This document shows, one piece after another, positions 1 through 64,000 of a stretch of 64,000 bases of DNA. A program made the position numbers and the translations under genes. Every line of letters begins with the position of its first letter. The stretch's first letter is position 1. Location: assembly GCA_949296425.1 (NCBI GenBank), contig CASFPN010000040.1, positions 1 through 64,000 of the forward strand, written 5' to 3'. Under the pieces are notes generated by a model. The model saw only the letters and a list, made by a program, of their open reading frames with translations, had not been told where the DNA came from and did no database searches. Origin of the DNA: an uncultured bacterium (lineage in GTDB: Bacteria > Cyanobacteriota > Vampirovibrionia > Gastranaerophilales > Gastranaerophilaceae).

Positions 1-57
1 AGAAGATATTTGATTTTTGCCCTTATTATATTCTCCATAATGTAATTATATTGAAAC

Positions 58-87
58 TTGACAAAACAAGTAGAAATATTATATTAT
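58..87 (+). promoter_or_regulatory. Predicted sigma70-type promoter for the pilin-like gene
   Basis: TTGACA at 58-63 and TATTAT at 82-87 are separated by 18 bp; an overlapping TATAAT lies at 85-90. The start codon at 150 has a GAGGT ribosome-binding site at 141-145, so this gene has a conventional leader of about 55 nt, unlike several other genes of the window. Confidence 0.55.
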
Positions 88-149
88 AATTCTTAATATA
101 ATAATTTAATTAATATACAAATTAAATAATTAACAATAATGAGGTAAAT

Positions 150-815
150 ATGAAAATAGAAGGGTTTACATTAGCTGAAGTTTTGATTACATTAGGTATA
201 ATCGGAGTTGTTGCAGCAATAACTATTCCTACACTTATAAATAATCATAAAAGCGTTCAGTTAAGAGCCCAGTTAAATAAAACATATTCTACCTTGCTGC
301 AGGCTGTAAATATGATTTATGCAGATAGCGGTATGCCGGTTACTTCGGAAAGCTACCCCGATCAAGGTTCATTTGTTAAGGATTTAAAAAAGTATGTAAA
401 AGTATTAAAAGATTGTGGAAATAGGGAGTGTTCTGAAATAAATTCAGATGATTACACTCTTAACAATTATAAAAATTTTACCAGGACTAGTAATATAACT
501 TATACACTATTTGACGACGGGCAGTTAATCTTAGAAGACGGAACTTTTATTATGGTTGAAAACCTCCATGTTGGCCACCTTTTCATCGCAGCTGATATTA
601 ACGGTTTTGAAAAAGGCCCAAATGCTCTGGGACAAGATTTATTTTCTTTTCAAATCTTGGACAATAAGATTGTGCCAAGCGGTGCTCCTGGAACTAAATA
701 TGATATTGAAATTAACCAAGGTTATTGCAGCCCAATAGGAAATCAGTCCACAAACGGTTTTGGATGTACTTATAAAGCTTTGACAGAGTCTGATTATTTT
801 AAACATTTACCTTAA
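150..815 (+). CDS. Type IV pilin-like / type II secretion pseudopilin
   Basis: 221 aa. The N-terminus has a very short leader ending in G, followed by FTLAEVLITLGIIGVVAAIT. This is the class III signal and hydrophobic helix of prepilins, with the conserved Glu at position 5 of the mature protein. A prepilin peptidase would cut after the Gly, and the protein would assemble into a pilus or pseudopilus across the envelope. The remaining ~190 residues form a poorly conserved globular domain with cysteines (DCGNREC; C near the end) that could form disulfides. It stands alone, upstream of gmk, with its own promoter and GAGGT site. No other pilus genes are present, so the exact pilus or secretion system is unknown. 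Family assignment is firm; role is inferred. Confidence 0.85.
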   Translation: MKIEGFTLAEVLITLGIIGVVAAITIPTLINNHKSVQLRAQLNKTYSTLLQAVNMIYADSGMPVTSESYPDQGSFVKDLKKYVKVLKDCGNRECSEINSDDYTLNNYKNFTRTSNITYTLFDDGQLILEDGTFIMVENLHVGHLFIAADINGFEKGPNALGQDLFSFQILDNKIVPSGAPGTKYDIEINQGYCSPIGNQSTNGFGCTYKALTESDYFKHLP

Positions 816-833
816 CATGTAATTTTTTTATTG

Positions 834-839
834 TATAAT
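834..839 (+). promoter_or_regulatory. -10 box of gmk placed for a leaderless transcript
   Basis: TATAAT at 834-839 lies only 7 nt before the ATG at 847, and no Shine-Dalgarno sequence is present between them. A transcript from this promoter would begin at or within a base or two of the start codon. The same arrangement recurs at four genes between 27.6 and 31.1 kb. Confidence 0.55.
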
Positions 840-846
840 ATTTTTA

Positions 847-1410
847 ATGAACAAAAAATTATTTGTAGTATCAGGATCATCCGGTGTCGGGAAAGGCACT
901 GTTTTAAAAAAGTTCTTGGACAAGAACCCTGATTTTATGCTGTCAATTTCCTGTACAACAAGGGCTCCGCGTGAAGGAGAAGTTGACGGGGTTAATTATT
1001 TTTTTATGACAAAAGATGATTTTAAAAATTGCATAAATAACGATAAATTTCTAGAATGGGCAGAATTTGCGGGGAATTTTTACGGAACAAAAAAGAAGTT
1101 TATTAATCAATGTTTAAAAGAAGGGAAAAATATAATTCTTGAAATTGATACTCAGGGTGCTTTAAAGGTAAAAAAACAGATGTCTGACGCTGTTTTAATA
1201 TTTATCTGTCCGCCTTCTCTTGAAGCTCTGGAAAACCGCCTCAGAGGCCGCCATACAGAAGATGAAGAAACAATTCAAAAACGGCTCAAAGAGGTAAAGG
1301 AAGAATTAAAACGCGCTGAAAATTTTGATTATAAAATTATAAACGATAATTTGGAAAACGCTGTTTGCGAGTTAGAAAAAATAATATCCGGAGAACAGAA
1401 AAATGCTTAG
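847..1410 (+). CDS. gmk: Guanylate kinase
   Basis: 187 aa, the usual length of bacterial GMP kinase. It transfers phosphate from ATP to GMP, giving GDP for nucleotide and (p)ppGpp metabolism in the cytosol. The P-loop GSSGVGKG lies near residue 10, followed by the GMP-binding segment (SCTTRAPREGE, YFFM) and the lid region RLRGRHTEDEETIQKRL. It is the first gene of an operon in which every junction overlaps: its last 8 bp overlap coaBC. The gene appears to lack a leader (TATAAT 7 nt before ATG). The gmk-coaBC pairing is common in bacteria. Confidence 0.95.
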   Translation: MNKKLFVVSGSSGVGKGTVLKKFLDKNPDFMLSISCTTRAPREGEVDGVNYFFMTKDDFKNCINNDKFLEWAEFAGNFYGTKKKFINQCLKEGKNIILEIDTQGALKVKKQMSDAVLIFICPPSLEALENRLRGRHTEDEETIQKRLKEVKEELKRAENFDYKIINDNLENAVCELEKIISGEQKNA

Positions 1411-2593
1411 CGGGAAAACTGTTCTTTTAGGGATAACAGGCGGGATTGCCGCTTATAAGGTTTGTGAACTTATCAGAATGTATAAACGTGCAAACGCGGA
1501 GGTTCTTGTTGTCTGTACACCGAATGCTTTGAATTTTGTAACTAAACTTACCCTTCAAAATTTGAGTAAAAATCCTGTAGCTGTTGAAGAATTTGATGTA
1601 AAAGATTTCAATCCAGAACACATATCGTATGCTGACAGGGCTGATATTATGGTTATTGCACCTGCTACGGCGAATACTATTTCTAAAATTGCAGGCGGAG
1701 TTTGTGATAATCTTTTAACCTCAATTGCCTGCGCTTTTACAAAACCTGTTATTATTGCACCTGCTATGAACTGCAACATGTGGAAAAATCCTATTTTGCA
1801 GGAAAATTTAAATAAACTTCATTACGAAATTCTGGAGCCTGAGAGCGGATATCTTGCCTGCGGCTACGAAGGCAAGGGAAGATTATGCAGCCTTGATAAA
1901 ATTTTTGACAAAACAGTAGAACTTCTTAAATATAAACCTTTAAACGGCAAAAAAATTGTTATAACATCAGGCGGAACAATTGAAGATATTGATCCTGTCA
2001 GATATATTTCAAACTATTCATCAGGCAAAATGGGACTTGCACTGGCTGATACCGCAAAAAATCTCGGAGCCGATGTCACACTGATTACAACAAAAGATGT
2101 TTTCAGGAAATATAATGTTATAAAAGTCAAATCAGCTATTGACATGAAAACTGCCGTAGAAACTGAATTTAAAAATTCGGATTGCATTATAATGGCGGCA
2201 GCCGTTGCTGATTACAGAGTAAAACAAATTTCTCCCAAAAAAATGAAAAAAACATCAGATAATGAAATTTCACTTACACTTGTCAAAAATCCGGATATTT
2301 TAAAAGAATTATGTGACAGAAAAAATACCCTACCACCCGACTTGCTGCCCTGCGGCCCTCTGATTGTAGGTTTTTGTGCGGAAAGCGAGAATTTGCTTGA
2401 AAATGCAAAAGAAAAAATTCGTAAAAAAGGCTGTGATTTTTTGATTGCCAATGATATTTCGCGGAAAGATATAGGCTTTTCAAGCGATTATAATGAAGTT
2501 ACAATTTTAGACAAAAAAGGCGGGATTAAAAAACTTGAACGTGCCGACAAAAAAACAATTGCCGGACAAATTTTTAAGGTAATTTATGGATAA
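1403..2593 (+). CDS. coaBC: Bifunctional phosphopantothenoylcysteine decarboxylase / phosphopantothenate-cysteine ligase
   Basis: 396 aa, full length for CoaBC (Dfp). The N-terminal flavoprotein half begins GITGGIAAYKVCELIR and carries APAMNCNMW, the motif with the active-site Asn and Met of PPC decarboxylases. The C-terminal half (from about residue 183) starts ITSGGTIEDIDPVRYISN, with SSGKMG, the dinucleotide-like nucleotide-binding site of the CTP-dependent ligase. Together they convert 4'-phosphopantothenate and cysteine to 4'-phosphopantetheine for coenzyme A. It overlaps gmk upstream by 8 bp and nif3 downstream by 8 bp, implying translational coupling. Confidence 0.95.
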   Translation: MLSGKTVLLGITGGIAAYKVCELIRMYKRANAEVLVVCTPNALNFVTKLTLQNLSKNPVAVEEFDVKDFNPEHISYADRADIMVIAPATANTISKIAGGVCDNLLTSIACAFTKPVIIAPAMNCNMWKNPILQENLNKLHYEILEPESGYLACGYEGKGRLCSLDKIFDKTVELLKYKPLNGKKIVITSGGTIEDIDPVRYISNYSSGKMGLALADTAKNLGADVTLITTKDVFRKYNVIKVKSAIDMKTAVETEFKNSDCIIMAAAVADYRVKQISPKKMKKTSDNEISLTLVKNPDILKELCDRKNTLPPDLLPCGPLIVGFCAESENLLENAKEKIRKKGCDFLIANDISRKDIGFSSDYNEVTILDKKGGIKKLERADKKTIAGQIFKVIYG

Positions 2594-3275
2594 ATATGAA
2601 ATTATCAAAAAAATAGAAGAATTTGCAGCACCTCAAAGTGCAGAAGCTTGGGATTGTTCCGGATGGATTATTGAAACAGACAGACACAATGTAAAAAAAA
2701 TTATGCTAGCACTGACAATAACTGATAATGTTGTAAAGCAGGCAAAAGAGCAAAATTGTGATATGATAATTTCCCATCACCCGTTGTTATTTGTTCCGAT
2801 GAATTACAATAATATTGATATTTACTGCGCTCACACAAATATGGATAAAGCTCAAGGCGGTACAACAGATAAATTGATAGCAACTATCGGTTTGCCCAAA
2901 GGGAGTTTCTGCGGGGATTTTTTAAGAATTATTGAATACGAAACAACTGTTAACGAGCTTATCCACAGGTTTTCAAAGTTGTCGCGAAATCTGCGTTTTG
3001 TGAATAATAAGGGTGTAAAATCAATAAAACGTATAGCCTTTTGTGCCGGAAGCGGTTCGGAATTTATAAATGAAGCTGTTGAAAATAATTGTGACGCTTT
3101 TGTTACAGGCGATTTAAAATTTCATACAGCAGTGGAAAGCCCTATTGTTCTGTTCGATATCGGACATTTTGAAAGTGAAATAAATATTTTGGATGTATTT
3201 AAATCACTTATACCGCCTGATACAGAAGTGGTTAAGGCAGCCGAAAGCAGTCCTTTCAGACAAATAAAATCTTGA
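2586..3275 (+). CDS. Nif3-like dinuclear metal centre protein (GTP cyclohydrolase I type 2 family)
   Basis: 229 aa. The conserved metal-binding segments are visible: SHHPLLF (two His ligands) and AHTNMD near residues 60-85, and DIGHFESE near the C-terminus. Members form a hexameric ring with a dinuclear metal site per subunit. The physiological reaction is not settled despite the 'GTP cyclohydrolase I type 2' label. The protein lacks the long central insertion seen in some members, so it is the short form. It is the third gene of the gmk-coaBC operon, with an 8-bp overlap. Confidence 0.85.
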   Translation: MDKYEIIKKIEEFAAPQSAEAWDCSGWIIETDRHNVKKIMLALTITDNVVKQAKEQNCDMIISHHPLLFVPMNYNNIDIYCAHTNMDKAQGGTTDKLIATIGLPKGSFCGDFLRIIEYETTVNELIHRFSKLSRNLRFVNNKGVKSIKRIAFCAGSGSEFINEAVENNCDAFVTGDLKFHTAVESPIVLFDIGHFESEINILDVFKSLIPPDTEVVKAAESSPFRQIKS

Positions 3276-3299
3276 CAATAAAGTTTCAGCAAATAAAAT
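3272..3299 (+). promoter_or_regulatory. Predicted promoter of tRNA-Gln
   Basis: TTGACA at 3272-3277 and TAAAAT at 3294-3299 with a 16-bp spacer. The -35 box overlaps the stop codon region of the upstream gene, and transcription would start a few bases before the tRNA at 3316. Confidence 0.5.
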
Positions 3300-3315
3300 A
3301 GAAAACGTAACGCAT

Positions 3316-3387
3316 TGGGGCGTCGCCAAGTGGTAAGGCACCTGGTTTTGGTCCAGGCATTCGGAGGTTCGAATCCTTCCGCCCCAG
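3316..3387 (+). tRNA. tRNA-Gln (anticodon TTG)
   Basis: A 72-nt cloverleaf can be folded by eye. The acceptor arm TGGGGCG pairs with CGCCCCA, followed by discriminator G. The anticodon stem CCTGG/CCAGG encloses TTTTGGT with anticodon TTG. The T arm GGAGG/CCTTCC holds the TTCGAAT loop. CCA is not encoded. It is followed 3 nt later by a strong terminator and then by accessory DNA, a typical integration neighbourhood, although no duplicate of the tRNA 3' end was found nearby. Confidence 0.95.
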
Positions 3388-3390
3388 AAT

Positions 3391-3420
3391 AAACAAGACC
3401 TGCTAAAGCAGGTCTTGTTT
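3391..3420 (+). terminator. Rho-independent terminator after tRNA-Gln
   Basis: A perfect 13-bp inverted repeat, AAACAAGACCTGC, with a 4-nt TAAA loop ends in TTGTTT. The stem also pairs in the opposite direction, so it could terminate transcripts from both strands and insulate the adjacent accessory island. Confidence 0.85.
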
Positions 3421-3643
3421 AGTAATTGTATTTTTTTGTCCAGTTTGATTTGTACGGATAGATTGAGATTTGCAAAATTTCAGTGAAATACGCACCGTTT
3501 TTGAACTGTACGGATAATTTGATTATTTCGGAATAGTCCAGTTCCGCAAATTTTCAGAAAAATTTAAAATGAGGTCGGAACTTTTTTCAACGGTTGGGAT
3601 TTTTTTACACAAGCAAATTTCATAGTCCAATTTGAATATTTTA
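3421..3643. other. Non-coding accessory DNA with repeated TGTACGGATA and GTCCAGTT motifs
   Basis: No gene is seen. TGTACGGATA occurs at 3451-3460 and 3507-3516, and a close relative (TGTACGGTTA) at 34265-34274 just after tRNA-Ser. GTCCAGTTTG occurs at 3438-3447 and again at 5246-5255, with a partial GTCCAGTT at 3536. These look like the termini or recombinase-binding sites of a mobile element family that inserts next to tRNA genes; this interpretation is inference. Confidence 0.4.
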
Positions 3644-4504
3644 CTAATCATAGTAAACAAGTCCGCCACCCTTATTTTTATCAATTAATGTAAAGTGACC
3701 ACAGATTTTATTTTCTCCAGAACGGACTATTTTCCCTGGTCCCATTAATGCATGATAGCGACTATCAAACTCTCCTAAATTTGATAAGCTTAAATCTACT
3801 TTCATTCCTATACCTGGTTTATTCGTTACGGATTTTATTCCGTCTTCACAACATAATACTAAAACAGGTTCATTTTTAGGAAGCTTTAAATTATTAATAA
3901 AATCATATATTTCAATAACTTTGCCATCTTTTACGCTTGTCCCACTCATTTGCCAACCTCTAGGATTTAATGATGAACCTATACCGTGACCTATAAGAAT
4001 ATGCTTAATTTCTTTTGGAAAAGTTCCATTCGAAACAGATTCCATTATCCTTATTACGGAAGAAGAAAATGCTCCTTCTACACTATTACTTGGACAATAT
4101 AGCTTTATACCAGTATTTTCAAAGAAAAGTCTTTCTATTTCTTGTGCTTTTTCAATATTCAATCTTCCACTATTCATTAACCTGTCAAATTCAGAATATA
4201 ATGGATTTCTTCCACCTTTATCTTTAATTGTAAGTCTACTAGATATTCTTGTATCTGGATTAGTCATCAATGCTTTATTTTGTTCTGCCAATATATCTGC
4301 TCCAGTTACTTCTTTCACAGGAGGCATACTTTGAACAGTTTTTGCCTTAATAGTTATCCTGTGTGTTTCCTCTGGTTTAATTGTAATCTTTGGAACACCA
4401 TTATTAGTATGAACTAAGTTAGATGTTTGTCTTTCAGTTGTGTTAAAATACTGTCTAACAGTAATACCACTTGGTAACTTAAGTAATCTTGAAATTATTT
4501 TCAT
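3644..4504 (-). CDS. Uncharacterised protein, paralogue of the one at 35586-36374; possible clan CD (caspase-like) His-Cys arrangement
   Basis: 286 aa, no signal peptide or membrane segment. The N-terminal ~65 residues are Thr/Lys-rich and variable. The rest matches the protein at 35586-36374 in fixed blocks: DILAEQNKAL (70-79), KLYC (134-137), KHILIGHGIG (167-176), VLVLCCED (214-221), and KICGH (266-270) near the C-terminus. A hydrophobic strand ending in GHG (His173), followed about 40 residues later by a hydrophobic strand ending in CC (218/219), resembles the catalytic His-Gly and Cys arrangement of clan CD peptidases. That is only a motif-level resemblance. It is the first gene of the island beside tRNA-Gln. 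Function unknown. Confidence 0.75.
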   Translation of the reverse strand: MKIISRLLKLPSGITVRQYFNTTERQTSNLVHTNNGVPKITIKPEETHRITIKAKTVQSMPPVKEVTGADILAEQNKALMTNPDTRISSRLTIKDKGGRNPLYSEFDRLMNSGRLNIEKAQEIERLFFENTGIKLYCPSNSVEGAFSSSVIRIMESVSNGTFPKEIKHILIGHGIGSSLNPRGWQMSGTSVKDGKVIEIYDFINNLKLPKNEPVLVLCCEDGIKSVTNKPGIGMKVDLSLSNLGEFDSRYHALMGPGKIVRSGENKICGHFTLIDKNKGGGLVYYD

Positions 4505-4637
4505 TTTTTCCCTTATTTATATAAAGTATTTTTCTTCTCGAAATTTGCCTAATTGTTACAAAATTTATTTATACAATTGAAATTTATAACAATCTTTGTT
4601 ATTATATAGATATATATTATCATAATTGAGGTATTTT

Positions 4638-4874
4638 ATGAACATATCTTTAACACCAACATTAGAAAAATTTGTACAGGATAAAGTTGCATCCGGACTT
4701 TATAATTCCGTCAGCGAAGTTATCAGAGAGGCTTTAAGAATGATGGCTTCCAAGGATAAAATATCTCAAGAAAGAATTGCGCAGTTGAATAAAGAGATTG
4801 AAGAAGGCTGGAACGATACCGTAATTTTAGACGGACATTCGGCTATGGAAAATTTGATTAAAAAATATGAATGA
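4638..4874 (+). CDS. ParD-type antitoxin (ribbon-helix-helix)
   Basis: 78 aa from the ATG at 4638, which has GAGG at 4628-4631. The sequence begins NISLTPTLEKFVQDKVASG and has YNSVSEVIREALRMM. This is the ribbon-helix-helix DNA-binding and dimerisation unit of ParD antitoxins, followed by a charged C-terminal segment expected to wrap the toxin. It overlaps the toxin gene by 8 bp, the usual coupled arrangement, and would autorepress the operon with its toxin. Likely role: stabilisation of the small island or stress response. Confidence 0.85.
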   Translation: MNISLTPTLEKFVQDKVASGLYNSVSEVIREALRMMASKDKISQERIAQLNKEIEEGWNDTVILDGHSAMENLIKKYE

Positions 4875-5169
4875 TTTAGAACTTGAAATTACAAGTAAAG
4901 CATATAATGACATTGAAATAATTTCGGATTATATTGCCAAAGACAATAAAACTGCTGCAACAAAATTTATAAAATTATTTTACAAAACATTTAAAACTTT
5001 GTGCATGCATCCTTATCTTGGTAAATCAAGAGAAGATTTTACATATTTGGATGTAAAATTTTATATTGTTAAAAAGAATTATTTGATTATTTATAGAATC
5101 ATTGATAACAAAATGTTGAGAATATTGAGAATTTTAACGACTTATCAAGATATTTGTTCAATATTGTAA
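4867..5169 (+). CDS. ParE-type toxin (RelE/ParE superfamily)
   Basis: 100 aa. ParE hallmarks include ITSKAYNDIEIISDYIAKDN (helical hairpin), MHPYLGKSRED, and the C-terminal strands YLIIYRIIDNKMLRILRILT with Tyr and Arg residues typical of the family. ParE toxins act on DNA gyrase whereas RelE homologues cut mRNA; sequence reading alone suggests ParE because the partner is ParD-like. Translation is coupled to the antitoxin through an 8-bp overlap. The reading frame is intact. Confidence 0.85.
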   Translation: MNDLELEITSKAYNDIEIISDYIAKDNKTAATKFIKLFYKTFKTLCMHPYLGKSREDFTYLDVKFYIVKKNYLIIYRIIDNKMLRILRILTTYQDICSIL

Positions 5170-5270
5170 TACTCAGACTCTATGTCAAAAATAATCAAAC
5201 TGACTGTTTATTTATAGTAATAATTGTATTTAGTTGTATTTTAAAGTCCAGTTTGCTTTTAAACATTATT

Positions 5271-5289
5271 GTATTAAACCAGACATTTC
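5271..5289. repeat. Copy of a 19-bp motif shared with the tRNA-Ser region
   Basis: GTATTAAACCAGACATTTC here matches GTATTAAACCGGACATTTC at 34241-34259 with one mismatch, and GTCCA motifs lie 20-25 bp upstream in both places. It probably marks the end of related inserted elements at the two tRNA loci. Confidence 0.45.
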
Positions 5290-5335
5290 TGTATTTTTTA
5301 GTCCGATTAGGTAGGAAATCAAATCTTAAAATGTC

Positions 5336-5356
5336 ATCCTGAACTTGTTTCAGGAT
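5336..5356. repeat. Short interspersed palindrome, copy 1
   Basis: Perfect 8-bp arms ATCCTGAA/TTCAGGAT around CTTGT. The same family is seen at 34442-34462 and inside the transposase gene at 38085-38141. Such CCTGAA-loop-TTCAGG elements are widely dispersed in some low-GC genomes and may be miniature mobile elements. Confidence 0.65.
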
Positions 5357-5523
5357 CTTATAATAATGTACCTCCAATAACCTCCAGTTTTGCATTAAAA
5401 CTTGTATTCTGATTATTAGTAATCGGTGATACCTGCATTAATATATCCTCTAAGTTACCTATGCATTACTTTTTAATGTATGCATTATAGCATAAAAATA
5501 TTATTGTAGAACTATACAGGTTA

Positions 5524-5994
5524 AGCCTCTACATCAAGTGCAAATTTTTCAATATCTTCGACAGTTATGCTACGATTAATATTTTTCCACCATTGATTTT
5601 GATAAACACTTTCTGGCATACAAATAACCCAAGTGCATTACTTTAAAATCCATAAGGTTTAAACTCGTTTTCTTCAACAAATTTAGGTTTCATAAATAAT
5701 TCTTCAATAGATCCCACTAAAGGATACCCTACTCTTACAAGTTTTTCATCTTTTTCTTAAAAATCAAGTATGTTGGATCCCCCCCAACCTACAGACTTTT
5801 ACATTTATTGATCCTGTAAACTTTGACATACCAACTTATGACCATGGGCAAAAGTTACACTTTTCCCTGCAGATTTAATTTTATTACTTCTATTAATTTT
5901 ACTGGCTAAAGCATGTTCAAAAAATAAAAGCTCATTGTTTATATACACCTTTTTTAAAATGTTTTTTACAGCATAAAATCTGATATAAAAAAAT
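5524..5994 (-). pseudogene. Decayed gene fragments on the minus strand
   Basis: The 960 bp between parE and the HD gene hold no intact gene. Reading the minus strand shows coding-like stretches broken by stops and frame changes. One (about 5805-5970) contains NELLFFEHALASKINRS and SVTFAHGHKLV. A second (about 5644-5795) reads VGWGGSNILDF, then a stop, then EKDEKLVRVGYPLVGSIEEL. A third in another frame (about 5524-5630) ends WWKNINRSITVEDIEKFAL. I do not recognise the family. A run of seven G on the coding strand (5779-5785 in plus coordinates) lies inside it. The fragments suggest an accessory gene in decay. Confidence 0.45.
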
Positions 5995-6130
5995 CATCCA
6001 TTGGGCAGAATAATCAAACTATTTGACCTGTTAACTCGCACCATGCGACCCTTTACACATATATTTATTTAAAATCTTGATTTTATAAATTTATTTCATT
6101 ATTATGTAAATAGAAAGATTGTGAATATTT

Positions 6131-6937
6131 ATGAAATCAATTAAAGAAGTTTCGCTTGAATCAAAAATTTTAAAAAGACTGGAAGATCTTCCGGATTGCA
6201 CAAAATTGGTTAATTATCTGTTTGCAGATGAAGAATTGCAGGAAATGCAGGACTATGCAAACAATGTTTCCATAAAAAGGCTCGGCTATAATGACCACGG
6301 ACCGGTTCATATGAGACAGGTCGCCGGAAATGCTATAAAAATGTTAAATCTTTTAAAAGATGCAAACATCAAAACTTCACTTGAAACAGAAGAAGTTGGG
6401 ACTTTTGAAGACAGCATGTGTGCTGTAATTCTTGCAGGCCTTATGCACGATTTAGGCATGATGATAGGCAGACAGGGCCATGAAGATATGTCGGCACTTT
6501 TAGCTCAGCCGATTATTGAAAGAACACTACAACATGTTTTTCCTGATGACCTGCACAAAAGGGTTGTTATAAAATCACTTGCAACAGAAGCTATAGTCGG
6601 GCACATGTCATCTAAAAAAATTCACTCTATAGAAGCAGGAATTTTATTAATAGCAGACGGCTGCGACATGACAAAGGGCAGAGCAAGAATCCCTATGGCA
6701 ATAAATACAAGACCGCGTGTCGGTGATATCCATAAATACTCAGCAAATGCCATAAACAGAATAGGCATCCACCACGGACACAACAAACCAATCAGAATTG
6801 ATATTCAAATGTCAGGTGATGTAGGCTTTTTCCAGATTGAAGAAGTTTTGCTGACCAAAATTGAATCAAGCCCCGCTAAAGAATTTGTAGAGCTGTATGC
6901 CGGAGTCGAAGGTCAGGAAAGTAAAAGGTATTTATAA
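6131..6937 (+). CDS. HD-domain protein, predicted metal-dependent phosphohydrolase
   Basis: 268 aa. The HD superfamily ligands are visible: the first His in DHGPVHMRQV (residues 55-63), the HD pair in LAGLMHDLGM (His106, Asp107), then His at GHEDM and the SLATEAIVGHM segment. The conserved Asp in LIADGCDMTKGRAR follows, as in HD phosphohydrolases acting on nucleotides or cyclic nucleotides. Substrate is unknown. It stands alone on the plus strand, converging on the polysaccharide operon with only 4 bp between stop codons. No clear Shine-Dalgarno sequence precedes the ATG. It marks the return to backbone genes after the tRNA-Gln island. Confidence 0.8.
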   Translation: MKSIKEVSLESKILKRLEDLPDCTKLVNYLFADEELQEMQDYANNVSIKRLGYNDHGPVHMRQVAGNAIKMLNLLKDANIKTSLETEEVGTFEDSMCAVILAGLMHDLGMMIGRQGHEDMSALLAQPIIERTLQHVFPDDLHKRVVIKSLATEAIVGHMSSKKIHSIEAGILLIADGCDMTKGRARIPMAINTRPRVGDIHKYSANAINRIGIHHGHNKPIRIDIQMSGDVGFFQIEEVLLTKIESSPAKEFVELYAGVEGQESKRYL

Positions 6938-6941
6938 AATT

Positions 6942-8300
6942 TTATACTAAAACTTCAACCGCCACATTTTTCTTCATCTCTGAAAGCATGGTTTTAATCT
7001 GCTTATAGAGTTTGGAATTTGTTTTACCAATTGTTGCCAAAATAACAACTTCATCGGAATTTTTAATATTTTGAACAAATTCGCCGGTTATATCAGCTTT
7101 AATAAGATTGACATTTTTAAATATCTGCAATTGCTCAACAGCATTTTGCGGAATATTTTCAAACACTGAAATCGAAACTTTTTTATCCTGATTAGCCAGA
7201 AGAAACAGCTTCAAATCAGAAAAATCGGTTTCCAAATTGTAAATAATATTTTCCTCAAGCATGGAATATGTAAGTTTTTTATCCGTATTTTCCGCAAAAA
7301 TAACGGCAAGTAATGAAGCAAGAAATCCAAAAACAATTCCAAGCAATATATTAATTAAAAGTTTTGGTGATGAATATTCAAAATCTCTTAGTTTTTGCGG
7401 TTCTTTAAGCACCAGCACCTTTGAAGAATCAGACATTTCATCAACCATTTTTGCCCATTCAAGTTTTGAAGAAAGTGCAGCCAATTTTTCAGCCTGTTCA
7501 GTCACTTCAATTCTTGATTTCTGACCGGCAATTACCTGACCTTTAATATTTGCCATCGCCTGCTGAGCAGACTTTGAAAAAGCACTCATTGCGGAAATGT
7601 TTCCTGTACTGACCATAGACTGTTCAGGCAAACCATTTACATTTTTAACTTTTTGATTTAATACCTGCTTAGTTTTGTTGTATTCCCTTTCAATAATCTC
7701 TTTATCAGATTTTGATTTTTCGCTGTTAAGTTGTTTATGAAGCTCTATATAATTATTTATAATAGAATTAACTACATTATATGCAAGCTCAGGGTCTTTG
7801 CTTTTATATTCAATAGTTATAACATTAGTCCCCTTTTTATTTTCAAAAGAAATATTTTTCTTTAAAAAGGTTTTTGTAGAAATATATTCGCCTTCTTTCT
7901 TATTAGGAAGAATTCCGAACTTTTTCTTATATACTAAATTATTTTCTTTTATAACTTTATCAATAACTAAAGGCGACTGCATCAATTCAAGCTCATTTGT
8001 TAAAGCACCGCCGCCCCCTGCCATCAAAGCGGCAACTCCGCCGCCTGCGCCAAGTTCCTCTATGGCATAAGGATTAATTTCCATCATATTAGAATTGTTG
8101 GCCTTGTTTACATACAAATCAGATTCAACAGAATACTTTTTAGGCAAAATGAATGTCAAAGCAATAAATAATACTAAGACAACTGCAAATGTTTTTACAA
8201 TCAAAAACTTTCTGCTCCATAGTGCAAAAAATATTTTTTTCAAATCAATCGTAAGCTCTTCATCTAACTCATCCTGCGGAATGTAAACTGTTTGCTGCAT
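6942..8300 (-). CDS. wzz: Wzz-type polysaccharide chain-length determinant
   Basis: 452 aa. Transmembrane segments lie at about residues 33-53 and 315-337, enclosing a large periplasmic, partly coiled-coil domain, the layout of polysaccharide co-polymerases. The cytoplasmic N-terminus carries the usual ITIDLKKIFFALW-like start and the Pro-rich segment before the second membrane helix is replaced by SSPKLLINILLGIV. A Gly/Ala-rich patch (ELGAGGGVAALMAGGGG) in the N-terminal third is unusual. The C-terminal ~100 residues form a Rossmann-like cytosolic domain, resembling a tyrosine-kinase domain without a P-loop. It is the last gene of the 18-kb polysaccharide operon and would set the chain length made by the Wzy-like protein at 17054-18319. 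Confidence 0.85.
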   Translation of the reverse strand: MQQTVYIPQDELDEELTIDLKKIFFALWSRKFLIVKTFAVVLVLFIALTFILPKKYSVESDLYVNKANNSNMMEINPYAIEELGAGGGVAALMAGGGGALTNELELMQSPLVIDKVIKENNLVYKKKFGILPNKKEGEYISTKTFLKKNISFENKKGTNVITIEYKSKDPELAYNVVNSIINNYIELHKQLNSEKSKSDKEIIEREYNKTKQVLNQKVKNVNGLPEQSMVSTGNISAMSAFSKSAQQAMANIKGQVIAGQKSRIEVTEQAEKLAALSSKLEWAKMVDEMSDSSKVLVLKEPQKLRDFEYSSPKLLINILLGIVFGFLASLLAVIFAENTDKKLTYSMLEENIIYNLETDFSDLKLFLLANQDKKVSISVFENIPQNAVEQLQIFKNVNLIKADITGEFVQNIKNSDEVVILATIGKTNSKLYKQIKTMLSEMKKNVAVEVLV

Positions 8301-8358
8301 GAAATCTCCTTATTATTAAAATAATTATATTACAAACATCCCAAATCCGCAATAAAAA

Positions 8359-9942
8359 TTAGACAATCGGTTGTTTTACCTTATACAATGTAGATGTAAT
8401 AAAATTAATATCAATTTTTTCAGACAATTTAGAAATTTCCTCTGACATAATATCGTTTCTTTCATCAAATTCACTGACTTTAGCGTTATTTATCATATCA
8501 TCAGAAACATAATTTTCCGTAGCTACAGGGCTAAAACCGTCAAGTCCCGCAATTGTAACTGATTTTATTCCTATTTTTATAAACAGATTCAATAACATCA
8601 AAGCGACATTATCAAACATCTTAGAATCATTTAAATATGATGAATAGTTAAGTACAAGAGCCTGCGGCGGAATATCTTCAATGTTAGAAGAAACAACCAG
8701 CGGTGCCATATAATTGCTCAATGATGTGAAACGTTTCATATTCGTCACAAATACAAGATTTTCTTTATATTGTTCAGGAATAAAGTTCAACGAAATTATA
8801 AAAGGATTTTCATGTTCTATAAAATTGTCAACCTTCTGCTTTTCTTCTTTCAAAGACTTGCCCGGCGCAAGTATAAGAATTTTCTTACCGGTAAGCAGAT
8901 TTTTCATATATTCGACAGTTCTGCTGTCATCAACAACATTTGAAAATTTATCCAGATACAACTGCTTAATCAAATTGACATCGTATATTGATTTTTTGTT
9001 ATCAGGGATTGATTTCAAAAGGTTATTAATAAATTCTACAGGCACTGTCTGTTTGTCCACAAGATATTTTGCATAATTCGGGTGGCAGTGATTGGTTGCG
9101 GCAAGATAATATGGGACAGAATAGCCCCATGGAGTTTTAGCGAATATCGGATTTATCTGCTCATCCACGATTTTCAAAATCGGGATTATATCGTAATTTC
9201 CGTTATAATTATCGTTAATATACTGGGTAATAAGTTCCGTACAAAGATTTCCGGCGCCTCTGCCCATACCAAAGACCGTAGAATCTATAATTAATTCTCT
9301 GTCCTTGCAAACTTTCATCAAACACTGCGCGTTTGAAAAAGATAACTGTAAATTGTTATGAGAGTGGAAACACAGGGCAATGTCTTTATCAAGATTATGA
9401 TCAATCAAATAATATAATCTTAATAAATCCGACTCTTTTAAGACTCCCATAGAATCAACTATTGACATACCATAAGGGTGAATATCATTTATATCTTTAA
9501 TTACATCTATAATTTCTTCATCAGAAAACTGATCAATAAAAGTCGGATTAATAAAAAGTTTATATCCCTTAGCTTTTAATTTTTTACAATAAACCATTGC
9601 TTTATCTTTTTGGTTTTTCTTAAAAATTAATCTTATTCCTTTAATAATAGCTCTATCAACATCAGGCACTTTTTCAATGGGAAATTTTCCGAAAGTTATC
9701 ATTCCGAAAAGCTTTTCTTTAGCAATATCAAAAGGTACAAATTTTCTTATATCATCAAATGAATTAAATAACGTTTTAGAATCCGAAGTTGCTTCTTCTG
9801 TTAAAAAACCGGTTTCAATATAGTCTATATTAGATTTGTTCAATAAGGTTAATATGTGTCTGGACTTTTCCAAACCAAAATTCCATTCATTTATATAACC
9901 TCCATCACGTAACGTACAATCCAAAACTTTTATATTTGACAT
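8359..9942 (-). CDS. DRE-TIM aldolase (HMGL-like) fused to an MptE/DUF115-like domain
   Basis: 527 aa. Residues 1-330 are an HMGL-like TIM barrel: KVLDCTLRDGGY (catalytic Arg and metal-binding Asp), the FHSHNN metal-binding motif, and GMGRGAGN, as in 4-hydroxy-2-oxovalerate aldolase and homocitrate/isopropylmalate synthases. Residues ~350-527 begin GKKILILAPGKSLKEE and resemble the DUF115 domain found in sugar and glycan proteins. Its position next to two CMP-sugar synthetase-like genes suggests it makes or cleaves a keto-acid sugar using pyruvate chemistry. That is inference. A catabolic role is unlikely because no companion dehydrogenase is present. It overlaps the upstream gene's stop by one base. 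Confidence 0.7.
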   Translation of the reverse strand: MSNIKVLDCTLRDGGYINEWNFGLEKSRHILTLLNKSNIDYIETGFLTEEATSDSKTLFNSFDDIRKFVPFDIAKEKLFGMITFGKFPIEKVPDVDRAIIKGIRLIFKKNQKDKAMVYCKKLKAKGYKLFINPTFIDQFSDEEIIDVIKDINDIHPYGMSIVDSMGVLKESDLLRLYYLIDHNLDKDIALCFHSHNNLQLSFSNAQCLMKVCKDRELIIDSTVFGMGRGAGNLCTELITQYINDNYNGNYDIIPILKIVDEQINPIFAKTPWGYSVPYYLAATNHCHPNYAKYLVDKQTVPVEFINNLLKSIPDNKKSIYDVNLIKQLYLDKFSNVVDDSRTVEYMKNLLTGKKILILAPGKSLKEEKQKVDNFIEHENPFIISLNFIPEQYKENLVFVTNMKRFTSLSNYMAPLVVSSNIEDIPPQALVLNYSSYLNDSKMFDNVALMLLNLFIKIGIKSVTIAGLDGFSPVATENYVSDDMINNAKVSEFDERNDIMSEEISKLSEKIDINFITSTLYKVKQPIV

Positions 9943-10604
9943 TATTTATCCATCCTATATTTTTTATACATAAATTCTGCGAATTCGAAATCTATTTCAT
10001 TATCAATATCAATTGCTTCTTCTTTAGCAATTGGAATAATCAAAGGATTATAACCGACAATATCTTTTGCATCTATCATAGTTTCCCTGTTCATAATTCC
10101 AATTGCATGATTAAGAGATACTATTTCTGGCAAATCCTGACTTCTCGGTTTATTTCTTGGGTCATAATTCAAAGGGTTATTATTTTCCCATAAAAATTCT
10201 TTAACTATAGTCCCCGTAGTTACACTATCATATTTATTTATATTATCATAGAATTTTTTAATAAGATTTTCAATTGTTTCATCTTTTATCATAGGGCTTG
10301 TAACATTTGATAATAAAATAACATCACCATTAAAATTTTGTGCAATATTTTGATAAAAAAGATTTGCACTTACTTCACTTGTTGCATAATAAGGATCTCG
10401 TTTAAACGTTTCCGCGCCAAGAGATTTAGCGATATCCAACATCTCGTCGCTGTCTGAATTAACTATCACTCCGTCTAATTCTTTTATTCTTTGCATTTGT
10501 TTTATTTTTATCTCCAACAGGCTGCTGCCTGCAAATGGTCTTATATTTTTGTTTTTCACTCTTTGTGAGCCGGCGCGAACCGGGATGAGGGCTTTTATTG
10601 TCAT
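9942..10604 (-). CDS. CMP-sugar cytidylyltransferase (NeuA/PseF family)
   Basis: 220 aa. The N-terminal signature IPVRAGSQRVKNKNIRPFAG is the CTP-binding loop of CMP-acylneuraminate synthetases, followed by NSDSDEMLDIAKSLGA. It would activate a nonulosonic (sialic-acid-like) sugar with CTP. A strong ribosome-binding site (AAGGAGGG) lies 5 nt before the ATG. It is one of two adjacent members of this family; the other, at 10639-11361, is more divergent. With the two polysialyltransferase-like proteins this points to a sialic-acid-like glycan. The exact sugar cannot be told from sequence. Confidence 0.85.
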   Translation of the reverse strand: MTIKALIPVRAGSQRVKNKNIRPFAGSSLLEIKIKQMQRIKELDGVIVNSDSDEMLDIAKSLGAETFKRDPYYATSEVSANLFYQNIAQNFNGDVILLSNVTSPMIKDETIENLIKKFYDNINKYDSVTTGTIVKEFLWENNNPLNYDPRNKPRSQDLPEIVSLNHAIGIMNRETMIDAKDIVGYNPLIIPIAKEEAIDIDNEIDFEFAEFMYKKYRMDK

Positions 10605-10638
10605 GCAACCCTCCTTATATCATTGCCAGAGTAGGCTT

Positions 10639-11361
10639 TTAGCCCCCCCCCCGATTTTCAAATAACCATTTTTCAGTTCTTATAAGGTCATTCTCGTCAT
10701 GCACATCAAAACTTTCTTCAACTATATAAGGTCTAATTTTATTTCCCATAAAACTCCAAGGAGCTTGACCAGTCTCTTTAGAATATATTGATTTATTTAA
10801 ATTTAACACCCAAAAATTATGGCAAAGGAAATAACTTGGTTCTAAATCCTGTCTGTTGGTAGACACTTTTTGCCCCTTAAAATCAAAAAACGGTTCTAAA
10901 AAACCATTTGTATTAATTTTTTTAGCTCTATAAGGATGATGATCATTATCCTGAATAACTGGGACAACTGCAGAAATATCTTTATTATCTAAAATTAAGC
11001 TAATACTGTTATCTATCCATTCTGTTTTTATAGTTGCAGAATTACCTAATAAAACTACCATTATATCAGGTATAATATTATAGCTTTTTTTCATCATCTC
11101 CAAAGCATGGTAAATACAATCTATATGTTGAGAATCAGGTTGCGCTAATTCCAAAGGACGCTTAATCCGACAATAACCAATATTGTGCGCAACATCTAAT
11201 ATTTTTTCATCATCGCTACTGACAAAAAAATCTGAAATATATTTACTATTTTTAGCCGCAATAGCCGGAAAATAAAGTAAAGGATGTCCTGCAACCTCTC
11301 TTATATTTTTATCTTTCATTGTGTTATTACCACGTGCTGTTAATAAAGAAACTATTTTCAC
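10639..11361 (-). CDS. Divergent CMP-sugar cytidylyltransferase ending in a poly-G tract
   Basis: 240 aa. LLTARGNNTMKDKNIREVAGHPLL matches the CTP loop of the NeuA family in altered form, and FVSSDDEKILDVAHNIG follows as in that family. The C-terminus reads FENRGGG and stops because a run of ten G ends in GCTAA. With 11 G (or 8) the frame would instead continue for 17 codons and stop at a TGA overlapping the ATG of the next gene by 4 bp, the normal coupled arrangement. The tail length may thus vary by slippage, or this tract carries a length error. Whether it is active or a modified partner of the neighbouring enzyme is unknown. Confidence 0.75.
   Translation of the reverse strand: MKIVSLLTARGNNTMKDKNIREVAGHPLLYFPAIAAKNSKYISDFFVSSDDEKILDVAHNIGYCRIKRPLELAQPDSQHIDCIYHALEMMKKSYNIIPDIMVVLLGNSATIKTEWIDNSISLILDNKDISAVVPVIQDNDHHPYRAKKINTNGFLEPFFDFKGQKVSTNRQDLEPSYFLCHNFWVLNLNKSIYSKETGQAPWSFMGNKIRPYIVEESFDVHDENDLIRTEKWLFENRGGG
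10643..10652 (-). repeat. Poly-G tract (10 G on the coding strand)
   Basis: Ten consecutive C on the plus strand, at the 3' end of the cytidylyltransferase gene. In such AT-rich DNA this length is far from expected and is typical of slippage-prone contingency sequences. Confidence 0.8.
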
Positions 11362-11364
11362 TAT

Positions 11365-12072
11365 TTACCCCTTTATTATTTCTAAAATTTCTTTTTCTGA
11401 TAATCCCTTTTCTTTTGGATTGACATAACCCCAGTTTACAAGTAAAGGCTTTATCTGCGGATATTTTTTGCAGGTATTGATATTATCAACACTGTCCTCT
11501 ATTAAATAACAATTTGCAATAGAATAGTTTTTTAAATAATCTGCAATAAATTCCGCCTTATTATTATATGACACAAGATCTTCATTTGCAAACAATTTTA
11601 TATTATTTATACCATATTGGCTAAGTCTGTTTTGAACAGGAAGCTTTTTCTTATTAGTTAATATTATAAACTCATAATCAGAATTTTTAGCCAGTTCTTT
11701 GACTTTGAAAAAGAAATCATAAGGTTCATCCAAGCTATTCCAGAATTCATAATCATTTTTTATAAGATTTTCACGTGCCGAGACATATTTTTCATCAAAA
11801 TCTTTAATTTTCTGCAGATTAGGATTAGCGGTCAACTCATAATAATTCGCTTCAAATAAATTGTCTGTAGTTTTATTTTCCAACAGCAAAAAGAAATAAT
11901 AGAACTGCCAACTGTGAGTGTTAAGGTATCTATACTTTCTAAAAATATTATATACATTCTCCGATATAGAAACATGAGGTTCAATTCCATAGTAAGCAAA
12001 TCTTGCAAGAAGATATGCTTCTTTTACACTATCAAACAAAACTCCGTCAAAATCCAAAAATATTGTTTTCAT
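11365..12072 (-). CDS. HAD-superfamily hydrolase of the polysaccharide cluster
   Basis: 235 aa. Motif I is TIFLDFDGVLFDS (nucleophile Asp8, acid/base Asp10); motif II is FIILTNKKK; motif IV is CYLIEDSVDNI. A helical cap lies between motifs I and II. These features make a phosphatase likely. In this setting it could dephosphorylate a sugar-phosphate intermediate ahead of CMP activation, as KdsC or NeuA-linked phosphatases do. It overlaps wzx by 4 bp upstream and is followed 3 bp later by the cytidylyltransferase gene. Confidence 0.8.
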   Translation of the reverse strand: MKTIFLDFDGVLFDSVKEAYLLARFAYYGIEPHVSISENVYNIFRKYRYLNTHSWQFYYFFLLLENKTTDNLFEANYYELTANPNLQKIKDFDEKYVSARENLIKNDYEFWNSLDEPYDFFFKVKELAKNSDYEFIILTNKKKLPVQNRLSQYGINNIKLFANEDLVSYNNKAEFIADYLKNYSIANCYLIEDSVDNINTCKKYPQIKPLLVNWGYVNPKEKGLSEKEILEIIKG

Positions 12073-13328
12073 GATATCTCATTCTCCTGTTTAGCCAATA
12101 ATTTATATTTATGAATATAATATATTCTGTGTAAAAATATAATAAGATATGTTGAAGAAACCAAAATAGCTACTGAATATATCGTAATATGATTTAATAA
12201 ATATAAAAGTAGCAGACCGCAGAAATTATATATTCCGCCTATTGCGTAGCCGGAATTTGTCTCTTTAACATAACCGAATGCTCCCAAAAGCGGGAAACCG
12301 AATGTATCAACAAATACATACATAGGAAACGAAATCGCAAAAATTCTTAAAATATTTACAGACGGCAGCATCTTTTCACTAAAGAAAATAATAATTAAAT
12401 ATTTAGCAGCAACAATTAAAAACAAACCAAAGCCGACAGCAAAAATTATCAAGTATTTCAACAATTTTTTAAAGAAAACAATATCTTTATTTTTTGACAT
12501 ATAAGGAAACAATGCATTGATAAATGTACTGTATAAGGCAAAAACTGCCCAGAAAATTCTATCCGCTGAAACGTAATATGCAACTGCCGTCGTTGTTATA
12601 ACCAACCCCAAAACAAATGCATTTGTCTGTCTATACAATGCAATCGCAACTTTTGTCAAAAAGAATTGGCTGCTGTATTTAAATGTATTAATAATATCAT
12701 CTTTTGCCGGAATATAAAATTTTATATTAAAAACTTTTTTTACAAAAAATAAACTGATTACTCCGGCTAAAATAGCACCCAATGAATTAAACAATGGAAC
12801 TAAATAATAATCTGATGCTTGTTTTATAAAACAAAAAATTAATAAAGTAGAAGCTGTTTTTGTCACAATATTTAATATAGTGATAAACTTCATCCGCTCC
12901 ATGCCCTGATAAAACCAAGTAAAAATAAAAATATTCCCGATTACTGATAAAAAAGTAAAATAATAAACCAGCCAATCAGAACGAAATTTATCAAAGAAAA
13001 GAATTAAAAAAGAAAGAATTAGAAAACTAATTATCAAAAATATAATTTGAACAGATAAAATAGAATTAAAAATTAAATTAGTTGCTTCTTTATCATCACG
13101 ATTTATAGCTATAGTTCTGACACCTGAAAAGTCAAACCCAAACATTGCAAGCCTGAAAAAATAATCCATCAAAACCTGAGCAAAAAAAACCAAACCTAAT
13201 TTATCAACATCCAAAACCCTTGATAAATACGGCAAAGTAATAAAAGGCAATGCATAATTTAAAATCTGAATAATTATCAGAGCTAATGTATTTTTGAAAA
13301 GATTTTTTTTGTCAGCTTTAGAACTCAT
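12069..13328 (-). CDS. wzx: Wzx-type oligosaccharide flippase
   Basis: 419 aa, strongly hydrophobic with about 12 predicted membrane helices; the N-terminal segment LNYALPFITLPYLSRVLDVDKLG is characteristic of the RfbX/Wzx (MOP/MATE) family. It would move undecaprenyl-diphosphate-linked repeat units across the inner membrane. It overlaps the flanking genes by 4 bp (HAD gene) and 11 bp (polysialyltransferase-like gene), consistent with one operon. Together with the Wzy-like and Wzz proteins it defines a Wzy-dependent pathway. Confidence 0.9.
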   Translation of the reverse strand: MSSKADKKNLFKNTLALIIIQILNYALPFITLPYLSRVLDVDKLGLVFFAQVLMDYFFRLAMFGFDFSGVRTIAINRDDKEATNLIFNSILSVQIIFLIISFLILSFLILFFDKFRSDWLVYYFTFLSVIGNIFIFTWFYQGMERMKFITILNIVTKTASTLLIFCFIKQASDYYLVPLFNSLGAILAGVISLFFVKKVFNIKFYIPAKDDIINTFKYSSQFFLTKVAIALYRQTNAFVLGLVITTTAVAYYVSADRIFWAVFALYSTFINALFPYMSKNKDIVFFKKLLKYLIIFAVGFGLFLIVAAKYLIIIFFSEKMLPSVNILRIFAISFPMYVFVDTFGFPLLGAFGYVKETNSGYAIGGIYNFCGLLLLYLLNHITIYSVAILVSSTYLIIFLHRIYYIHKYKLLAKQENEIS

Positions 13329-14517
13329 TCATTCCTCGCACGTAGACTTTTACATTCTCATTTTTCGACAACATTGGTTTGTCTTTCATAAAAATATCAT
13401 AAATATTTTTTATCTGAATCTTTAATTCTTCTCGGGAAGTGTTTTTTACATCCAAATCTAAAAGCATTTTATAATTCGGTGAATATTGACTTACAATATA
13501 TCTGATTAAATTTATTTTCATTACATCCTTAGGATTATAATCAACAGCCTGTTTAATAATATCTGAAAAACATGGCATTTCCCAATAATGAGGAATAGAC
13601 AAAACACACGTTGAGGACATTGATACAACAGCTAAAACATCTAAGTTATACAATTCAATTGGTAATTTTGAGGTTACAAATTCGACATTTGGATTATTCT
13701 CCAGTCCATAAAATTCTGTATCACGCGGATGTGGTTTATACATTATTTTATAACCGGCATCTAATAAATCATTTAACAATTTATTTTGTTCTTTTGTAAA
13801 AGTTTCTTTATCTAATCCGGAAACTTCCCAATAATTTCCGCAATATAGAATTGGTTTATCCGTCATCGCATTGTTTGTTTCTATTGGGTACTTTTTTGAT
13901 AATCCTGAGGCTATTTTCTTGAATTCATTAAGATCAACTTTTTCAAATTTTATTCTTTCTGAATTACCAAAATCTAAAAAATCAATTTTTCCTAGATAGG
14001 TGTGTGTCTTAAAACATTTTAAATTTGCAATTTTATCACTGCTGTAATTTATTAGTGAACCAGGTCCTTCGTCTATCAACGTAATTGGAATAGGAATATT
14101 TTTAAATAAAGGTAAAACTTTTTTAAAATGTACTTTGTGATTAATCATATATAATTCATCTACTTTATAGGGTTGGTTAAATATTAATTCAACTCCGGGA
14201 TTAACCTTATGCGTTACAATAACTTTTTTAAATTTATGTAGCTTTGCAATCTTCATTTGTATATCATCAAAATCCTGTCTTCCTTTTCCCGAATCAATAA
14301 CTAAAATATCATTATATTTATCAAAATTACCAATTTTATTAATAATTACCAAAATATTTATTAATGAGATATTGCCTGAAGTTATAAATAATCGCGTAAC
14401 AAAATCTTTTTTGACAAATCTATTATAAATACGGTATTCTATATCAACAAAATGACGGGATATACAGTAAAGACACATTTTTAACATTCTTATCAACCTA
14501 AAGTCATTAACAGTCAT
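13318..14517 (-). CDS. Polysialyltransferase-like glycosyltransferase, copy 2
   Basis: 399 aa. Matches the gene at 14664-15875 throughout: RLFITSGNISLINILVI, ILVIDSG, LIDEGPGSLI, YKPHPRD and LPLELYNL-type segments (here LPIELYNLDVLAVVS). The DEG and HPR(D/E) motifs are those of the alpha-2,8-polysialyltransferase family, in which they contribute the acid/base residue and bind the CMP moiety. It likely adds a sialic-acid-like residue from a CMP donor, and the operon supplies two CMP-sugar synthetase-like enzymes. Linkage and donor are unknown. It overlaps wzx by 11 bp. Confidence 0.8.
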   Translation of the reverse strand: MTVNDFRLIRMLKMCLYCISRHFVDIEYRIYNRFVKKDFVTRLFITSGNISLINILVIINKIGNFDKYNDILVIDSGKGRQDFDDIQMKIAKLHKFKKVIVTHKVNPGVELIFNQPYKVDELYMINHKVHFKKVLPLFKNIPIPITLIDEGPGSLINYSSDKIANLKCFKTHTYLGKIDFLDFGNSERIKFEKVDLNEFKKIASGLSKKYPIETNNAMTDKPILYCGNYWEVSGLDKETFTKEQNKLLNDLLDAGYKIMYKPHPRDTEFYGLENNPNVEFVTSKLPIELYNLDVLAVVSMSSTCVLSIPHYWEMPCFSDIIKQAVDYNPKDVMKINLIRYIVSQYSPNYKMLLDLDVKNTSREELKIQIKNIYDIFMKDKPMLSKNENVKVYVRGMNEF

Positions 14518-14663
14518 ATTGTTAGCCCTTATCGAATTATAATATTTTACACACCGAAACTATAAGATTAGAATAACATAAAAATAGTATATTATTGATT
14601 ACTCTAAATCTGAATAGCTGTCTTAGTATACCCGTTAAAAAAATTTTTTACAAATATTCTTTA

Positions 14664-15875
14664 TTATTTTGAAACTATATGAGTATATCTATTATAGATT
14701 TGATTAAGTTTCTTATTCTCTGAAAGTAAACCTTTTTTATCAATATTCATCTGAAACAACTTTTCAAAATAATTTCTTAGCTCAATATATGAATATTCCT
14801 GCGGATTTACTTTTAATAATTCTTCGTAATTTAATGAATAATCCTTAATTATAAATTTTCCTATATCAAAAGAAGAAAGTTTGCTATTATCCAATTTTGA
14901 AAGTAACGTCTCGTTTAATGCATGAAAACCAGGGATTTTCCAGTAATGATATGGCTGTATTGATACAGAAGATGCTACGGATAAAATACCAATAACATTT
15001 AGGTTATATAACTCCAATGGTAACAAACAATTCGATTTCATAACACCATCAGGTAAACTAATATTATCAGATTCTCTGGGATGATACTTATAAATAACTT
15101 TATAACCTTTAGATAATAATTGTTCAATTATACTATTCTGAAAATTATAAAAATACTCTTTAGACAAATTAAGTTGCTTGAAATAATAAGCACTACAAAA
15201 AATAATTACCTTATCTTCATTATTTATATCTATGTCAAATGGATACTTATTACTTATTTCATTCACTATATTCCTAAAAATATGAATATCTAAAAGTTGT
15301 TGATATTGATTATTCCAGCCCAATCTATCTAATTTATTTAAATATTTAGCCGTAATTAAAGAGGTAATATATTTATTATTTTTATTTGGAACCTCTATTA
15401 AAGAGCCAAGTCCTTCATCTATAATTATATATTTGGCCTCTTTATAAAAAGGTTGTACTAGTTTTGAATACACTATATTAGTATGAGCATATATTTCATC
15501 TACTTTATAAATATTATTTAACATCAAAGAAAATAATATATTTCCAGAAATAAGAGTAATAATTTTTTTAAAATTATGCTTATTTGCAACTTCTAAATTT
15601 CTTTCAATAAACATTTGGCTACCACATACAGAATCTATAACCAATATATCTTCAGTATTTTTTTCATTTAATTGCTTTATAATTGTTAATGCATTAATTA
15701 AGTTAATATTTCCGCTAGTTAAAAACAATCTTCTCTTTATTTTCTTGTCTTTTCTATTTATATAAAACCAACGTTCAAATTTAAATATAAAAAATGCAAA
15801 CAAATAGGCAATTACTGTCTTTAGAATCCAACGTGTAAAATATTTTTTATTAAAAATTTTATTATTTAATTTCAT
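14664..15875 (-). CDS. Polysialyltransferase-like glycosyltransferase, copy 1
   Basis: 403 aa. The N-terminus has a possible membrane-associated segment (TVIAYLFAFFIFKFERWFY), then RLFLTSGNINLINALTII, DILVIDSV, IIDEGLGSLIE and KYHPRESD, the conserved motifs of polysialyltransferase-type enzymes. It is a diverged paralogue of the next gene; the DEG and HPR motifs are kept in both, so both could be active. Two enzymes would allow two linkages or acceptors, for example first addition and extension. About 145 bp without a gene separate the two copies. Confidence 0.8.
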   Translation of the reverse strand: MKLNNKIFNKKYFTRWILKTVIAYLFAFFIFKFERWFYINRKDKKIKRRLFLTSGNINLINALTIIKQLNEKNTEDILVIDSVCGSQMFIERNLEVANKHNFKKIITLISGNILFSLMLNNIYKVDEIYAHTNIVYSKLVQPFYKEAKYIIIDEGLGSLIEVPNKNNKYITSLITAKYLNKLDRLGWNNQYQQLLDIHIFRNIVNEISNKYPFDIDINNEDKVIIFCSAYYFKQLNLSKEYFYNFQNSIIEQLLSKGYKVIYKYHPRESDNISLPDGVMKSNCLLPLELYNLNVIGILSVASSVSIQPYHYWKIPGFHALNETLLSKLDNSKLSSFDIGKFIIKDYSLNYEELLKVNPQEYSYIELRNYFEKLFQMNIDKKGLLSENKKLNQIYNRYTHIVSK

Positions 15876-15909
15876 AAATACTCCTTAATTTGTTACTATA
15901 AATTTATAT

Positions 15910-17103
15910 TTAATTTAATAACAATAAATCTTCTAATCGTTTTGAGCATTGTAGCCAATCAAAATTATCAATTGCAAATTTTTTAGAATTTACAGATAAT
16001 TTTCGTCTTTTTTCTTTATTGTCCATCAAATATATAATTTGCTTTATCCACTCGTCAACAGAATCAGCTGTTAACAAAATATTTTTGTCTAAAGTTATAG
16101 GTTTGGCAACACTATAACTTGCGATCACAGGCACACCTACAGACATTGACTCTAAAATTTTTGTCTGTCTACCTGATGAAATTCTAATAGGACAAACCAT
16201 GAAATTTGATTTCATAATTTCTCTTCTTACATCATCTACTTCCCCTGTTATAATTATATTTTTATTTCCTTTACATAAATCATACAATTTCATCTTAGGA
16301 TTTTTCCCAACAATCTTAAATATTATATCTGGTTTTTGTAAGATTAACTCCGGTAAAATATTTTTTATAAACCATTCTACTGCATCTTGATTTTGAACAT
16401 AAGCCATATCACCCATATATACAATTTCATTCTTGTTATACTCTATCGAAATATCTTTAGGAATTTCTACTCCATTAGGAAGAACTTGAATATTATTGTT
16501 ATCATTCCTTAAACTTATTTCATTCTTATCTATATCTGAAATTATTGTTAACAAATCATATTTTTTACTCGCATTAACTTCTATATTATATACTCTTTTA
16601 ATCTCTAGCATTAAAAATATTTTCTGTAAAATATTCTTTGTATTCTTCAAGCGTCTTTTATATAACATATAAATAGAATCACAATAATCTAACCAGCGCT
16701 TCTTCTGTGGAAATAAATCTAAAAATTGTGAAGTTGAATACATACAACCGCAAATATATTCATAATCATTTTGATAAACAATTTTTTTTATTTTTTTTAT
16801 CGCTTGTGGGAAATTATAATATTCTGCTTTAAATGAATGGTTTGTAAAACAAGCTTTTAGGCAATTTAAATATGCATATTTCCTATTAATATAAATAGAG
16901 AAAAAATTACTACAAATTTCATTTAACTCACTTTTATTTTTGTTTAAATATAATAATTCTTTTGATGAACAAAATGATAATAAATCCACAATATGTCCTT
17001 TAGACTTTAAAAAACGTAAGAAATAATAAAATCTATTTGGATATCCCCAATTTCTAGGAATTAGAGGATGTGTTGTTATTATTAACAATTTTAATTTTTT
17101 CAT
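15910..17103 (-). CDS. Family 4 glycosyltransferase (GT-B)
   Basis: 397 aa. Begins KKLKLLIITTHPLIPRNWGYPNR, a GT-B N-domain start close to the TIGR03087-type sugar transferases. The C-domain carries NEIVYMGDMAYVQNQDAVEWF and MSVGVPVIAS, with the E-x7-E-like donor site KILESMSVGVPVI. Cytosolic, retaining transferase acting on the growing lipid-linked unit; donor unknown. Its first 50 bp overlap the 3' end of the Wzy-like gene in another frame, a long overlap that nevertheless seems real because the first beta strand starts right at the ATG. Confidence 0.85.
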   Translation of the reverse strand: MKKLKLLIITTHPLIPRNWGYPNRFYYFLRFLKSKGHIVDLLSFCSSKELLYLNKNKSELNEICSNFFSIYINRKYAYLNCLKACFTNHSFKAEYYNFPQAIKKIKKIVYQNDYEYICGCMYSTSQFLDLFPQKKRWLDYCDSIYMLYKRRLKNTKNILQKIFLMLEIKRVYNIEVNASKKYDLLTIISDIDKNEISLRNDNNNIQVLPNGVEIPKDISIEYNKNEIVYMGDMAYVQNQDAVEWFIKNILPELILQKPDIIFKIVGKNPKMKLYDLCKGNKNIIITGEVDDVRREIMKSNFMVCPIRISSGRQTKILESMSVGVPVIASYSVAKPITLDKNILLTADSVDEWIKQIIYLMDNKEKRRKLSVNSKKFAIDNFDWLQCSKRLEDLLLLN

Positions 17104-18319
17104 ATTTTCCGTTCTTCCCTTTACATAACTGTTTGTTTGCGATGAATCTTATAATATTAGTAAAAAATATTATATTTAACCAAGTTATAATCAAAGTAGT
17201 AGGTGTCAACATTGATGGTTGTACTGCATTTTGGATCAATACACCAACTATAAACATATGCATATATTGTAAATAATTTACAGGAACTCTCTTTAATTTA
17301 TCATAAATCCAAATAACAGGTATTAAAAAATAAAGTACACCAACAACTCCTATTGAATAAAAAGTATCTAAAATATAACTTTCAAAATTGACACTATTAT
17401 TAACAAAAGATGTCCCTGAAGCTATTTGCCCGACACCATAACCTAAAGGATTTTGAGTGAAATACACACTGAAATTTTTCCAAAACTTTAATCTCCCTAA
17501 GTTTGCATTATCCGTCTTATAATCAAATATATGCAACAATCTGTCTAATCTTTGAAAAAAATCATAATCTTTAAATAAATTATACAATATAAAAACAGTT
17601 ATTATAATTAAAATAATTGTTAAAACTCCTTTTATACACTTTTTATTTATCTTTTTATTTACAATTAACAATGAAATAGGACTAATTACCAGAGCCAATA
17701 AAATATTAGCAAATAACCCTCTTGACAAAGAAAATATTCCACCTATAACTATAATACCAAATAGGATTTTATTAAAATAATTACTATTTTTTATAATAAA
17801 CAGAAGAGGGAAAAACATAGCACCTATAATACCTGAATAATTTAATGTTGACTTCATTAAACCTGTTGCCCTATAGGAATCTAAAGGAATAATTGGATTA
17901 GGATTGATAAATTGATATATTGCAAATATAGAATTAAAAAATAACATGATAAGAAATAACTTAAAATAATATTCTTGTTTTAGTTTAAATAAAATATTAT
18001 CTTTATTCAAAAATATCAAACAAGGTATAGTATAATAATAAACGCCTATTAAGGAAGATAATTCAACATCATAAAAAGAAATATTGATCAATGTAATTAC
18101 TATAGAATATAAAGCTATAAATATCATTCCATAATCAAAAATATCATATTTTATTTTTTTAATTAATAAAAGTAATGTTAAAATAAATACTAGTATAATA
18201 ATTATACCTTCTGCAAATATACTTCCTCCGATAAGTTCAATAATACCAGTTATATTTGCAAAAATTATAATTAATATTAATAAAAAGTATTCAATATCAT
18301 ATTTTGAAATAGTAATCAT
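17054..18319 (-). CDS. Wzy-like O-antigen polymerase/ligase membrane protein
   Basis: 421 aa with about 10-12 hydrophobic helices, high Ile/Phe content and a large loop between late helices (around residues 255-300, RLKFWKNFSVYFTQNPLGYGVGQ). The NPLGYGVG segment is the Wzy_C/WaaL signature. It would polymerise flipped repeat units in the periplasm; a ligase role cannot be excluded by sequence. Its last 17 codons are read over the start of the next gene (50-bp overlap), and it starts 4 bp inside the end of the GT2 gene. Confidence 0.8.
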   Translation of the reverse strand: MITISKYDIEYFLLILIIIFANITGIIELIGGSIFAEGIIIILVFILTLLLLIKKIKYDIFDYGMIFIALYSIVITLINISFYDVELSSLIGVYYYTIPCLIFLNKDNILFKLKQEYYFKLFLIMLFFNSIFAIYQFINPNPIIPLDSYRATGLMKSTLNYSGIIGAMFFPLLFIIKNSNYFNKILFGIIVIGGIFSLSRGLFANILLALVISPISLLIVNKKINKKCIKGVLTIILIIITVFILYNLFKDYDFFQRLDRLLHIFDYKTDNANLGRLKFWKNFSVYFTQNPLGYGVGQIASGTSFVNNSVNFESYILDTFYSIGVVGVLYFLIPVIWIYDKLKRVPVNYLQYMHMFIVGVLIQNAVQPSMLTPTTLIITWLNIIFFTNIIRFIANKQLCKGKNGKYEKIKIVNNNNTSSNS

Positions 18320-19245
18320 TTCTTCTGTCCGCTTAATAATAAATATTTTAATGCGAAATTACCCCAGATTAGAGTTAACCAAAAAAATTTTTGTAGAATA
18401 TTGTATTTTTTCCAAAAATGTTTTCTGAAAAATTTTTCCATTGATTGAGTAAACATTAAAACACTTTTTAACTTAACTTTTTTTGTAGTTACACCTTGAT
18501 AGTGTGTAACTACTGCATTTGGATTATATACAATCTTTTTTCCTGCTTCCTTTGTCCTCAACCCCCAATCGGTTTCTTCTTGATACATGAAAAATTGTTC
18601 ATCCATTCCTCCAATCAACTTAAATAGAGATTTTTTTATCATCATACAGCAACCTGACAGTGCCCAACATTCATTTATCTTATCACGATTCAAATGCCAT
18701 AATGCATATCCGTTAAAAAACTTGCATTTAGGAAAAACTTTTGCTAGCCCGATAATATGAAATAATGTATCCATAGGATATGGTTTTCCTCTTAAACAAG
18801 GCTGCTGAAAACTGCCATTAGAATTCAGCACTTTAGGTCCAACCATACAAACATCGTCATTACTATCTAAATAATCACTCAAAATTTTTATTACATTATT
18901 ATGAAAAATGACGTCGGGATTCAAAATCAACAAATTTCTCCCTTGAGCTTTTTGCATTGCCAGATTATTTGCTTTTGCGAACCCCATATTTTCTTCACTT
19001 TTAATAACAATTACATTTTCTTTGTCAACAATTTCATCTAAATATAAATAACTTTCTTCATTTTTCATGGAATTATTATCAACTATAATAATCTCATAAC
19101 TTAAATTAAAAGTCTTATTATAGATAGACTCAATAGTTTCTTTCAAATATTTGCCAGAATTCCAGTTAACAATTATAACAGATACATCAAAATTTTTACA
19201 CATACTGGTATCAAAATATGCATAATAATTTACTTCATTACCCAA
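18316..19245 (-). CDS. Family 2 glycosyltransferase (rhamnosyltransferase-like)
   Basis: 309 aa. GT-A fold motifs are clear: VSVIIVNWNSGKYLKETIESI at the start, EIIIVDNNS, LLILNPDV (the metal-binding region, DxD replaced by NPDV as in rhamnosyltransferase-like members), and DEQFFMYQEETDWGLRTKEAG with the catalytic-base region. It overlaps hddA by 16 bp. An inverting cytosolic transferase for the repeat unit; donor unknown but possibly the GDP-heptose made by neighbouring genes. Confidence 0.85.
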   Translation of the reverse strand: MGNEVNYYAYFDTSMCKNFDVSVIIVNWNSGKYLKETIESIYNKTFNLSYEIIIVDNNSMKNEESYLYLDEIVDKENVIVIKSEENMGFAKANNLAMQKAQGRNLLILNPDVIFHNNVIKILSDYLDSNDDVCMVGPKVLNSNGSFQQPCLRGKPYPMDTLFHIIGLAKVFPKCKFFNGYALWHLNRDKINECWALSGCCMMIKKSLFKLIGGMDEQFFMYQEETDWGLRTKEAGKKIVYNPNAVVTHYQGVTTKKVKLKSVLMFTQSMEKFFRKHFWKKYNILQKFFWLTLIWGNFALKYLLLSGQKK

Positions 19246-20255
19246 CTTTCGGCTCCTATATTTGTAAATCTAAACCTTCTGAATTCTCCGCCAAGCTTGG
19301 ACAATTCGTCAATTACCCGATAACGTGAATTATTCGGGCAATAAAACATGAAAAATCCACCGCCGCCGGCACCTGAGATTTTACCGCCTGATGCACCTGC
19401 TTGAACTGCTGTTTCATAAATATTATCTATTACTTGATTTGAAATAGAAGCAGATGTATTTTTTTTATTTTCCCAGCCATACGCTAACAATTCACCCATT
19501 CTGTACAAATTACCGGTCAAAAGCGCCTCCTTCATATCCAGAGACTGCTGTTTTAATTTATGCATTGCATCAATGGCTTTTTCATCTTTTTTCTTAGTAT
19601 TTTCAACCTGACTTTCAATAATCTTAGATGATAGTCTGCTTGTACCCGTATAGTAAAGAAGGACATTGAATTCAAGCTCATTTACATATTCTTTTCTAAT
19701 TCGCAATGGATTTACAAGAACTTTTTCATTATTTGAAAATTCCATAAAGTTAAATCCACCGAAAGCTGCTGCATACTGATCTTGACGACCTCCGGCCATT
19801 TTCAAATCTTCCCTTTCGATACTCCAAGCAAGCTTTGCAAGATCATATTCACCTAAAGGTAAGTTTTGCCATTCCTGAAACGCTTTAACTATAGCTACAA
19901 CAAGAGTGGAACTTGAACCTAAGCCGCTTCCTGCTGGGGCATCAACATATGTAGTCAAAGTAAAACTTAAAGGCCTTTTTATAAAATCTTTTACAAGACG
20001 GTTGTATACACCTTTTAATAAATCAAATTTACCGTTAATTTCAAAATGTTCAGTAGCTTCAAAAATCGCAAATTCACATCTGTCTTCACAACGAAACTCT
20101 ATTTTGCCGTCATTTCTGGGTTCAATAGTTGCATAGGCATACATATTTATGCAGGCATTAAGAATTGAGCCGCCATAAATATCACAATAAGGACTAACAT
20201 CTGTTCCTCCGCCGGCAAGACCTATTCTTAACGGTGCTTTTGCTCTTATCAACAT
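19230..20255 (-). CDS. hddA: D-glycero-alpha-D-manno-heptose 7-phosphate kinase (GHMP family)
   Basis: 341 aa from the ATG at 20255 (residue 9 of the longest frame); the preceding reading frame ends at 20249, giving a 7-bp overlap. RAKAPLRIGLAGGGTDVSPYCD is the typical N-terminus of HddA-type kinases, DAPAGSGLGSSSTLVVAI is the GHMP ATP-binding motif 2, and KISGAGGGGFFMFYC is motif 3. It phosphorylates heptose 7-phosphate at O1, the second step of the GDP-D-glycero-D-manno-heptose route, whose other enzymes (GmhA, GmhB, HddC) are encoded in the adjacent genes. Confidence 0.9.
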   Translation of the reverse strand: MLIRAKAPLRIGLAGGGTDVSPYCDIYGGSILNACINMYAYATIEPRNDGKIEFRCEDRCEFAIFEATEHFEINGKFDLLKGVYNRLVKDFIKRPLSFTLTTYVDAPAGSGLGSSSTLVVAIVKAFQEWQNLPLGEYDLAKLAWSIEREDLKMAGGRQDQYAAAFGGFNFMEFSNNEKVLVNPLRIRKEYVNELEFNVLLYYTGTSRLSSKIIESQVENTKKKDEKAIDAMHKLKQQSLDMKEALLTGNLYRMGELLAYGWENKKNTSASISNQVIDNIYETAVQAGASGGKISGAGGGGFFMFYCPNNSRYRVIDELSKLGGEFRRFRFTNIGAESWVMK

Positions 20256-21154
20256 GAAACACACTCCCCGTTTGTGCAAATTTCAAAGTTTATAAAATCT
20301 AATCCGAGTAATTTTTTTAATTTTGAATTGTCCATAGCTGTAACCAATGCACGATTTGCATAAAATATATTTTGGTTCTGATTAGCAGTAACCGGTTTAA
20401 CTAATTCTTTATTATAATTATATTCCTTTGCCAGCAAAAGCCCTAAATCATATTTACTTAACGGATTATCGGCACCAAAATTAATTATTTTTTCATTACA
20501 ATTACCGTATTTTTCGATTAACTGCACTAAATATTCAGCAGCTTGATTAAAACTAATGGTTGAACGATACAAATCCGTAAACATTTCAATTTCCTTACCG
20601 CAACTCAGATGTTCTAAAATTATATCAAAAAAATGTTTTTTATTATCTACCAGGCTTGGCCCCATCATTAAAGGCAAACGGAAGACATTATATCCTTTAG
20701 ACAAAACAATCTGTTCTGCTAATGCTTTTTGTTTTCCGTATATATTAACAGGGTTTATATTAAAATCCTCTGAAAATCTGACATCTTTCTTTCCTTCTCC
20801 GTAAACAACATCGGTTGAAGCGTAATACAGGCAATTTACCTTCTCAAATTTATTAACAAAATCAGCAAGCGCAGTTATATTCAAATCCCAACTAACTGAC
20901 GGATTTTTTTCACAAAAGTCAGGACTTGCGTAAGATGCCAGATAAATAACTTTTGAATCATCTTCTGAAATTTTATTTAAATATGAAATATCTGAAGTAT
21001 TTTGTACATCACATTCAACCCATCTCAGTCTTTCATTAACTTTTGACGGGCAATTTTTTGTATAAGTACCTATAATATTTTCTTCTGTTGTTTTTAGGAT
21101 ATTTTCTATGATATAACGTCCTAAAAAACCGCTACCACCAATAACTATATACAC
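20249..21154 (-). CDS. NAD(P)-dependent sugar epimerase/reductase (RmlD/SDR type)
   Basis: 301 aa. Extended short-chain dehydrogenase: YIVIGGSGFLGRYI nucleotide-binding site, ASTDVVYGEG with catalytic Ser/Thr region, and NIYGKQKALAE with the YxxxK pair. It resembles reductases that act on 4-keto nucleotide sugars. Next to the GDP-mannose dehydratase-like gene it could reduce a 4-keto-6-deoxyheptose intermediate, as DmhB does in Yersinia and related pathways. This assignment rests on context. It stops 7 bp inside hddA. Confidence 0.75.
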   Translation of the reverse strand: MYIVIGGSGFLGRYIIENILKTTEENIIGTYTKNCPSKVNERLRWVECDVQNTSDISYLNKISEDDSKVIYLASYASPDFCEKNPSVSWDLNITALADFVNKFEKVNCLYYASTDVVYGEGKKDVRFSEDFNINPVNIYGKQKALAEQIVLSKGYNVFRLPLMMGPSLVDNKKHFFDIILEHLSCGKEIEMFTDLYRSTISFNQAAEYLVQLIEKYGNCNEKIINFGADNPLSKYDLGLLLAKEYNYNKELVKPVTANQNQNIFYANRALVTAMDNSKLKKLLGLDFINFEICTNGECVSC

Positions 21155-21178
21155 CTTTTAATCCTTTATTTCAGTTAA

Positions 21179-22207
21179 TTAGCGTTGTAAAAACTTTTCA
21201 CCTTTTTTGATTCTTTCTCTCCAATAATCCAGTAAATCAGTCATTGTTTTCTCAAAAGGTATTTCCGGAACCCAGCCTGTATGTTTTGTAAATTTTTCTG
21301 TATTTGGAATTTGCAAATCAGCATCTATGGGGCGCAACCTTTCCGGATCTATTTCAATTTTTATTTTGTCCTTCATAGGAGAAAGTGAAATTAAAAAGTC
21401 TAACATATCTCCGACTTTACAAGTATATTGGCCGCCAATATTATAATACTCTCCCGGTACAGGATTTACAGTCAAAAGCATATAATATGCCCTTACAGCA
21501 TCTCTCACATCAGCAAAAGTCCTTAAGGAGTCTAAATTTCCTACTTTTAGTATCGGCGAAATTAGTCCGGCTTCTATCATTGCAATTTGTTTGGCAAAAG
21601 TGCTTTCAGCAAATACATCTCCACGGCGCGGACCGGTATGAGTAAACATTCTTGTTGTCATAACTGTCATATTAAAAGCTTCCGCATAATACCGGCCGAT
21701 TAAATCAGTTCCGACTTTTGATATTGCATAAGGACTTGCGGGATGGAAAGTACATTCTTCATTTATAGTACCGCCCATTTCAACAAGTTTTTCTTTTTTT
21801 ACACGTCCAAAAACTTCAGATGATGCGCAAACATGAACTATAGCATCACGACAATGATTTTTTACCGCTTCAAGTACCCTTGCAGTACCTTGAATATTAG
21901 TATCAAAAGTATCTAAAGGTGCAGTAAAACTGGTTTTAGGATAACTTTGTGCAGCCAGATGTGAAATATAATCAGGTTTAACTTCCTTTATAACATTTTC
22001 AACAGCTATAGTATCTCTTAAATCAGCATAGACAAGATGAATTCGATGTTTATTATTTATATCCTCTATATGGTGCTGAATATTATCTAACGGACTTCTC
22101 CAACGACACATACCATAAATATCCCAGTCGGTATTTTTCATAATAAAATCAGCCAGATGAGAACCAACCATGCCTGTTATACCTGTTATAAGTATTTTTT
22201 TATTCAT
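21179..22207 (-). CDS. GDP-sugar 4,6-dehydratase (GMD family, possible heptose dehydratase DmhA)
   Basis: 342 aa from the ATG at 22207, which is preceded by AGGAGAT 5 nt away; an in-frame extension to 22258 would overlap gmhA and lacks such a site. Motifs: ILITGITGMVGSHLADF (Rossmann), HLAAQSYPKTSF, CASSEVFG and SPYAISKVGTDLIGRYY (YxxxK), FTHTGPRRGD, all typical of GDP-mannose 4,6-dehydratase relatives. Since the operon makes GDP-D-glycero-D-manno-heptose rather than GDP-mannose, the substrate is probably the GDP-heptose, leading to 6-deoxyheptose. Substrate choice is inference. Confidence 0.85.
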   Translation of the reverse strand: MNKKILITGITGMVGSHLADFIMKNTDWDIYGMCRWRSPLDNIQHHIEDINNKHRIHLVYADLRDTIAVENVIKEVKPDYISHLAAQSYPKTSFTAPLDTFDTNIQGTARVLEAVKNHCRDAIVHVCASSEVFGRVKKEKLVEMGGTINEECTFHPASPYAISKVGTDLIGRYYAEAFNMTVMTTRMFTHTGPRRGDVFAESTFAKQIAMIEAGLISPILKVGNLDSLRTFADVRDAVRAYYMLLTVNPVPGEYYNIGGQYTCKVGDMLDFLISLSPMKDKIKIEIDPERLRPIDADLQIPNTEKFTKHTGWVPEIPFEKTMTDLLDYWRERIKKGEKFLQR

Positions 22208-22220
22208 TAGTATCTCCTTT

Positions 22221-22805
22221 TTAACAAACTTTTTCTCTCTTGAATATAGTTTCTTCAACTAATGCACAGATTATATGACCTAACATTATGTGCGACTCCT
22301 GAATTGTTGCTGTACTTTCAGACGGCACTTTTATTATATAATCACAAAGATTATCCATTTCGCAAGCTTTTTGACCTACCAAACCTACAGTTGTTACATT
22401 TTTCTTTTTAGCTTCCAGAATAGCTTTTACTATATTTTTTGAATTACCTGATGTGGAAATTGCAATAAACACATCCCCTTCATTTGCATTTGCCTGAATT
22501 TGACGTGAAAAAGAATTTTCATACCCATAATCATTTCCAATAGCTGTTAAAATAGAGGTATCTGTGGCAAGTGAAAATGCACTTAAACCGGGTCTGTCAA
22601 AAAAGAATTTTGAAACCAGTTCGCCTGCAATATGTTGGGCATCTCCGGCGGATCCGCCGTTGCCGGCTGTCAAAACTTTTTTACCGTTTTCATAGGCACT
22701 TATTATAACGCTTGCTACCTGTTGAATTTCCGCAAGAATATTTGCATCATTCAAGATTTTCTGCTTTGTTTCTATTGATTTTTGAATATAGTTTTCAATA
22801 AACAT
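22221..22805 (-). CDS. gmhA: Sedoheptulose 7-phosphate isomerase
   Basis: 194 aa, normal length for GmhA. SIS fold with TAGNGGSAGDAQHIAGELVSKF (phosphosugar-binding Ser/Gly region) and FIAISTSGNSKNIVKAI, plus the conserved QESHIMLGH metal/catalytic segment. It converts sedoheptulose 7-phosphate to D-glycero-D-manno-heptose 7-phosphate, the first step of the heptose route. Its ATG overlaps the stop codon of the HddC-GmhB gene by one base (TAATG), and the dehydratase gene follows 13 bp after its stop. Confidence 0.95.
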   Translation of the reverse strand: MFIENYIQKSIETKQKILNDANILAEIQQVASVIISAYENGKKVLTAGNGGSAGDAQHIAGELVSKFFFDRPGLSAFSLATDTSILTAIGNDYGYENSFSRQIQANANEGDVFIAISTSGNSKNIVKAILEAKKKNVTTVGLVGQKACEMDNLCDYIIKVPSESTATIQESHIMLGHIICALVEETIFKREKVC

Positions 22806-23989
22806 TATACAAAACTCCTCTCTTTTTCAGTTAATATTTCGCATTTCAAATACGGAAGTTTTATATTGTCAATTTCTGTATTATCGCCAACCATCAAAGA
22901 ATTTTTCAAATCAATTTTTAACTTTTCACAAGCCTTCAAAATCATACCTGAATTTGGTTTGCGTAAAATCGAATCGTAGGAATATTCTTTGATAATTCCA
23001 TCCTTATGATAAGGACAAAATTCAATATCATCAAATTCAACTCTTTTTGATTTATAAAAATCTTTTATACCTTCAAAACCTTCATACATTTGTTCAAAAC
23101 TAAATTTATCTTTTGCAATTCCTGCCTGATTTGTAACCATTACAACATAATAATTTTTATCAAAATGTTGTTTTACTATTTCAACGGTACTTTCAATTAT
23201 TTTAAAATCTTTCCCGTGCGGATATTCTGTATTTTCTATTAATGTTCCGTCCTTATCTATAAATAATGCAGGTTTTGCTTCTTTTGCAATCCAATCCGGA
23301 ATAAGAGTCTGAGCTTTATAATAATCATCTGGAATCCCGATATCAATAAAACATCCGCCGACAGGCAACCCAAATAATTCATCATCCTTTATAAATTGAG
23401 GGAATATCTCGGTTTCAAGAGATATAAATTGCCCGTTAAAACTTTTTACAAAACTGTTCAAACAGGATTTTGTAATATAGTAAATCCCGCCATTAATAAA
23501 TCCGTCAATACGGTTTTGCGGAAGTTTACCCTTTTCAATAAAGTCTGTAACGTGAAAATTATCGTCAATATCTACAAATCCGTATCTTTCAACATCGTTT
23601 GAATACCTCAAAGCAACCGTGCAAGATTTGCCATTCCCGAAATCTTCAAGAAGAGAAAAATCAATATCAAAAAATGTGTCACCGTTAATGACATAAAAAT
23701 CCCCGTTTAGAGAAGCAAAAGCATTCAAAATTGCTCCGCCGGTTCCGAGTGCAGTTTCTTCTTTAATAAATTTTGCATTTTTAAGATTTTTAAAATAGTT
23801 TTCAATTATTTCAGATTTGTAACCAGTTAAAAATACAAAATCATCAAAACCTTGCCCTTGCAATTGTTTTACTATATATTCCAAAAACGGAATATTTTTT
23901 ACAGGTGCCATAGGTTTTGGTACATCAGATACAACATGAGAAAGCCTGGTTCCAAAACCGCCGCATAAAATTACAGCCTGCCTACCCAT
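22805..23989 (-). CDS. Fusion of heptose 1-phosphate guanylyltransferase (HddC) and heptose 1,7-bisphosphate phosphatase (GmhB)
   Basis: 394 aa. Residues 1-~225 are a nucleotidyltransferase: AVILCGGFGTRLSHVVSDVPKP at the start, GTGGAILNAF, and YVINGDTFFDID. Residues ~235-394 are a HAD phosphatase of the HisB/GmhB subgroup: KPALFIDKDGTLIENTEYPHG (Asp nucleophile), VMVTNQAGIA (motif II), CPYHKDG (metal-binding region) and SLMVGDNTEID (motif IV). The two activities are steps 3 and 4 of the GDP-heptose pathway (dephosphorylation at C7, then GMP transfer to O1). The HddC activity is chosen because hddA-type kinase is present and no ADP-heptose epimerase is. Confidence 0.85.
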   Translation of the reverse strand: MGRQAVILCGGFGTRLSHVVSDVPKPMAPVKNIPFLEYIVKQLQGQGFDDFVFLTGYKSEIIENYFKNLKNAKFIKEETALGTGGAILNAFASLNGDFYVINGDTFFDIDFSLLEDFGNGKSCTVALRYSNDVERYGFVDIDDNFHVTDFIEKGKLPQNRIDGFINGGIYYITKSCLNSFVKSFNGQFISLETEIFPQFIKDDELFGLPVGGCFIDIGIPDDYYKAQTLIPDWIAKEAKPALFIDKDGTLIENTEYPHGKDFKIIESTVEIVKQHFDKNYYVVMVTNQAGIAKDKFSFEQMYEGFEGIKDFYKSKRVEFDDIEFCPYHKDGIIKEYSYDSILRKPNSGMILKACEKLKIDLKNSLMVGDNTEIDNIKLPYLKCEILTEKERSFV

Positions 23990-25349
23990 GTCTGCCTCCT
24001 AAAGCCAAAAAGACGGCCTTGACCAAAATAAAAATTTCCCAAAGTATATTTCTATGCTTGAGATAATATAAATCATATTGTAATTTTTCCGCAACATCAT
24101 CATTTGAGACACAATGCCCTTGATTAATCTGCGCCCAGCCGGTCCAACCGGTTTTTACCCATTGACGGCATTCATAATACGGAATATCTTTGGAATATAT
24201 TTTTACCAAATCTTCCCATTCTGTCCGCGGTCCGACAATTGACATTTCTCCGCGCAAAATATTTATCATTTGCGGAATTTCATCAAAACGGGCTTTTCTG
24301 ACAAACCTGCAAAACGGAATTACACGTTCATCTTCTTCTTGAGGTTCAGTATGTTCAATATTGCCCTCTTGCGGGACATAATCGTTTGCATACATTGTTC
24401 TTAATTTGTAAGCTTTAAAAACTTTTCCGCCTTTACCGACTCTGTTTTGGGTATAAATAGCATTACCGCCGTCAGTATGCTTTACGCGGATTCCGATATA
24501 CAAAAGTACAGGACTGGTTACTACAAGAATTATCAAAGCTGCAACAATGTCAAATACTCTTTTGCAAACATCATAAACAACCGATCTTTTGTTCATATAA
24601 TCATAAAACAGCCAGTTAACAGACATTCTGTCTATATAGTATTTGCCGGTAACAAGTTCATAGAACTCAGGCATCTTATAAACTTTTACATTATTAGGAA
24701 TATTTTCCGCCATATTTGTCAAAAGACTTTCTTCCATACGGCGTTTTATGGCAACTATTACTATATCAATTTTATTTTTGTTTATAATCTCTTTTAAATC
24801 AGAATTTGTATCAAATACTTTAAAATCATTGGCATCTATAATTTCTGCGGTTTCCGTATCCTTGACAAAACCAATAACATCCATTTTTAGAGCTTTCTTA
24901 TTTATAATTTCATCGGCAATAAGCTTTGCGTTTCGGTCGGCTCCTATTATTAAAACATGCTTTGTTCTTTTTAAATGAAATAAATAATAATGGAACAACA
25001 CACGGTAAATTCTCAAAATGACAAAAATTGTCAAAAGGTTAGCCAGAATAAATTCAAAAACCTGAGCACCAGATACAAAAATCAACAGCAATATTGCCGC
25101 AGGGATTTGAGAAAATACTATACCTTCGAACAAAAGATAATAATTTTTTAAGGTTGCATTAAACTCTCTGATTTTATAGTTATCTTTTAAAAAGAGAACC
25201 ATTACACCGGATAATACTGTTAGAAATACTGTTATATCCAGATATTCAAGCGGCAGCATAAAAATTGCATACCAGAAAGTCGTAGAAAGAGTAAAGACAA
25301 TTAAGTCAAACAGAAACATTATTATTGTTGATTTTGATAATAATCTCAC
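23982..25349 (-). CDS. Polyprenyl-phosphate sugar phosphotransferase (WbaP-type initiating enzyme)
   Basis: 455 aa. Four to five N-terminal membrane helices (residues ~8-120), a central Rossmann-like CoA-binding-type domain (KHVLIIGADRNAKLIADEI), then the C-terminal catalytic bacterial sugar transferase domain: CKRVFDIVAALIILV, YKLRTM, KARFDEIPQMINILRGEMSIVGPR. It transfers a sugar 1-phosphate to undecaprenyl phosphate, starting each repeat unit at the inner membrane. First gene of the polysaccharide operon; its stop overlaps the HddC-GmhB start by 8 bp. Confidence 0.9.
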   Translation of the reverse strand: MRLLSKSTIIMFLFDLIVFTLSTTFWYAIFMLPLEYLDITVFLTVLSGVMVLFLKDNYKIREFNATLKNYYLLFEGIVFSQIPAAILLLIFVSGAQVFEFILANLLTIFVILRIYRVLFHYYLFHLKRTKHVLIIGADRNAKLIADEIINKKALKMDVIGFVKDTETAEIIDANDFKVFDTNSDLKEIINKNKIDIVIVAIKRRMEESLLTNMAENIPNNVKVYKMPEFYELVTGKYYIDRMSVNWLFYDYMNKRSVVYDVCKRVFDIVAALIILVVTSPVLLYIGIRVKHTDGGNAIYTQNRVGKGGKVFKAYKLRTMYANDYVPQEGNIEHTEPQEEDERVIPFCRFVRKARFDEIPQMINILRGEMSIVGPRTEWEDLVKIYSKDIPYYECRQWVKTGWTGWAQINQGHCVSNDDVAEKLQYDLYYLKHRNILWEIFILVKAVFLALGGRHG

Positions 25350-25415
25350 CGCATATCCTCTTTACTATTATATAATAGTACAACAAAAATATTTAAAATA
25401 TACCCATACAGGTAT

Positions 25416-26012
25416 TTATTTAAACTTAATGTAAACAAAAATTAAACATATCCCCAAAACATACGCACCCAAAACATCCGTAGGATTATGCACTCCGAGC
25501 CATATACGGCTTAATCCTACAAATAATATCCATAAAATTGCAGCGCTTACTCCGACAATTTTTAAAACACGATTTTTACAATATTTATTTAAATAAAATA
25601 TAACCATGCCCCACAAACACATGGTAACTAAGCTGTGGCTTGATACATAGCTGAAACTGTCAGGATGTATTGATGTAATTTGATACTCTATCGGCGGGCG
25701 GGAACGGTGAACAAACGGTTTTAAAATACAATTAAGCAAGAATGTTACAAGCGGAACTGAACAAAAAAGTATTAAATCTTTCCAGAGGCGTTTTTTTATA
25801 AAAAATATTCCAAATCCCGCAATAGGAACTACTATCATTGTGCTGTACAAAATAAAATCAGGAAGCATAGGAATCCATAGCGGCAAAAATGAAAGATGAT
25901 TTTGCACAAATATTATTAAACTTCTGTCCCATTGAGTTACAACAGGACAGAAGATTATCGAAGATGTTAATAATATAAATATTGCCGCTAAAATTATTAT
26001 TTTACGCAGCAT
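25416..26012 (-). CDS. PAP2-family membrane phosphatase
   Basis: 198 aa from the ATG at 26012 (GAGGG 9 nt upstream); the frame is open further to 26069 but that would deepen the overlap with the radical SAM gene. Five or so membrane helices and the three acid phosphatase motifs: KPFVHRSRPP (K-x6-RP), SYVSSHSLVT (PSGH-like, here SSH), and SRIWLGVHNPTDV (SR-x5-H-x3-D). It probably dephosphorylates an isoprenoid or lipid phosphate, such as undecaprenyl diphosphate, on the outer face of the inner membrane. Co-directional with the polysaccharide operon and separated from it by 66 bp. Confidence 0.85.
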   Translation of the reverse strand: MLRKIIILAAIFILLTSSIIFCPVVTQWDRSLIIFVQNHLSFLPLWIPMLPDFILYSTMIVVPIAGFGIFFIKKRLWKDLILFCSVPLVTFLLNCILKPFVHRSRPPIEYQITSIHPDSFSYVSSHSLVTMCLWGMVIFYLNKYCKNRVLKIVGVSAAILWILFVGLSRIWLGVHNPTDVLGAYVLGICLIFVYIKFK

Positions 26013-27523
26013 GCGCATTTGCCCTCGCATTTTTCGGAAGGTTTTAAAGACGGTTTTTCTTTTGAACAAAAATGATCCCTGTCAACATAGTATTCTCCTT
26101 CAAGCGGGAATATTGTCATCCAGAGGTTTTCTCTCCAGTCTTTATCCAGAATTTCTTTTACATCTTTAGAATATTTATCTATTTTTGATGTAATTTTTGG
26201 ATCTGTCAGGTAAGCTGCAGCATTTTCGTGAGTTTCGTAAGGTTTGAATTGCTCATAATATTTACGCAGGACTTCCGGTCTGTCAACAATCATGCATGGG
26301 CGAAGCATATTGCCGTCCTCGTAAGGGATACCATCCCTTATCGCACGCATGAAAGGCGATGCCAGAGCTTCTGTCAGCGTAAAATCTTTAAGGTTATGAG
26401 TTGCAAGATGAACAAAAGTACACGGTTCGACATCGCCTCTCGGGTTAACGTGAATATACTGTCTGCCGCCTGCAATACATCCCATCATTTCAGGGCCGTC
26501 ACCCCAGAAATCTACAGTCATCATTGGAAGTGTGTTTCTTGCGTTATATACGGCTTTTAAGATTTGCTGCCTTTGTTGTGCATTAGGCACCATGCTTACA
26601 TCAGGGCTGTCGCCGACAGGAACATAGTGGAAAAACCATGCCCACAGAACTCCTTTATCCGATAACATTTTCATAAATTCATCAGATGTAACCTCGTCGC
26701 AATTCTGACTTGTAGCTGTTATACTTGCGCCGAAGAAAATTCCGGCTTTTTTAAGCATGTCCATTTTTTCCATGACCATATCAAAGCAGCCTTCACCTCT
26801 GACAGCATCAGTATTTTCTTTTAAACCGCCGATTGAAAACATTGGCTGAACATTACCGAGTTTTTTCAATTTTTCAACTGTTTTTTCTGTAATCAACGAG
26901 CCGTTTGTAAATGTTATAAATGTACAGTCATTGAATTCTTCAGCAAGTTCAAGAAATTCCTTTCTTGCAAAAGGTTCGCCGCCGACAACAGGAATTATGT
27001 GAATTCCCATGACATCACGGGCTTCTGTGAAAATTTCTCTCCATTTTTCTTTTGACAAATCTTCTTTAACATCATATTCATGCGCCCAGCAGCCTTTACA
27101 GTTAAAGTTGCAGCGTTTTGTAATACTTGCAAGCAAAACTGTCGGCGGGAAAAATCCGTTTTTCTCATTAAACTCTGTGCGTTTTCTCAAATTATCGCCG
27201 TAATAACCGTTTACAAAAAAGTTTTTAATCCATTTGTTCCTGCAATTAGGATCAAGTTCTGTTAAAATCTTTTTCCACCACAATAGATGCGGATGTTCGG
27301 ACTTAAAAAGCCACTGCATTCTTCTTGCATGGTTGATACCGCCTTTTGAACCGGATATTTTTTCAAAGATTTTTGCAAGGTTTATCAACTTTTCCTTGCT
27401 GAAATTATGACCTAAATAGTTCAACAGCATATCTATTGCAAAATCATTTACCTTAAGTTTAAGTTTATCAAACCTACCCATTGAATGGGGCTGCCATACT
27501 GTTGATTGTTTTTGTACTCTCAT
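25997..27523 (-). CDS. Radical SAM protein with C-terminal Cys cluster
   Basis: 508 aa. TKRCNFNCKGCW (Cys138, Cys142, Cys145) is the CxxxCxxC motif binding the SAM-cleaving 4Fe-4S cluster, and VVGGEPFARKE is the GGE motif. A central Cys (MGCIAGGRQYIHVNPRGDVEPCTF) and a C-terminal cluster (CEGKCACC) suggest at least one auxiliary Fe-S cluster, SPASM-like. Residues 1-120 are a helical N-terminal extension that I do not recognise. Substrate unknown; related proteins modify hopanoids, lipids or peptides. Its 3' end overlaps the PAP2 gene by 16 bp, so the two may act on one lipid. AAGGAG precedes the ATG. Confidence 0.85.
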   Translation of the reverse strand: MRVQKQSTVWQPHSMGRFDKLKLKVNDFAIDMLLNYLGHNFSKEKLINLAKIFEKISGSKGGINHARRMQWLFKSEHPHLLWWKKILTELDPNCRNKWIKNFFVNGYYGDNLRKRTEFNEKNGFFPPTVLLASITKRCNFNCKGCWAHEYDVKEDLSKEKWREIFTEARDVMGIHIIPVVGGEPFARKEFLELAEEFNDCTFITFTNGSLITEKTVEKLKKLGNVQPMFSIGGLKENTDAVRGEGCFDMVMEKMDMLKKAGIFFGASITATSQNCDEVTSDEFMKMLSDKGVLWAWFFHYVPVGDSPDVSMVPNAQQRQQILKAVYNARNTLPMMTVDFWGDGPEMMGCIAGGRQYIHVNPRGDVEPCTFVHLATHNLKDFTLTEALASPFMRAIRDGIPYEDGNMLRPCMIVDRPEVLRKYYEQFKPYETHENAAAYLTDPKITSKIDKYSKDVKEILDKDWRENLWMTIFPLEGEYYVDRDHFCSKEKPSLKPSEKCEGKCACCVK

Positions 27524-27610
27524 TTTTTACTCCTTATTTTTTCTTTATTATATGCCAAACATAAGAATTACTATCAAAAAATCAAACCTATTGATAACTT
27601 ATATTAAGCA

Positions 27611-27619
27611 TGCCATAAT
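27611..27619 (+). promoter_or_regulatory. Extended -10 box placed for a leaderless lipid-kinase transcript
   Basis: TGC-CATAAT (27611-27619) ends 6 nt before the ATG at 27626, with no Shine-Dalgarno sequence in between. Confidence 0.5.
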
Positions 27620-27625
27620 CAGACT

Positions 27626-28486
27626 ATGAAAAATGTGCTGGTTGTAAACAATCCAAATTCCGGAAGGCGTCAAGCTCTGAAATATAAAAAATCAGTGCTG
27701 AAATTTCTGCTCTGGAAAAATATAAAATTTAAAAGCATTAGTATTGATGAGATAGAAAAAACTACCTTTGAGGAATTTGATACCGTTCTTATAATCGGCG
27801 GCGACGGGACAGTAAATAAAATTATACCTTACGTTATTAATACCGGTAAAGTTATAGGTGTAATCCCCTCCGGTACTGCAAACCTTCTGGCAGCAAAATT
27901 AAAAATACCTGCGAATGTAAATAAAGCATTAAAAGTTATAGAAAACGGAAAAGTAACAAACATTGATACCTTAAAAATCAATGACCGATTTTCAATTCTG
28001 CGATTTGGTCTTGGCTATGATTCTGATATTATTTGCAAAACCCCGCAATCTCTAAAAAACAGGTTCGGCTACTTTGCATATTTTCTTGCGGGAATTTTAT
28101 TTGCTCTAAGGCTGAAACAAAAACATTATACAATATTTTATGATGATAAAAAGCTGTCAATCGTAGCAACCTGTATCATAGCGGCAAATGCAAGCAATAT
28201 GTTCAGGGATTTAGTTTCAATTTCTCAAAAATGCGAACTTGATGACGGACTCTTGGATATTTTTATTTTAAAAGTGAAAAACCCCATAATGTTTTTTATG
28301 GAATTTTTACAGATTATATTTGATAGAAAAAGTTCAGGCTCAAAGGCAATGTATTTTCAGACGTCAAATTTCATAATAAAAAACGACTTTACAACCGGAC
28401 ATATTGACGGAGAAAAAAATAAATTTAAGGGAAATATTAACATAACTATCATTCCGAAATCCGTTAAAATATTTTCAAACAATTAA
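27626..28486 (+). CDS. Diacylglycerol kinase-like lipid kinase (DagK/YegS family)
   Basis: 286 aa. LVVNNPNSGRR at the start, TVLIIGGDGTVNKII with the GGDGT nucleotide-binding motif, and GVIPSGTANLLAAKL, followed by the beta-rich C-terminal domain with LDDGLLDIFIL. These are the conserved features of the DAGK catalytic superfamily, also found in sphingosine and ceramide kinases. It would phosphorylate a membrane lipid using ATP; the lipid cannot be told from sequence. Divergent from the radical SAM/PAP2 pair, and starts a run of plus-strand genes. Confidence 0.9.
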   Translation: MKNVLVVNNPNSGRRQALKYKKSVLKFLLWKNIKFKSISIDEIEKTTFEEFDTVLIIGGDGTVNKIIPYVINTGKVIGVIPSGTANLLAAKLKIPANVNKALKVIENGKVTNIDTLKINDRFSILRFGLGYDSDIICKTPQSLKNRFGYFAYFLAGILFALRLKQKHYTIFYDDKKLSIVATCIIAANASNMFRDLVSISQKCELDDGLLDIFILKVKNPIMFFMEFLQIIFDRKSSGSKAMYFQTSNFIIKNDFTTGHIDGEKNKFKGNINITIIPKSVKIFSNN

Positions 28487-28500
28487 AACACGAAAAAACA

Positions 28501-28509
28501 TGATATAAT
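28501..28509 (+). promoter_or_regulatory. Extended -10 box placed for a leaderless ruvC transcript
   Basis: TGA-TATAAT at 28501-28509 ends 6 nt before the ruvC ATG at 28516; no ribosome-binding site is visible. Confidence 0.55.
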
Positions 28510-28515
28510 ATATAT

Positions 28516-28986
28516 ATGAAAATTTTAGGTATAGACCCAGGACTTGGAATAGTCGGTTACTCTTTAATTGAATATAACGGAGAAACTCCTGTGCTTCTAC
28601 ATTCAGGTTCTGTGCAAACCCAAAAGGGAGCTAGAGAATCATACAGATTAGCCGAAATTTTTGATGATATGACTTCAATTGTTGAAAAATACAAACCTGA
28701 TTGTGCGGCTGTTGAAAAACTTTTTTTCTTCCGTAATCGAACAACTGTAATGCCTGTTGCGCATGCACGCGGAGTTATACTAACCGTACTTGAAAAACAC
28801 GGGGTGCCGATTTATGAATATACTCCGATGGAAGTTAAACAGGTCTTAACAGGATACGGCAGAGCCGAAAAAAAAGAAGTTGAACAAATGGTTAAACTTA
28901 CACTCGGAGTTGAGACACTGCCAAAACTTGATGATACAGTAGATTCAATCGCAATTGCTATTTGTCATACAAGGTCGGTCTTATGA
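28516..28986 (+). CDS. ruvC: Holliday junction resolvase RuvC
   Basis: 156 aa, usual length. ILGIDPGLGIVGYSL carries the first catalytic Asp (Asp7); AAVEKLFFFRNRTT has the conserved Glu and the wedge Phe; VKQVLTGYGRAEKKEVEQMV is the DNA-binding segment; KLDDTVDSIAIAICH supplies the last acidic residues. It cuts four-way junctions with RuvAB during recombination and repair. The next gene starts within its stop codon (ATGA, 28983-28986). Confidence 0.95.
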   Translation: MKILGIDPGLGIVGYSLIEYNGETPVLLHSGSVQTQKGARESYRLAEIFDDMTSIVEKYKPDCAAVEKLFFFRNRTTVMPVAHARGVILTVLEKHGVPIYEYTPMEVKQVLTGYGRAEKKEVEQMVKLTLGVETLPKLDDTVDSIAIAICHTRSVL

Positions 28987-30527
28987 ATTTTTTAGTAAGA
29001 TTTGTCATAATTTTTATTATTTTAAGCACAATTTTTTCTGTTTTTACAAACAGCAGTAATAATGGTTGGGATTCCCCTGAAAATGGAGTAGGAGTGCTGG
29101 AACAGCCCAAAATTTCTGTTGAACAAAGTACTTCCGCAGATGTTAAAGAAGATTCTGTACAAAATGATGATTTTATAAAAGATGTCAAGCCATCTCAAAC
29201 TTCAATCACTACTGATTATCCGGGAAATTATATAGACAGAGTAACAGTTTATGGAAATTTGCAGCGCTGGAATCCGGAAACGTTTCCGTTGGAAGTTTAT
29301 ATTGAAAATAATCCGGAGCTTCCCGGCTACTATTATAAAGAAGTGAAAAAAGCCTTTGAACAGTGGCAAAAGGCTACTAAAAATTATATTGCTTTTGTTT
29401 ATACTGATTTTGAACATGATGCAGATATCAGATGTACATTCCTGAAAAATTTTGACAAAGAAATTAACAATAAAGGTATGGTAATCGGCCATAGCAGCTT
29501 TGAAATTACTGATGGAATAATACAGTATTCTGAAATCGAATTTGCTGTATATCGTTTTAAAAACCAATATTTTAAGTCTAAAGAAATTTATAGAACAGCT
29601 TTGCATGAAATCGGACATTCGCTTGGCATACAAGGCCATAGTATAAATCCTGATGATATAATGTATCCTTCAGTAAAACGAAATAAATTAAGTTTGGGTG
29701 ATATAAATACTTTGCGTTTATTGTATTCTATAGTTCCGAATATATCAAATAAAGAATTTTCTTCGGTAGCTAAAGAAAACCTCGCTGAAATGGATGATAT
29801 TTTTGGTGACTATGACTTGAGAATATATTCCGAACTGCAAAATACAAAAGAAGATATTCTTCATTCATTTGGCTCCAAAAGTAACATCGAACGTCTGTCT
29901 ACACTTTATTTAAAGACTAAAAATTATTCAGCTGCAGCTCAAAATTTTGAAAAGCTTCTTTCTTCTACAACAGATTTGAAAACAAAAGAAGATATTTATA
30001 GAAATCTGATATTTTGTTATGATAAATTAAATGATTATGACAAAGCAATAGATTCTGCACTAAAAGCATATGAAATAAGTCATGAGCCGGATTTTGCAGT
30101 TTTTGCTGCAAATCTGTATTTAAAGTTTGAAAATTATTCAGCGGCTGCAGAAAACTATGAAAAAGCAATTTTTTCTTCAGATGATTTGCAAAACGAAGAA
30201 TGGATTTATAAAAATCTGGCATTTTGTTATAAAAAATTGAATGATTATAATAATGCATTGGATTCTGCACTAAAAGCATATGAAATAAATTATGATCCTA
30301 ACATTGCTGTTTTTATTGCAAAAACTTATTATGATTTAGAAGATTATGAGAACGCAAAAATTCTGGCAAAAGATGTTTTAAAACTCCATCCCGACACTTA
30401 TAACATGTATATAATTCTCGCTAAAATTTACAAAGAAGAAAACAATTCTGAAGGAATGAATATTCTTATAGAACAAGCAAAGCTTAATTTTCCTGAAAAT
30501 CCTCCTGTATTTAGAAGTGCTAAATAA
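28983..30527 (+). CDS. Exported matrixin-like zinc metalloprotease with TPR repeats
   Basis: 514 aa from the ATG at 28983, which overlaps the ruvC stop by 4 bp. An N-terminal hydrophobic segment (residues 3-20) should anchor or export it, followed by a linker rich in acidic and polar residues. Residues ~85-240 are a metzincin-type domain: LHEIGHSLGIQGHS (zinc ligands His208, His212, His219; Glu209) and DDIMYPS, the Met-turn (Met228). Residues ~290-510 contain tetratricopeptide repeats, with two near-identical copies of about 67 residues (ENYEKA / ALKAYEI). Probably a periplasmic or surface protease whose TPRs bind partners. Substrate unknown. Confidence 0.85.
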   Translation: MNFLVRFVIIFIILSTIFSVFTNSSNNGWDSPENGVGVLEQPKISVEQSTSADVKEDSVQNDDFIKDVKPSQTSITTDYPGNYIDRVTVYGNLQRWNPETFPLEVYIENNPELPGYYYKEVKKAFEQWQKATKNYIAFVYTDFEHDADIRCTFLKNFDKEINNKGMVIGHSSFEITDGIIQYSEIEFAVYRFKNQYFKSKEIYRTALHEIGHSLGIQGHSINPDDIMYPSVKRNKLSLGDINTLRLLYSIVPNISNKEFSSVAKENLAEMDDIFGDYDLRIYSELQNTKEDILHSFGSKSNIERLSTLYLKTKNYSAAAQNFEKLLSSTTDLKTKEDIYRNLIFCYDKLNDYDKAIDSALKAYEISHEPDFAVFAANLYLKFENYSAAAENYEKAIFSSDDLQNEEWIYKNLAFCYKKLNDYNNALDSALKAYEINYDPNIAVFIAKTYYDLEDYENAKILAKDVLKLHPDTYNMYIILAKIYKEENNSEGMNILIEQAKLNFPENPPVFRSAK

Positions 30528-30550
30528 ATATTGCCTTACTTATTATCATA

Positions 30551-30559
30551 TGATATAAT
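30551..30559 (+). promoter_or_regulatory. Extended -10 box placed for a leaderless transcript
   Basis: TGA-TATAAT at 30551-30559 ends 6 nt before the ATG at 30566 of the membrane protein gene; no Shine-Dalgarno sequence is visible. Confidence 0.55.
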
Positions 30560-30565
30560 AACTCT

Positions 30566-31015
30566 ATGAACTTTAACTATATACTTTTAAGACAAATTTG
30601 TGTTTTGAGTATTTTTTTTGGAGCTTTACTTGGATTAGTTACATTAATCCCCTATTTGGGAACTTTTTCTTTTATATTTTTAATCTGTTTTATGGCACCT
30701 CTTGTGATATGGATTTTGGTAAAGTACAATTGTCTTTCCCTGACATCAGTTAAGGACAGCGTAATCACAGGTGCTATAACCGGATTTGTTTCATATATGG
30801 GTTTTTCAATAATTTACGTTCCTGTTTCAGTAATATTGATGAAAATTTTTCATTTTGCGGCAAATTACGGCGTGGGTTTAATGCTGCAAAACGCAAACTT
30901 TTTTCTCCTTGTTGTAATTTCATTGTTTTTGGGAGTTTTAGGTGCAACAGTCAATGCATTTACCGGTTTTTTAACCTTTTGTGTAACAGATATGCTCAGC
31001 TCGCTTAAAAAATAA
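30566..31015 (+). CDS. Small integral membrane protein of unknown function
   Basis: 149 aa with four predicted membrane helices (about residues 10-28, 32-50, 66-92 and 108-140). The C-terminal helix GVLGATVNAFTGFLTF is Gly-rich. I recognise no family. It lies between the matrixin-like gene and proB with its own -10 box. No conserved catalytic residues can be pointed out. Confidence 0.7.
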   Translation: MNFNYILLRQICVLSIFFGALLGLVTLIPYLGTFSFIFLICFMAPLVIWILVKYNCLSLTSVKDSVITGAITGFVSYMGFSIIYVPVSVILMKIFHFAANYGVGLMLQNANFFLLVVISLFLGVLGATVNAFTGFLTFCVTDMLSSLKK

Positions 31016-31085
31016 ATCTATTAAACTAAACCTCATTACACACAGCACAAGCATAAGTCAAATAACATAGTTTATGTTTTTGTAA

Positions 31086-31091
31086 TATAAT
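31086..31091 (+). promoter_or_regulatory. -10 box placed for a leaderless proB transcript
   Basis: TATAAT at 31086-31091 ends 6 nt before the proB ATG at 31098; no ribosome-binding site is visible between them. Confidence 0.55.
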
Positions 31092-31097
31092 AAAATC

Positions 31098-32237
31098 ATG
31101 GACAGAGAGAAATTCATAAAAGCAAAACGCATAGTTTTTAAATTTGGCACAAATATTCTAAGAGGTGACGACGGCTATGTATCGCTTCCGAGAGTTTTTT
31201 CATTTATTGAAGATCTTGCACGCCTTGCAAGACAGGGAAAAGAAGTCATCGTAATAACATCAGGCGCAGTAGGCTTAGGCAAAAAAAGATTAGGTATTGA
31301 AAGCACTGAAGGGGTTGCGCTCAAACAAGCGTGTGCCGCAATAGGGCAGAGTAAACTGATGTCTATTTATGAAACAGGCTTTGACACCTACGGACTTATT
31401 GCTTCTCAAATTCTTTTAACTGAAGACGATTTTTCTTTAAGACAAAGATATTTAAGTCTTAGGACAACATTAAATAAATTACTTGAGCTCGGCGTTGTCC
31501 CGATTATTAACCAGAACGATACTGTTTCAACCGTTGAAGTTCACCCGCAGTTTGAACACATGCAGGTATGTTTTTCCGATAACGATAAATTATCTGCACT
31601 TGTAGCAAGCGAGCTTGACGCTGATTTGCTTGTAATTCTGTCAGATGTTGAAGGCTTATACGACAAAAACCCGAAAACAAATCCCGATGCAAAAATTATC
31701 AGAACGGTTGATGAAGTAACGGAAGATATTTTATCACTCGGAACAGACGCTTCAGAAGGCGGTAGAGGCGGGATGAGAACAAAACTAAAAGCCGCACAGA
31801 TTGTTACAAGATTCGGTGGAAAAGTCTTGATTGCAAACGGAAAAATTCCTTATGTTATAAAGAAAATATTTGAAGGTGAAGATATCGGAACTATGTTCCT
31901 GCCCCAGCACGGTACTTTACCGGACAAAAAACGCTGGATTGGCTATGCTACAAATATAATAGGACAAATTGTTGTTAATGATGGGGCAAAAAAAGCGCTT
32001 AAAGATCAAAAAAGTCTTCTGCCAATCGGAGTTTGCGAAGTTATAAATGAATTCAACAAGGGAGATGTTGTTTCAATCCTTGATGAAAAACACAACGAAA
32101 TAGCCCGCGGAATAGTAAATTACAGCTCGGATTCATGCCGCAAAGTTATCGGATGCCACTCTGATAACATTATGGAAATTCTTGGTTTTAAAAACTACGA
32201 TGCAATAATTACACGCGACAATATTACACTATTATAA
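31098..32237 (+). CDS. proB: Glutamate 5-kinase
   Basis: 379 aa, full length including the C-terminal PUA domain (about residues 280-379). The amino acid kinase domain shows VFKFGTNILRG, VITSGAVGLGKKRLG, IINQNDTVS, FSDNDKLSALVASELDADLLVILSDVEGLY and EGGRGGMRTKLKAA (here TDASEGGRGGM), all typical. It phosphorylates glutamate for proline synthesis and is normally inhibited by proline. proA follows 56 bp downstream. Confidence 0.95.
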   Translation: MDREKFIKAKRIVFKFGTNILRGDDGYVSLPRVFSFIEDLARLARQGKEVIVITSGAVGLGKKRLGIESTEGVALKQACAAIGQSKLMSIYETGFDTYGLIASQILLTEDDFSLRQRYLSLRTTLNKLLELGVVPIINQNDTVSTVEVHPQFEHMQVCFSDNDKLSALVASELDADLLVILSDVEGLYDKNPKTNPDAKIIRTVDEVTEDILSLGTDASEGGRGGMRTKLKAAQIVTRFGGKVLIANGKIPYVIKKIFEGEDIGTMFLPQHGTLPDKKRWIGYATNIIGQIVVNDGAKKALKDQKSLLPIGVCEVINEFNKGDVVSILDEKHNEIARGIVNYSSDSCRKVIGCHSDNIMEILGFKNYDAIITRDNITLL

Positions 32238-32241
32238 CTCC

Positions 32242-32261
32242 TCCCTCCCCTGGGGGAGGGA
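32242..32261. repeat. GC-rich palindrome between proB and proA
   Basis: Perfect 9-bp arms, TCCCTCCCC / GGGGAGGGA, around a 2-nt centre. It is strikingly GC-rich for this genome, lacks a following T run, and resembles short dispersed repeats seen in other bacterial genomes rather than a terminator. Confidence 0.5.
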
Positions 32262-32293
32262 ATGAGGGAGAGGGTATGAGGAGTAAAATACAA

Positions 32294-33544
32294 ATGGACT
32301 TTACACAAATCGCAAAAAACGCAAAAGATGCTTCATTAAAAATTGCCAGCTTAGCAACCGAAATAAAAAACAATGCACTAATTAAAATTGCTGACGAAAT
32401 TGAAGCGTCAAAATCCGAAATTTTTGATGCGAATAAAAAAGATTTAATAGAAGCAGAAAAACTCGTTGAAACAGGGAAACTTAATAAATCCACCTTCAAC
32501 AGGTTAAAGCTTGATGAAAATAAAATGCGCGATATGGTTCAAGGTATTAGAGATATTGCAAAACTTGAAGATCCTGTTAATAAAAAGCTTCTGGTGCGGG
32601 AACTTGACAGTGATTTGACTTTGTATAAAGTTTCATGTCCTATCGGGGTTCTCGGCATAATCTTTGAGGCAAGGCCGGATGTTATCGCACAAATTTCATC
32701 ACTTGCAATAAAGTCAGCCAATGCCGTAATCTTAAAAGGCGGTAAAGAAAGCATTAACACAAACAAAAAAATCCTTGCTGTCATAAATTCCGCACTTGAA
32801 AAGGTTGAAAATTTCCCTAAAAATGTTATTCAGCAGGTATTTACGCATGAAGATGTCGCTGAAATGCTTAAGTGCGATAAATATATTAACCTCATAATCC
32901 CGAGAGGCGGAAACAAACTCGTAAAATTTATAAAAGAAAATACAAAAATCCCTGTTCTGGGGCACGCTGACGGTATCTGCCATATATTTGTCGATGAAAC
33001 GGCTGATCTTGATATGGCAATAAAAATTGTAACCGATGCAAAAACTCAATACCCAAGCGCCTGCAATTCCGTTGAAACACTTTTAATCCATGAAAAATTC
33101 CCGTATATTGATAATCTGCTTGCAGCCTTGCAATTGTCTGAAATTCAGCTTATCAATAACCCTGAAAGCTGGTCGCATGAATATGGCGATAAAATTCTAT
33201 CTTTTAAAACAGTGAAAAATGTGGATGAAGCAATCGAACATATAAACACTTACGGTTCGGGGCATACTGACAGTATTATTACAAAAAATACAGACAATGC
33301 AGAAAAATTTATGAATAAAGTTGATTCTGCAGGGGTATATTTTAATGCTTCAACACGTTTTGCTGACGGCTTCCGCTACGGCTTCGGGGCTGAGGTCGGG
33401 ATTTCCACAAACAAAACCCATGCCAGAGGCCCTGTGGGCTTAGACGGCTTAACCATTTATAAATACAAGCTTATCGGCAGCGGCAACATCGTAAAAGATT
33501 ATGTTGACGGAACAAAATGTTTTCATCATAAAGATTTAATTTAG
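32294..33544 (+). CDS. proA: Glutamate-5-semialdehyde dehydrogenase (gamma-glutamyl phosphate reductase)
   Basis: 416 aa from the ATG at 32294, which has GAGGAG 10 nt upstream; an in-frame ATG at 32276 is the alternative. Aldehyde dehydrogenase-like fold with SCPIGVLGIIFEARPDV, ILKGGKES, HADGICHIFVDETAD, and the catalytic cysteine in YPSACNSVETLLIH; RFADGFRYGFGAEVGIST near the C-terminus is a ProA signature. It reduces gamma-glutamyl phosphate made by ProB, with NADPH, to glutamate semialdehyde for proline. Confidence 0.95.
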   Translation: MDFTQIAKNAKDASLKIASLATEIKNNALIKIADEIEASKSEIFDANKKDLIEAEKLVETGKLNKSTFNRLKLDENKMRDMVQGIRDIAKLEDPVNKKLLVRELDSDLTLYKVSCPIGVLGIIFEARPDVIAQISSLAIKSANAVILKGGKESINTNKKILAVINSALEKVENFPKNVIQQVFTHEDVAEMLKCDKYINLIIPRGGNKLVKFIKENTKIPVLGHADGICHIFVDETADLDMAIKIVTDAKTQYPSACNSVETLLIHEKFPYIDNLLAALQLSEIQLINNPESWSHEYGDKILSFKTVKNVDEAIEHINTYGSGHTDSIITKNTDNAEKFMNKVDSAGVYFNASTRFADGFRYGFGAEVGISTNKTHARGPVGLDGLTIYKYKLIGSGNIVKDYVDGTKCFHHKDLI

Positions 33545-33595
33545 CAGCCATCTGTTAATACTATGTTTATTCTGAAACTTTCTGTTTTTGCTTGT

Positions 33596-33904
33596 CTATA
33601 TCAAAAATACTCTTATCCATAGAATTTTATCGGCATTTGACTTATTTTCTTTTTTATCATCAATCTTAATACCTGCCGCATCTGAGACCTGTGTACGCAT
33701 ATTGTCATCCTGAATATAATTTACAAATGTTTTACCCTCTTTTTTAGTTACAAAAATTGATAAATCTTTATCATTCAAAGCAGCCAGTCGTGATAAATCA
33801 ACAGTATCAGTCTTTTTGTAATCTTTTTTCCCGGTCAGACGCTGAATTTTTGCCTTATCAAAATTCGGGTCATATTGAAATAAATCCTTGACTGTAATAC
33901 TCAT
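33596..33904 (-). CDS. Small hypothetical protein
   Basis: 102 aa from the ATG at 33904 (AAAGG 9 nt upstream); another ATG lies three codons earlier. Lys/Asp-rich, soluble, with TVKDLFQYDPNFDKAKIQR and SRLAALNDKDLSIFVTKKEG. I do not recognise it; similar short proteins seem lineage-specific. The last ~13 residues (NADKILWIRVFLI) look unlike the rest. A different frame of the same DNA gives MDKSIFDIDKQKQKVSE, which is more like the charged body, so a frameshift near the 3' end is possible. Confidence 0.55.
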   Translation of the reverse strand: MSITVKDLFQYDPNFDKAKIQRLTGKKDYKKTDTVDLSRLAALNDKDLSIFVTKKEGKTFVNYIQDDNMRTQVSDAAGIKIDDKKENKSNADKILWIRVFLI

Positions 33905-33980
33905 AATAACCATCCTTTCATTTATTTTTCATACATAAATAAAAACAGAATGGCTAAAATAATTGATAAATCGGCATCGC

Positions 33981-34000
33981 ATCCTATCCTATCCTATCCT
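33981..34000. repeat. (ATCCT)4 microsatellite
   Basis: Four perfect tandem copies of ATCCT in the intergenic region upstream of tRNA-Ser and of the start of the small hypothetical gene. Pentamer runs can vary in length by slippage; no reading frame crosses it. Confidence 0.7.
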
Positions 34001-34077
34001 ATAGGGATTATAGCAAGGGTTTGAGCCCTTTTAAATTCATATTTACATTTCGTTACAATGCAACTATTTTATATTTT

Positions 34078-34086
34078 TGATATAAT
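34078..34086 (+). promoter_or_regulatory. Extended -10 promoter of tRNA-Ser
   Basis: TGA-TATAAT at 34078-34086 lies 14 nt before the mature tRNA end at 34101. No good -35 box is seen, consistent with the extended -10 element. Confidence 0.5.
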
Positions 34087-34100
34087 AAAGTTACAGATAC

Positions 34101-34187
34101 GGAGAGGTGTCCGAGTGGTTTAAGGTGCGGATCTCGAAAGTCTGTGAGGGGTAACACTCTCCGTGGGTTCGAATCCCACCCTCTCCG
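34101..34187 (+). tRNA. tRNA-Ser (anticodon CGA)
   Basis: 87 nt with the long variable arm typical of tRNA-Ser. Acceptor GGAGAGG pairs with CCTCTCC, discriminator G. D arm TCCGAGTGGTTTAAGG. Anticodon loop CTCGAAA with CGA at positions 34-36. Variable arm around GAGGGGTAACACTCTC. T arm GTGGG-TTCGAAT-CCCAC. CCA is not encoded; a T run follows directly. Accessory DNA begins immediately downstream. Confidence 0.93.
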
Positions 34188-34240
34188 TTTTTTAATTTCA
34201 ATCCTATTATATTTTACAGTCCAATTGTATTTGTATTAAT

Positions 34241-34259
34241 GTATTAAACCGGACATTTC
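34241..34259. repeat. Copy of the 19-bp motif shared with the tRNA-Gln island
   Basis: GTATTAAACCGGACATTTC, one mismatch from 5271-5289, and followed at 34265-34274 by TGTACGGTTA, related to the TGTACGGATA motifs at 3451 and 3507. It sits 54 bp after tRNA-Ser and probably marks a mobile-element boundary. Confidence 0.45.
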
Positions 34260-34290
34260 AATCCTGTACGGTTAAAATGATTTTACCACT

Positions 34291-34380
34291 AATAGGTTTC
34301 TTGGACATTGAGACCGGAAAAATTTAATAAAAAATCAAACAGACAGCACGATTGAGGCTGTTTTTTAGTATTGAGATGTA
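34291..34380. repeat. Repeat module A, copy 1 (90 bp)
   Basis: Begins AATAGGTTTCTTGGACATTG and ends TATTGAGATGTA. It matches 35308-35397 at 86 of 90 positions and is partly repeated at 35191-35300. It contains a hairpin with AAACAG/CTGTTT stem followed by a T run, which could end transcription on the plus strand. The region 34188-34574 contains no gene; it consists of this module, the iterons and a palindrome. Confidence 0.8.
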
Positions 34381-34392
34381 CCGGTCTTTTTT

Positions 34393-34519
34393 TTGCACTA
34401 AACTACTCTTTTCTTGCACTCTTTTGCACTAAAATCCTGTCACCCTGAATTTATTTCAGGGTCTAACCCGCCCACAAAGCCCGTTTAAAGCCAGTGCAAA
34501 TAAGTGCAACAAAGTGCAA
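34393..34519. repeat. Phased inverted iterons, set 1 (TTGCACT x3, AGTGCAA x3)
   Basis: TTGCACT occurs at 34393, 34414 and 34424. Its reverse complement AGTGCAA occurs at 34493, 34503 and 34513, i.e. exactly every 10 bp (one helical turn). A second set is at 35409-35504. The pattern is that of cooperative protein binding on one DNA face: transposase end sites, replication iterons or an operator are all possible. Confidence 0.75.
34442..34462. repeat. Short interspersed palindrome, copy 2
   Basis: Perfect 8-bp arms ACCCTGAA/TTCAGGGT around TTTAT, located between the two arms of iteron set 1. The second module copy lacks it, so it probably inserted after the module was duplicated. Confidence 0.65.
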
Positions 34520-34574
34520 TTTTATTTTTGCTTGTAAATTGAGATATTACAAATTATCAATGAGATTTGGATAT

Positions 34575-34880
34575 TTAAGCAATTTCTAATTCATATCCCA
34601 ATTCATGGAATATTTTTACAATGGTTGAAAATTTAGGTTCTTTTTCATTTTTAAACAAACTATATAAATGAGTTCTGGACATGCCAATTTTCTTTGCAAA
34701 ACCTGAAATTGAATTTCTTGATTTAATGGCAATTTCTAATGCTCGATAAAAAGAATTAAAATCACCATCTTCAATATAATCTTTTAAACTTGTATTTAGA
34801 TATAATTTAATATCTTCATCTGTTTTTAAGTCGTTAACTATATAATTTTCTAAATCTATTGTATGTTTTAATTCTTTCAT
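34575..34880 (-). CDS. HTH antitoxin-like protein (HigA / addiction-module antidote type), apparently without toxin
   Basis: 101 aa. The C-terminal half is a lambda-repressor-like HTH: NSISGFAKKIGMSRTHLYSLFKNEKEPKFSTIVKIFHELGYELEI, very close to the 'putative addiction module antidote' family. The N-terminal half (DLENYIVNDLKTDEDIKLYLNTSLKDYIEDGD) also matches that family. Its usual partner, a HigB/RelE-like toxin gene just upstream, is absent here: 34881-35190 holds no such frame. It lies between two copies of a repeat module containing phased AGTGCAA iterons, which are possible binding sites for it. Confidence 0.8.
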   Translation of the reverse strand: MKELKHTIDLENYIVNDLKTDEDIKLYLNTSLKDYIEDGDFNSFYRALEIAIKSRNSISGFAKKIGMSRTHLYSLFKNEKEPKFSTIVKIFHELGYELEIA

Positions 34881-35190
34881 TGTTTACCATTCTTAAACTA
34901 GACTTATTGATTCAAAAATATAGTGTAAGCCAAAGCAGACACTTTGTCAATTTTGGAGTAATTATTCTTAATAAGTTCTTAATAAAAAGTTTTGAGCAAA
35001 TGACTTGACTTTTATTGCTACAAGAGTGATTAATGTGTATGTAAAAATTAATAAGGAGGTATTAAACAAGAACAAATTAGGATAAATCACATTTTTAACT
35101 GAATATTTATGGGCTGATGGTCCCAGTCCACTGAGTGCATAGTAATCTCTAGTGAACCTATAGTGATTGTGAAATTATTGCAGGTTAATT
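34881..35190. other. Gene-free stretch
   Basis: No reading frame, tRNA or clear terminator. An AAGGAGGT sequence at 35053-35060 is followed by ATTAAAC and a short frame without an ATG. The GC-richer segment 35109-35160 can form only weak hairpins. It may be the remains of the lost toxin gene or of another insertion. Confidence 0.3.
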
Positions 35191-35397
35191 AATAGGTTTC
35201 TGGGACATTGAGATGGAGAAAATTTAATATAGTTTAACAGGACATTTGAGACGGGAAAAATTTAATAAAAAATCAAACAGGCAGCCGATTTGAGGCTGTT
35301 AATAGGTAATAGGTTTCTGGGACATTGAGACGGAGAAAATTTAATAAAAAATCAAACAGACAGCACGATTGAGGCTGTTTTTTAGTATTGAGATGTA
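35191..35397. repeat. Repeat module A, copies 2 (partial) and 3
   Basis: A partial copy starts at 35191 (AATAGGTTTCTGGGACATTG), is interrupted by a second internal GGACATTTGAGACGGG unit at about 35239, and ends at 35300 with a stronger CAGCC/GGCTG hairpin. A complete copy follows at 35308-35397. The repeated GGACATTGAGA core, present four times in both loci together, resembles the multiple transposase-binding sites at ends of Mu/Tn7-type elements. The MuA-type gene begins 1.1 kb downstream. Confidence 0.75.
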
Positions 35398-35408
35398 TGG
35401 GACATTTT

Positions 35409-35504
35409 TTGCACTCTATTTGCAAATTTTTAAGACCACATTAGGCTTAAATCGCCTTGGGGTTTGAAGTTAAACCTAGTGCAAAAAAGTGCAAAAAAGT
35501 GCAA
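35409..35504. repeat. Phased iterons, set 2
   Basis: TTGCACT at 35409-35415, then AGTGCAA at 35478, 35488 and 35498, again exactly 10 bp apart. The following ~70 bp (TTTTATTTTTACTTGTAAAT...) also match those after set 1, so the whole module A + iterons + tail is duplicated about 1 kb apart. Confidence 0.75.
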
Positions 35505-35585
35505 TTTTATTTTTACTTGTAAATCGAGATACACCAAATTATCAATAAGATTTGGATATTTACACAATTTTAACTTTTATTTAAT

Positions 35586-36374
35586 TTACATATCATATAA
35601 TTTTAAGCCATCAATAATTGAATAATGACCACAGATATCTTCTTCTCCTACACGTATAATCTTAGCAGGACCTCTATTTTCTTGATTTATAGTATTATCA
35701 CATAACGTTAATTCAACTTGATGCCCTTTAGCAGGTTTTCCTGCAATGCTTTTTCCATTCGTTTCACAACATGCTACAAGAACTAAATCTCCTTTTTTCA
35801 TTTTTGGATTAGAATTAATATATTTTAAAATAGGACCATCTGCGGTACACCAGTTTTTATCTTCAATATTTCCGGTACCATGTCCTATCAATATATGTTT
35901 AATCTTATCTTTTGGAAATTTACCAGCTTTAACTTCATCTGCAATAACAGAAAGAGTTGCATTAAATTGTTTAACGTTACCTGAGCAATAAAGATTTAAT
36001 CCTGTTTCGTCTTTAAAAGCTTTTACTAAATCTTCCATATCTGATTGTGATAGAAATCCTTTGTCACAAAGTTTTTCATAAGTAACTCGAGAAGCTGATC
36101 TTTTCGTTGAACGAATACTCAATAATGCTTTATTTTGTTCTGCTAAAATATCCTGTCCTAAAAATTCATTATTAATTTCAGGTTCTCTTATTGTCGTAGA
36201 TAGATTATTATTGGTTTTAATTGGTGAGTCAGATGTCAAGGAGGATTCTTTAATTGTTATTTCTGAAGGTTTAGTGACTCCTTTAATATCTATCTTCTTT
36301 TGGGAATTAGTACTAATTTTTGTTTTTTTTATAGATTGCCCAAGATTATATATTGATTTTGGTAAAATTTTCAT
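35586..36374 (-). CDS. Uncharacterised protein, paralogue of the one at 3644-4504; possible clan CD-like His-Cys arrangement
   Basis: 262 aa, soluble. Variable Thr/Ser/Lys-rich N-terminus (1-70), then conserved blocks: DILAEQNKALL (75-85), LYC (128-130), KHILIGHGTG (159-168), LVLVACCETNGKS (197-209), and IIRVGEEDICGH (239-250). GHG at His165 after a hydrophobic strand, and ACC (Cys202/203) after another, again resembles the His-Gly / Ala-Cys dyad of caspase-like peptidases. The pair's conserved ICGH block is not part of that fold as I know it. It sits next to repeat modules in the tRNA-Ser island, mirroring its paralogue beside tRNA-Gln. Function unknown. Confidence 0.75.
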   Translation of the reverse strand: MKILPKSIYNLGQSIKKTKISTNSQKKIDIKGVTKPSEITIKESSLTSDSPIKTNNNLSTTIREPEINNEFLGQDILAEQNKALLSIRSTKRSASRVTYEKLCDKGFLSQSDMEDLVKAFKDETGLNLYCSGNVKQFNATLSVIADEVKAGKFPKDKIKHILIGHGTGNIEDKNWCTADGPILKYINSNPKMKKGDLVLVACCETNGKSIAGKPAKGHQVELTLCDNTINQENRGPAKIIRVGEEDICGHYSIIDGLKLYDM

Positions 36375-36541
36375 ATAAAAACCCTTTAAATTTCCTTATG
36401 TTTATATAAAGTATTTTTTTTATTAAAAATTGACTTTTTTATTAAAAAAAATTTTAAATAAATACAATTTACCCCACTTGACTTCTGTCTCAAAACGAGT
36501 GATGAATGTGTTGCACAAAGCATTACAAGGATTTTGAAATA

Positions 36542-38287
36542 ATGGAAAACCACGTTGAGACAATCAAATACACCCCTGAGAAGGCAAAACAAAATGCTCT
36601 TGCAAAACTTGATTTAATCCGCAAATGGCAAGAATTCCGCCGTAAAGCTGTCAACAAACTTCAAGCAGACTATGATTTTGTCAAATTACATAACAGTTCA
36701 AATTCCTACCTTTTCAGTGTTTTAGGTAAAATCTCACGAGGAAGCCTGCATCGTTGGAAAGCCAACTTAGACGGAACAGAGGATTATACAAGGCTAATCC
36801 CTAATTACAAATATGTTTCTGTGAACGAATACAGAACCTGCCTGACGGATGAAGAAATCAAAATATTTATGGGCTTACTCCTGCACCCCAACAGGCTTTG
36901 TATCGGCAAAGCAATCGCACTTACAAAATACAAACTCAAAGAGCAAGGTCAAAGTTTTATCCCTGCAGATATTACATTCAGACGCTATGCAAAATGGTTT
37001 AAGGACAATAATTACGACAAATGGGTGCTTGCTCGAGACGGCGAAAAAGCTTTTTCTGACAAAGTCGAACCTTATATTAAAAGGGACGCTAGCCTGCTTG
37101 ATGTCGGGGATATTTTAGTTGCAGACGGGCACAAGCTGGCGTTTCAAGTGATTAATCCGTTTACGGGCAAGCCTTGCCGAGCAACTTTGGTCGGATTTTT
37201 GGACTGGAAATCAACAGCACTGGTCGGGTATGAAATTATGCTTGAAGAAAACACCCAATGTATTGCAAGTGCACTAAGAAACGCAATAATAAATCTCGAT
37301 ATGATACCGAAAATTGTCTATCAAGATAACGGCAGAGCATTTAGAGCAAAATACTTTACAGATGAAAAAGGATTTGGAGAATTAGGCTTTTACGGGCTTT
37401 ATGCAAAACTCGGGATTGAAACGGTGTTTGCAAGACCATATAACGCAAGGTCAAAAGTTATTGAGAGGTTCTTTAAAGAATTTCAAGAAGGCTTTGAAAA
37501 ACTAATGCCAAGCTATGTCGGCTCATCAATTATTAACAAACCTGCATACTTGAAAAGAAACGAAAAATTCCACTCCAACCTGCATAATGATTATATTCCC
37601 ACAATAGAAGAAACAATCAAAATGATTGATATGTGGGTTAAGTTCAAGAACTCTCAGCCCTGCACAAATGCACCGAATATGACAATCGCAGAGGTTTTAG
37701 AAAACCGAAAGAAACAAAATATTGATAAAAGCTTGCTTGACGATTTGATGCTGGCAACTGAAGTTAAAACAATTCAGCGAAATGGCGTAAGGTTCTTAAA
37801 CTGTGACTATTTTGACGAAAGACTATACGGACTGAGAGGGAAAGTTTTAGTAAAATACAACCTGTTTGATCTAACTAATGTAAAAGTTTTTACCCCGAAA
37901 GGTGAATACTTATGCACAGCAGAGCGAGTAACAGAAACCCACCCGATGGCAAAGCTTTTAGGAGCGGTTGAGGATTTAGAGGATTACAAACAGAAAATCC
38001 AAAAGCAGCAAAAGCTAAGACGAAAAACTATAAATTCTGTTAAAAAATTATTGACCAGTGATGAAATGAAGTTTTTAGAATGTCATTCTGAATTTATTTC
38101 AGAATCTTCCCTACAAGAGCCTCTGAACCAAGTTCAGGATACCAAATTCAAACCGCATTCAAATAGTCTTCAAACACTGTTCAAAAACAATTCAGAAAAA
38201 TACGAATATTTGATAAAAAATGACCCTGATAATCCTTGGATAAGTGAATTTAAAAAGACAAAGGAGTATGAATTGCTTTATGCGTAA
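36542..38287 (+). CDS. MuA-type DDE transposase
   Basis: 581 aa from the ATG at 36542 (AAGGA upstream); the frame is open a little further. Helical DNA-binding N-terminus, then an RNase H-like core with a DDE triad: Asp195 (ILVADGH), Asp262 (IVYQDNGRAF) and Glu308 (RSKVIERFF), followed by a beta-barrel (RGKVLVKYNLFDLTNVKVFTPKG) as in Mu transposase. It would pair element ends and carry out replicative or cut-and-paste transposition with the MuB-like ATPase encoded next. Residues ~514-535 are encoded by an interspersed palindromic repeat (38081-38141) that has inserted without breaking the frame. Confidence 0.9.
   Translation: MENHVETIKYTPEKAKQNALAKLDLIRKWQEFRRKAVNKLQADYDFVKLHNSSNSYLFSVLGKISRGSLHRWKANLDGTEDYTRLIPNYKYVSVNEYRTCLTDEEIKIFMGLLLHPNRLCIGKAIALTKYKLKEQGQSFIPADITFRRYAKWFKDNNYDKWVLARDGEKAFSDKVEPYIKRDASLLDVGDILVADGHKLAFQVINPFTGKPCRATLVGFLDWKSTALVGYEIMLEENTQCIASALRNAIINLDMIPKIVYQDNGRAFRAKYFTDEKGFGELGFYGLYAKLGIETVFARPYNARSKVIERFFKEFQEGFEKLMPSYVGSSIINKPAYLKRNEKFHSNLHNDYIPTIEETIKMIDMWVKFKNSQPCTNAPNMTIAEVLENRKKQNIDKSLLDDLMLATEVKTIQRNGVRFLNCDYFDERLYGLRGKVLVKYNLFDLTNVKVFTPKGEYLCTAERVTETHPMAKLLGAVEDLEDYKQKIQKQQKLRRKTINSVKKLLTSDEMKFLECHSEFISESSLQEPLNQVQDTKFKPHSNSLQTLFKNNSEKYEYLIKNDPDNPWISEFKKTKEYELLYA
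38081..38141. repeat. Interspersed palindromic repeat inserted in-frame in the transposase gene
   Basis: First palindrome ATTCTGAA-TTTAT-TTCAGAAT at 38085-38105; a second, CTGAAC-CAA-GTTCAG, at about 38122-38136. The encoded peptide is CHSEFISESSLQEPLNQVQD, a peptide typical of palindromic repeats read through in this frame. Insertion near the 3' end adds about 20 residues and keeps the protein open. Confidence 0.75.
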
Positions 38288-38960
38288 AATCTTTGTGAAA
38301 ACAAATAACGTCAGAAATTTTATCGGAGTTGTAGAAAATTTGCAAAACAAACCCAAAAACATCCCTAAAATGGGGCTTGTGTATGGCGAACCGGGGCTTG
38401 GGAAATCTCAAACGGCTTTGTGGCTTGCCTGCAAGTATGACGGAATTTACATTCGAGCCTCAAACCTTATGACAAGCAGGTGGCTTGTTGAAGAAATCGT
38501 TAGGGAAATGGACGAACTCCCACGCTATCTGACCTCGGACAATTTCAATGTTGTAATTAGCAAACTGAGCCAAAAGCCAAAAATTATTTTTGTTGATGAA
38601 ATTGACTACCTGATGAATAATTACAAAAGCGTCGAAACCCTAAGAGATATCCACGACAAAACCGATTGCCCGATAGTCTTTGTCGGGATGGGCTTGGCTC
38701 ACAGAAAACTTGAACGCTACAAGCACCTGTATGACAGATTTAGTGAGATTGTAAAATTTGAGACCTTTGGGGTAAATGATTTATCTCAAATTTTTAGCCA
38801 ACTTTCAGAAATCCCTTTTACTCCCGAATCAATAGAGTATATTCACAAAAAATACAACCGATTCAGGCAAATTGTACAGCTTATAAATCAAATGGAAATA
38901 TTTGCCAAAGATAACAATTTAACCGAGATTAATTTGGAGGTAATTCAACATATATTATGA
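38280..38960 (+). CDS. MuB-type AAA+ ATPase (transposition target-selection protein)
   Basis: 226 aa from the ATG overlapping the transposase stop; an in-frame ATG at 38268 directly follows AAGGAG and is an alternative. Walker A GEPGLGKSQTAL, Walker B KIIFVDEIDYL, sensor-type VFVGMGLAHRKL, arginine in YDRFSEI. Close in layout to the IstB/TniC/MuB group, which polymerises on DNA and delivers target DNA to the transposase. It overlaps the next gene by 4 bp (ATGA). Confidence 0.85.
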   Translation: MRKIFVKTNNVRNFIGVVENLQNKPKNIPKMGLVYGEPGLGKSQTALWLACKYDGIYIRASNLMTSRWLVEEIVREMDELPRYLTSDNFNVVISKLSQKPKIIFVDEIDYLMNNYKSVETLRDIHDKTDCPIVFVGMGLAHRKLERYKHLYDRFSEIVKFETFGVNDLSQIFSQLSEIPFTPESIEYIHKKYNRFRQIVQLINQMEIFAKDNNLTEINLEVIQHIL

Positions 38961-39466
38961 ATATTGAAAAATTAGCAAAAAGATTAAAAGATTTTACCCT
39001 TGATGAAATCGAAATGATTGCAGAATGTGATTGCAAAACAGAACTTGATCACCTCTTGAACGATGGTAAAATAGTCTTTGAACAAGGTTTATATAAATAT
39101 GTAGAAATTTTTAAAGAAAAAACTTTTGAATTGTATCCCAAACCATTATTAAAGATAAATAGTAAGGTCTTATTTCAAGATATTGCATTGAGCTACATTA
39201 CAAATAAAAAGTTAACCAAAGATACTCTTAAGGGTTACAAATCACAGTTAAAATACAATATTCTGCCGTATTTTGGCGATATTCAAATCAGTAAAATTAC
39301 TTATGAAATGATTGTTGATTTTATGCAGAAAATGAAAGAAAGATATAAACCCAAAACCGTAAGCAATGGTGTTACTTTGCTTGGAAGCATTTTAAAATAT
39401 GCGTTTGAGCTAGGCTTAATTAAGCATAACCCTTACTATGGTGTAAAAAATTCTATGTGCAGATAG
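38957..39466 (+). CDS. Small protein with integrase-type core-binding (SAM-like) domain but no catalytic domain
   Basis: 169 aa. Residues 1-~65 form a winged-helix-like segment (FTLDEIEMIAECDCKTELDHLL). Residues ~75-169 match the N-terminal core-binding domain of phage integrases: LFQDIALSYITNKKLTKDTLKGYKSQLKYNILPYFGDIQISKIT, KPKTVSNGVTLLGSILKYAFELGLIKHNPY. The catalytic Arg-His-Arg-Tyr part is missing; the gene stops exactly at the interdomain boundary. It could be a truncated integrase or a DNA-binding accessory factor of the Mu-like element. The former is suggested by the abrupt end, the latter by its overlap with the ATPase gene. Confidence 0.7.
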   Translation: MNIEKLAKRLKDFTLDEIEMIAECDCKTELDHLLNDGKIVFEQGLYKYVEIFKEKTFELYPKPLLKINSKVLFQDIALSYITNKKLTKDTLKGYKSQLKYNILPYFGDIQISKITYEMIVDFMQKMKERYKPKTVSNGVTLLGSILKYAFELGLIKHNPYYGVKNSMCR

Positions 39467-39475
39467 GAAATTAAT

Positions 39476-39886
39476 ATGACAAAAATGAAATTTTATAAAC
39501 AAGCGAGAACTATGTATATTGAGGAAAATATACCAATTGATGTTATTTCTCAAAGTCTTAATATCTCCAGAAGAACTTTGTTTTACTGGAAAAAGAAATA
39601 CGAATGGGGTAAAACATACTTTGAGAAAAAGCATAATCTTAAAAATATTAGCAACGAAATTTTAGAATTTGCAAGAAAACTAATGCAAAAGATTTCTTCT
39701 GATATTGATAATGATAGACAAACTCCACAATCTGAGATTTATTCGCTTATGAAGATTTTGAAAAATATCCCGCAGGTGAAACAATATAAAAACTCTAACC
39801 AAAAATCTAAACAACCAAAACCAACAGGACAATTAACTCCTGAAATTATTGAACATATTGAAAGAGAAGTATTAGGAATAGAGTAA
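39476..39886 (+). CDS. HTH protein resembling Mu-like phage DUF1804 / small terminase-type proteins
   Basis: 136 aa. N-terminal resolvase/homeodomain-like HTH: KQARTMYIEENIPIDVISQSLNISRRTLFYWKKKYEWGK. A helical region follows (EILEFARKLMQKISSDI, SEIYSLMKILKNIPQ) and a Pro/Lys-rich tail (KQPKPTGQLTPEIIEHIEREVLG). This layout is like DUF1804 proteins of Mu-like phages, thought to be small terminase-like. No head, tail or large terminase genes follow, so the element is a stripped remnant or a transposon. AGGAAA precedes the ATG. Confidence 0.6.
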   Translation: MTKMKFYKQARTMYIEENIPIDVISQSLNISRRTLFYWKKKYEWGKTYFEKKHNLKNISNEILEFARKLMQKISSDIDNDRQTPQSEIYSLMKILKNIPQVKQYKNSNQKSKQPKPTGQLTPEIIEHIEREVLGIE

Positions 39887-39897
39887 GTTATAATATT

Positions 39898-40078
39898 TTA
39901 TTCTTCACCATCTTCTAAGTAATATTCATAGTTAGCAAGTTTTTCTTTGCGGATTTCTTTGTTTTTAAGACCATCTAATTCGTCAAAGCCTAAGTCCTCT
40001 GCTATACCTAATTCTTTGTTTAATGCTTTGTTTTCATAAATCCTCTAAAAACCCATTGTTTACCTTCAGTATTAATTG
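39898..40078 (-). pseudogene. C-terminal gene fragment downstream of brxL
   Basis: Immediately after the brxL stop, the minus strand reads LTINTEGKQWVFRGF, then shifts frame to YENKALNKELGIAEDLGFDEL and continues through EIRKEKLANYEYYLEDGEE to a stop at 39898. There is no start codon. It looks like the 3' end of a lost gene, cut by whatever event joined the Mu-like cassette to the BREX operon. Family not recognised. Confidence 0.4.
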
Positions 40079-42145
40079 TTAGTTTTTTAAATAAGTAATT
40101 TCAAATCTTCTGCATGGTCTGAATTTTTGAATTCTTGTTGTAAACTGCAACGCATCCCTGCGTTCACAGTTCTGATAAATATCTAAGCCTCTATCCAAAA
40201 GAACCTTCCAACCTGTATCGGTTGAAATGCTTCTTGCGTGGATTGTTGCATCGTATCCGAATGTAAATTCAATTCCCATTTGGAAACAAGACTCTCTTAC
40301 AGTTTCAAGATTTTCTGTTTGAACATCTATATTATATTCATCATTTCCTGTTAACAAACTTACTTCAATAACATCTGTTTCAGGTTTTGATTTTTCGATG
40401 ACTTCCATCAATTCCATCAAATTTATGATTTGAAAATAATTGCGAATATACGGATCTATAATTTCAATGCGTTTTGCACCTTTGAATATTGGAGCAAAGA
40501 GCTTTTCATAAGAAACACCAATTTGTCCTTCTTCAAACGTAAAGTGTTTTTCTTTAAACTCTTCTGTTTTTTGTTCTTCTTTTTGTTGAGCCTCCTCTTT
40601 TGTCTCTTCAGCTTTAACCAACAATTTTTCAAATTCATTTTCGTTTGTATCATTTTCAAGAGTGTTGGAACTTCCGTCGTAAAGGCTTGCATAATGCAAC
40701 TGTTCAAGCACTTTCACTTCCACTTTTTCACCGGATTTTTTTGTATACGAAAAATCAACCGGCGGCAGAGTTGAGTCAATTCTTAAAATCTGATCCTTGA
40801 CTCTTTTGCGACCTTCCATCGCAAATTTCAATAATTCTTCAATCTCATCCGGTGTTGCTTTCTTATCAGGATATATAATTTTCATTAAGCCGGAGAATGT
40901 TTTTCTAATACCGTCTTGGTCTCTTGTAGAGATATCTTTTGACATTTCAAAATATTTCTTGTAATCACTTGAGTAATCGAAGTTTCTCATTGTTTTTAAA
41001 ACTTCGGCATAATAATCAACAACGAAACCATAACCATTTGTAAATAACTCATTTCTAATAACATCGACTTCCCAACCCGGAATATAGAAATGGAGTCTAT
41101 CTAAAAATGCTGAGTCTAAATATTGAAGCGGCAATTCTTCAAACAGGTTTGAATGTTTTAACATATAAGGCACGTTGTGTTTAGTGTTACCGATAAATGT
41201 CATTGATGCTTCAGCACTTAGGGTTTCAACACCTCTTGAGAAAGATTTGTTTGCCATATAACCTTTCATAATATCAACAAGTGCTTTATCTGCTTTTTTG
41301 GAACTTCCTGCAAATTCATCAAATGCAATATTATCCCAATATCCAACTAGTCCGATGTCGTGCTTTTTAGAATTATTTACAAATAATTTTGCAGCAGAAA
41401 CCTCACCACCTGAAATCAATGTCCCATGAGGCGAGAACTCTGTATAAATATGAGATTTACCTGTTCCTTTAGGACCCAATTCAACCAAGTTGTAATTGCG
41501 TTCACAGAATGGAATTAAACGAACTAACTGCAAGAATTTATTTCTGCGACTCAACATTTCAGGATTAAAACCTATTGATTGAAGTATTAAATCAATCCAT
41601 TCATCTGTTGTAAACTCTTTTCTTTTTGATAAATAATCTTCATAATCAAACTGTGCCAACTGAATTGGCTTGATTGAATTTAAAATCCAAGGTACGGCTT
41701 TTACATCTTCGCAGTATTGATATTCAATATCAGCCAAGCACCAAACTCCTGAAACCAGAAGGCGAGGATATTTTTTGTTTACTGTTGCCGAATCAATTAA
41801 AACTTTGCTGATTCCAAGATTTGCAAATGTTGCTCTGTAACAATCATTTTTTTCATCTAATTCGGCATAAACCTTATCAATTATACGAAATTGTCCTTTT
41901 TCTTTAATATTTGATTTTACAAGTTCGGATTCGTTTCTGTGAACATAGTGTTTTGCAAGAATTTCTTTTACAGATTCAATTCCTGATTTAATTACGTCTT
42001 CATCACTTGAAGCACAGTATTGCCCCAGTAAATATTCTAAGACGTATGAAGGAACAATCGCATTCCCCTTAACTTCTTTTACTAAGTCTTTTCTAACAAC
42101 ACAACCTTCAAAGGTTTCCGTAATTTTTTTATCTAAATTATTCAT
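40079..42145 (-). CDS. brxL: BREX protein BrxL (Lon-like, MCM-like AAA+ ATPase)
   Basis: 688 aa, usual BrxL length. Walker A ELGPKGTGKSHIYTEFSPHGTLISGG (224-231 for the P-loop), Walker B-type DNIAFDEFAGSSKK, sensor-1 TFIGNTKHNVPYML, arginine segment DSAFLDRLHFYIPGWE. The C-terminal ~170 residues are the Lon-protease-like domain of the family, here with a long Glu/Lys-rich linker (EKLLVKAEETKEEAQQ...). In characterised type I systems BrxL forms a DNA-binding ring needed for phage defence. Last gene of the BREX operon, 12 bp after pglZ. Confidence 0.92.
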   Translation of the reverse strand: MNNLDKKITETFEGCVVRKDLVKEVKGNAIVPSYVLEYLLGQYCASSDEDVIKSGIESVKEILAKHYVHRNESELVKSNIKEKGQFRIIDKVYAELDEKNDCYRATFANLGISKVLIDSATVNKKYPRLLVSGVWCLADIEYQYCEDVKAVPWILNSIKPIQLAQFDYEDYLSKRKEFTTDEWIDLILQSIGFNPEMLSRRNKFLQLVRLIPFCERNYNLVELGPKGTGKSHIYTEFSPHGTLISGGEVSAAKLFVNNSKKHDIGLVGYWDNIAFDEFAGSSKKADKALVDIMKGYMANKSFSRGVETLSAEASMTFIGNTKHNVPYMLKHSNLFEELPLQYLDSAFLDRLHFYIPGWEVDVIRNELFTNGYGFVVDYYAEVLKTMRNFDYSSDYKKYFEMSKDISTRDQDGIRKTFSGLMKIIYPDKKATPDEIEELLKFAMEGRKRVKDQILRIDSTLPPVDFSYTKKSGEKVEVKVLEQLHYASLYDGSSNTLENDTNENEFEKLLVKAEETKEEAQQKEEQKTEEFKEKHFTFEEGQIGVSYEKLFAPIFKGAKRIEIIDPYIRNYFQIINLMELMEVIEKSKPETDVIEVSLLTGNDEYNIDVQTENLETVRESCFQMGIEFTFGYDATIHARSISTDTGWKVLLDRGLDIYQNCERRDALQFTTRIQKFRPCRRFEITYLKN

Positions 42146-42157
42146 TTTTCACCTGCC

Positions 42158-44668
42158 TTAAAAATCTGACTGGAACATTAAATTAATTGTGAATGGTATT
42201 TTGGCGTATGGTTCGCCGACTTCATCCACATCTTTTATAATCAAGTAATAATCTTTATTTTTATCTGATTTAAAACTTTTTAGTTCTAATACTTTCTTGA
42301 ATATTCTGTCTTCCATTTTATCCGAACTAATATTTGCATCTATAATAATTTCGTTAGACACTTGAATGTTATTTTCTTCGTCCCATAAAGAAATACTGAA
42401 AACACGCGGTTTTACAAATCCCGAGATACTTTCTTTTTGCAGGAATGACAATGTAAATTTATTGTTTGTAATTTTTCTGGAAGAGTTTTCGAGTGAAAGT
42501 TCAACTTTTTTTATTTCTTGTTTTCTGTTTTGTTTCACTCTCAATAGCGGCAGCACTATTTCTTGTGGGCTTGCACCACCGTGAACATAATTGATACCGG
42601 CTCCTGACGTTTTAAATCTATTAATATTGCAAGGTAATGATAATTTTAAATCAGAATTTTTGAATATATAATTCATATCAAAATCAACGATACCCTGCTT
42701 TTCTACTGGAGAAGTTCCAATAATATACCTTTTTTTACACTCAATAGAATCAATAGTGCCTATTGTAATCTTTTGATGTTCTTCTAAATCGCTATATTGA
42801 TATAAGAAACCGTGGTCTGCTGTAATAATTACATTGCTACACAAAGAATTATTGAACAAAAACTTAATTTTTTCTGAAAGTATTTTTACAGTTTTTTCAG
42901 CAGCATTAAACACATCTTTTTCATTATGTTCTCCAGCTTTATCAATGTCATCATGATAAATATAAGCAATCTCTAATCCACTAAATAGAGCTCTTAAATC
43001 ATCTCTTGACATATCTTCTAAATCACTTAAAATCAGAACTTTTGAGTTTGGATTATGTGCTTGCAATATTTTTTCTCTTGATGCAGAATCCTTTGCAACT
43101 ACTCCATCTACAACAATTTCAGCTTTATTATTCATAGAAACTTCTTTATGAGGAAGTAATGATGCCATCCCCAATCTTGTATAAGAAGGGATTGAAGCGA
43201 CCATACAATCCAGTTTAACATCGGCTTTAATTGAATAGTTACTTCTAATTGCCTCACTTAATTCTTCTGCAATTTCATATCGTAATGCATCAGAAATTAT
43301 AACAACAAGTTTGTTTTTAGAAGAACGCACTTCATTGTAATAGAAATCTTTTTGCATAGGAAGATTTGAAAAAGTCCAGTTAGGAGCAATTTCTTTTACT
43401 TGGTTAGAGAATTTCAAATTAATATCATCAAGATATTTATTTACGTACAATTTTTCAACTTTATCTTTAACAGAGTCAAGTTTTCTATCGTTCAATAATC
43501 CACAATAGTAATAGAATTTTCTATATGCTTTATCTATTTTGTAATAATTTTGAGCATAGCTCTTAATAAATGTTTCAATTTTCTGTTCTGGAATCTGGGT
43601 GTTTTTCACTAACAAACTTAATTCCAAAGCCCAGAAAAGAGCATTATAAACATTTTCATACTCATTATAAAATAGTGTTCTTTTTCTTTTTTCAATAAGT
43701 ATTTTATCTTCATCTTTTAACGAATCAAATTGAGCAATCAAATAATTAACAAGGAATCTATCATATGCTCTAAGAGTTTGGAATTCAGGTTCGCTTTGTA
43801 ATATATCAGACCAGTCTGTAATATTCTCATCTATTTTAAAATCGTCTCTTTCAAACTCTTCTATCAATTCTTTATAATAAGGCATAAGCTCTGTATCACG
43901 ATACCAACTTTCTAAGAATGAATTACATTCAGCATCTTTCATATTCTTACTAATATATTTTTTATAGGTATCAGGGAAACTTGAACCTCTGAGTTGTTGT
44001 TGCAGTTTTTTGAAGACAATTCCTGCTAATAGATATTTTGCTTCTCGTTCTCCCAAGTAGCCAAATTCTTTTTCTATTAATTCCCAAAACTTATCTTCCA
44101 AGCCATACTTAGCAAATTCTTTAGATGGGGCATTTTTATCAACAATTTCTTTTATAATAAAGGTTTGAATAATTTTGTACTTATCAAATATTTTGCATTC
44201 GACAAGAGTTCCAAACATTGCTAAGTAGAAATTTTCTACCGACTTATTAGATGGTAATAAAGATTTGAAACTATTTATTCTTTTTTTATTATTAAAGAAT
44301 TTTATATGGTTTTTGAACAGGTTTTTAATTGCTATATCATAGACTTCAAATTCGGAACATAAACTATCCACCTCATCAACAGATAGAACTTGTGAATATA
44401 GCTGTGTATCAATAAACCAGTTATCTTCAATAGGAGGCATCTCAAAAGGTGCATAGATAAGATAATTGGATATCGTATCATCTTTTTCAAGCAACTTTTT
44501 GGTCAAAAGATTATTATTCTTTGTGAGCTTGTGTATTTTAATATTGGGGAGAGATAATGAATCCAGTTTTTCTTCATTTTCTCCAGTTTCATCATACCAG
44601 AACACAATTTGTCTTTCTTGCTTGTTAAAATGTTTCAATATTAATTCTTGTAATTTATCTTGTTCCAT
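42158..44668 (-). CDS. pglZ: BREX alkaline phosphatase-like protein PglZ/BrxZ
   Basis: 836 aa. Alkaline phosphatase superfamily core: KLVVIISDALRYEIAEEL with the metal-binding Asp, the Thr/Ser region SIPSYTRLGMASLLPH, VLILSDLEDMSRDDLR, and NVIITADHGFLYQYSD with the Asp-His metal ligands. The N-terminal 400 residues are helical and family-specific. PglZ is the signature protein of all BREX systems. Here the absence of pglW and the presence of brxA, brxB and brxL place it in type I. Likely a metal-dependent phosphodiesterase; its target is not established. Confidence 0.93.
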   Translation of the reverse strand: MEQDKLQELILKHFNKQERQIVFWYDETGENEEKLDSLSLPNIKIHKLTKNNNLLTKKLLEKDDTISNYLIYAPFEMPPIEDNWFIDTQLYSQVLSVDEVDSLCSEFEVYDIAIKNLFKNHIKFFNNKKRINSFKSLLPSNKSVENFYLAMFGTLVECKIFDKYKIIQTFIIKEIVDKNAPSKEFAKYGLEDKFWELIEKEFGYLGEREAKYLLAGIVFKKLQQQLRGSSFPDTYKKYISKNMKDAECNSFLESWYRDTELMPYYKELIEEFERDDFKIDENITDWSDILQSEPEFQTLRAYDRFLVNYLIAQFDSLKDEDKILIEKRKRTLFYNEYENVYNALFWALELSLLVKNTQIPEQKIETFIKSYAQNYYKIDKAYRKFYYYCGLLNDRKLDSVKDKVEKLYVNKYLDDINLKFSNQVKEIAPNWTFSNLPMQKDFYYNEVRSSKNKLVVIISDALRYEIAEELSEAIRSNYSIKADVKLDCMVASIPSYTRLGMASLLPHKEVSMNNKAEIVVDGVVAKDSASREKILQAHNPNSKVLILSDLEDMSRDDLRALFSGLEIAYIYHDDIDKAGEHNEKDVFNAAEKTVKILSEKIKFLFNNSLCSNVIITADHGFLYQYSDLEEHQKITIGTIDSIECKKRYIIGTSPVEKQGIVDFDMNYIFKNSDLKLSLPCNINRFKTSGAGINYVHGGASPQEIVLPLLRVKQNRKQEIKKVELSLENSSRKITNNKFTLSFLQKESISGFVKPRVFSISLWDEENNIQVSNEIIIDANISSDKMEDRIFKKVLELKSFKSDKNKDYYLIIKDVDEVGEPYAKIPFTINLMFQSDF

Positions 44669-44679
44669 TATCTATTTAC

Positions 44680-45180
44680 CTATAAAGTAATTAAATCCAT
44701 CAAAAATTTGTTCACAAGAACAAAAGTTCGTTTTTGTTCATTTATTATTGCAATATCTTTTTCCCCATGAAAAAGATTATTTCTTAGTCTAAAAATAATA
44801 TATAAAACAGCTTTTATTTTATTTTGATGAGAGCATTGAGTATCTCTAAATTTTTCTATTACAAAATCCCTGTAAGTGTGTTCATGTTCTTTCCATAACA
44901 GATTCTCTGTATCATATATATTATCAAATACTTTATACCTATCTTTGAAATAATCAAAAATTACATCCACTTCTAAATTATTAATTGAAATATGACTTTC
45001 AACGAAATTATTGACCTTAGAAATTTTGGCAAAATTATCCATACATCTATCTTCAAAAAGATTCCAAATCATAGCAAAATTAAATATAAATGAACGTTTT
45101 TGCTTAAAGTTTGTAACTGTTTCATTACAATTTAGAGTTTCTATTAATTTTTCTATTGTTTGTCTTTCGGAATGTGGCAT
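44680..45180 (-). CDS. HEPN-like protein inserted in the BREX operon
   Basis: 166 aa, mostly helical. The C-terminal helix RLRNNLFHGEKD contains R133-N-N-L-F-H138, matching the R-x4-6-H motif of HEPN ribonucleases and related proteins. No companion minimal nucleotidyltransferase is present. It lies between pglX and pglZ, 11 bp before the pglZ start and 21 bp after the membrane protein gene, in the same direction, so it is expressed with BREX. It may be an RNA-targeting toxin module attached to the system, for instance an abortive back-up, but the motif alone does not prove nuclease activity. Confidence 0.65.
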   Translation of the reverse strand: MPHSERQTIEKLIETLNCNETVTNFKQKRSFIFNFAMIWNLFEDRCMDNFAKISKVNNFVESHISINNLEVDVIFDYFKDRYKVFDNIYDTENLLWKEHEHTYRDFVIEKFRDTQCSHQNKIKAVLYIIFRLRNNLFHGEKDIAIINEQKRTFVLVNKFLMDLITL

Positions 45181-45201
45181 GTTATCCTTTCAGAATAGGT
45201 A

Positions 45202-45960
45202 TTACTTTTTTCTATTATCTAATTTGAACTCTTCTTCTATAATATTTCTAAGTTTTTTTATAGAATCATTCATTTGATTAACATCATATTCTATATCTTT
45301 TTCATTTTTATAATATGCTAACAAATCATCAACGCAATAAATTACTCTTTTCTCATTTATGTCAGTAATAAAATCTTTTTTATATTTATCATCGCCTCTT
45401 TGTAAATACCATCGATGTTCTGCAATTTGTCTTAAAGTGAAACAATATATATTAATAAATTCTTCTAGTATTGAATCAAAGCCTTTCATTCTTTCAGCAA
45501 ATCTAGTATTTATATTGCATAAATGCGTATATATTTTTCTGAACTTTCTAATATTATATTCACAAGCAAAAAAAGCATCATTTGTTGTTTTTTTTATAAT
45601 GCAATCTTCATCTTTTTCAAAGTAATAAGTTAGTTCATCAATAGTTTTTAGCTCTTCGCTTAAAACATCTAACGTATCAATATAGTGTTTATACCTAAAT
45701 TCATAGATTCTAGCATCTTTATCAAATTCAGCTGTCTTATAAACAGCATACCAAGTTATACCACCAGTTATAATCGCTCCAAGTAATGTTGTTAAAGGAT
45801 TCCAGTCGAATGAACTAAATGGAGACGGAATAAACCATAATGAAAAAAACGGAAATACTAGCCATAGTATAAGCTTAATCCCAACGATAATTAATGCTAT
45901 CGCAAAGGTAATTTTCACTATTAGCCAAATCCAATCAAGTATCTTTTTAGTTTTTTCCAT
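45202..45960 (-). CDS. Membrane protein with cytosolic helical domain inserted in the BREX operon
   Basis: 252 aa. Two membrane segments (residues ~10-45 as a long hydrophobic stretch, then ~55-75: LTTLLGAIITGGITWYAVY), followed by a ~170-residue charged, helical, partly coiled-coil domain. Its ATG follows the pglX stop with no gap. No enzymatic motif is seen. It resembles small phage-defence membrane proteins in layout only. Pairing with the HEPN-like gene suggests a two-gene accessory module with a membrane sensor or effector; that is inference. Confidence 0.65.
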   Translation of the reverse strand: MEKTKKILDWIWLIVKITFAIALIIVGIKLILWLVFPFFSLWFIPSPFSSFDWNPLTTLLGAIITGGITWYAVYKTAEFDKDARIYEFRYKHYIDTLDVLSEELKTIDELTYYFEKDEDCIIKKTTNDAFFACEYNIRKFRKIYTHLCNINTRFAERMKGFDSILEEFINIYCFTLRQIAEHRWYLQRGDDKYKKDFITDINEKRVIYCVDDLLAYYKNEKDIEYDVNQMNDSIKKLRNIIEEEFKLDNRKK

Positions 45961-48900
45961 TTACCCCTTCTTTCCTACAATATCTTTTTCTGCTTCGAGT
46001 AGTCCTTGGAATTTTGCATAGTTGACTTTTACACCGTCATCAAGGTCTAGTTCTATCTGCTCATCAGCTAAATCCTTAATCTTTCTATCAAATTCAAGGC
46101 ATTCTGTTTGGTATTTTGAATATAGTGATGTTAATTTAACATTTCCTTCGTTTTCTGCTCTTTGTATTGCATTATCCAATTTGTTTTGGAACTCGTGCAA
46201 ATAATCTTTTCTTATTCTTGATAATGTTGTTTTATCATACCTGTGCAGGTATATTAGAGCGTTGAAAGCTTTTTCTTTTCCACTTGTAAACATCCAATAA
46301 ATAGGACGTTTTTTGTAGATTTGCAAATGGTCTTTGTAGAAATCTTTTAAGAAATATGTTCTAATCCTATCTTCTGCACTCTCAGAACCTTTGCGACCTA
46401 AAACATCTGCTATATATTGCATATTCTCATTGAAATATAATTCGCCAAATGCTTTTTTCAAGAACCTTTTGAACTCTTCTATAATATCATCATCAAACCA
46501 AGTATCAGAAAGAATCGGTAAAATACCATCTTCATCAACTTCTAAATCCTGATATCTGCTCTTATCAAACTCTCCACCAGCATATATTAAACCTTTTTCA
46601 TCAAGAGAATATCTGCCGAACATACAGCCAATAGCATAAGATAGAAGTGATTTTATATCCCTTAATTCATCTGCTAAAGCGACTGTAATATCTTTATTAT
46701 CGACCTCTGGAGTCATTTCATCTTGAAGCCCATAAATTTCAATAAACAATTTGTTCAACTCTTCTTCATTGGCTTTTAGCTTGTTGAACTGTTCTTGTTT
46801 ATATTCTTTCCATTTGTTGAAACAATCTTGAACTTTATCTCCTGCTGTAATAGGTTCAACTTTATGAATATTTTTGTAGTCAACAAGACCTTTATTTCTA
46901 TTAGAGAATCTCAACAATGGATGTTGTTCAAAATCCCAAGATGTTTCAAAACTATCCCAATCGTCTTTTGATATTTGGATATTTTTTTCAACATATGAAT
47001 TTATTTTATCAATTATTAAATCTTTGTTTGTATAATAAAACGGTATTTTTTGAATATCTCCAACTGTAAGGTTTAAAGTAGGATTTAACAATTTTATTAT
47101 TTTATTAGAAATTTTATTATTTAATAAAGCCAAAATATATTTTTTTAATTTTGGTTTTACGACAATAACTGGTGCTGCTGAAGTATATTCAGAATCTTTG
47201 ATTTTTATTCTAAAAGAAGAATTGCTTGAAGTAATTAATCCCCAAGTAATTCCTTCACAATCTATAAACTTTTCGTTTCTTAACCCTCCATGCGATGCAT
47301 ATTCTAATGTTGCTTCCTTTGACCAATTTATAACATATTCTAAATTGCCATACCATTTTCTATAATTTCCACCTTTATTGCAGCATTTCCAATATGAGGC
47401 TTGCTTGCTTACTTCGTGCCATAATCTTAGGTATTTCTCGTCATTATGAGTTTTGGTTCTTCCGGCTGAAACAATAAAGTCTTTTAATAAATTATTTGTG
47501 CTAAACAAATTTTGAAATTTAGAAGATACCCAATATGCAATAGGACAACTAGGAATACTCATTAAATTGCTAGTTGTATTTTCATAATACCACCCACAAT
47601 CTTTATTTTTTTTAGCTTCCAATGCTTTGATTGGTTGATTTGTGGGACCAGGAAAATCTGATAGTTTAATATAAGATGCAGTTTGTTCTTTATTTTTGCG
47701 ATTTTTAATCAATGAAAAGGTACAAATAGGAACAGTTGCACCTTCAAATCCAGAATATTCCAATTGAATTAAAGTTGTAATATTGGTATTTCGCAACATG
47801 TTTATTCTTAATTCCTTATAAGTAGGAATAAACATCCATACGAAAGGAGTCATGAAGCCTAAATGTCCTTTTGTTGCAGTTTTGTTTATAGCATATTCCA
47901 TGAAAGTTGAAAATAAATCAGATTTTACATCTTTATATTCTTTTTGTATGAATTCTGCTAATCTTGGTTCCATATACTTATTGCCCATATATGGAGGGTT
48001 TGTAATTACACACTCGTATTGTTGTTGCATAATACTAGCTTGTTGAATAAGAATTGGAAGTTTTGTTTTTAAATCTTGAATTACATCTGTGTATAATAAT
48101 CCCATATTCAAGGACTGAATATCTATCAAACGTTGTTCCCAGAAATCAAAATCAAAGTCTTTAACTTTAATAATTGAGCCATATATTTTAGCATCTTTGA
48201 AGGTTTCAACAAGGTTCTTTATCTGTTGTTGAGCCAATAATTGATTTTCAACACCATTCATTAAGGCTTCTTTTACTCTTTCGTCAATCCAGTTAGTTTC
48301 TTGAATTGACACAACATTTATAGATGTTATCTTATTTAATATATTTTTATCGTCTTGATATGCTCTCATCATAACTGCAAATTGAGCTAATTGAACAGCT
48401 CGATTACATATATCAAGACCAAATAAATTATTTTTTAATATTAGGCTTGGAATATCGCTCTCAATATAGCCTGATTCCTTATACATCAAGTACAATAGAC
48501 TATAAGCGTAAACCAAAATGTGTCCAGAACCACAAGCAGGGTCGAAAACTTTTATTTGTTCAGGTAAAATACCTTTCATTATATGTGATTCTAGTTCTTT
48601 TTTATCTTCATCCGTAAGATGTCTTGGTTCAAGATAAAATTCCATTGAATCTTTTAATTTTGAAGTTGAGTGAGCTTCTTGCCATAATCTACCCAAAGAA
48701 TTTTGAGTCATATATTTTACAATCCATTTGGGCGTAAATAATTGTGTAGCATAAGGAATTTCATTTGCTTTATATCTTTTCTTTGCTTGAATTACCCTGT
48801 CTTTTTCTGCTTGATTATAATACTGATAAAGCCAGCCGATAATTTCTACAACTTGCCAGTTGGATTTATCAAGAGATAGCATTTCTTTTATTACAGAATC

Positions 48901-49470
48901 AGCACTATTCATCCCTTGAGGGAATAATAGTTCTGTATAGTCTTGGATTTGTTCAAACAAGAATGGAAGTTTTTTGTTCATTACATTACATTGATGAATT
49001 AGTAATGTCTTAAAAATTGTATCCTGATTATTATTTTGAACAGCCGATATAACAGTTTGTTTTTCTTCATCATTCAATTGTGATGAAACAGATACTGCAA
49101 ATTGGTTAAGGTTATCTATATTGGAAATAATATTAAAATTATTTTCGCTATAGCCATTAACCTCCATATAATATAGAGCAATGAATCTGTTGAACCAAGT
49201 ATATGCAACTTCATCAATCAAGTTTTCATAACCTTTTGACTTAATTTCTCTTTGTAAGGTCTCAACTTGTTTTTTGCTGAAGAACTCTCCATTTATTTTC
49301 ACTTGTCTGTCATCTTCAAATTCATAATTGACAGCTCTATTATCTTCATAAAATCCCATCAGTTTTGCTTGAAGCTCAACTCTTTCTTTAAGTTTTCTTC
49401 TTGCTTTTATAGCAAAGTCTTTTAGTGCTGATTTATCTAATGTTATTTCGTTTTCTAATAGTTCTGTCAT
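45961..49470 (-). CDS. pglX: BREX-1 adenine-specific DNA methyltransferase PglX
   Basis: 1169 aa from the ATG at 49470 (AAAGGAAG upstream). SAM-binding motif VFDPACGSGHILVYAY at about residues 309-324 and catalytic motif NPPYMG at about 491-496 identify a gamma-type N6-adenine methyltransferase. The C-terminal half contains target-recognition and specificity regions and helical tail (QNKLDNAIQRAENEGNVKL). In type I BREX this enzyme marks host DNA at a non-palindromic motif and is needed for both protection and defence. The frame is intact along its whole length, with no recombinase-type inverted repeats noticed inside it. Confidence 0.93.
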   Translation of the reverse strand: MTELLENEITLDKSALKDFAIKARRKLKERVELQAKLMGFYEDNRAVNYEFEDDRQVKINGEFFSKKQVETLQREIKSKGYENLIDEVAYTWFNRFIALYYMEVNGYSENNFNIISNIDNLNQFAVSVSSQLNDEEKQTVISAVQNNNQDTIFKTLLIHQCNVMNKKLPFLFEQIQDYTELLFPQGMNSADSVIKEMLSLDKSNWQVVEIIGWLYQYYNQAEKDRVIQAKKRYKANEIPYATQLFTPKWIVKYMTQNSLGRLWQEAHSTSKLKDSMEFYLEPRHLTDEDKKELESHIMKGILPEQIKVFDPACGSGHILVYAYSLLYLMYKESGYIESDIPSLILKNNLFGLDICNRAVQLAQFAVMMRAYQDDKNILNKITSINVVSIQETNWIDERVKEALMNGVENQLLAQQQIKNLVETFKDAKIYGSIIKVKDFDFDFWEQRLIDIQSLNMGLLYTDVIQDLKTKLPILIQQASIMQQQYECVITNPPYMGNKYMEPRLAEFIQKEYKDVKSDLFSTFMEYAINKTATKGHLGFMTPFVWMFIPTYKELRINMLRNTNITTLIQLEYSGFEGATVPICTFSLIKNRKNKEQTASYIKLSDFPGPTNQPIKALEAKKNKDCGWYYENTTSNLMSIPSCPIAYWVSSKFQNLFSTNNLLKDFIVSAGRTKTHNDEKYLRLWHEVSKQASYWKCCNKGGNYRKWYGNLEYVINWSKEATLEYASHGGLRNEKFIDCEGITWGLITSSNSSFRIKIKDSEYTSAAPVIVVKPKLKKYILALLNNKISNKIIKLLNPTLNLTVGDIQKIPFYYTNKDLIIDKINSYVEKNIQISKDDWDSFETSWDFEQHPLLRFSNRNKGLVDYKNIHKVEPITAGDKVQDCFNKWKEYKQEQFNKLKANEEELNKLFIEIYGLQDEMTPEVDNKDITVALADELRDIKSLLSYAIGCMFGRYSLDEKGLIYAGGEFDKSRYQDLEVDEDGILPILSDTWFDDDIIEEFKRFLKKAFGELYFNENMQYIADVLGRKGSESAEDRIRTYFLKDFYKDHLQIYKKRPIYWMFTSGKEKAFNALIYLHRYDKTTLSRIRKDYLHEFQNKLDNAIQRAENEGNVKLTSLYSKYQTECLEFDRKIKDLADEQIELDLDDGVKVNYAKFQGLLEAEKDIVGKKG

Positions 49471-49558
49471 CAATACTTCCTTTATCGTTTGAAAAGTTCC
49501 AATATTTTAGGGATTAGGTTGGTTTTATAATGGTTACTCCTATTTACACCATTTACCC

Positions 49559-52500
49559 CTAGCCTTGAAGTTTAATACGTTTATTGTTCCTGATTCTGTT
49601 TTTCAACTCTTCTGATAGTTTATTGATATAGTTATCAACATCTTCTTCAGTCTCAAGAATTTGCATAGCCTGAACAACATTTGTAGGATTTACGAATACT
49701 AATTCTTTCTGAATCATTGGTTCAGAGTCTGGATGTTCTTCTGTACCTGTTTGTTGGTGTAATTCTAAATTCTTTTTCGCAATGCTATCTTCTGAAATTT
49801 GTTTCAAAATTTTTTCATAATATAATTTTGCTTTTTCTTCAATAGCCTTTAACACTCCAAAATCAGTTGCTCTTTCATACAAATCAGTAACATTAATCTT
49901 GAATAAGTTGCTATATCTTTCACATTCAAGCCCCTGTTTGGATGCTTCTTCTGCTAAATAATAAGCTAAATCACTTATAACTTCTCCTAATGCCTGTTTA
50001 TAATCTTCTAATACATTATTAACAATAGAAGTTATATCCGAATTTAAGACAGGAAGGTCTTTAATCATAGAATATGGTTCAGGAGAATCTATTATCGATT
50101 CAAGTTTAGAAATTAGTTCATTTAATTTAGCAACCTCTTCTGATTCAAAAGTTGTTAAATAAACTTCATTTCTTTTTACTCTGTCATATATTTTCAATGA
50201 TTCATCAAAAATACCAACTTGAGTATTAAAGAATGATTTTAGGAGTTTATATTCTTGTTTCCAAGTTAATAAATTATCCTTTTGCTTTATCAATAAATCA
50301 AATAATCCGTTTACATCTGGCTCATTCTTAAGCTCTTTTAATGTAGAAAGACCAAGTTCAATAACAGTCTTTTTAGGATATTTTGGGTTATTATGTCTTC
50401 CATTAAGCTCTTGTAAATCTCCAATCATATTTTGAAGATTTTCCCTTATTGAATTTGCAAGTTTTTCTCCATCATCTACAAAGTCTTGTTTTTCAAATAG
50501 TTCTTGTGCTATTGCTATTACTTGCTGGATTTTTGCACTATCTATTTTTTCTTTCAATTTGATTACAGTGCTTTGGATTTCTCTGTCATTTGTCAAATAT
50601 TTTACTGTATTATAATCCTGATAATTGCATTGAACACCATTATAGAGAATAGAAATATCTCCCTTTACAGCTAAATCTGCTACAACACCTGCAATATCAT
50701 TTATAGACCAACCATAAGGTTTTCTTGTGTATTGTTGTTTTAATCCCTGCATTGTAACAGTACAACTCATCGAGTTATTTAGTTGAATAAATGCTAAAAC
50801 ATCATCAAGAGCTTTTTTGTTTCTTTCATCCAATTTACCTTGAGGAGCAATGAGTTTTGCATGGATTTCTTTTTCATCCCTAACTCTTTCTTGGATAAAA
50901 TGAAGATTTGTATATGTATTTTCTACAATTTGTTTCAAAGCATTTTCAATCTTTGCAGCAGCACTTGTTGCACTAACTTCCATAATCTGACCGTTTGTGT
51001 AGAAAGTAGATTCAAGAATAGCTTGTTCTAATAAAGTTTTTACCCTTTTCTTGCGTTCTATTAATTCAGCACCTCTGTTTTTTAATATCATATCCTGCAT
51101 TTCAGACTGTTTTACACTGCTTTTTTGCTTGATATACTTGTCTGTTTTTAAGATAGTTTCAAGTTCTTGTAGGTAACCGTTTTCATTCAATTTGATAAAT
51201 AATGTATTTCCTGCAAGGAACTTCATTTTTAGCTCAGATTCGCTGAATTTATAATCAGAGTTCATAGAAGTAATAAATTTAACTTCTATATCTTCTGCCT
51301 GGCTTCCTCGTACTACATCATCAACTTTTCTTACAAAATAATAAGACTGCCCTTGAGGATATGGAGTTATTGACTTTTTAGTATAAATCTCTTCATATAT
51401 ATTTCTATAGACTTCATTTAACACATCGCTAGAATCAATCTGAGTGTTTTTTATACCTCTTGTCACATCTTGCTCTTCGTTTGTTAAGAATGAATATTCT
51501 TCTCCGTTTTGTTGTATTAGTGTAGCTTGTTTTAATCTTGTTAAAGCTCCTTCTATTTTGGATTTTAGTGCATTTTTACTTTCATTAATATTTGATATGA
51601 TTAATGTTGCAATATTTTCTACATCACAAGGAACTTCTTTAATGTATTTAATCAAGAATAAAACCTTTAATACTTCAATATCAAAATCTTCTATATCTGG
51701 ATTCCCCTCTTGGGCTTGTGCAATTATTCTTACTATATCTGTATCAATAAAAGTCTGGATAGTAGAATAAAACACATTAAATGGAACTAATTCCGTAATC
51801 TCTTTATCACCGTATTCTTTTAATGCCGTATGGAAAGCATTTAGCATTGAACGTTCTCCCGATGCCAGGTGCACTCCGGCATGAGAGAAATTCCTTAATT
51901 CTGTAAATACGCTTTGCAGCAGTTTAAACTGATATGGTACAAACGGATAACAATCAACGAAATCTCCCGAGTTTTCATACATTTTCATGCCGGAAGTTTG
52001 GCTGGAAAAAGTTATTAGATTAGCCAATATCTTTTCTTGTTCATTGTAGTAATCAGAAAGAAGAGTTTTAGCATCCTCCCTTTTTTCTAACAGTCTTCGC
52101 TTAATAACTTCATCAGTATTTGAACCCGATAAACTTAATTTTGTATCAAATCTGCCTTGAATTTTGGAGAAATCTTGATCTCTAAAGCGTTCTTTGGTAA
52201 TAGAATCTATTGCCTCTTGAGAAGTTACCATTACCCAGGCTCTTCCATTACACATCGTACCCAAGTTTTCAACAACTGTCTGTAAGCTAAGCATAAGGTT
52301 TGTATTATCGCTTATAAATTGACCAATCTCATCGACTAAGAAAATAAGTCGATTCTTACTACCTTTACTTTCAAGATATTCTTTTATTAGCTTTGCAAAC
52401 CCTTCTGGTGTAATCCCTGAATCTTCAACAACATCTTTAAATAAGTCTTGTGTACTTTGTTCTGTTGTCCCTGTAACTTGAACATAAGCCTTTATAAAGA

Positions 52501-53122
52501 AGTCTTTAAAGAATCCAATTGCATTAGATGCTTCTTCCCAAGATACACCGCTTTCTGAGGTTATAATTTGTTTAAATTCTTCATATTTTCCATTTTTATC
52601 AAGATATCTTTCAATATCTGCAAGTTTAGGATAGTTTGCAGAGTAACCCTGAGATTCATTAAAGACCTTTAAAAAGACTTCAACAATGCCATCTTTTCTT
52701 TGTTTTGTATCTTTTGAGCTTTTAGAATCAATGTTGAACAAAATAGTTTCTGTAGGAACGGATGTAGCTAATTTCATATCTGCATAAGTCCAATCATCTA
52801 AATTAGATTTCCCTTCAAAGAATTCTATTGTTTTTTTACCTTTTACTTCTTTATTCGCAAGGAGATATGACAATATCTTTAAGAAGTGAGATTTACCTGA
52901 ACCAAAGAATCCGGAAATCCATACTCCAACTTTATCTGTTCTTTCTTCAAATGAGTTACGATAATTGCTGTAAAATGTGCTAAAGTGCTTGGAAAGCTCT
53001 TTTGTTACAACAAATTCGTCCAGTTCCTGATAAATAATAGCCTCGTCATCAACTTGTTCTACTTTAACAACGCCGTTAATGTTTCTATTGATATCTTTTT
53101 CAAATAATTCTCTTAGCTTCAT
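49559..53122 (-). CDS. brxC: BREX ATPase BrxC
   Basis: 1187 aa from the ATG at 53122, preceded by AAAGGTG and lying 10 bp after the brxB stop; the frame is open upstream within brxB. P-loop GFFGSGKSHFLKIL (71-78), Walker B LIFLVDEIGQFI, and a sensor-like VMVTSQEAID. The remaining ~800 residues are helical with coiled-coil segments, as in the BrxC/PglY family. It is the large ATPase of the BREX complex. Its exact action on DNA is not established. PglX follows after 88 bp. Confidence 0.93.
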   Translation of the reverse strand: MKLRELFEKDINRNINGVVKVEQVDDEAIIYQELDEFVVTKELSKHFSTFYSNYRNSFEERTDKVGVWISGFFGSGKSHFLKILSYLLANKEVKGKKTIEFFEGKSNLDDWTYADMKLATSVPTETILFNIDSKSSKDTKQRKDGIVEVFLKVFNESQGYSANYPKLADIERYLDKNGKYEEFKQIITSESGVSWEEASNAIGFFKDFFIKAYVQVTGTTEQSTQDLFKDVVEDSGITPEGFAKLIKEYLESKGSKNRLIFLVDEIGQFISDNTNLMLSLQTVVENLGTMCNGRAWVMVTSQEAIDSITKERFRDQDFSKIQGRFDTKLSLSGSNTDEVIKRRLLEKREDAKTLLSDYYNEQEKILANLITFSSQTSGMKMYENSGDFVDCYPFVPYQFKLLQSVFTELRNFSHAGVHLASGERSMLNAFHTALKEYGDKEITELVPFNVFYSTIQTFIDTDIVRIIAQAQEGNPDIEDFDIEVLKVLFLIKYIKEVPCDVENIATLIISNINESKNALKSKIEGALTRLKQATLIQQNGEEYSFLTNEEQDVTRGIKNTQIDSSDVLNEVYRNIYEEIYTKKSITPYPQGQSYYFVRKVDDVVRGSQAEDIEVKFITSMNSDYKFSESELKMKFLAGNTLFIKLNENGYLQELETILKTDKYIKQKSSVKQSEMQDMILKNRGAELIERKKRVKTLLEQAILESTFYTNGQIMEVSATSAAAKIENALKQIVENTYTNLHFIQERVRDEKEIHAKLIAPQGKLDERNKKALDDVLAFIQLNNSMSCTVTMQGLKQQYTRKPYGWSINDIAGVVADLAVKGDISILYNGVQCNYQDYNTVKYLTNDREIQSTVIKLKEKIDSAKIQQVIAIAQELFEKQDFVDDGEKLANSIRENLQNMIGDLQELNGRHNNPKYPKKTVIELGLSTLKELKNEPDVNGLFDLLIKQKDNLLTWKQEYKLLKSFFNTQVGIFDESLKIYDRVKRNEVYLTTFESEEVAKLNELISKLESIIDSPEPYSMIKDLPVLNSDITSIVNNVLEDYKQALGEVISDLAYYLAEEASKQGLECERYSNLFKINVTDLYERATDFGVLKAIEEKAKLYYEKILKQISEDSIAKKNLELHQQTGTEEHPDSEPMIQKELVFVNPTNVVQAMQILETEEDVDNYINKLSEELKNRIRNNKRIKLQG

Positions 53123-53132
53123 AACTACACCT

Positions 53133-53732
53133 TTACTCATTTGCAACGAGCCTGAATGCTCTGTAATAATTGTCATCTTTTAAGCCTTCAAAGTTCGAAC
53201 CTTTAAAAAGCCTTAATTCTTTTTGATCGTATGTTCCCGGATAGAACATAATAACCGGTATTTTGTCCAAAACCGCTTGAAGGTTGTTTAATACGTTGTG
53301 AGATCTCACCAGCGGATATACTTTTCCAACGCCGGATAAAATTACGAGATTGTGCTCTCCAAGCTCGTGTTTTATCATATTGATAAATTCTTCTATATTA
53401 ATTACCCCTCTGAGAGTATTAATAAGACTTTCTGTTCCTTGTCTTTCTTCCGTTTCGATAGCCAAATCAAGATATGTTTTGTTCCCGGCAGTCTTATTTG
53501 TCAGGATTTTTAACAATATTTCAAATAAATCAAATTCTATAGGTTTAATCTTTGAATTTGAATATGAATAGCTGTTGATTAAGTCTTTTATGTATTGCCT
53601 TATTATCAGTTCATCCAACGGCTCATAATCAAAAATATGAAAATTTAACTCTCCACCCAGCGATTGTTGGTTGAAAAAAGAATCCTGTTCTATAATTTCT
53701 TTAATCTTATCCAGTCTTGCCCTAAGTTTCAT
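53133..53732 (-). CDS. brxB: BREX protein BrxB (DUF1788)
   Basis: 199 aa. Matches the DUF1788 family by length and by segments such as FHIFDYEPLDELIIRQYIKDLI, LVILSGVGKVYPLVRSHNVLNNLQAVLDKIPVIMFYPGTYDQKELRLF. The molecular function is unknown, though it is required in some type I systems. It starts 3 bp after the brxA stop and ends 10 bp before brxC. Confidence 0.92.
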   Translation of the reverse strand: MKLRARLDKIKEIIEQDSFFNQQSLGGELNFHIFDYEPLDELIIRQYIKDLINSYSYSNSKIKPIEFDLFEILLKILTNKTAGNKTYLDLAIETEERQGTESLINTLRGVINIEEFINMIKHELGEHNLVILSGVGKVYPLVRSHNVLNNLQAVLDKIPVIMFYPGTYDQKELRLFKGSNFEGLKDDNYYRAFRLVANE

Positions 53733-53735
53733 TAT

Positions 53736-54338
53736 CTATCCTAACATTGCTTTTGCGTATCTTTTATCGCCGATTTCTTCCAGATGACCTGTAATCTGAT
53801 ATATGCCGAGCGGGATTGTTAATTCCGCGTTATCTCTATCGGAATTAATGTATCCGGCCCCGCTTAACACTTCAAAATACGCTAATCGAAGTCTTTTTAA
53901 CGTCGTTTCTTTGAAATTGGCTACAGTTTCACTCTGTTCCGCTTTGACAGAAAAATAATTTGAAATATCTGACTTTGTCAGCTCCATTTGTCTTGAATAG
54001 ATTTTGTCTACTAGAACTTCTTCCATAAATTCAAGGAATAATCTGTCATATTTTAAAATTGCATAAAAATTAATTAGTCTGCCGATTTCATTAGATTCTG
54101 TTAAAACCATATCTATCAAGAAATCGTCCAAATAATTCGCTCTTTCCCAAACAGCTCCGATATGTTTATTGATAGCCTTAAAAGAACGATATTCAAATAA
54201 GTTTTCGTTAATTATCTTATCTGCTGCATCTTTTTTATTTAGACCATGCTTAATCAGATTACATACAACTTTAAATTCGTTGTATAAGAATTGATTTCCT
54301 GTTAATCTTGCACTATATATCGCTTTTACCGTTTCCAT
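53736..54338 (-). CDS. brxA: BREX protein BrxA (DUF1819)
   Basis: 200 aa from the ATG at 54338, the usual BrxA length. The frame is open to 54383 from a TTG, but that extension runs through the inverted repeat and is probably untranslated leader. Family features: YSARLTGNQFLYNEFKVVCNLIKHGLNKKDAADKIINENLFEYRS, and the C-terminal GAGYINSDRDNAELTIP. BrxA homologues are small helical DNA-binding proteins. First gene of the BREX operon, 18 bp from the inner inverted-repeat arm, so its expression would be directly set by the orientation of the segment upstream. Confidence 0.9.
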   Translation of the reverse strand: METVKAIYSARLTGNQFLYNEFKVVCNLIKHGLNKKDAADKIINENLFEYRSFKAINKHIGAVWERANYLDDFLIDMVLTESNEIGRLINFYAILKYDRLFLEFMEEVLVDKIYSRQMELTKSDISNYFSVKAEQSETVANFKETTLKRLRLAYFEVLSGAGYINSDRDNAELTIPLGIYQITGHLEEIGDKRYAKAMLG

Positions 54339-54356
54339 TTTCCAGTTACCCTTACG

Positions 54357-54379
54357 CAACACAATGTTATTATGTTGCC
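54357..54379. repeat. Inverted-repeat arm next to brxA (recombination site)
   Basis: 23 bp, perfectly complementary to 54529-54551. The arm itself has internal dyad symmetry: half-sites CAACACAAT and CAACATAAT (8 of 9 matching) in opposite orientation about a 3-bp centre (here GTT), as expected of a tyrosine-recombinase core site. It lies in the predicted brxA leader. Confidence 0.85.
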
Positions 54380-54387
54380 ACAACTAA

Positions 54388-54396
54388 ATCATACCA
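54388..54396 (-). promoter_or_regulatory. Extended -10 promoter facing brxA, inside the predicted invertible segment
   Basis: On the minus strand TGG-TATGAT (54396 to 54388) forms an extended -10 element; no TTGACA-like -35 lies at 16-18 bp. Transcription should start near 54381, just before the inverted-repeat arm, giving a leader of about 43 nt to the brxA ATG. In the flipped state the same promoter would face the end of the recombinase gene instead. Confidence 0.55.
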
Positions 54397-54528
54397 CAAA
54401 CATTACTGATTTTACTATATATTACACTTCCTTCATTAAAGGTTTTATAGCCACTGTTTCGCTATTTTTATTATTTTAAGTGTAAATTTTATTTATTTTT
54501 ACTTATGACTGTTGGTTTTCAAGAAAAA

Positions 54529-54551
54529 GGCAACATAATAACATTGTGTTG
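54529..54551. repeat. Inverted-repeat arm next to the recombinase gene (recombination site)
   Basis: Perfect 23-bp inverted copy of 54357-54379; starts GGCAACATAATAACATTGTG. It ends 6 bp before the recombinase stop codon. The two arms enclose 149 bp (54380-54528) with no gene. Confidence 0.85.
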
Positions 54552-54557
54552 TCTTTT

Positions 54558-55097
54558 TTATAGATAAAAATTATTGTAACTTTCGTCAATTACATCCTGT
54601 TCTAAGCCGATATACCTCAACGTTATCGCAGAAGAAGAATGATTCAAAATCTTTTGTAAAAGTGGTAAATTATCAAACTTTTTATAATGATGATAGCCAA
54701 AAGTTTTTCTTAAGGTATGAGTTCCGATATTAATATCAAGTTTAGCTTTTTTCGCTGCTCGATTTAATAATTTGTATGCTTGTACCCTGTCGAGTCTTTT
54801 CCCTTTTTGAGTTAAAAATAAAGGTCTTTCTAATTCTTTATCAACAACAAATTTTCCTATTTCACGTTGTAAGTTTTTGTTTAGGGGAAACTTTTTATGC
54901 TTTCGAGTTTTCTTTTCGTGAATTTCTATAAATTCTTTGTCCTTAACATCTTTAACGTTTAATGCAAGAATATCTGAAATTCTTAAACCACTATTAATTC
55001 CAAGATTAAATAATAACAAGTTTCTTTTGTTTGATGACAAAACTTTTTTAAACTTTGCGATGTCTTTTTTCTTTTTGATTGGCTCTACAATATTCAC
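54558..55097 (-). CDS. Tyrosine recombinase (small integrase), predicted invertase of the BREX promoter
   Basis: 179 aa from the GTG at 55097, which has AGGAGG 6 nt upstream; the frame is open to 55196 but without a comparable site. Catalytic residues: Arg39 (SGLRISDIL), Lys in the KTRKHKKF beta-hairpin, His127 and Arg130 (GTHTLRKTFGYH), His153 (LNHSSS, the usual GH/GW position) and Tyr162 (LRYIG). The separate core-binding domain is minimal. Such short forms occur as stand-alone recombinases in Firmicutes-type elements. It is co-directional with and directly upstream of the BREX operon and flanks a perfect inverted repeat, so promoter inversion is the likely job; integration of the island is the alternative. 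Confidence 0.88.
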   Translation of the reverse strand: MNIVEPIKKKKDIAKFKKVLSSNKRNLLLFNLGINSGLRISDILALNVKDVKDKEFIEIHEKKTRKHKKFPLNKNLQREIGKFVVDKELERPLFLTQKGKRLDRVQAYKLLNRAAKKAKLDINIGTHTLRKTFGYHHYKKFDNLPLLQKILNHSSSAITLRYIGLEQDVIDESYNNFYL

Positions 55098-55319
55098 TCC
55101 ATTCCTCCTTCCTTTTGCAGTTACAAACAAGTGCAATTTTAATAATAATCTGCTAATAATCTGCGTTTTCATAAGTTTATCTTCTGTCTTCGACACACAT
55201 TACCCCTCAATACAACTATTTTCAAGTCTTTAATATTGAGGACTTATAATTTAATTAAACCCTATTCATATTGCTGAATAAAATTTTGTTTTATCATTAT
55301 TAATATAAGAGGTGACAAT

Positions 55320-55492
55320 ATGAAAAAATTTTAGTAATTTTATTTTCTTTGTTTTTATTCACAAGCACTTGCTTTGTGGCAACAACTTCTTATGATAAAT
55401 ACTGACAAAAGACAGGTTCGTTTAAAAAAGATTCTTCAGATCGAATTACTGAATATGATAAATACGGAAGAAAAGTTGGAAGTTATAAATGA
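55320..55492 (+). pseudogene. Broken small exported protein gene
   Basis: ATG at 55320 with AGGTG upstream is followed by a stop after four codons. Adding one A in the A6 run at 55323-55328 opens KKILVILFSLFLFTSTCFVA, a signal peptide. Then a TGA interrupts before QKTGSFKKDSSDRITEYDKYGRKVGSYK, ending at 55492. A one-base loss plus an internal stop indicate a dead gene for a short secreted protein with YDKYGRK-type units. The A run could in principle be a slippage switch, but the second stop argues for decay. Confidence 0.5.
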
Positions 55493-55558
55493 TTTAATTG
55501 ACAATCAGGTAAAAATAATATATTATTAGGTTATATTAGGTCTAATTAGGTATTTATT

Positions 55559-56614
55559 ATGCTAGAAAATCTTGATATCAAAATAAACAACCAAATGCTT
55601 ACTATCATCTCTGAAATAGACGAGTTTAAAGGTTCTTGGAAACTTTTAGGTCAAATGGCACCTGAAAAATTACAAGCACTGAAAAAAGTTGCTACGATTG
55701 AAAGTGTTGGCTCCTCAAATAGAATTGAAGGGAACAAACTTTCAGATAAACAAGTTGAAGAACTTTTATCCAGAATTAATAAACAATCTTTTGCAAACCG
55801 GGATGAAGAAGAAGTTGCGGGATATGCAAAACTTGCAGATACAATATTTGAAGATTGGGAAGTAATTCCTTTATCCGAAAATTATATCAAGCAACTACAT
55901 AAAATTTTATTAGAATATTCTTCTAAAGATGAGAAACATAAAGGTGAATACAAAAAGATTTCTAACGCTGTTGCGGCTTATGACAATAGTGGCAAAGAAC
56001 TTGGAGTTGTTTTTGAAACCGCAACTCCTTTTGAAACACCATTAAAAATGCAAGAACTTATCGAATGGACCAACAAAAATTTGGCTGATAGATTTTATCA
56101 TCCGTTGATTGTTATTGGAGTTTTTGTTGTTAATTTTCTTGCAATTCACCCGTTTCAAGATGGAAATGGCAGACTATCTCGTGCTTTGACTAATCTTTTG
56201 TTGTTAAAATCCGGTTATTTGTATATTCCTTATAGCTCTACAGAATCAATAGTTGAAGACAATAAAGAGGCTTATTATAGAGCATTAAGGCAAACGCAAA
56301 CTACTTTAAAAACAGGGTCAAATTACGAACCTTGGTTAATGTTTTTCTTAAAAACTCTGCAAAAACAAAAAATTAGATTGGAATATAAATTAGAACATAC
56401 TGAAACTAAAAAATTATCTAATCTTGATTTACCGGAAGTTTCTGCAAAAATCATGGAAGTTTTTGAGACAAAAGAACGTGCAACGATTTCTGAGTTGTCA
56501 GAATTAACCGGAATAAATATTAATACAATTAAAAAGCACCTTGCGAATCTTGTTGAAAATAAATATTTAATTAAGCATGGCAAAACTCGTGGGGCTTGGT
56601 ATACAAAAGCATAA
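55559..56614 (+). CDS. Fic-domain AMP transferase with N-terminal inhibitory motif and C-terminal winged helix
   Basis: 351 aa. Fic core motif HPFQDGNGR at 197-205 (catalytic His, nucleotide-binding Gly-Asn-Gly-Arg) inside a helical domain. SSNRIEGN at 52-59 matches the (S/T)xxxE(G/N) inhibitory helix of class II Fic proteins, whose Glu blocks productive ATP binding until released. The C-terminal ~75 residues form a winged helix (ERATISELSELTGININTIKKHLANLVENKYLIKHG), suggesting DNA binding and autoregulation. Likely adenylylates a target protein. It lies between the recombinase and the ABC-3C genes and ends 6 bp from the latter on the opposite strand. Confidence 0.9.
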   Translation: MLENLDIKINNQMLTIISEIDEFKGSWKLLGQMAPEKLQALKKVATIESVGSSNRIEGNKLSDKQVEELLSRINKQSFANRDEEEVAGYAKLADTIFEDWEVIPLSENYIKQLHKILLEYSSKDEKHKGEYKKISNAVAAYDNSGKELGVVFETATPFETPLKMQELIEWTNKNLADRFYHPLIVIGVFVVNFLAIHPFQDGNGRLSRALTNLLLLKSGYLYIPYSSTESIVEDNKEAYYRALRQTQTTLKTGSNYEPWLMFFLKTLQKQKIRLEYKLEHTETKKLSNLDLPEVSAKIMEVFETKERATISELSELTGININTIKKHLANLVENKYLIKHGKTRGAWYTKA

Positions 56615-56620
56615 TTAATT

Positions 56621-58534
56621 TTAAGAGATCCATTCTTGTGGAATTAATGCTTCTCCGTTACTCCAATTAGCAACAATATGTTTATACTCTTCAGGAATAT
56701 CTCCCCAAACTAATTCGTCAGCATGGTCTGATACTATTATTTGCAACTTGCCATTAGCATCTTTAACTGCATCTTGAAAAGTTTTAAACATCTTTTTAAC
56801 TTGCTTAATATCTTTATCCTCAAATTTTTCATCTTCTTTTTTAAGAATTTTTTGAGGGAAATATACTTGACTAGGTTGGTCATACATTACAAAATTGAAT
56901 ATTGGAAGATTTTTTTCAATAAAATGGAAATGAAACCCTAAAATTACGCCTATATGAAAAGCTACCCAATTAGAACCACTACCGGTTTCCCATAAGTAAA
57001 AATCTTTATTTGAATATTCTTCTTTTTTGACTTTAATTGTCATATCATCTTTAATAAATTGCGAAATATAGTGAAATTCTTTTATATCTGGCAAGTATTT
57101 TTGTCCATATTTTATTATATTTTTAATGCAATTATTGTATTCAGCTTCGACATTGTCTATGCTTATTTCATCTATTTGTTTTTGAATATCTTTTATTTGA
57201 TTATTTGTATCTTCGTCTTTTGAATTAGCAAATTCTAATAAAATTTTTGATTTTATAATTATATCTTCATAGATCTTTTCTACAATATTTTTCTTTTCTC
57301 CAATTTTAGAAATTTCAACTTTTTCTTTTTTTAAATCTTCAATATTCATAGAAATATCATTTATTTCTTTATCAATATCTAAAAGTTTTTTAACATATAG
57401 TGCGATTTCAGGTTCAAGCCTTTCTTTTAAACTATTAGTCAAAGCATCTAAATTTGAACAAAGTTCTTCTAAATCACCTAAACAAGTTGTTTCATCTACA
57501 TTTTCTTCGCAAAAAGTGTGAATGAATTTTGCAATCTCCAAACGATTTGTCTTCGTTTTTAATCTTTCATTACGTTCTTTTAGCAATGCTATAAGTTCTT
57601 CTATGTGTTCTTTCTGAGATTGCAAAGTTATTAATCTGTTGTTTAATGGTTCTATTTCTTTATTAATATCATTTAATAAATCACTAATTGAATCTGCATT
57701 TTTTAAACTTGGAGATAAATCCCTTATAGTTTTTTCTGAAAGTATTTTTAAGATATTCTTATATTCCTTTGGATTTCTAATTTTATCAGAATATGTTTCA
57801 TCAAGTAAACCGTATTTAATAGCATTTGAAATAATTGATTCGCATTTTTCAAGTTGTATAGCTTTTGTTCTTTTTGTTTCTTCTTTTATTTTAAGTAATT
57901 TATTTAATTTATCTTTTAAATTATCTAGTTTAATTCTATTTTCAATATTTTCTAATGTTTCTGCACCAATCACAAGATTAAAGACTGGTAACATTAATCG
58001 TTTATACTGTGAAACATCCATTTTATATAGTAAACAGTTGGGATTAGCAACAATATATTGTGGTTGAAAGTTAAATGTAACTAAATCTCTAAAGCTTAAT
58101 CTTGAATCTCTGATTCCTAAAGAGTGAGCTGGCTCGTAAAAAGGAACACCCATAATTTTATTTAGTTCTAATTTAAAGTCTTTAATATCTTTTTCATCAC
58201 TCCTATCAACAAGAGACGGTATGTTTTCTATATTTTCTAATACTATAATTTTATTACTTGCTTCATCAAGATTTTCTCTTACTATTAGCACTTTTGTCTC
58301 ATCAATATTTAAGACAATTCCAAACCATGCAGAATAATCTCTAATATGACCCACCGGAATTTTATTTTGTTTACTTCCTAAACAATAATCTATTATAGGT
58401 ATAATTGCTGATTTACCTGTTTGTGATAACCCATAAATTATGTTAATTTTACCTTTTGCAAACGAAAGAATCTTTGGTTCTAAACTTGGATTTTTAGCCC
58501 ATATTACAATATTTTCTATTTGAATATTTTTCAT
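56621..58534 (-). CDS. ABC-3C system ATPase (DUF3732, SMC/RecN-like)
   Basis: 637 aa. Walker A IIYGLSQTGKSAIIPIIDYCLGS (35-42). A long central coiled-coil region (~200-470) as in SMC/Rad50-type ATPases. The C-terminal half-site has the signature-like GSGSNWVAFHIGVILGFHFHF, Walker B FNFVMYDQPSQVYFP, and an H-loop IIVSDHADEL. This combination is characteristic of DUF3732 ATPases in ABC-three-component systems. Its start overlaps the stop of the middle-component gene by one base. In these systems the ATPase is thought to sense invader DNA and license the effector; no mechanism has been shown here. Confidence 0.85.
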   Translation of the reverse strand: MKNIQIENIVIWAKNPSLEPKILSFAKGKINIIYGLSQTGKSAIIPIIDYCLGSKQNKIPVGHIRDYSAWFGIVLNIDETKVLIVRENLDEASNKIIVLENIENIPSLVDRSDEKDIKDFKLELNKIMGVPFYEPAHSLGIRDSRLSFRDLVTFNFQPQYIVANPNCLLYKMDVSQYKRLMLPVFNLVIGAETLENIENRIKLDNLKDKLNKLLKIKEETKRTKAIQLEKCESIISNAIKYGLLDETYSDKIRNPKEYKNILKILSEKTIRDLSPSLKNADSISDLLNDINKEIEPLNNRLITLQSQKEHIEELIALLKERNERLKTKTNRLEIAKFIHTFCEENVDETTCLGDLEELCSNLDALTNSLKERLEPEIALYVKKLLDIDKEINDISMNIEDLKKEKVEISKIGEKKNIVEKIYEDIIIKSKILLEFANSKDEDTNNQIKDIQKQIDEISIDNVEAEYNNCIKNIIKYGQKYLPDIKEFHYISQFIKDDMTIKVKKEEYSNKDFYLWETGSGSNWVAFHIGVILGFHFHFIEKNLPIFNFVMYDQPSQVYFPQKILKKEDEKFEDKDIKQVKKMFKTFQDAVKDANGKLQIIVSDHADELVWGDIPEEYKHIVANWSNGEALIPQEWIS

Positions 58535-59058
58535 TACAAGATTACCTCTAAGTTTTTTATAACTTTATTAATATCATCATCTTTTGCATAAATTTTTGCT
58601 AATATATTTGTAGCTTTTATCAAAACCATTAATTCTTTGTTTAATGGTTCATTGTATGGATTTATATCATTTGTTTGAACTGTTCCATTAGGATTAACAA
58701 TTATTAAATTTGCTTCTATAGCAAATATTATTGAAGATATAACAAATTCTCTAAATTTTAATATTACTCCATTTATAGTTCCAAGAGCGAAGTTGTCCTT
58801 TGATTTTCCTATATATCCTATTTTTTCATATAGTTTACTTATTTTTGTGATTTGATGAGATTTATTACTGTTGTCAAACCAAAATATAAGTTCCCTCACA
58901 TCTCTAACCATTATTAATGGTATAAAAATGAATATATCAAGTAAATTCGTATAAATATTGCGTTCTCGATAAAAAGTATTTGAAAATACATATATTAAAT
59001 ATGCTCCAAGTGCTGAATTTTGTATGTCATTACAGTATTTTTTATATATTGTTTTCAT
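58534..59058 (-). CDS. ABC-3C system middle component
   Basis: 174 aa from the ATG at 59058, preceded by AAGGA; the longer frame to 59082 would deepen the overlap with the upstream gene. Helical protein starting KTIYKKYCNDIQNSALGAYLIYVFSNTFY, with NIYTNLLDIFIFIPLIM and NGVILKFREFVISSIIFAIEANLI. It shows no enzyme motif. Size, position between the nuclease-like and ATPase genes, and tight overlaps (17 bp and 1 bp) fit the 'middle component' of ABC-3C systems, a proposed linker. Family subtype not determined. Confidence 0.75.
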   Translation of the reverse strand: MKTIYKKYCNDIQNSALGAYLIYVFSNTFYRERNIYTNLLDIFIFIPLIMVRDVRELIFWFDNSNKSHQITKISKLYEKIGYIGKSKDNFALGTINGVILKFREFVISSIIFAIEANLIIVNPNGTVQTNDINPYNEPLNKELMVLIKATNILAKIYAKDDDINKVIKNLEVIL

Positions 59059-60229
59059 AGAAGTCCTTAAATTTATCTTCATATTGATAATGCCAACCTA
59101 CAGAACAATAATGGTTTACAGGCTTATTGGCTAATGTATTATAAATGCCTCTTGCTACTCTTTTTTGAGAACCTCGAATCGTTAATCGTTTTGGTTTTAT
59201 ATTTTCACCTTCATTGCAACATCTATAATATAAATCTGCACCGTCATATTCTTGATTTTGTCTGCTTAAATAATTTCTATGTTCTTCCCATTCAGTTTTG
59301 GCATCATAATATATTTGATTAATATCTTGTTCATTTATATATCCATCAGTAGAACAATCTGTACATAAAATTTCCCAAGCAATATAATCTCTTATTGCAG
59401 TATCAACAGAATCATTCAAATTAACTTCTTCTAACTGCTTTACCATTAAAGAAGCCTTTAAATTCTCTATTTTTTGGGTTTCTATGCTGAAACTATCAAC
59501 TAAATCATATGCATTAAGCCTATCATATCTATCTTTATAAAAATCAAACTGCTGACGAGTTATTTCTATAACTTTTTCTGTTTTTAGTTTTGGATTTTCT
59601 AAATCAATACCAAAACAGCCTTTTATATATACATTGAAATTATTTATCAGTTTAAAAGTTTCTCCATATTTATTTGTAAGCATATCTATAAAATCCTCAG
59701 ATGATGATTTTATAGGTTGTTCAATATAAAAAGAATTTAGAATAAACTTTAATAATTCTTTATTTGTATTTAGTTTGTTAAAATATTGTTTTATTTCATT
59801 ATCATCATCTTTTTCTTTAAAATATTCTTCCTGCTTTTTCCAGATTTCATCAAAATTATCTTTATTTTTAATGCTTAAAAAATCATTTGCTAAATTGCCA
59901 ATTTCACATTTACCCCAAGAATATATTACAAATTTAATATTACTACAGATATTATCCTTATTTGTATTTTCTATTATGCATAACCAATTATATAGAGTAT
60001 TCCATAAGTCTTTCGAATAATCAGTCAAATTACAAGGTGATTTATATTTTACTTGTTCTAACTTTTTAATTCTTCCTTCATAATCAAATATGGAAATATC
60101 ATCTAAATTTTCAATTCTTACTTTTCCAATAGAATCATCTGACACGATATGATATAAGGCTCTTGGTGCTTCAACATAATAGCCTAAAAAGGAATCCAGT
60201 CTTTCATTTTTAAAAGAAGAATTGCTCAT
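59042..60229 (-). CDS. ABC-3C system effector: restriction-nuclease-like N-terminus plus ABC-3C C-terminal domain
   Basis: 395 aa. The first ~70 residues read FLGYYVEAPRALYHIV, then VRIENLDDISIFD and KLEQVKYK (Glu58-Gln-Val-Lys61). This E...D...ExK pattern is that of PD-(D/E)xK nucleases of the DUF4297/Cap4 kind. The central part is helical. The C-terminus, RVARGIYNTLANKPVNHYCSVGWHYQYEDKF, matches the conserved end of ABC-3C effector proteins. It likely cuts DNA when triggered by the ATPase. First gene of the three-gene minus-strand operon; its 5' side faces the phase-variable gene at 60431. Confidence 0.8.
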   Translation of the reverse strand: MSNSSFKNERLDSFLGYYVEAPRALYHIVSDDSIGKVRIENLDDISIFDYEGRIKKLEQVKYKSPCNLTDYSKDLWNTLYNWLCIIENTNKDNICSNIKFVIYSWGKCEIGNLANDFLSIKNKDNFDEIWKKQEEYFKEKDDDNEIKQYFNKLNTNKELLKFILNSFYIEQPIKSSSEDFIDMLTNKYGETFKLINNFNVYIKGCFGIDLENPKLKTEKVIEITRQQFDFYKDRYDRLNAYDLVDSFSIETQKIENLKASLMVKQLEEVNLNDSVDTAIRDYIAWEILCTDCSTDGYINEQDINQIYYDAKTEWEEHRNYLSRQNQEYDGADLYYRCCNEGENIKPKRLTIRGSQKRVARGIYNTLANKPVNHYCSVGWHYQYEDKFKDFYENNI

Positions 60230-60419
60230 TCTTTAATTATAACTGTAAAAACTATACTTGTAATATTTTGTAACATTTTGTTTACAGACAATTTAATCTC
60301 CATCTCGTAGTTAATTACATATTGTTCTGTGTGTTAAATTACAACCACGTAAAATTTTATTAACAACAAAGTCAATTTTTTCTCTCTTTGTGTTTTTATA
60401 TAAATATGTTAGTGTTAAT

Positions 60420-60424
60420 GAGGT
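60420..60424 (+). promoter_or_regulatory. Ribosome-binding site of the poly-C-split gene
   Basis: GAGGT 6 nt before the ATG at 60431. It identifies the true start of the interrupted gene, 149 bp upstream of the TTG where the downstream open frame could begin. Confidence 0.65.
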
Positions 60425-60430
60425 AGGATT

Positions 60431-61308
60431 ATGACCATCGGTTACTCTCAAATAAATTTTGATACATATAATATGAATCAGAAATTGGGCTATAGCTATC
60501 AATACCCCGCATTTCGAAATGTGCAGCCCCCCCCCCCCTAGTTACAGAGCAAATACAAACTAATCAAGAGAAAGAAGTTTTGTCTACTTATGCTAAGTTG
60601 GGAATTGGAATAGGTGTTACAACAGCTATAGCTATTGGAGTAGATTTTTTATTCTGTAAAGGCAAGCATATTAAAAATTTATGGGGAAAACTAAAAGGGA
60701 ATAATTCTAGACCAAATGATAATCCGCCTTCATTACCTCCTTCTAACACTCCTGTTGCCCCTAAAAAAACGAACTTCTTTGAACAAAGAGGTTTAAAAAT
60801 TAATAAAGAAGTTGTATCAAATGCAGATGGTACACTTTATACAGGGTCTATTGAGCTAACTAATAAAAATGGAGAAAGATTTATTTTAGAATATAAAGAC
60901 GGAATGCTTCAAACATCAGAAAAATATACGAAGGCTGGAGAATTCGTATCACGTAAAAAATACACTCAAGAAATAGAAACTGGTTATGATCCTAATAAAG
61001 TTCCATATCCAATTAAAAAAAGATATATGTTTGAATATAACAAGGATGGTAAAATTATTAATGGGTTAGTAGTTATAGAAAACGAATGCAGTCACAACAA
61101 GCATACGTTTGTTGTTAATAACAAATATCGCGTTTTCAAAAAAAATAAAGAAATTACAATAACGAGATTTGCAGATAAAGATGGTAAAAAATATGAATTA
61201 TTTGATATACCGTTTGATAACGAATTGGATGCTCGGTGGGGACTTGGTAAGGCTATTCTAGGAGCCTTAATATCTCCTTTTAAAAAACATTATACATTAT
61301 ATAAATAA
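60431..61308 (+). CDS. Uncharacterised protein gene split by a 12-C tract (predicted phase-variable, here out of frame)
   Basis: ATG at 60431 opens TIGYSQINFDTYNMNQKLGY, runs into CCC codons and stops at 60539. Downstream, the frame open from about 60540 to 61308 carries the bulk of the protein. Adding one C (13) or removing two (10) joins both parts into about 292 aa. That protein has a hydrophobic helix near residues 52-68 (AKLGIGIGVTTAIAIGVDFLF), a Pro-rich linker (PPSLPPSNTPVAP) and a beta-rich C-terminal domain with repeated Tyr/Lys/Asp-rich strands. No family recognised. The joint frame has a proper ribosome-binding site, whereas the downstream part alone would need a TTG start. Probably a contingency surface or effector protein. 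Confidence 0.7.
60527..60538 (+). repeat. Poly-C tract (12 C)
   Basis: Twelve consecutive C within the coding region described at 60431-61308. It is the longest G/C homopolymer of the window and is in the position expected for an on/off slippage switch. Confidence 0.85.
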
Positions 61309-61451
61309 TAAATCTGCAACTCTATAAGCTACAATAATTGTATCTTATAGATGCTTATAGGATGCAAATTTTGCACCGCCAAAATACTCAAAATTCCTGT
61401 TCAAAATAATCAAACCGAGTGTCTTTTTATAAATAATGTACTGGCAAAATT

Positions 61452-63839
61452 TTAATGCAAACCTTTACTTGAAAAGATATCAAAATAGTAGCTGTTATCT
61501 TTACATAAAAGCCTGTCGCCATACCCCGTAAGCTTTAACTCTAAAGTATATTCGCTACTTTTATTGTTCCTATCAACCTTTTTCATCCCTGAAGTTCCGC
61601 TTGTAGTCGCAAATTTAGACAAAGCTTCTTCAAAACCTTCAAGATATTCAAGACATGTAGGATATTTATATTTTGCAATAATTTGTTGTTTTGCAACTGC
61701 TGCTATTGTAGCAGGAACAAAATCCTCCGAACTGGCATACATTTTAGCTGAACTACAAGTGTCAACCTTAGAGTATTCATTTTCAATAACATGTTTTAAC
61801 AATAGTTTTTCTACAGGGTCTTTTAAATCAAACATTTCTATAAATTTTGTTAAATACGTTTTGTCCAAACTTGTAAGATCTTGATAATCATCAAATTTAC
61901 AAAGATATTTTACGGCTTTTTCAAAATTATTTCCTGTCTTATTCATAATAAGAGATAAAATTGCAGGAGTTTGAACATATTGTAAACTTTCAGGATAATT
62001 TCTTGCAATCTCGTAATTAATAATATATTTTCCTGCAAGATCGGTATTTATAGACCCATCCGGCTGCTTACCATACTTAATGGCATTTTTAAAGATTTCA
62101 CTATCAGCGTTACTTGTTCTATAAGTGTTAAATGTGTCCCATCGCATTATGGTATTTTCCAGCTTAAATTTGTTTATGGGTTTTCCCTGTTTTTTTAGAT
62201 TAATATTATCCGTAATCAACTGAATAATAAATTTTGCATTATGGCAATCAGCTGAATCTAAACTATCCGGACGATATTTACCGCATAACAGTGCAATTTT
62301 ATTCATATTTTCCATATAAAGAAAATTTATTGCCTCATCAAACTTGTGTTTTAATTCACTTAGTTCAAAAGCCTTTTTCTGATCTAACTTTATTTTTTCA
62401 AGAGCCTTTTTTTGTTCTATTGCATTGCGTTGTTCTGTTCCTTTTGGTCTGATATCATCTTTCGCAATTAATTCAAGAAGATTGTCTACTGATTTATTTC
62501 CATCGGAAACTTCATCCAATCCTCTGAGAAATTTTATCAACTGTTTTACATCTTCTTCTTCAAAAGTACAAGAGGCAAAATCAAGAATTTTTTCAAGTAA
62601 TCTTTGATCACTTATAACTCCATTATCAAAATACGATGTTAAACACGCTTTTAGACGTGCAACATCAAAGTTATCATAATCTCTCAGAGCTTCACGAATC
62701 ATTTTTGCAGAAGAAATCATCTTTTTAATTTTTTCCGAGAGTTTATCAAATTTGTATTCAGGTTCCTTCAAGACGGAAACAGGAAGATCAAAATATTGAT
62801 TAGAATAAGTTATATTACTGAGTTTTTCCGATTTCAAATATTGCTGCCTTAAAACTGATAACACAAAATCGTCAAAATCAACAAATAACAATCTGATATC
62901 ATTGTCAGTTACTTGAGGGGTTTTAACTTTTTTTGCCTCCGGGACAGAATTTAAACCGGATCTTCTAACCAAATCTGTATATTTTTCAACAACCGCTTTA
63001 CAAACAGAACTCAAAAGTTTGTCTTGTAAAACTTCTTCTTTGATATTGAATTTTTGAGCAATTCCTGACAGTATTTCTTTTACCTTGTCATCAGTCAATA
63101 AACAAAAATTATCACGATCACCTTGAAGTACAAAATTATGCATTGATTCAAAAAAGTCCCTTGTTAATGTATTGACAATCTTTTTTGAAATTACTTTTTC
63201 AGGTCTCTGCGGGATTTTAATATGAGGATAGTGATTATGTAATTCTTCAACTGTTTCTATTTCATTTAATTTGTCATAATGTTGATAAAAAACTTTTGCT
63301 AAATCAAAATTATTTTCCTCAATTGCAGATTTAAATTTATTTATTAAAGGATAATCAATTTTTTCATCCTTAGAATTGACAGAAGCTTTCTTTTTAGGCG
63401 CAATTCGCATTTTTTCCAAAGTTTGAAGCTCCTTGGACAAACCGCGAATCAAATCCACTCTTTGCTGATCATTAAGTCTTTTATCATTTTGTATACGTTC
63501 AAGTTCTTCTACTATTTCAAGTTGTCGTTTAAAATTATGACGATAAACTGAAAGGACTCGACTCAATTCATCTATAAATAAATCTGCAGGATCTTCACAA
63601 TCAGAATCAGAACTTAAAATTTCCGTTATTTGCTTTAATAATTTCTTTTTTTCAAGCTCACAGTCCAACATACGTTTTGGTTTAACATTATAAATAGCTC
63701 CGAATGGAATTTGAGTATAATCAATTGAAGCATAATCAGAGTCTATATTTGAACTGCTGCAATCCTCCGATTTGAATGTATTATATCGGGATAAATATAC
63801 ATATTTATTTGTATTAAATGAAACTTTCATAACTTTCAC
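61452..63839 (-). CDS. Large uncharacterised soluble protein
   Basis: 795 aa, no signal peptide or membrane helix. The N-terminus (KVSFNTNKYVYLSRYNT, IPFGAIYNV) resembles short N-terminal motifs seen in other unassigned proteins of this kind of genome. The body is highly helical, Lys/Glu/Asp-rich, with a coiled-coil stretch around residues 470-510 (EQRNAIEQKKALEKIKLDQKKAFELSELKHK). No catalytic motif is apparent, and I recognise no family. It stands alone between the poly-C gene and the window's right edge. A structural or host-interacting role would be a guess. Confidence 0.75.
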   Translation of the reverse strand: MKVMKVSFNTNKYVYLSRYNTFKSEDCSSSNIDSDYASIDYTQIPFGAIYNVKPKRMLDCELEKKKLLKQITEILSSDSDCEDPADLFIDELSRVLSVYRHNFKRQLEIVEELERIQNDKRLNDQQRVDLIRGLSKELQTLEKMRIAPKKKASVNSKDEKIDYPLINKFKSAIEENNFDLAKVFYQHYDKLNEIETVEELHNHYPHIKIPQRPEKVISKKIVNTLTRDFFESMHNFVLQGDRDNFCLLTDDKVKEILSGIAQKFNIKEEVLQDKLLSSVCKAVVEKYTDLVRRSGLNSVPEAKKVKTPQVTDNDIRLLFVDFDDFVLSVLRQQYLKSEKLSNITYSNQYFDLPVSVLKEPEYKFDKLSEKIKKMISSAKMIREALRDYDNFDVARLKACLTSYFDNGVISDQRLLEKILDFASCTFEEEDVKQLIKFLRGLDEVSDGNKSVDNLLELIAKDDIRPKGTEQRNAIEQKKALEKIKLDQKKAFELSELKHKFDEAINFLYMENMNKIALLCGKYRPDSLDSADCHNAKFIIQLITDNINLKKQGKPINKFKLENTIMRWDTFNTYRTSNADSEIFKNAIKYGKQPDGSINTDLAGKYIINYEIARNYPESLQYVQTPAILSLIMNKTGNNFEKAVKYLCKFDDYQDLTSLDKTYLTKFIEMFDLKDPVEKLLLKHVIENEYSKVDTCSSAKMYASSEDFVPATIAAVAKQQIIAKYKYPTCLEYLEGFEEALSKFATTSGTSGMKKVDRNNKSSEYTLELKLTGYGDRLLCKDNSYYFDIFSSKGLH

Positions 63840-63908
63840 TATGTATAAATTACTAAAAATTAAACAAAAAAATTTTTAAGTATTTAGAGCGGTTAAAGCA
63901 ATAATTTT

Positions 63909-64000
63909 TTACAAAAATTTATATTTAAGCAGAAACAAATCACAAATTTTTTGTATAAGAGCTTTTAATTCTTCTCCCATACCATTGAATAAACGTGGGG
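63909..64000 (-). CDS. Partial gene at the right edge (C-terminus only)
   Basis: The minus strand is open from the window edge to a stop at 63909 and reads RLFNGMGEELKALIQKICDL and LLKYKFL, with a codon pattern like a real C-terminus. Only about 29 residues are visible, so family and even reality are uncertain. A competing frame is also open for 19 codons. Confidence 0.35.
   Translation of the reverse strand, partial: PRLFNGMGEELKALIQKICDLFLLKYKFL

What the first reader, a model, noticed from the sequence alone, without database searches (positions are those of the whole stretch)
54338..55097. Predicted invertible promoter controlling an entire type I BREX operon
A perfect 23-bp inverted repeat (54357-54379 and 54529-54551) encloses 149 bp without a gene. 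One arm lies 18 bp upstream of the brxA ATG; the other ends 6 bp from the stop of a small tyrosine recombinase gene. Each arm has its own dyad (CAACACAAT / CAACATAAT), as recombinase core sites do. Inside the segment an extended -10 box (TGG-TATGAT) points at brxA. Flipping would turn this promoter away and leave BREX without it. Invertible promoters and BREX variation through pglX recombination are known; a promoter inversion switching the whole BREX operon would be a different and possibly undescribed mode of control. Switching defence off would lower autoimmunity or fitness cost and permit DNA uptake.
Basis: partly seen in the sequence, partly recalled or inferred. Interest (0 to 1): 0.93.

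Follow-up and report, generated by a model that had tools for sequence, protein, structure and literature searches.

The report
Invertible promoter switching a BREX operon
In an uncultured gut relative of cyanobacteria, a small recombinase sits beside a 149-bp promoter cassette that it almost certainly flips, so that a whole anti-phage BREX operon can be turned on or off heritably; sister switches of the same family are seen in both orientations in related genomes.

Summary
A perfect 23-bp inverted repeat, the longest in the window, encloses 149 bp between a catalytically complete small tyrosine recombinase and a full type I BREX operon. The extended -10 promoter core in the segment faces brxA; it is shared with a second, diverged BREX switch (G002) and with the fixed promoters of other Gastranaerophilales BREX operons. 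In G002 the recombinase, repeat spacing and promoter are kept although synonymous sites are saturated, and the two arms changed together: they match within each genome but differ between genomes. About 50 of 130 homologous recombinase loci carry the same module. In three orthologous pairs the segment is 95-98% identical only when reversed, with flanks unreversed; one pair drives a restriction-modification-like system. A close sister drives an HKD+Snf2/type IIG defence operon and is OFF. I conclude this is a FimB-like invertible promoter giving on/off phase variation of an entire BREX operon: a new variant of a known kind. Not shown: inversion of the BREX copy itself (both known copies are ON; no reads available) or any expression data. 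No held paper describes promoter-inversion control of BREX.

The parts
54558..55097 (-). Small tyrosine recombinase (179 aa from a GTG start with an AGGAGG ribosome-binding site; the longest open frame extends to 55196)
   Evidence: Pfam Phage_integrase 3.6e-23; catalytic set R39, K63, H127, R130, H153, Y162 invariant in 12 homologues; purifying selection, pN 0.15 against pS 0.78 versus G002
54529..54551 (.). Arm 1 of the inverted repeat (recombinase-proximal site); also a terminator-like hairpin
54380..54528 (.). Invertible segment (149 bp, no gene), here in the ON orientation
   Evidence: homologous switches inverted in three pairs
54388..54396 (-). Extended -10 box TGGTATGAT facing brxA
   Evidence: conserved with G002 (TGCTATGAT, same distance to arm 2) and with fixed BREX promoters
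54357..54379 (.). Arm 2 of the inverted repeat (brxA-proximal site); would form a hairpin at the 5' end of the brxA mRNA
53736..54338 (-). brxA, first gene of the switched operon
   Evidence: Pfam BrxA 3.5e-43
53133..53732 (-). brxB
   Evidence: Pfam BrxB 1.2e-37
49559..53176 (-). brxC (profile matches begin at residue 19, so the true start is probably about 53122)
   Evidence: PADLOC BrxC-PglY E=0
45961..49473 (-). pglX (brxX) methyltransferase
   Evidence: PADLOC PglX E=0
45202..45960 (-). Cargo gene of 252 aa between pglX and pglZ, no family found
44680..45180 (-). Cargo gene of 166 aa between pglX and pglZ, no family found
42158..44668 (-). pglZ
   Evidence: Pfam PglZ 4.6e-44
40079..42145 (-). 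brxL, last gene of the operon
   Evidence: Pfam BrxL_ATPase 3.7e-125, BrxL_N 5.9e-46

Best explanation
This is a phase-variation switch. The small FimB-like tyrosine recombinase recognises the dyad in each arm, pairs the two arms and exchanges strands in their spacers, inverting the 149 bp between them. In the orientation present here the extended -10 promoter (54388-54396) fires into brxA and transcribes the whole BREX operon (ON). After inversion the promoter faces the recombinase's 3' end and brxA has no promoter (OFF). Shown: the anatomy, its conservation, joint evolution of the two arms, promoter homology with other BREX operons, and actual inversion of homologous segments beside homologous recombinases. 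Inferred: that this copy inverts, that the adjacent recombinase does it, that BREX expression follows orientation, and that the result is bet-hedging of phage defence. Lesser inference: arm 1 followed by a T-run acts as a terminator that insulates brxA from recombinase transcription (ON) and would stop the outward transcript (OFF).
For: The perfect 23-bp repeat is far beyond chance. The recombinase has its full catalytic set and is under purifying selection. The G002 BREX operon (BrxC 65% identical) has a 79% identical recombinase, repeats with the same 149-bp spacing, and TGCTATGAT the same 17 bp before arm 2. Between the two genomes the arms differ at 3-4 of 23 positions yet stay complementary within each genome, while the rest of the segment is near background identity (60% against 56 +/- 2% shuffled). 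The promoter core is also found before brxA in relatives with no repeat. Homologous modules: about 50 loci with repeats 3' of the recombinase, typically 120-160 bp apart, with downstream genes reading away from the switch. Three orthologous pairs are inverted between the arms: segment 98%, 97% and 95% identical when reversed, flanks unreversed; in two of them the extended -10 faces outward in one member and is turned round in the other. The nearest sister outside BREX (G392, recombinase 69% over residues 89-212) controls HKD+Snf2 plus type IIG genes and is in the OFF orientation. Contig ends within 300 bp of the recombinase fall 12 times on its 3' (switch) side against 2 on the 5' side (hand count; p=0.013), as mixed orientations would cause.
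Against: Neither BREX copy has been caught in the OFF orientation. No reads, RNA data or cultured strain were available. The -35 box is weak. Closely related BREX operons (BrxC 97-98% identical) do without the switch, so it is optional. Transcription entering from the recombinase gene could keep some BREX expression in the OFF state.
Confidence: 0.87

Rival explanations
1. Vestigial or locked switch: the module came from an active family, but here it no longer inverts and BREX is simply constitutive.
For: Both BREX copies are in the same (ON) orientation. G056 shows that such loci can decay: only a recombinase remnant (residues 168-210), degenerate arms and BrxC homology ending at residue 190.
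Against: The recombinase is intact and conserved. The repeat is perfect in the window. The arms have co-evolved since the split from G002.
Confidence: 0.09
2. The repeats are att-type or resolution sites of a mobile element that carried the BREX island; the recombinase is its integrase, not an inverter.
For: Recombinase of the integrase superfamily beside a defence island; transposition-type genes (Mu-transposase C-terminal, TniB-like) lie on the far side at 36506-38960. A related recombinase cluster (about 63% identical) shows a single similar site upstream instead of a pair.
Against: The sites are inverted and 149 bp apart, which gives inversion and not integration or excision. Homologous pairs differ by exact inversion with unchanged flanks.
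Confidence: 0.03
3. The repeats are only a transcription terminator and an mRNA hairpin or regulator operator; the inverted pair is incidental.
For: Each arm folds into a hairpin; in G002 arm 1 with its T-run folds at -19.4 kcal/mol (z -7.0).
Against: It does not explain two identical arms kept complementary through divergence, their spacing beside a recombinase in about 50 loci, or the three inversions.
Confidence: 0.01

Closest known systems
fimS/FimB-FimE and similar tyrosine-recombinase promoter switches (e.g. hyxS, MrpI)
   Same: Small tyrosine recombinase gene beside a short inverted-repeat-bounded promoter segment; on/off control of the next operon
   Different: Payload is a phage-defence operon, not fimbriae; one recombinase gene; different lineage and site sequence; inversion not yet demonstrated for this copy
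Invertible promoters (invertons) of gut bacteria (Jiang et al. 2019, own knowledge and cited in PMC10333322; not readable here)
   Same: Invertible promoters bounded by short inverted repeats in gut bacteria, mostly before surface-glycan loci
   Different: Here in Gastranaerophilales, with a dedicated adjacent recombinase, and before BREX
Phase-variable Pgl/BREX by pglX change (Streptomyces Pgl; pglX recombination in some type I BREX) (own knowledge)
   Same: Phase-variable BREX/Pgl defence
   Different: Those alter the methyltransferase gene; here the promoter of the whole operon is turned and no repeat within pglX is involved
BrxR-regulated BREX (PMC9122589)
   Same: A single promoter just upstream controls the whole type I operon as one transcript
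   Different: There a WYL-domain repressor is proposed to regulate it; here a DNA inversion would give heritable, stochastic control
Phase-variable restriction-modification by hsdS inversion (PMC5903667)
   Same: Site-specific inversion acting on a defence system
   Different: Changes specificity by swapping coding segments; here expression is switched

Membership tests
Type I BREX operon | brxA, brxB, brxC, pglX, pglZ, brxL in one operon | tested here: met
Type I BREX operon | Methylation of a non-palindromic site and phage exclusion | not testable with these tools
   needs methylome and phage assay
Tyrosine recombinase | Catalytic R-K-H-R-H-Y set | tested here: met
   R39, K63, H127, R130, H153, Y162 invariant in the alignment; nearest solved relatives XerC-like/XerA/XerH
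Invertible promoter (inverton) | Perfect or near-perfect inverted repeats bounding a short non-coding segment next to an operon | tested here: met
Invertible promoter (inverton) | Outward-facing promoter inside the segment | tested here: met
   by conservation of the extended -10 core; consensus scan requiring a -35 was negative
Invertible promoter (inverton) | Both orientations observed for homologous loci of the same recombinase family | tested here: met
   three orthologous pairs
Invertible promoter (inverton) | Both orientations observed for this BREX locus | tested here: inconclusive
   two copies available, both ON; no reads
Invertible promoter (inverton) | Downstream expression follows orientation | not testable with these tools
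   needs RNA data
pglX-recombination BREX phase variation | Inverted repeats within pglX or a second pglX copy in inverted orientation | tested here: not met
   no exact inverted repeat of 18 bp or more in the window involves pglX

The most novel reading that the evidence does not exclude
Gastranaerophilales use one family of recombinase-plus-promoter cassettes to make complete intracellular defence systems (BREX, HKD+Snf2/type IIG, restriction-modification-like) heritably and reversibly on or off cell by cell, so that phage immunity itself is a bet-hedged, phase-variable trait alongside surface glycans.
Probability: 0.75. Interest if true: 0.82.

Novelty: new variant of a known kind. Interest (0 to 1): 0.74.

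Why it matters
BREX regulation is little understood and so far rests on repressors or on changes in pglX. A whole-operon promoter switch would mean that clonal gut populations hold BREX-on and BREX-off cells, with consequences for phage persistence, DNA uptake and the cost of defence, and with a state readable directly from metagenomic reads. BREX contains no obvious nuclease and the whole operon can be introduced into a naive host (PMC9122589), so it may tolerate being switched on in unmethylated cells better than classical restriction; that is a testable idea. The comparison also shows a large family of dedicated promoter switches in an uncultured lineage, for which I found no description.

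Tried and rejected
Looked for the arm in IMG/VR: none. Looked for the partner of the G039 contig that ends inside a BREX-like arm: only that one copy, and no brxA in G039. Looked for BREX behind the G149 recombinase, which matches G002 at the switch: the contig ends in the segment and no BREX is in the bin. Looked for switches before BREX outside the family: no recombinase-type pair among the further class-level loci. L061 (97% identity over residues 25-58) proved to be a truncated recombinase without BREX. Literature searches for BREX with invertible promoter, inverton, phase variation/promoter inversion, or pglX with DNA inversion gave no description of such control; none for Gastranaerophilales or Melainabacteria phase variation. 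The held library lacks most subscription papers, so absence there is weak evidence. Sigma-70 consensus scanning was not informative.

Full report
WHAT IS THERE. The window lies in a 2.0-Mb, 99.95% complete assembly whose relatives are recorded as Candidatus Gastranaerophilales / Melainabacteria. On the minus strand a type I BREX operon runs from brxA (ATG at 54338) to brxL (ending at 40079): BrxA, BrxB, BrxC, PglX, two cargo genes, PglZ, BrxL. Upstream of brxA is a small tyrosine recombinase ending at 54558. Between them a perfect 23-bp inverted repeat (54357-54379, 54529-54551) encloses 149 bp. It is the longest exact inverted repeat in the window, 60 Markov random windows reach at most 18 bp, and the arm has no other copy in the window or, by similarity search, in the assembly.

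THE RECOMBINASE. A GTG start with an AGGAGG ribosome-binding site gives 179 aa, in agreement with homologues that align from that point. R39, K63, H127, R130, H153 and Y162 are invariant in 12 homologues. The nearest solved structures by sequence are XerC-like, XerA and XerH. Against the G002 copy (79% identical) pS is 0.78 and pN 0.15, so it is kept by selection.

A SECOND BREX SWITCH. In G002, same genus, BREX is only 65-71% identical at BrxA-C, yet the recombinase, the arms (21 bp exact, extending imperfectly to 25) and the 149-bp spacing are the same, and TGCTATGAT stands 17 bp before arm 2 exactly as TGGTATGAT does here. The segment between is near background identity (60% against 56 +/- 2% for shuffles), apart from the stretch around the -10. 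The arms differ between genomes at 3 and 4 of 23 positions, including the spacer (GTT against TCT), but match each other within each genome. Two sites 149 bp apart that change in step are what a recombinase requiring identical spacers would enforce.

THE PROMOTER. Five other BREX operons (G069, G080, G190, G041, G044), with BrxC 97-98% identical to this one, have no such inverted repeat. Their brxA is preceded by ATGTTTGTAGTAAGATT, recognisably the same core as ATGTTTGTGGTATGATT inside the segment here; G081 and G353 have TTCATGGTATGATT and TTCATGGTAAGATT. So the conserved brxA promoter lies inside the invertible segment in the two switched operons. DNA homology with the fixed operons begins only about 20 bp inside brxA and rises from 80% there to 97-99% in much of brxC, so the switch end of the operon has a separate history.

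THE FAMILY, AND EVIDENCE THAT IT INVERTS. Of 130 distinct homologous recombinases, about 50 have an inverted repeat just 3' of the gene, with 92-303 bp (typically 120-160) between the arms, and nearly always an operon reading away from it. Payloads are chiefly glycosyltransferases, epimerases and other surface-glycan genes, then surface proteins and methyltransferase systems. Three orthologous pairs are inverted between their arms with flanks in the same orientation: G044/G007 (140 bp, 98% identical reversed; flanks 93-94%), G083/G047 (247 bp, 97%) and two loci of G029 (117 bp, 95%). In the first two the extended -10 faces the operon in one member and the recombinase in the other; in the third a TAGACA-17-TAAAAT element does the same, by eye. 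The first pair drives a split type IIG / Eco57I methyltransferase-type system. The closest sister outside BREX, G392 (recombinase 69% over residues 89-212, arms ACAACATAATTTTATTGTGTT), stands before an HKD+Snf2 helicase and a type IIG enzyme, with its extended -10 facing the recombinase, that is OFF. Among loci with an extended -10 near an arm, both orientations are common.

A POPULATION HINT. Counting by hand, contigs end within 300 bp of the recombinase 12 times on its 3' side and twice on its 5' side (p=0.013). Mixed orientations would break assemblies there. G039 breaks inside an arm nearly identical to this one, and G149 about 55 bp beyond such an arm (not in the count of 12). This is weak evidence, because repeats alone can break assemblies.

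HOW IT WORKS. Best reading: recombinase-catalysed inversion turns the sole recognisable brxA promoter towards or away from the operon. Each arm is a hairpin in RNA. Arm 1 with the following T-run is terminator-like (weak here, -6.9 kcal/mol; strong in G002, -19.4), the predicted OFF transcript would meet an 11 kcal/mol hairpin and a U-run almost at once, and arm 2 makes a 5' hairpin on the brxA message. Inversion would also move the inner T-run away from arm 1, so recombinase read-through into brxA might give a low BREX level in OFF. These points are inference.

WHAT IS NOT SHOWN. No flipped BREX copy, no reads, no transcripts, no activity. With two BREX copies both ON, a locked switch cannot be excluded; the intact enzyme and co-evolving arms make it unlikely.

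NOVELTY. Promoter inversion by tyrosine recombinases is long known, and phase variation of BREX/Pgl by changes in pglX is known (own knowledge). Proposed BrxR repression of one upstream promoter is described (PMC9122589). No held paper joins BREX with promoter inversion. Hence: new variant of a known kind, within a switch family I found no description of.

Noticed in passing
L209 (G392:C161) 1-6460: Sister switch with arms like the BREX ones before an HKD/PLD+Snf2 helicase and a type IIG restriction-methyltransferase; promoter faces the recombinase (OFF).
   Followed up: partly
L212 / L213 (G044:C1, G007:C1): Same restriction-modification-like operon (Eco57I methylase, T5orf172 protein) behind the same 140-bp switch in opposite orientations in two species.
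   Followed up: yes
L080 about 5180-5936, L188, L193 and other loci: A related recombinase cluster (about 63% identical) has no pair of sites 3' of the gene but one conserved site CAACATAATGAAGTTGTGTTG 200-360 bp upstream, and in several loci a pair of TAGATAATATATTAT repeats 28-29 bp apart; its mode of action is unclear. In G069, G080 and G250 this cluster sits 0.6-0.9 kb before BREX.
   Followed up: partly
window 40079-55196 against L079-L083: Mosaic operon: brxC and pglZ 95-99% identical across genera but brxA about 84% and pglX 65-81%, with the orf252/orf166 cargo present or absent; suggests frequent exchange of specificity and 5' end.
   Followed up: partly
window 55320-55500: Degenerate relic of a short repeat-rich (YDxYGxKTGSY) secreted-type gene; apparently intact versions lie just before brxA in L079-L083 and before the recombinase in L190.
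   Followed up: no
window 56621-60229: Probable ABC-three-component (ABC-3C) defence system: DUF3732 ATPase, MC3 middle component and a 395-aa partner; a Fic protein lies beside it at 55559-56614.
   Followed up: no
window 36506-39886: Transposition-type genes downstream of brxL: Mu-transposase C-terminal/rve protein, TniB-like ATPase, a phage-integrase N-terminal-domain protein and an HTH protein; the BREX island may travel with them.
   Followed up: no
L061 4281-6104: Near relative (87-89% DNA identity) of window 55021-56606 where the recombinase is cut off after codon 58 and unrelated genes follow; no BREX.
   Followed up: partly
L084 (G056:C14) 6602-8755: Decayed version: recombinase remnant, degenerate arms, and BrxC homology ending at residue 190.
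   Followed up: partly
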